From a virus: a DNA stretch of 33,838 nt. Where the stretch lies: IMG/VR virus record IMGVR_UViG_3300022939_000072, positions 1-33,838 of that record; one strand, 5' to 3'. The notes under the pieces were generated by a model. It had not been told where the DNA came from and did not search any database. It saw only the letters and a program-made list of their open reading frames with translations. Both the position numbers and the translations under genes were made by a program. Positions 1 to 33,838 of this stretch are shown here, piece after piece. Position 1 is the stretch's first letter, and every line of letters begins with the position of its first letter.

Positions 1-1232
1 CGGCCCCTAGAATATATAAAGGTAAAATTGATTCTTTGGTTGCTAAAATGACACCTTATGCTGATTTAATTCAGCTAACACATTTAAAGCTACAACAAGC
101 AATACAAAGAATGACTCCATCTGGAGTTTATATTGATGCTGATGGATTAGCTGAAATTGATTTAGGAAACGGCACTAGCTATAATCCGCAGGAAGCATTA
201 AACATGTATTTCCAAACAGGATCTATTATAGGTAGATCATTAACTGTTGAAGGCGATCCGAACCCAGGCAAAGTGCCTATTCAAGAACTTCCTGGTGGTG
301 GCGGAAACCAAGTACAATTATTGATTGGAGCATACAATCAATATTTACAAATGATTCGGGATATTACCGGATTAAATGAAGCAAGAGACGGATCTGACCC
401 AGATCCAAAAGCATTAGTTGGGGTTCAAAAAATGGCAGCTGCTAATAGTAATGTAGCTACAAGACACATATTAGAGACAAGCTTATTTATTACAAAAACA
501 TTGGCAGAAGCAATATCTTTAAGATTTAAGGATATATTAGAATTCCATCCAACAAGAGATATGTTTATTTCAAGTTTAGGGCAATTTTCTGTAGGTTCTT
601 TAAAAGAATTAGAAAACTTGCATCTACACGACTTTGGTATATTTTTAGATTTACAGCCAGATGAACTTGAAAAACAATCTTTAGAAAACAATATACAAGC
701 AGCATTAGCTCAACAAAGTATTTTCTTAGAAGATGCAATTGATATTAGAGAAGTTAGAAATATAAAACTTGCTAATCAATTACTCAAATTCAGAAGACTT
801 AAAAAGCAAATGACTGATCAGCAAGCTGCACAAGCCGCTGCTGTTGCTCAAGCTGAAGCGCAAGGTAAAGCACAAATTGAAATTGAAAATGCAAAAGCAC
901 AAGCGCAACAAGTCAAATCCGAAAGCGCTATTCAAATTTCAACAGCTGAAAATGAACTATCTATTAAGAAACTACAATTTGAAGCTGAAACTAAAAAGCA
1001 GTTAATGCAATTTGAATATGACTTAAATGTTAAATTAAAAGAGTTAGAATTATCTGCTCAAAAAGAATTGGTTGACAAACAATCTGAAACTCAAGAAAGA
1101 ATAGCTGACAAAAAAATATCAGTTAGCTCTATTTCTGGTCCACCAAAAACAGAAAAACCAAAACAATCATTTGAATCAAAAGGAAATGATGTTTTAGGCG
1201 GTTTTGATTTATCAAGATTTGAGCCGAAGTAA
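1..1232 (+). CDS. Portal protein, C-terminal part (5' partial)
   Basis: The frame is open to the left edge, so the gene starts outside the window; the TTG at 36 and the ATG at 48 are internal codons. The visible ~410 residues match the C-terminal half of a podovirus/crAss-like portal: a mixed alpha/beta region, then a conserved-looking stretch around TGLNEARDGSDPDPKALVG, where portals contact neck proteins, then helices. The last ~140 residues are a Gln/Ala/Glu/Lys-rich coiled coil ending in a short flexible tail (GGFDLSRFEPK). Portals form the dodecameric ring at one capsid vertex through which DNA is packaged and ejected. Position immediately upstream of a scaffold-like gene and the capsid gene supports the call. 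The family name is from recognition of sequence pattern, not a search. Confidence 0.75.
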   Translation, partial: APRIYKGKIDSLVAKMTPYADLIQLTHLKLQQAIQRMTPSGVYIDADGLAEIDLGNGTSYNPQEALNMYFQTGSIIGRSLTVEGDPNPGKVPIQELPGGGGNQVQLLIGAYNQYLQMIRDITGLNEARDGSDPDPKALVGVQKMAAANSNVATRHILETSLFITKTLAEAISLRFKDILEFHPTRDMFISSLGQFSVGSLKELENLHLHDFGIFLDLQPDELEKQSLENNIQAALAQQSIFLEDAIDIREVRNIKLANQLLKFRRLKKQMTDQQAAQAAAVAQAEAQGKAQIEIENAKAQAQQVKSESAIQISTAENELSIKKLQFEAETKKQLMQFEYDLNVKLKELELSAQKELVDKQSETQERIADKKISVSSISGPPKTEKPKQSFESKGNDVLGGFDLSRFEPK

Positions 1233-1238
1233 AAAATA

Positions 1239-1260
1239 AATTATTATATTATATTATATC
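1239..1260 (+). promoter_or_regulatory. AT-repeat leader (TTATA)n before scaffold-like gene
   Basis: The 22 bases directly before the ATG at 1261 are pure A/T with a 5-base period (TTATATTATATTATAT) and no purine-rich ribosome site. A nearly identical run lies before the ATG at 4107. Both are followed by ATGGAA. It could be an unstructured translation-initiation leader of the Bacteroidota type or a -10-like promoter element; the sequence alone does not decide. Confidence 0.35.
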
Positions 1261-2484
1261 ATGGAAGAAAATGTACAAGTAAAAGCTGTTGAAGGCACAG
1301 AAAATGTTTCAACACAAGAAAAAGAAGCTGCTGTATTGCAAGAAGCAATAGAAGCTGGCGAAGTAGATTCTAATTATGGGTTTCAAGACGACGGTGTATA
1401 TCGCGTGAATGTTGATAGCCCACCAAAACAAAAAGAAGATGCCATTCAAGAGCAAGAAACAACGCGCGTATCTATGGATGAACCAGCCGGAGATAGCGAA
1501 AAAGTGGACGAAGAAGTACGGGTCGAAAATACAGAAGAGCCAAGTCAAGAAGAAGAGGTAAATGTTTTAGAAGAAGTTATTGAAGAAGTTGTTGAAGAAA
1601 ATGTTGTTGAACAAAAAACACAATCTGAACAACAGGAAATTTCTGAACCCGAACAACCGCAACAAATAGAATATCCAGAAGACATCCAAAAGTTAATTAG
1701 CTTTATGGAAGAAACCGGCGGGGGTCTTGAGGATTATGTAAACCTTAATAGAGATTATTCTAAAATGGATAATACTACTTTGGTTTTTGAATATTTAAAA
1801 AACACAAAACCTCATTTAGATAATGAGGATATAAATTTTTTAATGCAAAAAGAATTTGCTTATGACGAAGAGGTTGCTGAGCAATCTGAAGTTAAAGCAA
1901 AACAACTTGCATTTAAAGAAAGACTATATGAAGCGCAGACGTTTTTTAATAGTTCAAAAGAAAAATATTATGCTGATCTTAAGTTAAGAAAGCAAACTGA
2001 TATTCCTGATGACTATAAAAAAGCTTATGAGTTTTATAACGAAGCAAGAGAATACGAAGAACAATCTAAAAAAGCAAAAGAAATATTTGATACTAGATCT
2101 GAAAAGTTTTTCCAAAATGATTTTAAAGGTTTTGATTTCAAAGTTGGAGAAAAGAAATATAGATTTAAAGTTGATAATACAGAAAAAGTAAAAACTTCAC
2201 AATCGTCAATTGAAAACTTTATTACACCGTTTTTAAATAAAGACGGGCACATGGAAAGAGTAGGTGATTATCATAAGGCTTTATTTGCAGCTAATAATGC
2301 AGATAAAATTGCAAATCATTTTTATGAGCAGGGCCGTGCCGATGCTATAAAAGAAGCTGCAGCTAAGTCTAAAAATATTGATATGAGCCCACGTACTGAT
2401 AATTCAGCCATAGCACCTACAGATAATAAAGTAAGAGTTGTACAAAGTGATTCTTCGGATCGATTGCGCATAAAATGGAAATAA
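1261..2484 (+). CDS. Acidic scaffold-like head assembly protein
   Basis: 407 aa. Residues 1-140 are extremely Glu-rich and low-complexity (many EE/EV/Q repeats), apparently disordered. Residues ~140-330 are predicted helical with Lys/Glu coiled-coil character (EAREYEEQSKKAKEIF), and the end is a short basic tail (RLRIKWK). A disordered acidic arm, a helical body and a basic C-terminal tail between portal and major capsid genes fit a capsid scaffolding protein, whose basic end typically contacts the capsid protein. No enzymatic motif is visible. The ATG follows the AT-repeat leader. It might instead be an internal or accessory head protein; the assignment is mainly from position and composition. 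Confidence 0.55.
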   Translation: MEENVQVKAVEGTENVSTQEKEAAVLQEAIEAGEVDSNYGFQDDGVYRVNVDSPPKQKEDAIQEQETTRVSMDEPAGDSEKVDEEVRVENTEEPSQEEEVNVLEEVIEEVVEENVVEQKTQSEQQEISEPEQPQQIEYPEDIQKLISFMEETGGGLEDYVNLNRDYSKMDNTTLVFEYLKNTKPHLDNEDINFLMQKEFAYDEEVAEQSEVKAKQLAFKERLYEAQTFFNSSKEKYYADLKLRKQTDIPDDYKKAYEFYNEAREYEEQSKKAKEIFDTRSEKFFQNDFKGFDFKVGEKKYRFKVDNTEKVKTSQSSIENFITPFLNKDGHMERVGDYHKALFAANNADKIANHFYEQGRADAIKEAAAKSKNIDMSPRTDNSAIAPTDNKVRVVQSDSSDRLRIKWK

Positions 2485-2512
2485 CTAATTAATTTTTAAA
2501 AACATTTAAAAA

Positions 2513-4039
2513 ATGGCTTTTACAAGTGGAATACCAGCAGCTTTGCAACCAACTCAAAGCAAAGCTCTTTATACTGGTAACTATATTGATTTTACAGACA
2601 GCTCATTTAATCAGTGGGCACAACAATTTTTACCTGATGTATACGAACAAGAAGTAGAGCGTTACGGAAATCGCTCTATCGGATCTTTCCTTCGTATGGT
2701 ATCAGCAGAAATGCCTTCAACTTCAGATCAAATTATCTGGACTGAGCAAGGTAGATTGCATACTCGTTATGCTAACATTATTTACTTAAGCTCTGCAGCT
2801 ACAATGCCTACTACAGGAACTACTCCTGGAACAGCTACATTATCTGCTTCTGGTGGACAAGTTATGAACTTTACTGTTCCTGCTGCTCAGCCAACAAGCT
2901 TAGGTATTACATCTCAAGGAACAACAGCTGTTAACTTTAGAAAAGGACAAACAGTTATGATCCAAGCACAGTCTTCTGCTACTTCTGGAATTGGAGGTAC
3001 TGGGTCTGTTGTTAAAGGTATTGTAACAAATGTATCTGGACAATACTTCCAAGTTAAAACTTTAACTGGAACTCCAGCTATCCTAGCAACTGAAAGATTC
3101 ACAGCTCTTGCTTATGGTTCTGAATTTGCAAAAGGATCTTCTAACTTTACTGAAAAGCTAGATCCTAGCTATGCTACATTTAAGAACAGCCCTGTTATTC
3201 TTAAAGAGCACTATTCTATCAACGGTTCTGACACTGCTCAAATCGGATGGATTGAAGTGACTTCTGAAAACGGAGCTTCTGGATATTTATGGTATCTAAA
3301 ATCTGAGCACGAAAATAGATTACGTTGGGAAGATTACTTAGAAATGGCAATGGTTGAAGGTGTTGAGCAAAATGGTACTGGAGCTACTCTAGACTTCTAT
3401 GATTCAAACATCACAGCTACTGCTAAAGGTTCTCAAGGATTCTTTGCTGCTATTGAAGATCGTGGTAATGTATATTCTGACTTTGGAGCACAAGCTTCAG
3501 GTGGAGCATTAACAGATTTTGACGCTGTTCTTAAGCAATTAGACAAGCAAGGAGCAATCGAAGAAAACATGCTTTTCTTAGGTCGCGATCTTTCTTTAGA
3601 AATTGATGACATTCTTGCACAGCAAAATGGAGGATATTCTGGAGGTACTTCTTTCGGGGTATTTAACAACAGCGAAGATATGGCTCTTAACTTAGGATTC
3701 ACAGGATACCGTCGTGGTTCTTATGATTTCTATAAAACTGACTGGAAATACTTAAATGATTTCTCTACTCGTGGAGGTTTCAAAGATATTGAAGGTGTAT
3801 TAGTTCCTGCTGGTACTTCAACAGTTTACGATCAAGTGCTAGGTAAAAACATCAAGAGACCATTCTTGCATGTACGTTACCGTGCTTCTGAAACAGAAAA
3901 CAGAAAAAACAAATCTTGGGTTACAGGATCTGTTGGTGGCGCTTCTAACTCTCCAATTGATGAGATGAGAATGCACTATCTATCTGAAAGATGTTTAGTT
4001 GTACAAGGTGCAAACAATTTCGTATTGTTTAAAGCTTAA
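2513..4039 (+). CDS. Major capsid protein
   Basis: 508 aa, the size of crAss-like/podovirus HK97-fold capsid proteins. It lies just downstream of portal and scaffold-like genes and just upstream of neck genes. The N-terminal region (SFLRMVSAEMPSTSDQIIW) and the long Gly/Ser/Thr-rich beta segments (residues ~95-200) suit a capsid protein with an inserted beta domain. Codon use is visibly different from neighbours, with more C-ending codons (TTC, AAC), as expected of the most highly expressed virion gene. The leader (2485-2512) is A-rich with no Shine-Dalgarno sequence. A strong hairpin follows the stop codon. Fold assignment is inferred from context and length. Confidence 0.8.
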   Translation: MAFTSGIPAALQPTQSKALYTGNYIDFTDSSFNQWAQQFLPDVYEQEVERYGNRSIGSFLRMVSAEMPSTSDQIIWTEQGRLHTRYANIIYLSSAATMPTTGTTPGTATLSASGGQVMNFTVPAAQPTSLGITSQGTTAVNFRKGQTVMIQAQSSATSGIGGTGSVVKGIVTNVSGQYFQVKTLTGTPAILATERFTALAYGSEFAKGSSNFTEKLDPSYATFKNSPVILKEHYSINGSDTAQIGWIEVTSENGASGYLWYLKSEHENRLRWEDYLEMAMVEGVEQNGTGATLDFYDSNITATAKGSQGFFAAIEDRGNVYSDFGAQASGGALTDFDAVLKQLDKQGAIEENMLFLGRDLSLEIDDILAQQNGGYSGGTSFGVFNNSEDMALNLGFTGYRRGSYDFYKTDWKYLNDFSTRGGFKDIEGVLVPAGTSTVYDQVLGKNIKRPFLHVRYRASETENRKNKSWVTGSVGGASNSPIDEMRMHYLSERCLVVQGANNFVLFKA

Positions 4040-4047
4040 TACTTTAT

Positions 4048-4079
4048 AGGGGACGGGGTGGCTTTGCTGCCCCATACCT
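4048..4079 (+). terminator. Hairpin after major capsid gene
   Basis: An 8-bp G/C-rich stem with two G-U pairs (GGGGTGGC at 4055-4062, loop TTT, GCTGCCCC at 4066-4073) plus a 3-bp outer stem (4048-4050 with 4077-4079). No T-tract follows, so it is probably a partial terminator or an mRNA 3'-end stabiliser that lowers expression of downstream genes relative to the capsid gene. Confidence 0.5.
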
Positions 4080-4084
4080 CTATT

Positions 4085-4106
4085 ATTAATTATATTATAT
4101 TATATT
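4085..4106 (+). promoter_or_regulatory. AT-repeat leader, second copy
   Basis: Bases just before the ATG at 4107 repeat the (TTATA)n pattern found before 1261; the shared core is ATTATATTATATTATAT. It lies directly behind the capsid-gene hairpin, where a restart of transcription or translation would be useful. Confidence 0.35.
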
Positions 4107-4880
4107 ATGGAAACTACAAAAAAAGCCCCAGTACGTAAGATTGAAAAAAACTGGGAAATAAAAGATAGAATATATGTTTTAACAGGCAATAAAGCTCCAA
4201 TTAGCTGGACTGTACAGTCAAAACATACTATAAGAAAACCTTTGTTTTGGTTTGATGAAGAAAACGGCGAACAAAAAGAAATTCGATATGCAACAAATCA
4301 AAAATCTTTATTTGCTGATGAACAAAGCGGATATGCTACTTTAGGTCACATTATTTTTTATGATGGCGTGCTTGAAGTTCCAAAACAACAACAAAGTTTA
4401 CAAAAATTAATGTCTTTGTATCACCCGCAAGCGGGTATGCTGTGGACAGAAATAGATGAAGTTAAAGAAGCTACTGATGAAATTGAATCATTAGAATTAG
4501 AACTTGAAGCTTTAAATCTTGTAAGAACATTAGATGTTGATCATTTAGAAGCAATTATGAGAACCGAATTAGGTTCGGCTGTTTCAAGCATGTCTTCTAA
4601 AGAATTAAAACGAGATGCTTATAGGTTTGCTCAAGATGATCCAGCTTTATTTATTGAGTTATCACAAGACGAAGATATAAAACTTAGAAATTTAGCTAAT
4701 AGAGCTGTTGAAATTGGTTTATTAAACTTAACTGACGATGGAACAGTATTTAAATTAGCAAATGGTAAAAAGGTAATGACTGTACCTTTTGATCAACATC
4801 CATATGGTGCATTAGCACAATATTTCAAAACTGATGAAGGTGTTGATTTGATGAAGTCTATTATGAAAAAACTTTCATAA
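4107..4880 (+). CDS. Head-associated protein of unknown function
   Basis: 257 aa, not recognised with certainty. Residues 1-110 look like a compact beta domain (WTVQSKHTIRKPLFWFDEE, then HIIFYDGVLEVP). Residues ~120-150 form an acidic helix (DEIESLELELEALN). Residues ~170-257 are helical and end with a segment around HPYGALAQYFKTDEGVDLM. A gene of this kind commonly sits between the capsid and ring genes in crAss-like and related uncultured phages, so a capsid auxiliary or connector role is plausible. It has its own AT-repeat leader and is bracketed by hairpins at both ends. No catalytic motif is visible. Confidence 0.6.
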   Translation: METTKKAPVRKIEKNWEIKDRIYVLTGNKAPISWTVQSKHTIRKPLFWFDEENGEQKEIRYATNQKSLFADEQSGYATLGHIIFYDGVLEVPKQQQSLQKLMSLYHPQAGMLWTEIDEVKEATDEIESLELELEALNLVRTLDVDHLEAIMRTELGSAVSSMSSKELKRDAYRFAQDDPALFIELSQDEDIKLRNLANRAVEIGLLNLTDDGTVFKLANGKKVMTVPFDQHPYGALAQYFKTDEGVDLMKSIMKKLS

Positions 4881-4886
4881 GAAAAA

Positions 4887-4917
4887 GGGTATAGGGTGAG
4901 AAATCAACCCTATGCTC
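4887..4917 (+). terminator. Intergenic hairpin
   Basis: An 11-bp stem with two G-U pairs (4887-4897 with 4907-4917; core ATAGGGT/ACCCTAT) encloses a 9-base loop, seven bases after the stop of the preceding gene. An alternative pairing GTGAG/CTCAC is possible, so the element could switch between two folds. No T-tract follows. Confidence 0.45.
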
Positions 4918-4936
4918 ACTAATTAATAAGATACGC

Positions 4937-5680
4937 ATGGTAAACATAAACGAGGTATATAATATTGTACTCACTATTACTAATAAAGACAATAGAGGTT
5001 ACATAACTCCAGAAGAGTTTAATAACTTAGCGGACCAAGCTCAAAATGAAATATTTGAAAATTATTTCAATAAGCAAGCAATGTATGAGTCTGGCGTTGC
5101 AATAAGCGCAGATTTTTCAGATCCTGTTTTATCAAATTCTGAAAAAATAAATATATTTTATGCTTCTTCAAATTTAACTGTTTCAAATAATTTATGGGCA
5201 CTACCAAGTGATTTATATAAAGTTGGTATTGTTTCTGTAAATAATGTTGATGCTGATTTAGCTTCTCATAAAGATTTAAAATATATAAATTTATCTCCGC
5301 TTACAGCTCCAGTTTCAACTCAGCCTGTATATACAATAAATGGTAATGCAATAAAAATATACCCATCTACTATAGCATCTAATGTATTATTGGAATATCT
5401 TAAAAAACCAAACAAGCCTAAGTGGGGTTATTTGATGCCTACAGCGCAGCAGGTTGCATCCGGAGTTCCAAATAAGCCTATATATGATTCTACAGTTTTT
5501 GATCCATCTACGGACGATTATGGCAATGCTGCAAAATCATTAAATTTTGAATTACACCCTTCTGAAAAAAACGAATTAGTATACAAAATACTTACTTTAG
5601 CGGGTGTTACTATAAAGCAAGCGGATGTGGCTGGCTTTGCACAATCAAAAGATCAACAATTACAAGCAACTGAACAATAA
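4937..5680 (+). CDS. Neck/ring protein 1
   Basis: 247 aa. The N-terminus (VNINEVYNIVLTITNKDNRG, then YITPEEFNNLADQAQ) is a helical pattern that I associate with ring proteins of crAss-like and related podoviruses, which sit under the portal and build the neck. The middle is beta-rich, and the C-terminal ~60 residues are helical with a Gln-rich tail. Its stop overlaps the next start (TAATGG at 5678-5683), implying translational coupling and equimolar synthesis with the second ring protein. The alternative is a head-completion/adaptor protein of the P22 gp4 type; both roles are in the head-tail connector. Confidence 0.6.
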   Translation: MVNINEVYNIVLTITNKDNRGYITPEEFNNLADQAQNEIFENYFNKQAMYESGVAISADFSDPVLSNSEKINIFYASSNLTVSNNLWALPSDLYKVGIVSVNNVDADLASHKDLKYINLSPLTAPVSTQPVYTINGNAIKIYPSTIASNVLLEYLKKPNKPKWGYLMPTAQQVASGVPNKPIYDSTVFDPSTDDYGNAAKSLNFELHPSEKNELVYKILTLAGVTIKQADVAGFAQSKDQQLQATEQ

Positions 5681-6603
5681 TGGCAATATCAAGAAAACCT
5701 TTAGACGTAGATAATTATTCCTTAGCAGAAGGCGGAACTGGAACAGCTATTGCAGGATATTACAGTAGAGTACATTTAAATGATATTATAAATAACTTTA
5801 TGATTGCTTATGTTGGTGATGGTAAAGTTTTAACTAAAGTGCCAAGATACGAGGTTGCATTTTGGGCGCAAAGATCTGTTCAAGAATTTAGCTATGATAT
5901 TTTCCATGCTGAAAAGAATATTGAAATTGAATTAAGTTCCACCTTACAATTATCTTTGCCGTCTGACTATGTAAACTATGTTAAAGTTTCATATGTAGAT
6001 TCTAATGGTAATCATCGTCCTATACAAAATGCAAAATATACCAAGCCTACAAAAGCCGTAATGCAAGATCAGGACTTTAGATATGTTTATGATCAGGATG
6101 GAAATTTAACTTTTAATGAAACTTCTGAAACTATTGAAAGATTCCAAGCTTCTGAAAAATTTTTAACAACTAAAGACTTTCAAAACTATTATGATGGTTA
6201 TTTTGATGATGACGATCTTTCTGCTTATGGTAGAAGATATGGATCTGAGCCTGAACGCCAAAATATAAATGGAAGCTATGTGTTGGATCTTGAAAATGGA
6301 AAAATATATTTTGATTCATTTTTTAGCGAAGGTGATTTAATAGCTTTTCAATATATTTCAGATGGACTAGGAGATAATGGTAATTTTGAAAACGTACTAG
6401 TACCTAAGCTTGCTGAAGACGCGGTATATGCAAATATGCTTTATAATTTATCTAAATTGCGCCCTTCAGGTGGCCCCACCGCTGCTCTTTATAAAAAAGA
6501 AGCTGCAGCAAAAATGCGTAATGCTAAATTAAGATTAAGTAATCTTAAGCTAGAAGAATTAACTCAAGTATTAAGAGGTAAGTCAAAGTGGATTAAACAC
6601 TAA
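5680..6603 (+). CDS. Neck/ring or head-tail adaptor protein 2
   Basis: 307 aa. The N-terminal ~90 residues (HLNDIINNFMIAYVGDGKVL, then EVAFWAQRSVQEFSYDIF) form a helical bundle pattern typical of tail-tubular-A/adaptor proteins. A beta domain follows (LSLPSDYVNYVKVSYVD), then an acidic insert, a further beta segment (YFDSFFSEGDLIAFQYISDG), and a basic C-terminal helix with an 'AAAKMRNAKLRLSNLK' motif. It is coupled to the upstream ring gene by a one-base overlap and followed three bases later by the tail-hub gene. A role in joining portal to tail tube is inferred. Confidence 0.6.
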   Translation: MAISRKPLDVDNYSLAEGGTGTAIAGYYSRVHLNDIINNFMIAYVGDGKVLTKVPRYEVAFWAQRSVQEFSYDIFHAEKNIEIELSSTLQLSLPSDYVNYVKVSYVDSNGNHRPIQNAKYTKPTKAVMQDQDFRYVYDQDGNLTFNETSETIERFQASEKFLTTKDFQNYYDGYFDDDDLSAYGRRYGSEPERQNINGSYVLDLENGKIYFDSFFSEGDLIAFQYISDGLGDNGNFENVLVPKLAEDAVYANMLYNLSKLRPSGGPTAALYKKEAAAKMRNAKLRLSNLKLEELTQVLRGKSKWIKH

Positions 6604-6606
6604 AAT

Positions 6607-9600
6607 ATGCCAGAAATCAAAAGACTCTTTAACGCGAGTCGAATGAATCGCGATTTAGATGAAAAAATGCTTAAGCCCGGAGAATATCGAGAAGCTTTAA
6701 ATATAAACGTTAGTAAATCTGAAAGCTCTGATATAGGTTCAGTTGAAAATATATTAGGGAATAAGCTTATTGTTGACACTACAATATCTAATGCTAAAAC
6801 AATTGGGCAATACAGAGATAATGGTGACGAAAAAATATATTATTTTGTAACCAACAATAATTCGTATAATGAAATTAATTCTGGCTCTCACCAGATTATT
6901 GAATACGATCAAAAATCAAATAAATCAACTATAATAGTAAACAGTGAGGATTTAAACTTTCATCAAAATTATCCAATAACAGGAATTAATCTAGTAGATA
7001 AACTTTTGTTTTGGACAGATGACAGAAACCCTCCAAGAAAAATAAACGTTGAAACGGCAAAAAATACGCCCGGCTATTATAATCTTGCAGCTAATATTAA
7101 TAATTTAATTTCGGTAGCTAAATATGCTCCGTATAATGCAGCAACTATAGTTGGGGTATCAGACGTTGACGAAAACGGTGATCCTATTACATCAAACTTT
7201 TTAGAAAACAAATTAATTAGATTTTCTTATAGATACCAGTTTGAAGATGGCGAATATAGCGTACTGGCTCCTTTTACGCCTGTGTGCTTTTCAAGATTAG
7301 ACAATGTAGATACTGTATCCAGTAACATTGATTCTTTTGGCGAAATTGAAACATTTGTAAATGCAATTAAATCCGTACAATTATCTATACCTACGCCTGC
7401 AAATTTTGGTATTGAAAAGGTTGAATTGATATATAAAGAAACAGGATCTAACTCTCTTTATGTTGTAGAAAAGAAAATTGTAACTACAGAAACTTCTGTT
7501 AACTTTTTCTACAAATCACAAGACCCCTTCAAAACATTACCCGCGGATCAATTGACAAGAGTATATGATTCCGTACCGAGAAAAGCAAAATCTCAAGAAT
7601 TAGCTGGTGGTAGATTAATATATGGTAATTATTTACAAAACTATAATATACCTGCTTTATCATTTACTGTAACCAGAACAGGCGAAAGCTCTGCAAGATA
7701 TACTGCACTTGATGATAAAATGTCTGTAAAGTCAAGAAGAACATATCAAGTTGGCGTAGTATTAGCTGATAAATTTGGAAGACAAACACCTGTTTTATTA
7801 TCTGAAACTGGTGGTGATACTGTTTTTGTTGACGCAAGCACAGGTGATGCTACCACTACTACAGCTTTTAATTCATTGCGTATAGCATTTTCGCAAGCTT
7901 CTATTGATGCTTTACAAGCCTTAGATTGGTGTTATTCTTATAGAATAGTTGTAAAACAAAGAGAGCAAGAATATTATAATTGGATTTCAGGAATTACAGC
8001 ATTAAATACAGTATCTCGTTTAGGAGACAGTATTAATAAAATACCTAGAGATCAAACAGCTGTTATACCCCCAAGCACAGGTAGCTCAATATCACCATGT
8101 AATGTTTCTGTTTATCCAAAAATATTAAATGGAGTAAACAAAACAACAGCTAGTTTATCTAAAATACAGTCTATAGCAAATCCATCTGGTCTTGCTACTG
8201 TACCAACAGATGGAGTTAGCGGAGGAATATGCGTGTTTGAAACAGAACCTATTATTTCTGATTTAGATATTTTCTATGAAACATCAACTGGAGGTTTGGT
8301 TTCAACATTAACCACAACTGCTATAGATATACAATTTTATAATTGTTATTTGTTTACATTTAGTTCAGGTGCTCATATTGAAATAAATAGATTAAGAGCT
8401 GGATATAATGAAAAAGCTTTTGATGTAGGAGTAAGAGCATATGTTACAAAAGAAAACTTTGCAGAAGAAAGAAGATTCAATACGCTAATTCATTCAAGCG
8501 GTTTATTTAATTCAAGAACAAATGTAAATTATATAAATCAATTTAATGAATCTGAAGGCGGCTTAACAATATCTTTAGATCCACAAGATGGATCAATACA
8601 AAAGCTTTTTGCGGATGACACGCAAGTTGTTGTTTTTCAAGAAGATAAGATTTCAAGATCTCCTGTAAATAAAAACTTTATATTTTCTGCTGAAGGCGGA
8701 GCGATACCTGTAACAACAAGTTCGCAGTTTTTAGGTACTATTGCACCATACGCTGGTGAGTTTGGTATTTCAAAAGATGCTAAATCATTTGCATATTATG
8801 GGTATGCTAAATACTTTACAGATAAAAATAGAGGAGCTGTAATGCGCCTTTCTCAAAATGGATTGGTTGAAATATCAAGAAACGGAATGAAAGACTTTTT
8901 TAGAGATGCTTTAAAAAATTCTACTGACGTTATTGGTTCTTATGATGAATACCAAGGGTTATATCACTTAACAATTATAGGTGAAGGATATGGTGGATTT
9001 GATGACACCAATATAGCTACAGCAGGTGATAACTATTTTACATTGTCTTTTGATGAATCTTCGCAAGGATGGACAAGTTTTAAATCATTTGAACAAGAGG
9101 GCGGCATTAGTTTAAATAATGTATATTACAGTTTTAAAAACGGTAAATTATGGAAACATAATGATAGCACTGTAAATAGAAATACTTTTTACGGGGCAGC
9201 CGCTGCTGAATCTTATATTGAACCAATATTAAATGATAACCCTTCTACGGTTAAAACTTTTAATAATATAAGCTATGAAGGTACTGAAGGTTGGGAACTT
9301 GACTTTTTACAAACCGATTTAGGTTCTGTTGGTGATGCTCCAGTACTAGATAGCTATAGTTTAATTTCTCTGCAATTATCAGGAGCTGTTAACAATAGCG
9401 TTGTTTCTGGTGAAAGATCTATCTATGCAAAAGAAAATGAAACTATCCAATGGGTAATTACTGCTAAGCCTAAAAACGCCGATTACCAATTTGAATCTGT
9501 AACGGATGTTGTTTTGTCTGGTAGCGGATTGACTATTCAAAATCCAACGCAAATAACAAATAACAACTTAGTATTTTTAATAAGTTATACCGCAGGCACA

Positions 9601-10938
9601 ATAAACGAAACAAAAACAATTACTGTATCTGGTATTGGTGCTGATTTGGTTTACGAAGTGAGTCTTCTTACTGTAAGCGTTGGGGATGCTGTTTCTAATG
9701 GGACAGTAAGTCCTGCATTAGCTACATTTACAAACCCAGGCAATACGGATTTAGATGTTGATGTTTCACCAATAAGCACTCATTATATTGACCCAGGTTA
9801 CATTTCAGCAAATGTATCTTCATTAGGTTCTTATAATTCAAGCGCTATATCTGGCACTGTAACAAAAGATGTTATAATAAGAAATTATACTGGTAACAAA
9901 ATTGTTATAGATGATATAAAACAGCCTGTTATAGCAATGACAATAGGCAAGACTTATATATTTGATCAGAGTGATTCTTCTAATGCATCTCATCCGTTAA
10001 AATTCAGTACAACTTCAGACGGTACACACGGAGGCGGTTCAGAATACACAACTGGCGTTACAGAAAATGGAACTCCAGGAACTGCTGGTGCATATATACA
10101 AATAGAAATAACAGAATCTACTCCTGATTTATATTATTATTGTTCAAACCACAGCGGTATGGGCGGAGCTACTAATATAGTTCCATTTAATATTTCTGTT
10201 ACGTCTAGCTCGTTAACAGCTGGGTTCCCAATCACAGTGCCTAATGTTGCAACAAACAATTCGTTGGGTATAAGTGGTAGTGCTTTAGCAAAACCAACTC
10301 TTACGTGGGCAACTCCCGCTAGCGGAGTAATAACAACACCAAGCGGGACTACGGTTGGAGTGGCATACACCATAACACCATATGATAGTCCAGACACAAG
10401 AACTGCAACAATAAGATGGACTGCTTCTGGCTCAACCAAAGTGTTTTTACCTGATGGCCATGATATTACTTATGATGTACCCGGATATTCTGTAACATCT
10501 ACAGTAGAAAGCAGTACTCAGGAATATTTAGAAAAAACTATTGTTTTACCAAAAGTTTCTGAAACTACTTTGGCTACATCCACAATAACTGGAGCGGGCG
10601 AAGTTACTGCATCAGTTGGAACCTACGTCCCTTCAATAACGTTTGCAGCTGATTCTAATCCAAGCACATTAATAACAAATGCTAATGGAGCTACAATACC
10701 TATACAAATTTCATCTAATCAAAACTGGGTATTAATAAATGGTTCGCCTGGCTCAAAGGTTGTTGATCCCGATGGTTTAAATCTTCTTGGTTCAAATTAT
10801 CCTTTTGCAATTAATGTAAGTGACAATACAACGGGGTCTAGTAGGACTGCTACATTAACTATAAGTAAATATAATAATTCACGCGTTACAGGACCTGCTG
10901 TTGCAAATCAAACAATTACTATAACACAAAATGCATAA
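6607..10938 (+). CDS. Tail tube/stabilisation (muzzle-like) protein with cupredoxin-like and BACON-like C-terminal domains
   Basis: 1443 aa. The start (RMNRDLDEKMLKPGEYREAL, then VENILGN) is the pattern of tail-tubular-B-like 'stabilisation' proteins of crAss-like and marine podoviruses, which form the distal tail tube. The region to about residue 890 is beta-rich with aromatic repeats, consistent with a beta-propeller-like body. From about residue 900 a chain of Ig-like beta modules follows, unusual in length. Residues ~1095-1195 look like a cupredoxin with H1129, C1179, H1182 and M1185. Residues ~1345-1443 resemble a BACON domain, with W1374 and a terminal 'QTITITQNA'. The added domains probably project from the tail and contact the cell surface or its polysaccharide. 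Core assignment is confident; binding functions are inferred. Confidence 0.72.
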   Translation: MPEIKRLFNASRMNRDLDEKMLKPGEYREALNINVSKSESSDIGSVENILGNKLIVDTTISNAKTIGQYRDNGDEKIYYFVTNNNSYNEINSGSHQIIEYDQKSNKSTIIVNSEDLNFHQNYPITGINLVDKLLFWTDDRNPPRKINVETAKNTPGYYNLAANINNLISVAKYAPYNAATIVGVSDVDENGDPITSNFLENKLIRFSYRYQFEDGEYSVLAPFTPVCFSRLDNVDTVSSNIDSFGEIETFVNAIKSVQLSIPTPANFGIEKVELIYKETGSNSLYVVEKKIVTTETSVNFFYKSQDPFKTLPADQLTRVYDSVPRKAKSQELAGGRLIYGNYLQNYNIPALSFTVTRTGESSARYTALDDKMSVKSRRTYQVGVVLADKFGRQTPVLLSETGGDTVFVDASTGDATTTTAFNSLRIAFSQASIDALQALDWCYSYRIVVKQREQEYYNWISGITALNTVSRLGDSINKIPRDQTAVIPPSTGSSISPCNVSVYPKILNGVNKTTASLSKIQSIANPSGLATVPTDGVSGGICVFETEPIISDLDIFYETSTGGLVSTLTTTAIDIQFYNCYLFTFSSGAHIEINRLRAGYNEKAFDVGVRAYVTKENFAEERRFNTLIHSSGLFNSRTNVNYINQFNESEGGLTISLDPQDGSIQKLFADDTQVVVFQEDKISRSPVNKNFIFSAEGGAIPVTTSSQFLGTIAPYAGEFGISKDAKSFAYYGYAKYFTDKNRGAVMRLSQNGLVEISRNGMKDFFRDALKNSTDVIGSYDEYQGLYHLTIIGEGYGGFDDTNIATAGDNYFTLSFDESSQGWTSFKSFEQEGGISLNNVYYSFKNGKLWKHNDSTVNRNTFYGAAAAESYIEPILNDNPSTVKTFNNISYEGTEGWELDFLQTDLGSVGDAPVLDSYSLISLQLSGAVNNSVVSGERSIYAKENETIQWVITAKPKNADYQFESVTDVVLSGSGLTIQNPTQITNNNLVFLISYTAGTINETKTITVSGIGADLVYEVSLLTVSVGDAVSNGTVSPALATFTNPGNTDLDVDVSPISTHYIDPGYISANVSSLGSYNSSAISGTVTKDVIIRNYTGNKIVIDDIKQPVIAMTIGKTYIFDQSDSSNASHPLKFSTTSDGTHGGGSEYTTGVTENGTPGTAGAYIQIEITESTPDLYYYCSNHSGMGGATNIVPFNISVTSSSLTAGFPITVPNVATNNSLGISGSALAKPTLTWATPASGVITTPSGTTVGVAYTITPYDSPDTRTATIRWTASGSTKVFLPDGHDITYDVPGYSVTSTVESSTQEYLEKTIVLPKVSETTLATSTITGAGEVTASVGTYVPSITFAADSNPSTLITNANGATIPIQISSNQNWVLINGSPGSKVVDPDGLNLLGSNYPFAINVSDNTTGSSRTATLTISKYNNSRVTGPAVANQTITITQNA
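9889..10191 (+). other. Cupredoxin-like domain within tail protein
   Basis: Residues ~1095-1195 of the 1443-aa tail protein. A beta-rich stretch contains 'SHPLKF' (His1129) and, 50 residues on, 'YYYCSNHSGMGG' (Cys1179, His1182, Met1185). Type-1 copper proteins such as plastocyanin use His, Cys, His and Met in this order, with the last three in one loop. Here the Cys-to-Met loop is two residues shorter than plastocyanin's C-x2-H-x4-M. Copper binding is an inference. Confidence 0.6.
10639..10935 (+). other. BACON-like C-terminal domain
   Basis: The last ~100 residues of the tail protein show the BACON pattern: an early core Trp (W1374), a 'NVSDNTTGSSRTATLTI' strand turn and a closing 'QTITITQNA' strand. 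BACON domains are typical of Bacteroidota surface proteins and occur on a crAssphage tail protein, where a carbohydrate- or mucin-binding role has been proposed. Confidence 0.55.
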
Positions 10939-11177
10939 TGAGCACAATAATTAAATTTCCCTTTGAAGAAAAAGAAGGCAAATATTTTGCACCTATAGTT
11001 TCTGAAGAAACAACTTATAAAGCTTCTAATGGGGCTATTGTAGCTGATGCAACAAAACTTGTTTCCGGAACCAAAGGTACTTTTATGAGGACACGTATTA
11101 AATTACCAGTAGAAAAATCAATTAACAAAGCAGAATTATTTGCAATTAATTCTGAAGCTGTTTATTCAAGTCAATAA
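10938..11177 (+). CDS. Small tail-region protein, unknown
   Basis: 79 aa, unrecognised. It starts at an ATG overlapping the tail-protein stop (TAATGA), so it is translationally coupled. It appears to be a small beta/alpha protein (KFPFEEKEGKYFAPIVSEET), with no signal peptide, membrane segment or cysteines. Being between the tail hub and the cupin-like gene suggests a minor virion or tail-assembly role, but nothing in the sequence proves it. Confidence 0.55.
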   Translation: MSTIIKFPFEEKEGKYFAPIVSEETTYKASNGAIVADATKLVSGTKGTFMRTRIKLPVEKSINKAELFAINSEAVYSSQ

Positions 11178-11178
11178 T

Positions 11179-11673
11179 ATGAATTTAATTAAATTTATTA
11201 AAAATAAAATAATAGCAAAATCTTTTGAAAATAAAGTTAACAAACTTTTAAAAGTTGCTTATTCAAAAGAAAACAGTGATCTTCTAGTTCACAATGACGG
11301 TAGCATTGTTCGTGATGGCAATCAATTATTTGATTTAAAGCACGAATTTGTCCCTGGTATTTATTTAAGAAAAATGATATTAAACCAAGGAACTTCCGTT
11401 ATTAGTGCTATTCATAAAAGAGAACATGTTTGGTTTTTGCTTTCTGGGTGCATAACTGTATCCGACAAAAATGGAACTAATACTTTTGAAGCGCCTTATA
11501 TGGGTTTTTCCGAATCGGGTATTCAAAGAGCTATATATGCGCATGAAAATAGTATTTTTCAAAATGTTTTTCAAAATCCATTTGAATTGAAAAATTTAGA
11601 CGAATTAGAAGATTACAATTATTCATTAACAAAAGATGACTATAATGATTTTATTAGAAACGCTATTATTTGA
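11179..11673 (+). CDS. Cupin-like phage protein
   Basis: 164 aa. The ATG at 11179 follows the previous stop by one base; a longer in-frame start at 11140 would lie inside the upstream gene and is not preferred. Residues 60-132 fit a single cupin (RmlC-like) barrel: 'PGIYLRKMILNQGTSVISAI', then H79 and H83, 'WFLLSGCITVSD', 'APYMGFSESGIQRAIYAHE' with H122, then a terminal acidic helix. Similar single-cupin proteins are common next to internal virion genes in marine phages. The usual HxH metal pair is altered (H79...H83), so metal binding and any catalysis are uncertain. The end overlaps the next gene by 38 bases. Confidence 0.6.
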   Translation: MNLIKFIKNKIIAKSFENKVNKLLKVAYSKENSDLLVHNDGSIVRDGNQLFDLKHEFVPGIYLRKMILNQGTSVISAIHKREHVWFLLSGCITVSDKNGTNTFEAPYMGFSESGIQRAIYAHENSIFQNVFQNPFELKNLDELEDYNYSLTKDDYNDFIRNAII

Positions 11674-12892
11674 ACCCGAAATAACAAAGGGGGCTGGCGT
11701 ATTATTAGCAGGGGCATTAGCTGCTGCTGCACCAGGAATAATATCGGGTATTGGCTCTTTATTCGGGCGCAAAAAGAAAAAAGTTGCTGCTGAAAAAGCT
11801 GAAAAAGCAAAACAAACCTCATTAGCAAAAGTAAATAATTATAAATTTAAAAATGCTTTTGAAGGAATACAAGGCGCTGCTTATGATCCTGTAGCTACTA
11901 AAGCTGCTCAAATTGGCGCTGCTCAAACAGCTCAAATGCCTACTTTAGCAGATGCACAAGGTTATGATGCTCAAGGCTACGATGCAAAGGGCTATACTGC
12001 GCAAGGGTATACTGCACAGGGCACAAGTATAGGACCACTATTAACAGGAGCGGGGACTGGACTTACAAATGAATTTGCAAATTTACAGGTTTCAACCGCT
12101 GGTGCTGAATTAGCCGCTCAAGAAGCTGATCAAGCTTTAGCCTCTTCTCAAGATTTAGCCGCCCAAGCTGGCACAGGTGCAGGGGGAGCAACTGCTCTTG
12201 CTGCGGCTGCTGCAAAATCTAAAGCGCAAATTGCTTCAGATATTGACAGGCAAGTTAAAGCAAATGAAATGCGTAGAGCCGAAGGTGAAATGAAATTACA
12301 AAGAGATCAATTAGCTCAAAGTAATTTATCTTCACAATTTTCTTTAGGACAAGAACAGTTTAATGCAGCTCAAGCCAACCAGGCAGCGCAATTTAGTACG
12401 GCAGCAACTAATCAAGCCGCTCAATTTGGTGCTAATGCTCAAAACCAGGCAGCCCAATTTAGTGCTCAAGCTGCAAATGACGCAGCAAGATTTGGTGCTC
12501 AAGCCGCAAATCAATTTGCTTTAAGCAAATTTGGTCAAGAAGCTCAAATGAACCGATTTAACGCTGGTGCTCAAAATCAATTCACAATGCAGCAATTTCA
12601 AGCTGAGAATGCTGCAAACAGAGCTAATATGCAAGCTGCAAATCAATCCGCTCAATTTAATGCTCAAATGGGTATGGAAGCACAAAGATTACAAGCTCAA
12701 GGAGCTGCAGACGTTCAAGCTGCAGAATACAATAGACTTGGGTCTAATTTAAGTTTACAGGCTCAAGAAGCAGGGGTAAAACAAGCTGCTAATGAAAGAC
12801 AACGAAACATGCTCTTAAGTGGTTTAACAAGCGCTGCGGCAGGCGCTGCATCAGGATACATGGATCTTAAATTAGCGGAACTAAACAACTAA
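11636..12892 (+). CDS. Internal virion (ejection) protein, Ala/Gln-rich with helical repeats
   Basis: 418 aa; the start could be ATG 11636 or ATG 11645, both inside the cupin gene. Residues ~19-44 are a hydrophobic Gly/Ala segment (VLLAGALAAAAPGIISGIG) followed by a Lys cluster, like a membrane-inserting helix. Residues ~106-130 are five tandem pentapeptides (DAQGY type). Residues 243-286 are four exact 11-residue repeats (NQAAQF core). The rest is Ala/Gln/Asn helical. Composition and position match small ejection proteins (T7 gp14/gp15-like, or crAss 'cargo' proteins) that are packed in the head and form a trans-envelope conduit. There are no enzymatic motifs. Function is inferred from composition and order. 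Confidence 0.6.
   Translation: MTIMILLETLLFEPEITKGAGVLLAGALAAAAPGIISGIGSLFGRKKKKVAAEKAEKAKQTSLAKVNNYKFKNAFEGIQGAAYDPVATKAAQIGAAQTAQMPTLADAQGYDAQGYDAKGYTAQGYTAQGTSIGPLLTGAGTGLTNEFANLQVSTAGAELAAQEADQALASSQDLAAQAGTGAGGATALAAAAAKSKAQIASDIDRQVKANEMRRAEGEMKLQRDQLAQSNLSSQFSLGQEQFNAAQANQAAQFSTAATNQAAQFGANAQNQAAQFSAQAANDAARFGAQAANQFALSKFGQEAQMNRFNAGAQNQFTMQQFQAENAANRANMQAANQSAQFNAQMGMEAQRLQAQGAADVQAAEYNRLGSNLSLQAQEAGVKQAANERQRNMLLSGLTSAAAGAASGYMDLKLAELNN
11951..12025 (+). repeat. Five tandem 15-bp repeats (pentapeptide)
   Basis: Five consecutive 15-bp units encode DAQGY, DAQGY, DAKGY, TAQGY and TAQGT. Third positions vary (GGT, GGC, GGG; GCA, GCT, GCG), so the peptide rather than the DNA is conserved, suggesting selection on the protein repeat. 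Confidence 0.85.
12362..12493 (+). repeat. Four tandem 33-bp repeats (11-residue helical units)
   Basis: Four exact 33-bp units begin at 12362, 12395, 12428 and 12461. They encode 11-residue units that end in NQAAQF (last unit NDAARF). Hendecad periodicity is typical of right-handed coiled coils or long amphipathic helices. Weaker AQAANQF-type units continue downstream. Confidence 0.8.
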
Positions 12893-12896
12893 TAAT

Positions 12897-14519
12897 ATGG
12901 CACAAGGATTTGGTAGCTTCGATGCTACGTACTACGGACCAACATACACAGAAGATATTGAGGCCATTGAAAGAGGGCTCCAGCAGGGCATGCAAATGGG
13001 GGCTAATATTAGGCAAGCTGTAGCTCAAAACAAGAAACAACAAGCAGACGTTAGAGCTCAAAAGCAAAGAGAGCTTGCGGCTGAAATGACATTAAATAGC
13101 ATTGACAAAAAGGTTAGAGAAGGTTTAATTTTACCCGCAGAATCAAGCTCTGATAATTTGAATGATGCTCGTACGGATTTTTCAAATATTCTAGTAGATA
13201 AACTTAATCAATTAAAAATTGCTAGAGATAATGGTGATATTACTAGTGCAGATTACCAAAAATCTGTACAAGTTTTAAATGCTCAAATACCAGCCTTTAA
13301 ATCAGCTGAAAAAGTTATATATACAGGTGTTGAACAATTTTTAGATGGATTAGAAAATGGAACTTTATCTGGTTCTATAAGTGCAAAAGATTTTCAATTT
13401 TGGTCAGCTTTAGCTAGGGGTGAGGCAAATGTTAGCTATAAAGTTGATGATAATGGTAAAATATTATTAGATGGCACATGGAAGGATGTTGATGGTAACG
13501 ATAATCCTATTAGCGCTGCCTTAGCGGAAATGGATAGGCTGCCTTTTGTATCAACAAAGCCTGAAACAAATGTTAAGGAACAGCTTGCCGCGGATGCAAA
13601 AAATATACTTGATACAAAAGAAGGAAACACAATGCGGGCTATCAACCCTAAAACAGGTAAGTACGAAGAAGACATTCAAACAATATATAATAAAGATGAT
13701 AACTCTTTAACCCCTTGGTTTAAGCAATTTGCAACTGAAAGTTTTGATGGATATTTTAACGGGCTTGGTAGAGGAGATAAAAGAAAAGCATTAAAGGAAT
13801 ACTTAATGGATTCTGTTGAAATTGAAGATAGACGAAAATTAATGGATCAATTGGCAGGTGGTAATGCGGAATCTTATGGAATTGATACTTTAGATAAATT
13901 ACTTGAAGGCAAAAGTTTAACCGATATAAATAACTTTATTAATTCTTCTGAAAAATATAAAGGGCAAGGGCTAAAAGCAGATTGGCTAGAACAAAGTAAA
14001 AATGCAGTGATAGATGCCAATAAACAGATAATAAACAATACTAACGCTGATACATATAAAGCTCAATTAGAATTAAGAAAAGATATTGCTAATACAAGGA
14101 AAGCTGAAGCTCAAGCTGGATCCGCTCAATTAGATTATTCACAAAAATCAAAAAAATCTAATGAATTAGAATTGACTCCTACACAGCAAAGATTAATGGA
14201 ATTTTATCAAAAAAATAAATTTAAATCAGGTGTACCTTATACAGGTGATTGGAAGGAGGATCTAAGAAATTTGGGAATTAAAGCAACCAGAGTTACAGAA
14301 GATGACGGAACATTTATAGAGTTGAACAGTGGTACAAAGGCATTTAATTCAGGTGAGCCTATAAAAATCGATATAAAAGATTTTAATAATCCAGATTTAT
14401 TATTTCAAAAAATATCAGAATCCTGGACTGATCCCGCTACAAATAAACCAATAGATTACAACGGAATAAAATCCTATTTAGACCAACAATTAGCAAAAAA
14501 ATATAATATAGATAACTAG
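12897..14519 (+). CDS. Internal virion protein 2
   Basis: 540 aa, mostly helical. The N-terminus (FGSFDATYYGPTYTEDIEAI) is followed by a long Gln/Ala/Arg coiled coil (residues ~25-75). The middle is mixed and Asp/Asn-rich, another Lys/Ala helix lies at ~385-415, and an alpha/beta tail ends the protein. There is no signal peptide or catalytic motif. It is packed between the repeat-rich internal protein and the giant internal protein, four bases after the former and one base before the latter. Order and architecture suit the second of three ejection/cargo proteins, but the family was not recognised precisely. Confidence 0.55.
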   Translation: MAQGFGSFDATYYGPTYTEDIEAIERGLQQGMQMGANIRQAVAQNKKQQADVRAQKQRELAAEMTLNSIDKKVREGLILPAESSSDNLNDARTDFSNILVDKLNQLKIARDNGDITSADYQKSVQVLNAQIPAFKSAEKVIYTGVEQFLDGLENGTLSGSISAKDFQFWSALARGEANVSYKVDDNGKILLDGTWKDVDGNDNPISAALAEMDRLPFVSTKPETNVKEQLAADAKNILDTKEGNTMRAINPKTGKYEEDIQTIYNKDDNSLTPWFKQFATESFDGYFNGLGRGDKRKALKEYLMDSVEIEDRRKLMDQLAGGNAESYGIDTLDKLLEGKSLTDINNFINSSEKYKGQGLKADWLEQSKNAVIDANKQIINNTNADTYKAQLELRKDIANTRKAEAQAGSAQLDYSQKSKKSNELELTPTQQRLMEFYQKNKFKSGVPYTGDWKEDLRNLGIKATRVTEDDGTFIELNSGTKAFNSGEPIKIDIKDFNNPDLLFQKISESWTDPATNKPIDYNGIKSYLDQQLAKKYNIDN

Positions 14520-14520
14520 T

Positions 14521-17500
14521 ATGTTAACTGAAAATCAAAGACAAGAATTACTAAATCTTGCTGCGCAATTAGAAGCGCAAGGGTTAAGTCAACAAGAAAT
14601 TCAAAATGCTATTGATAATAAAAAAGCAGAAATGCTAGGTCAAAATACTTTGGATGAAGCAAAAAAGATAGAACCTGCTGCGGAGGAAGCTGCACCTGCA
14701 GCGGGGCAAAACGTTATGGATTTGCAGCGGGAAGGTGGTTTTTTGGAATCACTAGAGGAAACACTGCCAAATAGAATAGCAAAAGAACAAAAAGAAGCCG
14801 ATAAAAAATATATATTTCGTGCAGAAAAAGGCACTATTCCTGGGAACCTTAGTTTTGAAGGTGAATATATTGTAAGTAAAAAAGACTTATTTAATGATAA
14901 AAGTTTAAATATTAATTCAGAAGAAGACTTACAAAAATATTTACAATATCAATTTGAAAAAGGTAAATTTGTAAATGAATATGCAGAGGATCCTATGCTT
15001 ATTGCTTCTGGGCAAGAGTCATCCAGCCAATTTGAAGCTTTAAATGAAGATGAATTAAATAATGCTAAAGCAGAATTTAAATCTTATTTTGAAAATCCAA
15101 CATATTCTTACAGCGTACCAACAATTGGAGGGGTGCCTAAAACAATAGTAGAGGACAAAGACTTAAATAAAAAAGGGTTTATTGAACAGGCTAAAGCAGA
15201 ATTAAAAAAAGAAAAGCCTACGGGGTCTATTATATCAGATAGCGAAATATATTCAAAAGCAGAGGATCTTTATATTGAAAATTTAAAACAAAAAAAATAT
15301 AACGACAAAACTGAAGACATTGCAAAAGAAGCTGATAATAGAATTGAGTTATTAAAAGAACAAACTAAAAAAGCAGAAGGCATTGCTGATATTGGAAAAT
15401 TAGATGCTAAAAATGCACAAATAGAACGAGATGTTTATACAGATGTTATAAAAAATATTGTTTCTTATACTGATAATTTTTCAAAAGTTCAAATAAAAAA
15501 CCAAAAAGAATTAGATCAAGCAAAACAAATACAAGAAAATATCAATAATGCTGTATCTTATATTTCTAAAAAATACGAAAGTACTGATGATATAATTAAA
15601 AGCTCTATAGAAAAAGCTAATACATCAAAAGAAATAAAAGATTTAGTAAAAAGAAATTATGATCCTTTATCTAATTTAGTAGGTTCTTTTGCCGCTACAT
15701 CTTTAGATATTTTAGGCAATACCATGCAGCTTCCTGCATACTTATTTAGCGCTACTGAGGGCGTTGTTGACGCTTTAACAGAAGAGAACATAAGCTTAGG
15801 CGATTTTGAAAAAACAGGTTTAGAGTGGGGAAATTTTTTAAAAGCTGGATCAGAAGATATTAGATCCGATATCGCAAGGCCTAAAGCTGTTTCAGATTTA
15901 GAAGCCGATGATTTTGGACTTTGGTTTACCCAGTTAATAGGAAACCAATTACCAATTATAGCTACTCTTGCCGCAAGCGGCGGATATTCTGGACTTGTAG
16001 GAATGGGAGCAATGACCGCTGGCGGAAAATATGCTGAAATGATGGCTGAAATGGATTCTAATCCAAATATAAAATATTCAAGAGGTCAATTATTTGCTGC
16101 ACCTGCTATTGTTGGTTTAGGAGAAGCTGGAAGTGAACTTATAACATTACGCCAATTAAATGTTTTAAAAGCAGCTTTTAAAAAATCACCATCTTTAAAA
16201 GAGTCTGTTGTAAATTATATAAAGAATCAAACTTTTTCTGGAGTAGCTTCTGACATTATAGGTGAAGGCGGAACAGAAATGTTAGCACAAGGAACTGAAA
16301 ACCTTGTTGATAAATTTATGCTTGATAAAAAAATTGAATTAAGCGAAGGCTTGCTTGATTCATTTGTGTCGGGTGCTGTAATGAGTGCAGGTGTTTTTAA
16401 ATCCCCATTAATATTTAAACAAATATTTAATCCTTTTAGATCAAAAGACAGTGAAATAGAAATAGCAAGAGGAGAACAATTAATAAAAGAATTAAATGAA
16501 GAAATTGCTAAGCTTGATCCTAACATTGAAAATGATAAAAAACAAATAGAATTTTTAGGCAATGCAGTAAACGATATTAAATCTAAGCAAATAAAATATT
16601 TAGCAAAAGATTTAAATAATATTGATAATCTTACAACAAAACAAAAACAAGAATTAATAAAACTTGATTCTGAAATTGGTAAAATAAGATTAGATGCAGC
16701 TGAAGTTTCTAATAATTCTAAAACAAAAAACGCATATAATTTAGCAATTCAGCCTTTAAAAGAAAAATACGATTCTTTAACACAAAGAAAAGATACTATT
16801 TTACAGTCTGCTAATGAAAATAATTATGATCCTGCTAGTTTAGAAAGAAGTATATTAGAAGGTTATCAAACAAAAGGTTTAACTAGAGATTTTTATTTAA
16901 ACAAAAGAGTTGAATTATTAAATGAAGAAATAAAAAATCTTGAAGAAATAAAAAAGGGTGTAAAAGACCCTGAAAGAATAGCTATGCTTGATCTTAAAAT
17001 AAAAAATAGACAAGCGCAATTAGCATATTCTGTTCCAAGCGCTATGGGCATTGTGGGAACTGATTTTTCTACAGCCAAAGGTATTAAAAAAGCTAGTTTA
17101 GATTTTGTTAATGGTAGCAGAGAATTATTAGAACTTCTTAATACAAAAGACCCTAATTTAAGAATTACACAAGAAGAGTATAATGCTAGATACGCTAAAC
17201 TTCGAAAATCTTTTGAACGAGCAAAAAGCAGATTAGCAAGCAAACCTAAGGAGTTTACCAAGCTTCAAGCTATATATGATAAATATAATATTAAGAAAGG
17301 CGAAACAATGCCTAATAAAGCTGCATTAGAATTCCAAAATGCTATGGGAGGCATTGTAGAATCAATAGCTAAAAGATTATATGATCCCGTACCAAAAGAT
17401 TCAAGGGGTAATTACACAAGAAGCCAATTTATTGGAGATACTAAAAGAAACATGGTTATGCTCATTCAAAATGAGTTTGACCCCCAAAAGCAAGGCTTAG

Positions 17501-20500
17501 ATGCTTTTTTAAGTAACAGGGGTAACCTTAGGGCAATGCGTTTTAATAATAAAATGTTTGATCAGGTTTTTACAGACAATATAGATAATGCTGTTTCTGC
17601 TATTGACTCTCAAATGCAATCTGAAATGGTTGTTGAAGAGGCTCAAGAAAAAATTGACTCTGCAAAAGCTTTAGGTATTGAACTTGACACTGCTACTGTT
17701 GAAAAAGAATTACTTAAAAACTATGATGTAGACTCTAAATCTTTTAAAAGAAATATTAAGTCCGGTTTTATTAACGAATTTCGTGATAAAATTGATGCTT
17801 TTATGGGTAAGAACACTAAAACAAAGCAAGACTTTGATAACAACTTAGCTAAAAATGCAGAAGCTATTTATGATACATTAACTGTTGAAGGTATGAGAAT
17901 GGCTCGCATGGAAGGTGGTTTAAACCCTTTTGAAGAAGCAGGCATGCTCGTTTTTAAAAATGGTCAGCTTGAAAAAGTTGCATTTAAAAATTTAAATAAA
18001 GATGAATTTGTAAAATATTTTAGCGACCCAAGTCTTAAAAAGCAAGCAAGATCTAATAGACAAAAGAGCCTTAAAGAGGCTATGACTGTTTCTGTGGCGG
18101 CTGCTCATGCTATTAAAATACTTAATACTAATGAAGCTTTAAAAAATAAAATTATAGATTTAAATGAGCTTAAGTCTAATGTAGCTAAAAATTTATTTCA
18201 ACAAAGTGATTTATTAACAGAAGAAGACTTTAATAGATATGAATCAGGCGGCTGGTCATCTATAGCCGCACAAAATAAAATTGAAAGACTATTAACAAAA
18301 AATGAAAACGATAGAGCGGCTGTACAAAGTTGGGCAATAAATGAATTGCCTAAATATTTTAGCAAAGAAGCTCTGCAAAAAATGGCTACAAGTTTTTCAA
18401 ATGGGCCACGGGAATTTTCTAAGGGCAATTGGTGGTTTGCGTCAACAGAAGATCTTTTAAATTCAATAGACCCTACACAAAAGTTTGCACCAGAATCAGA
18501 AAATATAAACATAGCCTTAACAAAGCAAGGGTACGGTAAAAATTTTATTAATAATATATTTGGTACAAAAGAGCATAAAGAATTTAATAAAAAGAAAATT
18601 CAAGGATTAAAAGAAATATTTTTAACATTTGAAAAAATGATTAAAGATAACCCGGATAATTCTAAATTTATTTTAGCTATACTTTCTAAAACAAGCGGAC
18701 ATCAAAATACTTTTGTTAGAGTTGCAGCTCCTATTAGATTTTTATCAAAAATAGCTGGCAAATCAGTCGAAGAGCATACAATGCCTGCAAGCATTGTAGC
18801 AAAATATTTATTTCAAAAAACTATAAAGGGTGAAATAAATAATTCTTTTAAGCCTATAGAAAAAAATTATTTTCAAGGGCAATTATTAGAAATTGATGAT
18901 AATAAATTAGTTGGAGACGGCTATAACTATAAATCGCTATTACCTGTAGGCTGGAAAGTCACTGATAATGTGTGGGCTAGATATTTTAATAAATTTGTTA
19001 GTAATAATAATGGAGGCATAAACCCTAATAATTATATTCTTGAAAACGGCAAAACTATTGCTGAAGAATTCAATGTTGGATTTGACGGTCTTATAGCTCC
19101 CGATATAAAAAAGACGCAACAAGAAGGAATTGCTGAACAAGCGGATAAAGTTGAGTTTATTATTGATAGAGCTATTGCTAAACTTAAAGAGCTTACAGGC
19201 ACAAAAGGTTTTGCTATTGATCCTTTTTTAATATTAGCAGCAAAAGATGTTAGTTTAAATGTTTTAATCGGAGGATTAAGAGCGGTTAAAATAGCATACA
19301 AAGGAGGAAAAAGCTTAGCAAAAGCAATTGATGCCGGATACCAGTCTGTTAAAAATTATATGACTGAGCGAGAATGGCTAGAATTTGCTAACCTTGCTAC
19401 GCGGGAAATAATTGATGAAAAAACGCCAGGACAGGTAAGATTATCTATATATAGTGAATCGGGCGTTGCTAAAGCTCAAGAGCAAGTAAGGCTACAAAGC
19501 GAAAGATTATTAAAAGACTTGGGTGTAGATACTACGGGATTAAGCACTGAAGAGCTTAATGAAAAATTAAATGTTTTACGTAAGGCTAGAAATGTTGCGT
19601 TAGATAAAAAAGCACCTAAAAAGAAAGCAAGAGTATTTGACTTTGACGATACACTTGCGCAGAGCAAATCTAATGTGCTTTATACGCTTCCAGACGGTAC
19701 AACTGGCAAATTAAACGCTACAGAATTTGCGGCTCAATCTGAGGAGCTTATGGAGGCCGGCGCAGAATTTGACTTTTCAGAGTTTTCTAAAGTTGTTGAC
19801 GGAAGCAAAGGGCCTTTAGCTGTTCTTGCTAAAAAATTAACTGAAGCAAAAGGAGATCGTGATGTGTTTGTATTAACGGCTAGACCGGCTAATTCGGCTC
19901 AGGCAATACAAAGTTTTTTACGTTCTGCTTTAGGCATAAGTATACCATTAGAAAACATAACCGGACTTGGTGACGGGGCTCCGAGTGCTAAAGCGTTTTG
20001 GATGGCAGAAAAAGTTGCTGAAGGCTATAACGATTTGTTTTTTGCTGATGATGCACCTAAAAATGTAGCTGCTGTAAATAAAATGCTTACTGACTTAGGC
20101 GTAAAAAAGAAAGTGCAAGTTGCTAAAGAGGCTGAAGCTCCATCTCTCGAAGATGAAATGGATAATATATTAAGATCTAAAAAACCTACTAAAGGCTCTT
20201 TATTTAGAAAAATTAATATATATGTTCCGCCCGGAGCTGACGACTTTATGGGATTGCTATACACATTTTTAGGCAAAGGCTCAATTGGCGAAGCTCAAAT
20301 GAAGTTTTTTCAAGATAATTTAATGACTCCATTTGCTAAAGGAATAGCCGCTTATGAAGCAGCAAAAGTTTCTTTAGCCCGAGATCATAGAGCGTTAAAG
20401 AAAAGATATAAAAATAAAAAGCTTTTAAAACAAAAAGTTCTTGATGGTTTATATACTAATGAACAAGCAGTAAGAGCATACTTATATGAAAAAGCTGGGT

Positions 20501-22365
20501 ATGATTTAGGCATGAATAAAGCTGATGCTGCCGGTTTAGTTTCTATAGTTGAAGGAAATGCTGAATTAAAAGCTTTTGCAGATGATTTAGCTAAAATAAC
20601 TAAAATACCAGAAGGCTATCCTGAAATAACAGAAAATTGGTTAGGTGGTAATATTCAAACTGATTTAGCTAATGTTTCAAATAAAGCTCAAAGAAAATTA
20701 TTTTTAACAGAATTTATTAATAATAAAGAACAAATATTTTCTGATATTAATATGAAGCTTATAAAACAAATGCATGGAAATGATTTTGTGGATGCATTGA
20801 AAAATGTTTTAGAGCGAATGGAAACTGGCGTAAACCGTAAGAAAGGTAAAGACAAAGAATTCAATGCTGCTATGAATTGGATTAACCAATCTGTAGCAAA
20901 CGTTATGGCTATAAACCTTAGATCTGCTGTTCTTCAGCAATTATCTATTATTAACTTCATGAACTGGAGTTTTAATAATCCATTTATGATGGCTAAAGCT
21001 ATGGCAAATGTACCTCAATTTAGCAATGACTTTATTGAGCTTTGGAATTCTACATTTTTAACCGAGCGTCGTGGCGGCCTAAAAATTGAAATTAATACCG
21101 CTGATCTTGCTGATTCAGAGCCTGGAAATTGGTTTTTAAGAACGCATAAAAAGCTTTTAGAGTTAGGTTTTAAGCCTACTCAATGGGGAGATAGCTTTGC
21201 TATTTCATTTGGAGGAGCTAGTTGGTATAGAAATAAAATAAACCAATTAGTAAACCAAGGAATGAATGAAGCGGAGGCTAAAGAACAAGCTATGCTTGAA
21301 TTCCAAGAAATTGCTGAAACATCGCAACAATCGTCTAGGCCAGATAAAATTTCTAGACAACAAGCATCTGAAATTGGTAGATTTATATTAGCATTTGCTA
21401 ATACTCCATTACAGTATGCGAGGGAAACTAAAAAAGCAACACTTGATTTAATTAATGGTAGAGGTGACTGGAAAACAAATGCTTCTAAAATAATTTATTA
21501 TGGCGCTGCTCAAAACATTATATTCTCTGGTTTACAAAGCGCTATATTTAGCTTATTGTTATCCGATAATGACGATGATGAAAAAGCTGAAAAGCAATTA
21601 GGATATTTTGCTAATGGCCTTTTAGATGGATTTTTAAGAGGTATGGGTTATTCGGGAGCCGTAATTGCTGCTCTTAAAAACCTTGGCATGGAATACTACG
21701 ATCAATACCAAAAACGCAAAGCTGGTAAAAGAGTATATGACCCTGCTTTAGGTTTAATACAAGCTGGTCTTACAATATCTCCTCCTGTAAGTAAAAAAAT
21801 TGGTGATATAGTAGAGGCTCAAAAATTTGAAAATTGGAGGCAATATAAAGACGATCCATTTTATCAAGGATTTGCAATTGCAAATTATACAGCTGCAATA
21901 GCTAATATACCTTTAGACAGGGCATTTAAAAAGGCCGAAAACTTAAAGGCTATTGATATGGATAAAAACGCGGCATGGCAAAATATTTTGTTAAGCTTAG
22001 GGTGGAGTCCTTATCAATTAGGTATTGAAACTAAAAAATCAAATAAAAATAAGTCTAAAAGAACACCTTTAAATAAAAAAGAAGCATTACCAGAAGGAGT
22101 ATTAGGTAAAGCACATAAAGATGGGACTATTCAAGTTGCACCGGGTTTATCACCAGCAAAAAAGAAAGAAGTTATTGCTCATGAAAAAAAGCATATTGCT
22201 GATATGAAATCTGGAAAACTAGGATATGATGCATCTAATGTTTATTGGGATGGTAATAAATATCCAAGAACACCTGATAAAAAAATAATTTATGATGGAG
22301 TTGCTTATGACGAAGGTCATAAACATTTACCATGGGAAAAATCAGCTAACAATATAAAAGTATAA
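14521..22365 (+). CDS. Giant internal virion protein with HAD-like and HExxH metallopeptidase-like domains
   Basis: 2614 aa, by far the largest gene. Residues 1-380 are charged helices. Two hydrophobic Gly/Ala stretches (~386-410, ~475-500) and one near the C-terminus (~2330-2348) could insert into membranes. Residues ~640-900 are coiled coil. Residues ~1701-1865 carry HAD motifs: DFDDT (D1707, D1709), LTARP (T1786) and FADDAPKN (D1843, D1844). Residues ~1870-2450 are a helical region (FILAFANTPLQYARETKKA). The last ~90 residues hold HEKKH (H2554, E2555, H2558) and a final PWEKSA. No RNA polymerase DxDGD motif is visible. Size and position match the largest DNA-ejection protein (T7 gp16 role). 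The enzymatic domains may trim nucleotides or cell wall, or process the protein; that is speculation. Confidence 0.65.
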   Translation: MLTENQRQELLNLAAQLEAQGLSQQEIQNAIDNKKAEMLGQNTLDEAKKIEPAAEEAAPAAGQNVMDLQREGGFLESLEETLPNRIAKEQKEADKKYIFRAEKGTIPGNLSFEGEYIVSKKDLFNDKSLNINSEEDLQKYLQYQFEKGKFVNEYAEDPMLIASGQESSSQFEALNEDELNNAKAEFKSYFENPTYSYSVPTIGGVPKTIVEDKDLNKKGFIEQAKAELKKEKPTGSIISDSEIYSKAEDLYIENLKQKKYNDKTEDIAKEADNRIELLKEQTKKAEGIADIGKLDAKNAQIERDVYTDVIKNIVSYTDNFSKVQIKNQKELDQAKQIQENINNAVSYISKKYESTDDIIKSSIEKANTSKEIKDLVKRNYDPLSNLVGSFAATSLDILGNTMQLPAYLFSATEGVVDALTEENISLGDFEKTGLEWGNFLKAGSEDIRSDIARPKAVSDLEADDFGLWFTQLIGNQLPIIATLAASGGYSGLVGMGAMTAGGKYAEMMAEMDSNPNIKYSRGQLFAAPAIVGLGEAGSELITLRQLNVLKAAFKKSPSLKESVVNYIKNQTFSGVASDIIGEGGTEMLAQGTENLVDKFMLDKKIELSEGLLDSFVSGAVMSAGVFKSPLIFKQIFNPFRSKDSEIEIARGEQLIKELNEEIAKLDPNIENDKKQIEFLGNAVNDIKSKQIKYLAKDLNNIDNLTTKQKQELIKLDSEIGKIRLDAAEVSNNSKTKNAYNLAIQPLKEKYDSLTQRKDTILQSANENNYDPASLERSILEGYQTKGLTRDFYLNKRVELLNEEIKNLEEIKKGVKDPERIAMLDLKIKNRQAQLAYSVPSAMGIVGTDFSTAKGIKKASLDFVNGSRELLELLNTKDPNLRITQEEYNARYAKLRKSFERAKSRLASKPKEFTKLQAIYDKYNIKKGETMPNKAALEFQNAMGGIVESIAKRLYDPVPKDSRGNYTRSQFIGDTKRNMVMLIQNEFDPQKQGLDAFLSNRGNLRAMRFNNKMFDQVFTDNIDNAVSAIDSQMQSEMVVEEAQEKIDSAKALGIELDTATVEKELLKNYDVDSKSFKRNIKSGFINEFRDKIDAFMGKNTKTKQDFDNNLAKNAEAIYDTLTVEGMRMARMEGGLNPFEEAGMLVFKNGQLEKVAFKNLNKDEFVKYFSDPSLKKQARSNRQKSLKEAMTVSVAAAHAIKILNTNEALKNKIIDLNELKSNVAKNLFQQSDLLTEEDFNRYESGGWSSIAAQNKIERLLTKNENDRAAVQSWAINELPKYFSKEALQKMATSFSNGPREFSKGNWWFASTEDLLNSIDPTQKFAPESENINIALTKQGYGKNFINNIFGTKEHKEFNKKKIQGLKEIFLTFEKMIKDNPDNSKFILAILSKTSGHQNTFVRVAAPIRFLSKIAGKSVEEHTMPASIVAKYLFQKTIKGEINNSFKPIEKNYFQGQLLEIDDNKLVGDGYNYKSLLPVGWKVTDNVWARYFNKFVSNNNGGINPNNYILENGKTIAEEFNVGFDGLIAPDIKKTQQEGIAEQADKVEFIIDRAIAKLKELTGTKGFAIDPFLILAAKDVSLNVLIGGLRAVKIAYKGGKSLAKAIDAGYQSVKNYMTEREWLEFANLATREIIDEKTPGQVRLSIYSESGVAKAQEQVRLQSERLLKDLGVDTTGLSTEELNEKLNVLRKARNVALDKKAPKKKARVFDFDDTLAQSKSNVLYTLPDGTTGKLNATEFAAQSEELMEAGAEFDFSEFSKVVDGSKGPLAVLAKKLTEAKGDRDVFVLTARPANSAQAIQSFLRSALGISIPLENITGLGDGAPSAKAFWMAEKVAEGYNDLFFADDAPKNVAAVNKMLTDLGVKKKVQVAKEAEAPSLEDEMDNILRSKKPTKGSLFRKINIYVPPGADDFMGLLYTFLGKGSIGEAQMKFFQDNLMTPFAKGIAAYEAAKVSLARDHRALKKRYKNKKLLKQKVLDGLYTNEQAVRAYLYEKAGYDLGMNKADAAGLVSIVEGNAELKAFADDLAKITKIPEGYPEITENWLGGNIQTDLANVSNKAQRKLFLTEFINNKEQIFSDINMKLIKQMHGNDFVDALKNVLERMETGVNRKKGKDKEFNAAMNWINQSVANVMAINLRSAVLQQLSIINFMNWSFNNPFMMAKAMANVPQFSNDFIELWNSTFLTERRGGLKIEINTADLADSEPGNWFLRTHKKLLELGFKPTQWGDSFAISFGGASWYRNKINQLVNQGMNEAEAKEQAMLEFQEIAETSQQSSRPDKISRQQASEIGRFILAFANTPLQYARETKKATLDLINGRGDWKTNASKIIYYGAAQNIIFSGLQSAIFSLLLSDNDDDEKAEKQLGYFANGLLDGFLRGMGYSGAVIAALKNLGMEYYDQYQKRKAGKRVYDPALGLIQAGLTISPPVSKKIGDIVEAQKFENWRQYKDDPFYQGFAIANYTAAIANIPLDRAFKKAENLKAIDMDKNAAWQNILLSLGWSPYQLGIETKKSNKNKSKRTPLNKKEALPEGVLGKAHKDGTIQVAPGLSPAKKKEVIAHEKKHIADMKSGKLGYDASNVYWDGNKYPRTPDKKIIYDGVAYDEGHKHLPWEKSANNIKV
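19621..20115 (+). other. HAD-like phosphatase domain inside giant virion protein
   Basis: Motif I 'VFDFDDTLAQ' (nucleophile D1707, acid D1709), motif II 'FVLTARPA' (T1786), a Lys in 'SAKAFWMAEKV' and motif IV 'LFFADDAPKN' (D1843/D1844) occur in the correct order and spacing for a compact HAD hydrolase. All catalytic positions are kept, so it is probably active. Confidence 0.7.
22084..22362 (+). other. C-terminal HExxH metallopeptidase-like domain
   Basis: Residues ~2522-2614 contain 'KEVIAHEKKHIADM' with H2554, E2555 and H2558, a zincin signature. Further candidate ligands are D2561, in the HExxHxxD arrangement, and a Glu in the terminal 'LPWEKSA'. It is placed at the extreme C-terminus, like processing or cell-wall peptidases on phage structural proteins. 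Confidence 0.55.
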
Positions 22366-22367
22366 AT

Positions 22368-22799
22368 ATGGAAGGAATTACTGATCCAAATGAATTAGAA
22401 AAAAGAATAGCTTCTGAATACCAAGAAGACCAAAAACAAAAAAACTTAGCTAAAAAATACGTTGCATACGAAGATGCATCAGAAGAAAGAAAAAAACGTA
22501 TAGAGGCTAGAGATAAAAACAAGCAAGCAAGATATGCGGCTCACAAACAAAGAGTAGACGCTAAGCGGGAAAGATATGCTGATAAAATGTTTTCAAAAGG
22601 TATTGTTAAAAATAAAAATGAGGCAAGAGATCGTTTTGATAATTTAAGAAATATAACATTAAGAAGCCGAAAAGAGGCAGACGAACTTACGTATCCTTTT
22701 AAAACTTCAGATGAATACAAAGAACCAGAAGTAGTAGATCCAAAAACTTCAACAATTGAGTTTAGATATGATAATACATATGATAATAGAATAGCATAA
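22368..22799 (+). CDS. Charged coiled-coil protein, unknown
   Basis: 143 aa, dominated by Lys, Arg and Glu (KKRIEARDKNKQARYAAHKQ), strongly helical to about residue 105, then an extended tail rich in Thr, Asp and Tyr. It begins two bases after the giant gene's stop and is the last gene before the bidirectional terminator. There are no cysteines, membrane segment or motifs. It may be a small virion or DNA-packing protein; no family is recognised. Confidence 0.6.
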   Translation: MEGITDPNELEKRIASEYQEDQKQKNLAKKYVAYEDASEERKKRIEARDKNKQARYAAHKQRVDAKRERYADKMFSKGIVKNKNEARDRFDNLRNITLRSRKEADELTYPFKTSDEYKEPEVVDPKTSTIEFRYDNTYDNRIA

Positions 22800-22800
22800 T

Positions 22801-22845
22801 AAAAAAATGGGGTATTGCAATTAAGCAGTACCCCATTCTTTATTT
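22801..22845. terminator. Bidirectional rho-independent terminator
   Basis: A 13-bp stem with one G-U pair (22806-22818 with 22825-22837; core AATGGGGTA/TACCCCATT) and loop AATTAA. It is flanked by an A7 run on the left, giving a T-tract for the minus strand, and by TTTATTT on the right for the plus strand. It sits exactly between convergent genes. Confidence 0.85.
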
Positions 22846-23086
22846 AAAATAACAATCCAATTAGAAGACCAACAATCGGACCAATAATAGCCCAACCTTC
22901 TAGCATTCTAATTTTTCTTAGCTCTGCACCAGTAAATACATTGTCAGATGTATCTAATATCACATTACCAGCTTTGTCTTTGAGCTCCTCCAATTGATCA
23001 CCAGCTTTTGCTTTTAACTCATCAAGTTCAGCTTCTAGCTCTTTGATCTTCTCCTTTGCTTTTTTAAACGTAAATCGTTCTGCCAT
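22844..23086 (-). CDS. Coiled-coil tail-anchored small membrane protein
   Basis: 80 aa. Residues 5-40 are a Lys/Glu coiled coil (KAKEKIKELEAELDELKAKA). After a polar linker, residues ~63-80 are one hydrophobic helix ending at the C-terminus (GWAIIGPIVGLLIGLLF). This topology places the coil in the cytoplasm or virion with a C-terminal membrane anchor. It is the last gene of the minus operon, 12 bases after nrdA. Candidates are a lysis accessory, superinfection or membrane-scaffold factor; no holin or spanin signature (no lipobox or signal peptide) allows a firm call. Confidence 0.6.
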   Translation of the reverse strand: MAERFTFKKAKEKIKELEAELDELKAKAGDQLEELKDKAGNVILDTSDNVFTGAELRKIRMLEGWAIIGPIVGLLIGLLF

Positions 23087-23098
23087 AATAAATTTTAA

Positions 23099-24841
23099 TT
23101 AACCGTCGCAGCTTAAACAATCAGGATCCATAGCCGCTGCCGCTATATCTCCCCTTAATACAGATTCTGTTCTGGTATAATATAGTGTTTTTATACCTCG
23201 CTTCCAAGCCTCTATATGAACTTGGTTTAGCCACCTTGGTGTAGCCTCGGATGGAAACGCTAAATTTAACGATACTGATTGATCAATATAGTCCTGTCGT
23301 ATTCCAGCTTGCCGCACCAATTCTAATTGGTTTATCTCTTTAAATGTTTTAAATACATTTTTTACAGACTCGCCTTCTACTTGGTTAAGTCTTCCTCCGT
23401 GATCATAAAACCATCCATCGAGTTCTTTAATTCCTTGAACGGATCCACCATCTTCCAGAATTTTATCCCAAGTTTCTTTATTATCAATACCAATTTTTCT
23501 TAATACTTTTTTAAGTTCTTTATTCTTACGTATAAATGTACCCTTAGCACTTTGTTCTGTAAACACATTGGCCGCCCAAGGCTCAATGCCTGGCGAAACG
23601 TTACCTGAAAGTTTTGAGTTAGATACGGTTGGCGCAATAGCTCTTAAATGCGTATTACGCATGCCTGTTCCAACACACCACAAAGGTTCACCATAAACCT
23701 CAGCTAAAGCACGAGACGCTCTTTCAGTTTCTATTTTTATTTTTGAAAAAATTTCTCGCGTTTTGAATTGTGCTAATAAACTTTCGAACGCTATTCCGTT
23801 TTTCTGTAACAGGCTGTGCCATCCAAGGACACCTAACCCAAGTGCCCGGCCTTTCTCCGCACTGCGTACAGAGTTCTCGAATCCCTTCATATTCTTTGCC
23901 TTCTGAATAAATTCTTCCAGCACACCGTCCAGGAACCAAGTTGCGTCGTAAATTAAATTCGTATTCTTCCATTCGTCGTATTTGTCTAAGTTTACTGATG
24001 ACAAGCAGCAAACAAAACTATGACTTTCATCTGTATGTAATACAATTTCACTACAGATATTAGTCATATGCACTTTTAAACTGTTTTTCTTATAAGCTTC
24101 TGGATTAGCTTTGTTTGTATTTCCTTTAAATAAAATGTATGGTTCTCCAGTTGCTTTGCGCTTTTGGAGAAGCTTTGACCATTTTCTTCTTGCGTCAGGA
24201 TTTCCTTGTTCAAGGTTTCGCATAAATTTATCGCCAACGACAGCACACTGGTGTAAGTTAAGAGATTGCCTGTTGACATCGCCTTTAGGTTCTCTGATTT
24301 CCAACCACTCTTCAAAATCGTTGTGTTCAATATTGATGTTAACACTTGCAGCTCCTCTTCTAACGGAACCTTGGTTGGTCGCGAGTATAGTTGAGTCGTA
24401 GATTTTGCAAAAAGGGACAACGCCGTCTGATGTTCCATTACCTGTAATTCTAGATCCAGCGGGTCTAATCATATTAATGCCAATACCAACACCGCCGCCA
24501 TGCTTGGCTAATAGCATCATTTCTAAATTCTTCATACCTATTTCATTAATGCTGTCACCAACATCAATTCCAAAACAACTTATAGGTAAACCTCTATCTG
24601 TGCCAGTATTTGATAATACAGGCGAAGCTAAACATAACCATCCATCCCATATATACTGAAAGAAACGATCAGCCATTTCTGGCTTATATAATCTTCTAGC
24701 TACAGTCTTAGCAACTCTCCAATAAGCATCTTTAGGCGTTTCACCAGGCAATAAATAACCACCTGTTATTGTTTTTTTGTAGACTTCTGTATCACCCCAA
24801 ATAGGGTAATCTTCGCCTTTTTTCCATTCGTTATCCCACAT
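23099..24841 (-). CDS. nrdA: Ribonucleotide reductase class I, large (alpha) subunit
   Basis: 580 aa. It reduces ribonucleoside diphosphates to deoxyribonucleotides with NrdB. Active-site features are present: C89 in 'PISCFG' (E. coli C225), N261/C263/E265 in 'NICSEI' (N437/C439/E441), C278 or C279 (C462), the Y554/Y555 pair in 'LYYTR' for radical transfer, and the C-terminal C575/C578 'CLSCDG' redox tail. It is much shorter than E. coli NrdA (761 aa). It starts directly at the pre-catalytic helices and has no N-terminal ATP-cone, so the known dATP overall-activity switch is absent. The start overlaps the preceding gene by 11 bases. Very confident. Confidence 0.95.
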   Translation of the reverse strand: MWDNEWKKGEDYPIWGDTEVYKKTITGGYLLPGETPKDAYWRVAKTVARRLYKPEMADRFFQYIWDGWLCLASPVLSNTGTDRGLPISCFGIDVGDSINEIGMKNLEMMLLAKHGGGVGIGINMIRPAGSRITGNGTSDGVVPFCKIYDSTILATNQGSVRRGAASVNINIEHNDFEEWLEIREPKGDVNRQSLNLHQCAVVGDKFMRNLEQGNPDARRKWSKLLQKRKATGEPYILFKGNTNKANPEAYKKNSLKVHMTNICSEIVLHTDESHSFVCCLSSVNLDKYDEWKNTNLIYDATWFLDGVLEEFIQKAKNMKGFENSVRSAEKGRALGLGVLGWHSLLQKNGIAFESLLAQFKTREIFSKIKIETERASRALAEVYGEPLWCVGTGMRNTHLRAIAPTVSNSKLSGNVSPGIEPWAANVFTEQSAKGTFIRKNKELKKVLRKIGIDNKETWDKILEDGGSVQGIKELDGWFYDHGGRLNQVEGESVKNVFKTFKEINQLELVRQAGIRQDYIDQSVSLNLAFPSEATPRWLNQVHIEAWKRGIKTLYYTRTESVLRGDIAAAAMDPDCLSCDG

Positions 24842-25187
24842 AATTATATAAATAAATTAAATAGCCTATTGCTACATTCAAATTTACAGCTACTAAATTC
24901 CATTGTTTTAAAACTAAAACCTGCGGAGTTAATAATAAACCAGCTATTACATATGTTATTGCTCCAATCTTACCATAACTTAATAAATGAGGAGACATCA
25001 TCATAAAAGCAGTGCCCATATACCCTAATCTGAAAGATAATCTTTCTACAGGTGATAATTTTTTTTGTAATACAAGAGCTCTTAAAAATCTTTGTTTAAA
25101 ACGATATTCGCATTTTTTACAAGTGCGTTTACCATATCTAAATTTATCAACTGATTTTTCTTTATGACATTTATTACATTTTCTCAT
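24831..25187 (-). CDS. Zinc-ribbon membrane protein between nrdB and nrdA
   Basis: 118 aa from the ATG at 25187, which overlaps the nrdB stop as TAATG; an in-frame TTG two codons earlier is less likely. Residues 4-26 hold two CxxC pairs (C4, C7, C23, C26) in a Lys/Arg-rich segment, a small zinc ribbon as seen in phage HNH-associated or DNA-binding proteins. Residues ~54-70, ~73-92 and ~97-115 are three hydrophobic segments consistent with membrane helices. It is co-translated with the RNR subunits. Many phages put a glutaredoxin between nrdA and nrdB; this is not one (no CPYC motif, no thioredoxin fold). The role is unknown. Confidence 0.7.
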   Translation of the reverse strand: MRKCNKCHKEKSVDKFRYGKRTCKKCEYRFKQRFLRALVLQKKLSPVERLSFRLGYMGTAFMMMSPHLLSYGKIGAITYVIAGLLLTPQVLVLKQWNLVAVNLNVAIGYLIYLYNYVG

Positions 25188-26155
25188 TACCAAATATCTT
25201 CAAAATCTTCGCCTTCGTTTGCTTTGGAATAATCAGTCGGACGAACAGCAAAAAAATCAGTATGAGTATGCCCCCCGGTAAGATGATAGAACCAGTCAAG
25301 ATTTGACGCTGCTTTTTCGTTAAATTCAAAGTGTTTCCCGTGGTCGCTGTAACCAAGCTCTTGCAATTTTTCATTGAGACGCTTTCTAATGAATTGTTTA
25401 AGATCGTAGGACTTAAGATTTTCAATGTCTCCTTGCTCGAACATTTTATCAATATATTGTTCTTCTGCTTTAAGCATTGTTTCTGCTGCTTTGAGTACAT
25501 CTTTTTCGCAATCTTTTAATAATTTAGGGTTTTCTTCACACATATGTCTGAATAAACGACAACCCATTTTGCTGTGTAGCGATTCATCACGTACAGACCA
25601 TTTCATTTGTTGACCTATTCCTTTAAGAAGATTACGTAATTGAAAGCTGTATAAAACAGCAAATGCTGAATATAAGCTTACGCCTTCTGCAAATGCACTA
25701 AATATTGCTAGTGAACGACCAATCCCAACAGGATCAGAACCATTATAGCTAACAAGATTCTCAAACCGTTCCGCAGTTGCGGGCTCATGTAAAAATGCTT
25801 CAAAATTTTCAAGTCCTAATGTTTCATTTAAATAACTATATGCTACGGCATGAATGGTTTCTTGTGAACCAAACATCATGGCCATTTGTTGTATCTCATG
25901 TTTAGGGAACCACGATACAACTTTTTGGGTCCAATAATCAGATACAGCACATTCCGTTTGTGCAAATCCCAAAAGTATATTTCCAACCAAGTTCTTCTCT
26001 GCTTTGGTAAGTTTTTCATTCCAATCTTTGACATCACCTGACATTGGTATCTCCGTATGAAGCCAAAAAGCTTGTGCTTGTTTAAGCCACCCTTCTGTAT
26101 AATATTCTGGGTATTCAAATGGTTTGTATGGTATTCTTTCATCAAATAGACTCAT
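25187..26155 (-). CDS. nrdB: Ribonucleotide reductase class I, small (beta) subunit
   Basis: 322 aa, ferritin-like. It generates the radical that NrdA uses. The di-metal ligand set is visible with exact E. coli spacing: E68 (position of D84), E99 and H102 in 'QETIHAVAY', E157, E191 and H194 in 'RDESLH'. Tyr106 matches the radical Tyr122. Tyr309 near the C-terminal 'DFEDIW' matches the Y356 relay and the NrdA docking tail. The first ligand is Glu instead of the usual Asp. It starts 14 bases inside the upstream gene and its stop is fused with the next start (TAATG). Very confident in family; the metal type cannot be read from sequence. Confidence 0.95.
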   Translation of the reverse strand: MSLFDERIPYKPFEYPEYYTEGWLKQAQAFWLHTEIPMSGDVKDWNEKLTKAEKNLVGNILLGFAQTECAVSDYWTQKVVSWFPKHEIQQMAMMFGSQETIHAVAYSYLNETLGLENFEAFLHEPATAERFENLVSYNGSDPVGIGRSLAIFSAFAEGVSLYSAFAVLYSFQLRNLLKGIGQQMKWSVRDESLHSKMGCRLFRHMCEENPKLLKDCEKDVLKAAETMLKAEEQYIDKMFEQGDIENLKSYDLKQFIRKRLNEKLQELGYSDHGKHFEFNEKAASNLDWFYHLTGGHTHTDFFAVRPTDYSKANEGEDFEDIW

Positions 26156-26348
26156 CTTTGTCTTTATCTTTTTTATATTGTTCTTTTAGTTCTTCTAAAG
26201 CTTTATCATAATCAGGTAATTTTTTTACAAGCTCCATAGTCCCAATACTTAAATCTTTAAGATTGTTTACTTCATTAATAAGTCTTGTAACAGCTCCTCC
26301 TAAAGCTTCTACTCTGTTTTGCATTTCAATTAGCTTTGACTCTTTCAT
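26142..26348 (-). CDS. Small coiled-coil protein, unknown
   Basis: 68 aa, all-helical: heptad-like residues 5-30 (IEMQNRVEALGGAVTRLINE), then a second amphipathic helix and a Lys/Asp-rich tail. The start overlaps the upstream 49-aa ORF by ATGA, and the end overlaps nrdB by 14 bases, so it is tightly coupled. No family was recognised. Confidence 0.6.
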   Translation of the reverse strand: MKESKLIEMQNRVEALGGAVTRLINEVNNLKDLSIGTMELVKKLPDYDKALEELKEQYKKDKDKDESI

Positions 26349-26494
26349 TCTAATATTTTTTTACTTAAAAAAACAGGAGAACCGTCCTTAATATAAGCAA
26401 TTATATGTTTATCACGTTCTTCAATTTTTATATCATCCCCTTGTTTAAATCTTGATGGATAATTTTTAATTAAATATTCTTCTATTTTATTCAT
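26345..26494 (-). CDS. 49-aa small protein, unknown
   Basis: The ORF encodes 49 residues beginning MNKIEEYLIKNYPSRF, with a basic N-terminal helix and a beta-like C-terminal half (IIAYIKDGSPVFLSKKI). Both ends overlap neighbours: its start lies in the last codons of the 45-aa ORF upstream, and its stop shares ATGA with the 68-aa gene downstream. Tight packing and natural-looking amino-acid composition support it as real. Confidence 0.55.
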   Translation of the reverse strand: MNKIEEYLIKNYPSRFKQGDDIKIEERDKHIIAYIKDGSPVFLSKKILE

Positions 26495-26624
26495 AATATA
26501 TAGTTAATATAATTTCTACAAAAGGAACATAAAAAACATGCTCTACAAATAGCTCTGATGGATAACTTCTAGCTCCTAAAAGTATACCCGGGTATAAACC
26601 TATACCTAATTCCCAGCCGGTCAT
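26487..26624 (-). CDS. 45-aa small hydrophobic protein, unknown
   Basis: 45 residues starting MTGWELGIGLYPGILLGARS and ending VEIILTIYYE. It is hydrophobic and aromatic without a clear single membrane span; a tiny beta-rich or peripheral membrane protein is plausible. The ATG overlaps the stop of the preceding reading frame (ATGA at 26624-26621), and its end overlaps the next gene by 8 bases. The pattern resembles small conserved marine-phage ORFs, but no function is known to me. Confidence 0.55.
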   Translation of the reverse strand: MTGWELGIGLYPGILLGARSYPSELFVEHVFYVPFVEIILTIYYE

Positions 26625-26737
26625 AATCTACTTTGTTCAAAATAATATAATAGCATTTTCATATGAAAATCTATTCTCTCTGCGTAATGATCAGGTAACT
26701 TGAATTCCGTGTTTGTTGTGGATTCTAACGATGTCAC
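26621..26737 (-). CDS. 38-aa small ORF with GTG start (tentative)
   Basis: From GTG at 26737 the frame encodes 38 aa ending in KLPDHYAERIDFHMKMLLYY plus FEQSRL, a protein-like amphipathic helix that no other frame here explains. No ATG is available upstream of M26 in the frame; a stop lies seven codons before the GTG. Its stop is fused to the next start (ATGA). It overlaps the 37-aa ORF by 47 bases. It may be a decayed or frameshifted remnant of a longer gene. Confidence 0.4.
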   Translation of the reverse strand: MTSLESTTNTEFKLPDHYAERIDFHMKMLLYYFEQSRL

Positions 26738-26804
26738 TATATCTAATAATTTTTTTATTTAATAACTGTTTAATGTCTCTTTGCAATATACGTTTGCTAT
26801 ACAT
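26691..26804 (-). CDS. 37-aa basic small protein, unknown
   Basis: The ATG at 26804 is fused to the stop of the endonuclease gene (TGATG), the coupling style used throughout this operon. It gives a 37-aa basic helical peptide (MYSKRILQRDIKQLLNKKII and onward to HGIQVT), possibly a small nucleic-acid binder. An in-frame ATG at 26915 would give 74 aa but would overlap the endonuclease by 112 bases, so the short form is preferred. The alternative cannot be excluded. Confidence 0.45.
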   Translation of the reverse strand: MYSKRILQRDIKQLLNKKIIRYSDIVRIHNKHGIQVT

Positions 26805-27259
26805 CAGCCTCGATTGCTTTTTCTGCTGTTCTTTATCAAAAGAATTGTTTGATCCACCTCCTTCTGGTTTTGCGGCTTGTAAAGCGTCTTTCCAATATTG
26901 TTTTTCGTGAGCCATAATTTAAATAATTTCCAGCGCAAAGGAAAAGACTCATTTGCTCTTCCTTTGCATTCTATAATATAATCTTTTCCAACAAAATCAG
27001 GCGTATACTTTATGCCTAATATTTTTTTATTACCTCTGTTTTTATATTCTCCTTTACCATTTGATTGCTTTTCAAAAGATTCATTTTGAAAATGAAAAGA
27101 TTCAACCAATTGGTAAGATTCATTTTCGTAACCCTCAAATAGCTTTTCTTTTTTTAAAGCCATATAAGTATAGCGCTCAAGACCAGAGGCAAATTTAATA
27201 CCATCATATGATATTTTTTTTGCTTGAACTGGTCCGCGCTTTTTGGATCTTTTTTTCAT
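26804..27259 (-). CDS. DUF1064-like PD-(D/E)xK endonuclease
   Basis: 151 aa. It has the PD-(D/E)xK core: E28 in 'GLERYTY', then P87-D88 in 'KYTPDFVG' and E97/K99 in 'YIIECKGRA', with a basic N-terminus. This pattern matches phage DUF1064/endonuclease I-like nucleases, which cut branched DNA or degrade DNA during replication and packaging. It lies in the nucleotide/replication operon. The start shares ATGA with the stop of the MazG-like gene upstream. The target (Holliday junctions or host DNA) cannot be told from sequence. Confidence 0.75.
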   Translation of the reverse strand: MKKRSKKRGPVQAKKISYDGIKFASGLERYTYMALKKEKLFEGYENESYQLVESFHFQNESFEKQSNGKGEYKNRGNKKILGIKYTPDFVGKDYIIECKGRANESFPLRWKLFKLWLTKNNIGKTLYKPQNQKEVDQTILLIKNSRKSNRG

Positions 27260-27549
27260 GTTCTATTTGTTGTCCACATATCACCGAAGTCTGGCTCAGG
27301 ATATGCTGATACAGCTTCAGGATCAACTACATTAATATCTTTTATATAACATTCTTCAATTTCATCTCTAAGCGACATTTTAGCTTTTTCAAGATAATTT
27401 ACAGCATCCATTAATTCTTCTTGTAAATGAGTTAGCCAAGCGTCTAATGGCTGGTCGTCGTCATACAAAGTAACGCCGTATTTTTTATAACCAACATCAG
27501 AACGTCGCTTTATTTTATTTACTACTTGTTCTATAATTTTATCACGCAT
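27256..27549 (-). CDS. Small MazG-like NTP pyrophosphohydrolase (all-alpha)
   Basis: 97 aa. The N-terminal half (KRRSDVGYKKYGVTL, then 'WLTHLQEELMDAVNYLEK') is the pattern of short phage all-alpha NTP-pyrophosphatase-like proteins, with metal-binding candidates E44, E45 and D48. The C-terminal 30 residues are Pro/Glu-rich and probably disordered. These enzymes hydrolyse (d)NTPs to (d)NMPs and PPi; the T4 dCTPase gp56 belongs to the same broad fold. It overlaps the upstream fusion gene by 8 bases, so two MazG-type proteins are made together. Substrate is unknown. Confidence 0.65.
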   Translation of the reverse strand: MRDKIIEQVVNKIKRRSDVGYKKYGVTLYDDDQPLDAWLTHLQEELMDAVNYLEKAKMSLRDEIEECYIKDINVVDPEAVSAYPEPDFGDMWTTNRT

Positions 27550-28297
27550 CTTTTACAAATGTTCCGTTAATCATTCTACCAGTTCTACTAGATATTTCAT
27601 TGTAAGCAGAATCAATACAATATTCAATTCTGGTACCTGCCAATTCGGCGAGATTAGTAAGGACAACAACGCAATCACCAATAGCATCAATAATCCCGTC
27701 TTTGTCATCCTTAAGAATAGATTGAGATAATTCTCCAGTCTCTTCATATAATTTTACTAATTGTGTTTTAACATCACCTTGACTAATTAAATTACGTTCA
27801 TTAGCCCAGCTTCTTATTTTATCAAATACTTGTAATTCATTTGACTCTATATACTTTTCAAACGGACCGGCTTCTGCCATAGCTTTGTTATAAATATAAC
27901 AGGTAGAAGGGCCAAACTGACTAGTATAAGCATTACTAATGACCCAATCAATTTTATCTTGAGCATCAAGCTTGAATTTTCCATAAGGTGTATTTATTTC
28001 TAAATCTGCTAGAAACGTACCATTTAAATCTGATTTAGGTATTTTAAATGTTGTTGTAGCGTCTGATGATGTATGTTTTTTCATTCGTTTAAATAATTTT
28101 TTATAAGGTCTTAAATCTTTTTTATAGCCATATTGCTCTTGCAAAATAGATTCAGCATTAGATGCTTCGTCTATACTTTCAGTTTCAAGCAATATTTCGT
28201 ATTCATTTTCTTTATAACCTTGTTGCTCGGTTACTCTTCGTTGCAAATTTGTTGTGCAACCAATTTTTTTTCCGGGTATGTGATATATATAATACAT
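27542..28297 (-). CDS. GIY-YIG nuclease-like / MazG-like fusion protein
   Basis: 251 aa. Residues 1-~70 resemble a compact GIY-YIG domain: 'YIYHIPGKKIGCTTNLQRRV' with a short spacer, R20/R21, and E49 in 'SNAESILQEQYGY'. Residues ~85-150 are a mixed linker domain. Residues ~155-251 are a MazG-like all-alpha NTP pyrophosphohydrolase: 'LVKLYEETGELSQ' (E185, E186, E189), 'DGIIDAIGDCVVVL' (D200, D204, D208) and the family's closing 'YNEISSRTGRM'. The start is fused with the stop of the ThyA-family gene (TAATG). The combination of a DNA-cutting domain and a dNTP-destroying domain in one protein beside a ThyA-family enzyme suggests nucleotide-pool control; activity is inferred. Confidence 0.7.
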   Translation of the reverse strand: MYYIYHIPGKKIGCTTNLQRRVTEQQGYKENEYEILLETESIDEASNAESILQEQYGYKKDLRPYKKLFKRMKKHTSSDATTTFKIPKSDLNGTFLADLEINTPYGKFKLDAQDKIDWVISNAYTSQFGPSTCYIYNKAMAEAGPFEKYIESNELQVFDKIRSWANERNLISQGDVKTQLVKLYEETGELSQSILKDDKDGIIDAIGDCVVVLTNLAELAGTRIEYCIDSAYNEISSRTGRMINGTFVKDA

Positions 28298-29103
28298 TAT
28301 GTTGATAATGGTGCTTTAATTGGTTTTAGTGGGTTATAATCTTTTAAGATTATATCTTCATGCTTTGGCATAACAATTGGCCAGCTCAATCCAGCTCTTA
28401 ATTCTATTGTAGGTAATTTTTTATCTTTCCTATCAAGGTATTCTTTTGCTTGATCAATATGATTATTATACAAATGTGTATCACCTAAGAAAGCTGTTAA
28501 TCTTCCTGGTTTATAACCATTGCCTTTAGCTAACATTAATAATAGTAAACCGTACATTGCAATATCATAAGGTAATCCTAAAAATACATCAACAGACCGT
28601 TGATTCCAAAGCAAGTCTAATTGGCCATCGTTAATATATACTTGAAAGCCGTAATGGCATGGAGGAAGTGCCATATCAGAAAGATCGTTGGGATTCCATA
28701 AGCTAACCATGAGGCGCCTCGATGATGGTTCCTGTGTAATTTGCTTGAGTAATGATTCAAGCTGATCATGACCATTAAAGTTCCTAAGCTGCTTCCCGTA
28801 AACTGGACCCAAAGTATTGTCTGATCTACCAGACCTCTTGTAATCATCGTCCCAATAATTAAGACCGTGCTCGTGCAGGTAATTAATATCAGTCTTTCCT
28901 TGAAGGATCCATAATAATTCCGTAATTGCATGATTAAAATATATTTTTTTAGCTGTTAATAATGGGAATCCCAAAGCCATATCATGCCTAAGTACTCTTC
29001 CGAAGACAGATCTTGTCCCTGTGCCAGTTCGATCTTTCTTTTGTGTTCCGCCATAGAGTACTCCTGATAATAATCCTCTGTATTCATCCTGTACGTTTAT
29101 CAT
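28297..29103 (-). CDS. thyA: Thymidylate synthase family enzyme; Asp180 suggests dCMP (hydroxy)methylase
   Basis: 268 aa, full-length for ThyA (E. coli 264). Family motifs are all present: R25 in 'DRTGTGT', E62, W84, 'LGPVYGKQ', the paired R129/R130, catalytic Cys149 in 'PPCHYGF', R169 in 'NQRSVDVFLGLP', 'GDTHLYNNH' and the C-terminal 'IKAP'. The residue after 'LGLPY' is Asp180 (codon GAT, 28566-28564); thymidylate synthases have Asn there (E. coli N177), which reads the uracil base. Asp at this site is found in T4 dCMP hydroxymethylase and, when engineered, lets thymidylate synthase act on dCMP. So the substrate is probably dCMP rather than dUMP. Family very confident; substrate is inference from one residue plus context. 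Confidence 0.85.
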   Translation of the reverse strand: MINVQDEYRGLLSGVLYGGTQKKDRTGTGTRSVFGRVLRHDMALGFPLLTAKKIYFNHAITELLWILQGKTDINYLHEHGLNYWDDDYKRSGRSDNTLGPVYGKQLRNFNGHDQLESLLKQITQEPSSRRLMVSLWNPNDLSDMALPPCHYGFQVYINDGQLDLLWNQRSVDVFLGLPYDIAMYGLLLLMLAKGNGYKPGRLTAFLGDTHLYNNHIDQAKEYLDRKDKKLPTIELRAGLSWPIVMPKHEDIILKDYNPLKPIKAPLST

Positions 29104-29386
29104 AATAATATTTCATTGTGTTATATAAAGCTTGATATACATTGTCTATAGTATAAACGTTAGGCGATAAATATGTTTTTTCACCGCGCTTATATGGACC
29201 AATAGCTATTTCAATACGCCATTCTTCTGGATACATTCCTTGTTGTGTTGGTTTAGTAGATATTCTAATATCATTATCCACACAATACTTATACCATTTT
29301 TGTTCATCTTCATTTGGCGCATAGTCTATAGAACATAAACCTTTATGGTTTTTCTTTTTAGCATTTGATTTTAATCCGCTTCCCAT
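29084..29386 (-). CDS. 100-aa replication-operon protein, unknown
   Basis: 100 aa. Basic N-terminus (SGLKSNAKKKNHKG), then an alpha/beta body with 'EEWRIEIAIGPYKRGEKTYL' and a Tyr-rich C-terminal helix (YQALYNTMKYYYDKR). It overlaps the primase-helicase end by 16 bases and the ThyA-family start by 20 bases, so it is part of the same coupled transcript. There is one Cys-rich hint only (two isolated Cys), not a zinc finger. Possibly a small DNA- or primase-binding protein; not recognised. Confidence 0.6.
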   Translation of the reverse strand: MGSGLKSNAKKKNHKGLCSIDYAPNEDEQKWYKYCVDNDIRISTKPTQQGMYPEEWRIEIAIGPYKRGEKTYLSPNVYTIDNVYQALYNTMKYYYDKRTG

Positions 29387-31080
29387 GGCATAACATAATC
29401 ATTTGTATCCTCAACTGGTAAATAATCACCACTATTGTGGTCCCATTTAAAATGAGCTTCAGCTTGGTTTTCACCTAAGTTTTGAAACTTTACTTTAAGC
29501 ACCTTAACTTTGACGGTTTTTTTATTGTAATCGCGATGAACAAGTAAGCCGTGATATGATGCATCATACCATTCACCGCCACCTTTAATGCTATACATAG
29601 TTGGTTCATCAATTGTACCATCTTCTTTTTTATGCATTTTAGTTGGGTGAGCAACTATAATAACTAATACATCATATTTTTTAGCAAATGCTTCAACCCT
29701 TGTTAAATATTCCATTGTTGCGTCCGGTATACTCATAGCACTAGCTCCTTGCATTTTAACTTTATTATAGGGATCTATAACCAAGCATTTAATACCTTTA
29801 CGCTTTACAAGCTCTGCACCCTTTTTTAATACAGCGTCAAGATCATATCTTTCATTTTCTATAAAATAAAAGTTATCGTTTACTTTGCTTATAATGTCAT
29901 TCCATCTATCAGTGCCTATATCGTTTTCTTTAGGCATCCATCCACCTATCTTGCGTATCAGTTTATGTACATGTAAAAATGTTGGTTTGTTTTCAGGAGA
30001 AGCAAAAGCTGTTTTCCAACCATATTTTAAGTTGTATCCCACCACCATTCGATCAACAAAGTCAGACTTGCCACTGCTAGGAACGCCTGTAACGGTGATG
30101 AATTGTCCTGTGTAAGTAGAGAATATGCTATCAAAGTTATTAAGGCCGATTTGATAACCAGGTTTAAAACCTTCATAAATAAATTCTTCGAGTTCATCAT
30201 TTACATCTTTTAAAGTTACTACATTTTCTATTGGTACAGGCTTAGCCTTATCAATAACGCTACGAAGCATATTGCTCCCATTCCCAATAAGAAATTCGTT
30301 AGCATCTTTATATGCGTCGAAGCTAACCGTGTAGCATTTTTCCGCTCCAAGTCTTCGAATAAGCTCTTGTTTAAGCGCAAGTCCCGCCTCATCTTCATCA
30401 ACTGCGAGTATGATTTTTTCTTTTGTCTCGAAATAATCAATACAGGAATCCAAGTAATCAAGGTTAACATTGTTAATTGTAGCTCCATTTGGTACGGATA
30501 TAACAGAATCAATACCGCTTTCAATAAAAGATAAAGCATCCATCTCCCCTTCCACAATAACCACATATTCATGGCCAATAGTACGGTCAATATTGTAAAA
30601 TACCTTTTCGGCTCCCCTAACCAGTTTAAAATTTTTCCTACCATCTCTATACTTTATGTTTATAAGTTCATTATTAATAAAGTAATTAAATTGAATTGTA
30701 TTTTCATTCTTACCAGTTTGAGGCATAAACTCAATACCTTCAGTTATTTTCATTTTAACTAAAGTTTTTTGGCTTATGCCGCGAGCTTCAAACCATTGTA
30801 TTGCTCTATCACTTAACTCAGTATTATTTTTCCATTCAGGTTTAACATATTCTTTTAAGCTATCAGATTTTCTTTTAAATGTATGTAGCTGAAATACTTC
30901 ATTACAATTCATACAAGTACCGAGACCACGTTCCCAATCATACATAGCACATTTAGCTTTTTGATTTTTAGGCTGGCGGTTGTGCGAGCAGAGAGGGCAT
31001 ATACCCTCCCGCTTGCCAACATCCAGATCATATTGATTGAAATTATCAATTTCAAAACCGTTAATCTCTGTTGTATTCAT
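29371..31080 (-). CDS. Primase-helicase (T7 gp4-like)
   Basis: 569 aa, full-length for T7 gp4/Twinkle-type enzymes. An N-terminal zinc-binding domain has C28, C31, C56 and C59. A TOPRIM primase fold follows, with 'VIVEGEMDAL' (E178) and 'AVDEDEAG' (D228, D230). The RecA-like helicase domain has Walker A 'GVPSSGKSD' (332-340), Walker B 'KCLVIDPYNK' (D436), 'VIIVAHPTK' (H478) and later arginine-containing motifs. The C-terminus is acidic (WEAD), as in T7 gp4, where such a tail contacts the DNA polymerase. It unwinds the fork and primes lagging-strand synthesis. It starts immediately after the 22-aa micro-ORF. DNA polymerase itself is not in this window. Confidence 0.9.
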   Translation of the reverse strand: MNTTEINGFEIDNFNQYDLDVGKREGICPLCSHNRQPKNQKAKCAMYDWERGLGTCMNCNEVFQLHTFKRKSDSLKEYVKPEWKNNTELSDRAIQWFEARGISQKTLVKMKITEGIEFMPQTGKNENTIQFNYFINNELINIKYRDGRKNFKLVRGAEKVFYNIDRTIGHEYVVIVEGEMDALSFIESGIDSVISVPNGATINNVNLDYLDSCIDYFETKEKIILAVDEDEAGLALKQELIRRLGAEKCYTVSFDAYKDANEFLIGNGSNMLRSVIDKAKPVPIENVVTLKDVNDELEEFIYEGFKPGYQIGLNNFDSIFSTYTGQFITVTGVPSSGKSDFVDRMVVGYNLKYGWKTAFASPENKPTFLHVHKLIRKIGGWMPKENDIGTDRWNDIISKVNDNFYFIENERYDLDAVLKKGAELVKRKGIKCLVIDPYNKVKMQGASAMSIPDATMEYLTRVEAFAKKYDVLVIIVAHPTKMHKKEDGTIDEPTMYSIKGGGEWYDASYHGLLVHRDYNKKTVKVKVLKVKFQNLGENQAEAHFKWDHNSGDYLPVEDTNDYVMPWEAD

Positions 31081-31149
31081 TTAATCTTCTATTGTAGTTA
31101 TGTTACCTTTATCGTCTATAGAGATATTTATATAGTCCTCGTCAATCAT
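31081..31149 (-). CDS. 22-aa acidic micro-ORF
   Basis: Its ATG is fused to the SSB-like gene's stop (TAATG, 31151-31147), and its TAA is directly followed by the primase-helicase ATG at 31080. It encodes MIDEDYINISIDDKGNITTI plus ED: 7 of 22 residues are Asp/Glu. It fills the gap exactly with no spare base. It could be a microprotein or a translation relay between two genes. Confidence 0.5.
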   Translation of the reverse strand: MIDEDYINISIDDKGNITTIED

Positions 31150-31463
31150 TAGAAAGGTAGATCAGGTTCAGACTGTGGTGCCTGCATATTAATAGATTGC
31201 TGTGCTGCGTTGTTTCGTTCAGCGGGATCTACATTTGTACCATTAGTCCATACGACTTTAACATTACCTAAATATTCTTTAGATGCTTTAGCATCTCTTT
31301 CATCTTTAGTTTGCTCTGTCATAATATAACCCGAATCTCCGTATTGTCCAACCTCATCATTTAAAACAACAGTTACTGGATAATACTTTCCTTTCTTACC
31401 TTCATATATTTTTGATTTATTAATCTTTGTAAGATCAATACTACCTGAAATAATACTTGCCAT
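31149..31463 (-). CDS. Single-stranded DNA-binding protein-like
   Basis: 104 aa. The N-terminal ~75 residues are beta-rich with basic/aromatic positions (KSKIYEGKKGKYYPVTVVLN, then GNVKVVWTNG), consistent with one OB-fold. Residues ~80-96 are a Gln/Asn/Met-rich linker and the protein ends in 'SEPDLPF', the acidic tip with terminal Phe typical of bacterial and phage SSBs (E. coli ends DDDIPF), which docks partner proteins. The setting between recombination genes and the primase-helicase supports the call. The start is fused with the preceding stop (TAATG). OB-fold homology was not checked. Confidence 0.7.
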   Translation of the reverse strand: MASIISGSIDLTKINKSKIYEGKKGKYYPVTVVLNDEVGQYGDSGYIMTEQTKDERDAKASKEYLGNVKVVWTNGTNVDPAERNNAAQQSINMQAPQSEPDLPF

Positions 31464-31630
31464 TAGTAAGATGAAATTTGGTTAAACATTCTGCGCATTT
31501 GATCTTTGTTTGCGCCTGTTAATCTGCGAAGATTATCAACCGCTTTAACATGCGTTTGATTAGTGTAAAAATTGTTTTCACTTGTTGTGATTCCAGTTAC
31601 GTCGCATGTTCTTTTTCTAGTTCTTGGCAT
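31463..31630 (-). CDS. 55-aa basic small protein, unknown
   Basis: From the ATG at 31630, preceded by an A/T-rich leader, 55 aa: MPRTRKRTCDVTGITTSENN, then FYTNQTHVKAVDNLRRLTGA and an amphipathic end. A longer start at 31654 adds eight hydrophobic residues and is less likely. It is basic with one Cys, reminiscent of small conserved phage proteins of replication operons. Its stop is fused with the SSB-like start (TAATG). A nucleic-acid-binding role is possible but not shown. Confidence 0.6.
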   Translation of the reverse strand: MPRTRKRTCDVTGITTSENNFYTNQTHVKAVDNLRRLTGANKDQMRRMFNQISSY

Positions 31631-31658
31631 AATAAAAAAAATTAAATTAAACAATAAA

Positions 31659-32390
31659 TTAAAGTGTCTTAGAAATATAATATTGACTTATATCAGCTCC
31701 GTCATTAACAAAAAATTCATTATAGATTTGAACTGCTTTTGCTACTTTGTTAGCGCCTGATTGTATAAAACGATCAGAGCAATCAAACAAACCTAACTGA
31801 TGTGTGTTCTTGTCAATAACTAAAAAGATTAATTCATATCCAAACATTTTGGAATAAATGTATGCTTGGCTATCGTAATTAAACTTATAAGCTGAGCTTG
31901 AAAAAGCATTTATATTTCCAGTTGTTTTTAAATCAATTACTAATTGCTCAGTATGATTTACTATATCGGCTTTGCCTTTCCACATCATATCTTCAAGCTC
32001 CACAATTCCTGGCTTCTCATATTCAACATCGCCATCTTGTATAAGCTGTCTAAATAAATCGTTGTCCATAACAATTTCACGCATAAGCTGGATTTCGTCA
32101 GCTTCTTTTTCAAGTAAGCATATATCACCATCAGATAATTCTTTATACTCTTTGGTGTTGCGTGTTGAAGACTTTGATATTTTAAACTTATCAAGTTTAT
32201 GTGGTTCTAAAATACAAGTGTGAAAATACCCACCAACAACTAAAGCGGGTGTCTTTGGTTTTTGTTTTTTAAAATCAAGTGGATTATTTAATAGCGCATA
32301 GATGTCAGAATTACTTAAATATGTTTTACCAAATTCCCCGTAATAATTATCATCATCACGTAATTTTTCTATAATCTCTTGTTTATCCAT
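31659..32390 (-). CDS. RecB/ExoVIII-like PD-(D/E)xK exonuclease
   Basis: 243 aa. It shows the Cas4/RecB-type nuclease signature in order: 'GGYFHTCILEP' (motif His), 'MWKGKADIV' (Asp), 'LVIDLKTTG' (Asp-x-Lys) and 'YDSQAYIYS' (Gln/Tyr motif). This matches phage exonuclease VIII/DUF3799-like 5'-3' exonucleases that resect double-strand ends. It directly follows the ERF annealing protein (8-base overlap) and precedes the SSB-like gene, the classical exonuclease-annealase-SSB recombination unit. The four Cys of a Cas4 iron-sulphur cluster are absent, so it is not Cas4. Confidence 0.8.
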   Translation of the reverse strand: MDKQEIIEKLRDDDNYYGEFGKTYLSNSDIYALLNNPLDFKKQKPKTPALVVGGYFHTCILEPHKLDKFKISKSSTRNTKEYKELSDGDICLLEKEADEIQLMREIVMDNDLFRQLIQDGDVEYEKPGIVELEDMMWKGKADIVNHTEQLVIDLKTTGNINAFSSSAYKFNYDSQAYIYSKMFGYELIFLVIDKNTHQLGLFDCSDRFIQSGANKVAKAVQIYNEFFVNDGADISQYYISKTL

Positions 32391-32949
32391 TCTTTAATTG
32401 TTCTAAAGCGTCAGCTTCAATATTATATTTATCTTGTAATGTTTTTAATAAACCTCCATTACTTAAAAACTTTTTAGCTTGATCAATATTTTTTGAATTG
32501 ATTACAGGCTTTTTAGAGGCCATTATTTTATTTTCTAATGCATTTACCTTCTTAGCAAATCCGTGATCGTTAGTAGCGTCTGAATCAGCTGTGTCGTCAA
32601 TCAAAAGTAAATTACCCAGCGCATATTTTTTACCATACGATGATGCTGAACCAAATTGCTGAGGTACTTGCATACCCTTTTGATTTAAATCAACACCAAC
32701 AATAGCAGTTGCCTGTATTTTTTGATCGCCATCAACCATACTAGCTACTGAATGTATAATAGGTATTCCAGCCACCTCGCTAATGCGTTCCTCTACAGTA
32801 AAATATACATTGTACTTTTTGTTCATAGGTTTCAATGCTTCCAATATATCTTCAGCTGATCTGAAGTTATATTTACCAAAAGAATTGTACCTAGATTTTT
32901 TAGCTTTAAACTCTTGCTGAATTAAGCTTAGTTTTTCTTGAATTGTCAT
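32383..32949 (-). CDS. ERF-family single-strand annealing protein
   Basis: 188 aa. The N-terminal ~130 residues match the ERF superfamily pattern: 'YNSFGKYNFRSAEDILEALK', 'YNVYFTVEERI', 'VASMVDGDQKIQATAIVGVD', then 'QQFGSASSYGKKYALGNLLL' and 'DTADSDATND'. The SxxSYxxKYAL-like block followed by an acidic DD..D stretch is the best marker of ERF proteins. The C-terminal ~50 residues are a flexible basic tail. ERF (P22 Erf) proteins anneal complementary single strands during phage recombination and genome circularisation or concatemer formation. It pairs with the adjacent exonuclease. Confidence 0.85.
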   Translation of the reverse strand: MTIQEKLSLIQQEFKAKKSRYNSFGKYNFRSAEDILEALKPMNKKYNVYFTVEERISEVAGIPIIHSVASMVDGDQKIQATAIVGVDLNQKGMQVPQQFGSASSYGKKYALGNLLLIDDTADSDATNDHGFAKKVNALENKIMASKKPVINSKNIDQAKKFLSNGGLLKTLQDKYNIEADALEQLKNG

Positions 32950-33055
32950 TTGATATAAATTTATGAGTTAAATATATTCCATTTTTATAATAAGTTATAA
33001 GGCCATCGCCAATAATATAACTTACAGAGTCATCTATATAATCACGTGCTTTCAT
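32906..33055 (-). CDS. 49-aa small ORF upstream of ERF
   Basis: ATG at 33055, 15 bases after the previous stop, encodes 49 aa beginning MKARDYIDDSVSYIIGDGLI. Its last 14 codons overlap the start of the ERF gene in another frame, so the C-terminus is probably shaped by that gene. It fills an otherwise empty ~120-base gap. No family was recognised; it may be a leader ORF that couples translation to ERF. Confidence 0.45.
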   Translation of the reverse strand: MKARDYIDDSVSYIIGDGLITYYKNGIYLTHKFISNDNSRKTKLNSARV

Positions 33056-33070
33056 ACTTTGTTGTGTACT

Positions 33071-33418
33071 TTAGTTTAAAAGATCGTAAACTATACTGTT
33101 GTTTTTAAACAACCTGCGTTTATATGATTTATCTAACTTAGCAAAACCAGTGTTAACGTCAGACAAACCATTAATGCAATCGTATTCATGATATATATTT
33201 GTGTTTCTGTTTACGCCTTTACCAGACAATCTTTTAACCGATAGGTTAACTACTTTAGATGAAGAAACAGCTTTTGTAGCGCTTATAGTATAATTAGCTT
33301 CTTTCATTTTTAAGTTTTTGTCGATGCTAACAGCATCATTAGAATGTTTAATAAAAGGTAAAACATCAATAGTATTAGATACTAATTTGTATTTTGTTTT
33401 AAATGTATTCATTGACAT
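33071..33418 (-). CDS. 115-aa basic protein, unknown
   Basis: 115 aa, Lys/Ser/Asn-rich and basic. The start is ATG 33418 (or ATG 33412 two codons on). It seems to be a mixed alpha/beta protein with a beta core (NYTISATKAVSSSKVVNLSV) and a C-terminal basic helix (DKSYKRRLFKNN). It sits between the sigma-like gene and the recombination genes. It could be a DNA-binding or host-takeover protein, but no motif supports a specific function. Confidence 0.55.
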   Translation of the reverse strand: MSMNTFKTKYKLVSNTIDVLPFIKHSNDAVSIDKNLKMKEANYTISATKAVSSSKVVNLSVKRLSGKGVNRNTNIYHEYDCINGLSDVNTGFAKLDKSYKRRLFKNNSIVYDLLN

Positions 33419-33452
33419 ATATAATATAGTGCAAAATTTTTCAATTGGGACG
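33419..33452 (-). promoter_or_regulatory. Possible promoter before 115-aa gene
   Basis: The 34-base gap after the sigma-like stop reads, on the minus strand, TTGAAAAATTTTGCAC followed by TATATTATATATG. It contains a TTG-type box and a TATA-rich box about 15 bases apart, ahead of the 33418 start. It is the first real gap in this operon, so a promoter is plausible; the match to any Bacteroidota consensus (TTTG/TAnnTTTG) is weak. Confidence 0.3.
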
Positions 33453-33838
33453 CTAATTTGAATAAATTTTCAATTTATTTTCAGCATATTCATAAACCTT
33501 AGATGAAGACTTAACACCATTAGTAACTACGTAATATGCTAACTCATTTAGCGCTTGCTCGTTAGACTTTATTTTTTTAAGTAATCGTTGTTTTTGCTTT
33601 TTTACAGCCTCAGTATTGGTATGAAATTTTTGAGCTATTTCAGAAATAGTTTTAGGTTTAGAATAAACATCATCAATACCATAAAGCATTAAGATCATTT
33701 CTTTGTATTTAGGTAAATGCTTGTCTAACCATGTTTCTAAAAATATTGCAAGTTGCTCATAATCATAATCATATACTTCATCTTCAATTAAAGTAAGCAC
33801 GTTATTATCAAACCAATGCGGAAATAAAACTGTAATAA
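33453..33838 (-). CDS. Sigma factor region-4-like protein (5' partial)
   Basis: The frame is open to the right edge; a GTG at 33800 would give 115 aa, but in-frame codons (FPHWFDNN) continue to the window end, so the gene probably starts outside. The segment 'KYKEMILMLYGIDD', then 'KTISEIAQKFHTNTEAVKKQ' and 'KQRLLKKIK' follows the pattern of sigma-70 region 4: a conserved helix, then a helix-turn-helix that reads the -35 box. An acidic stretch (EDEVYDYDYEQ) precedes it. It may be a phage sigma factor directing its own middle or late promoters, or only a sigma-4-like transcription factor. No region 2 is visible in this window. Confidence 0.55.
   Translation of the reverse strand, partial: ITVLFPHWFDNNVLTLIEDEVYDYDYEQLAIFLETWLDKHLPKYKEMILMLYGIDDVYSKPKTISEIAQKFHTNTEAVKKQKQRLLKKIKSNEQALNELAYYVVTNGVKSSSKVYEYAENKLKIYSN

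Follow-up and report, generated by a model that had tools for sequence, protein, structure and literature searches.

Interchangeable dCMP enzymes beside a GIY-YIG–MazG fusion point to cytosine-modified DNA in a mostly marine phage family

A mostly marine family of uncultured phages very probably swaps the cytosines of its DNA for a modified form, judging by its genes: most likely 5-methylcytosine in the phage analysed here and 5-hydroxymethylcytosine in some of its close kin. What is new is a set of interchangeable dCMP enzymes encoded beside a GIY-YIG–MazG fusion, in phages where no DNA polymerase is recognised. The window, an entire IMG/VR virus record of 33,838 bases, is a fragment of a phage genome whose minus-strand half is an early operon and whose plus-strand half holds the structural genes. 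We think it reasonably likely that, ahead of replication, a cassette in this operon modifies a cytosine nucleotide and bars plain dCTP from the phage DNA, the product here being most likely 5-methyl-dCMP. Ribonucleotide reductase (RNR) would supply deoxynucleotides, the MazG domain would hydrolyse dCTP to dCMP, and an Asp-type ThyA, to go by its residues, would transfer a one-carbon unit from methylene-tetrahydrofolate to C5 of dCMP. The product would most likely be 5-methyl-dCMP in the window phage, and 5-hydroxymethyl-dCMP in sister phages that carry a gp42/MilA-like enzyme in the same slot. Host kinases would raise the modified dCMP to the triphosphate for incorporation by a host polymerase, and the benefit would be restriction resistance, the phage DNA being hidden from bacterial restriction enzymes. 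An earlier note had already proposed a cytosine-modification cassette for this dCMP-type ThyA coupled to MazG and RNR; it is still the best reading, and three further observations now back it: the genes are strictly linked, other Asp-type enzymes can take the ThyA slot, and the avoidance of restriction sites is relieved.

The operon runs on the minus strand from a primase-helicase (29371–31080; phrog_239, E 6.7e-83) through a 100-aa gene (29084–29386), ThyA (28297–29103), the 251-aa GIY-YIG–MazG fusion (27542–28297), a 97-aa gene (27256–27549), a DUF1064 gene (26804–27259) and small genes to RNR beta (25187–26155), another small gene and RNR alpha (23099–24841). The primase-helicase lies directly upstream in the same operon, an order that is the same in relatives, and 15 of 18 genomes keep the 100-aa gene, which has no confident family. 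ThyA and the fusion share a common TAATG at their junction and the fusion overlaps the 97-aa gene by 8 bases, so the three consecutive coupled genes described earlier stand. The cassette is larger than was then said: the DUF1064 gene, which overlaps the 97-aa gene by 4 bases and encodes a predicted Holliday-junction-resolvase-like nuclease (PF06356, E 4.3e-9; phrog_190, E 4e-12), belongs to it too. Both subunits of a class I RNR are found downstream by profile match, as had been stated (small subunit, PF00268, E 4.2e-58; large subunit, PF02867, E 1.6e-91, with NCBIfam PRK09102 over cut-off). One relative, G014 (L128, about 22441–27152), has the cassette and, in the compared neighbourhood, no counterpart of the RNR genes that the other genomes carry; close to their position is a 620-aa gene. 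Elsewhere in the window are a 2,614-aa virion-type protein (14521–22365), for which profiles give no more than a weak match to polynucleotide kinase (E 0.0011), and a sigma-factor-like gene (33453–33836) that is cut off by the window end and is full length in relatives.

ThyA matches PF00303 (E 1.1e-86) and has the ThyA fold with catalytic Cys149. A residue map places Asp180 (codon 28564–28566, minus strand), the equivalent of E. coli thymidylate synthase Asn177, where the LPFNIA motif has Asn; Glu62, Tyr102, Arg129/130, Asp172 and His210 are retained. With the window ThyA as query we found 80 IMG/VR relatives, and this residue is Asp in all 51 at 58–76% identity and Asn in all 29 at 47% or less. 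Engineered Asn-to-Asp thymidylate synthases give 5-methyl-dCMP. Published work, as summarised in one study, has shown that Asn to Asp at position 177 makes thymidylate synthase a dCMP methylase (PMC8670742). The earlier designation of ThyA as dCMP type is thus upheld by an Asp at the specificity site that is invariant throughout the window's clade. The MetaGPA study also associates residue 147 with modification (PMC8670742), and this residue is His in the window ThyA, which counts against the modification reading.

The neighbourhood divides along the same line. The fusion, the 97-aa gene and the DUF1064 gene lie near ThyA at 51 of 51 Asp-type loci, the 97-aa gene being on the opposite side of ThyA in five, and none of the three is found at any of the 29 Asn-type loci; gene order is near-invariant across 18 long genomes, the window included. 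In some relatives (L126 and L135:5993–6541, from G010 and G026) a 180-aa gene with a secreted-CAP-type look stands between ThyA and the fusion. A reverse search with the fusion as query returned 80 loci, and at every one the ThyA slot is occupied by a ThyA-superfamily gene of Asp type: 60 are of the window type, 18 of the T4 gp42/MilA-like hydroxymethylase type and 2 of a third type (L184:2167–2997 and L196) that keeps Trp83 and has Tyr instead of His147. The gp42/MilA-like genes are short (about 213 aa) and lack a long C-terminal tail, with Glu60, Ser94, Tyr96, Asp145, Cys148 and Asp179 in all 17 full-length copies and in the present part of the fragment L217. In the PDB they match MilA best (E 2.8e-22), with one thymidylate synthase practically level and T4 dCMP hydroxymethylase next at 2.9e-16. 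Different dCMP-type enzymes interchange while their partners stay the same, which speaks strongly for a role of those partners in cytosine modification. The interchange also weighs against an ordinary thymidylate synthase that tolerates Asp beside a pool-cleaning MazG, in a phage with unmodified DNA. The window sequence is overall most like canonical thymidylate synthases, and related phages that have no ThyA commonly carry MazG-like genes; even so, this account is highly improbable given an Asp that is invariant in the clade, Asn-type kin that lack the cassette and a slot otherwise filled solely by other Asp-type enzymes. If the cassette does modify cytosine, slot replacement would be a natural experiment on two questions: what makes a ThyA-family enzyme transfer a methyl or a hydroxymethyl group, and whether the partner proteins are sensitive to the base produced.

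For the window enzyme itself, 5-methyl-dCMP, following the logic of Xanthomonas phage XP12, is the likelier product than 5-hydroxymethyl-dCMP, following that of T4. This preference comes from the features that the sequence shares with thymidylate synthase: the C-terminal tail and the equivalents of Leu143, Val93-Tyr94 and His147 are retained, and the Trp83 equivalent is the sole one of the compared features to be lost. Trp83 limits solvent access in thymidylate synthase. The T4 dCMP hydroxymethylase lacks or alters those thymidylate-synthase features, and Ser94, Tyr96, Asp145, Cys148 and Asp179 are tied to hydroxymethylation in T4 (PMC6400193). The window ThyA has Asp180 as its equivalent of T4 Asp179, and it has neither the Ser94 and Asp145 equivalents (it reads Pro-Val-Tyr and Leu) nor the short C-terminus, ending instead in a full thymidylate-synthase tail. 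Gp63 of Stenotrophomonas phage AXL1, the XP12 kin through which that comparison is made, is without some of the retained hydride-transfer features, so these mark methyl transfer and not XP12 kinship. The earlier note had followed the logic of T4, by which the window ThyA would be a dCMP hydroxymethylase and the DNA would carry 5-hydroxymethylcytosine. Such an enzyme would not need the DHFR that went unrecognised in scans of genomes G005 and G015, and the gp42/MilA-like type does occupy the same slot with the same partners in sister phages. The lost Trp83 equivalent would suit it as well, but this residue is also missing in the Asn-type kin, and together with the missing hydroxymethylase residues, the retained tail and Leu143 this makes T4-like hydroxymethylation by the window enzyme unlikely. 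The T4 analogy therefore fits the 18 sister loci better than it fits an enzyme with methyl-transfer features of the thymidylate-synthase type.

In the tree, the window's Asp clade (100/99) falls among ordinary thymidylate synthases, its sister group (99/95) being the Asn-type phage enzymes. Apart from this clade stand the third Asp type, the gp42-like type and AXL1 gp63, and long branches leave the exact places of T4 gp42 and AXL1 unsure. The change to Asp most likely arose several times. An annotated thymidylate synthase adjoining DHFR in the 171-kb Yersinia phage vB_YenM_P8 (L240:292–1152) reads LPFD, with Asp at 177, and is possibly a further dCMP-type enzyme in a large phage.

Both domain types assigned earlier to the fusion exceed their Pfam cut-offs (T5orf172, 1.8e-5; MUG113, 1.2e-4; MazG, 1.5e-5, the last, PF03819, at 25.6 bits against a cut-off of 22). 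The predicted fold of the MazG pyrophosphohydrolase domain (about residues 152–250; 27548–27844, minus strand) agrees with MazG structures, matching 1vmg over 82 residues (TM 0.80 by target length, Z 10.1, rmsd 2.5), and PF03819 matches exactly once in each of 26 related records. In the 18-genome alignment the MazG metal motif EExxE...ExxD is present in its first half as EETGE; in its second half, DAIGD, Ala takes the place of the ExxD glutamate, which counts against the dCTP-hydrolysing cassette that we favour. All fold matches listed for the fusion by Foldseek and VIA-align fell on the MazG half, which is no evidence against the GIY-YIG half, where Y5, G13, R21 and E49 are invariant in 18 of 18 genomes. 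In T4, host DNA is broken down by the GIY-YIG enzyme Endo II, modified T4 DNA being protected (PMC1564403). By analogy, and speculatively, the GIY-YIG domain and the DUF1064 nuclease might attack unmodified host DNA, a setting in which the fusion of a GIY-YIG domain to one that removes dCTP would be understandable. The MazG-like gene of a cultured relative, PJN03, is homologous to the window MazG domain (41%), and homology is not clear for that of phi10:1; the regions shown of both phages contain no ThyA. A search of one literature library found no paper pairing MazG with a dCMP hydroxymethylase, or GIY-YIG with MazG. If the modification reading holds, the fusion would be a marker gene for finding such phages. 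The 97-aa protein, previously taken for a second, small MazG-like enzyme, is not supported as one: it has no match in Pfam, NCBIfam or PHROGs, no profile-profile match to the fusion and no PDB fold match, and a weak EELMDA..Y resemblance is all that remains. Its low-confidence model (pLDDT 70.6) consists of two helices with no significant PDB match. The gene is real and conserved, being kept in 18 of 18 genomes.

A dNMP kinase and modifying transferases had been expected elsewhere in the genome. PF21448, the dNMP kinase family, matches none of 46 related records, which may be fragments, although three (G005, G015 and G039) have 127-base end overlaps and are probably complete. Scans of otherwise unassigned ORFs of G005 and G015 with Pfam and PHROG, and of ORFs special to G039 with Pfam, recognised no kinase, no glycosyl-, carbamoyl- or other base-modifying transferase, no deaminase and no DHFR (for PHROG, among the matches listed, 25 of 33 families); the same scans did find DNA ligase, GroES, a sigma factor and a pyrimidine-dimer glycosylase. 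Neither expectation was thus borne out. The earlier note had further held that a missing kinase would speak against the cassette; the kinase is indeed missing as far as PF21448 tells, but this is a weak test, because the gp42/MilA-like sister phages also lack it and host kinases could serve. DNA polymerase A is likewise found in none of 26 related records. Since neither gene is recognised in these phages, phosphorylation and polymerisation probably rest on the host, and it is a testable puzzle how a cytosine-modifying phage would get by when neither a dNMP kinase nor a DNA polymerase is recognised in it. That host is likely a member of the Bacteroidota, since the named phages with the closest portal proteins infect Flavobacterium, Cellulophaga, Tenacibaculum and Maribacter; a search of bacterial genomes for a GIY-YIG–MazG relative as a host clue found none. 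Should the cassette work as proposed, cytosine-modified genomes would be common in a marine phage group whose nearest named kin infect Bacteroidota. GroEL and GroES are phage-encoded in 11 of the 18 genomes compared, for example in G005 (L092:3715–5552), and also in Elemovirus and ctfjg026.

Several known systems share parts of this arrangement. In XP12, 5-methylcytosine is made at the dCMP level. Its kin AXL1 resembles the window in having an Asp177 ThyA adjoining a nucleotide pyrophosphohydrolase, with a class I RNR of the same family in the genome, but its ThyA is only 30% identical to that of the window and has Pro at position 147, a DHFR, a dCMP deaminase and DNA polymerase I lie beside or near its cassette, and there is no GIY-YIG fusion. 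T4, with gp42, gp56 and RNR for 5-hydroxymethylcytosine, likewise combines a dCMP-type ThyA-superfamily enzyme, a dCTP-removing enzyme and RNR; its dNMP kinase, glucosyltransferase and DNA polymerase are not recognised in the records and ORFs scanned from the window's phages. MilA (PDB 5b6d) is a CMP 5-hydroxymethylase of an antibiotic pathway, prefers CMP and is not similar to the window's type of ThyA. The MazG-like pyrophosphohydrolase of cyanophage S-2L (PDB 7ody) has a similar fold (Z 9.6) and also serves phage base modification, but of another base by another pathway (2-aminoadenine) and without a GIY-YIG fusion. MetaGPA phage contigs place an Asp177 ThyA near a pyrophosphohydrolase together with an hmC carbamoyltransferase (PMC8670742), which is not recognised in the ORFs scanned here. 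Against this background we tentatively raise a broader proposal, itself somewhat doubtful: that one lineage swaps dCMP methylase and hydroxymethylase in one slot, with 5-methylcytosine and 5-hydroxymethylcytosine as alternative states served by the same partners, and that the fusion unites dCTP removal with a nuclease sparing modified DNA (the tasks of gp56 and Endo II in T4), a host polymerase doing the copying.

Restriction-site content is consistent with modified DNA. Counts of 4-base palindromes containing C were compared with a maximal-order Markov expectation, depletion being set at four-fold or more. Such palindromes are depleted in 0 of 36 cassette sequences (22 long genomes and 14 further loci) versus 40 of 48 cassette-free kin; because all cassette phages belong to a single lineage, this contrast does not separate the cassette from lineage or host, and loci are not independent. 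Among the controls, all 6 named phages show depletion, as do 34 of the 42 loci taken from relatives of phage ctfjg026 that have no cassette, mostly for GATC, CATG, CTAG or CCGG; palindromes of A and T only are depleted in neither group. GATC occurs 111 times in the window against 96 expected, and not at all in ctfjg026 (146 expected in 50 kb) or Panino (172 expected in 48 kb). Twelve of the longer records of ctfjg026 kin have no PF00303 gene. The lack of avoidance also bears on thymidylate salvage, in which a host deaminase would convert 5-methyl-dCMP to dTMP to feed dTTP, leaving DNA cytosines plain. This deamination is possible in principle, RNR and MazG would equally suit pool adjustment, and the AXL1 cassette has a dCMP deaminase; salvage is nonetheless very unlikely, as it sits poorly with the absent avoidance, with the lack of a recognised deaminase in the ORFs scanned from G005, G015 and G039, and with a hydroxymethylase-type slot enzyme that would not yield dTMP. 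Phage DNA methylases were considered as a cause of the absent avoidance and rejected, with no PF00145, PF02086 or PF05869 match over cut-off; a single match to PF02086, in G026, lies below threshold and is interrupted by stop codons. Eight of the 42 control loci are also without depletion, and among cassette-free ctfjg026 kin, most of which are nearly GATC-free, L244, L278, L287 and L317 show no GATC depletion; these may carry other protection or have other hosts.
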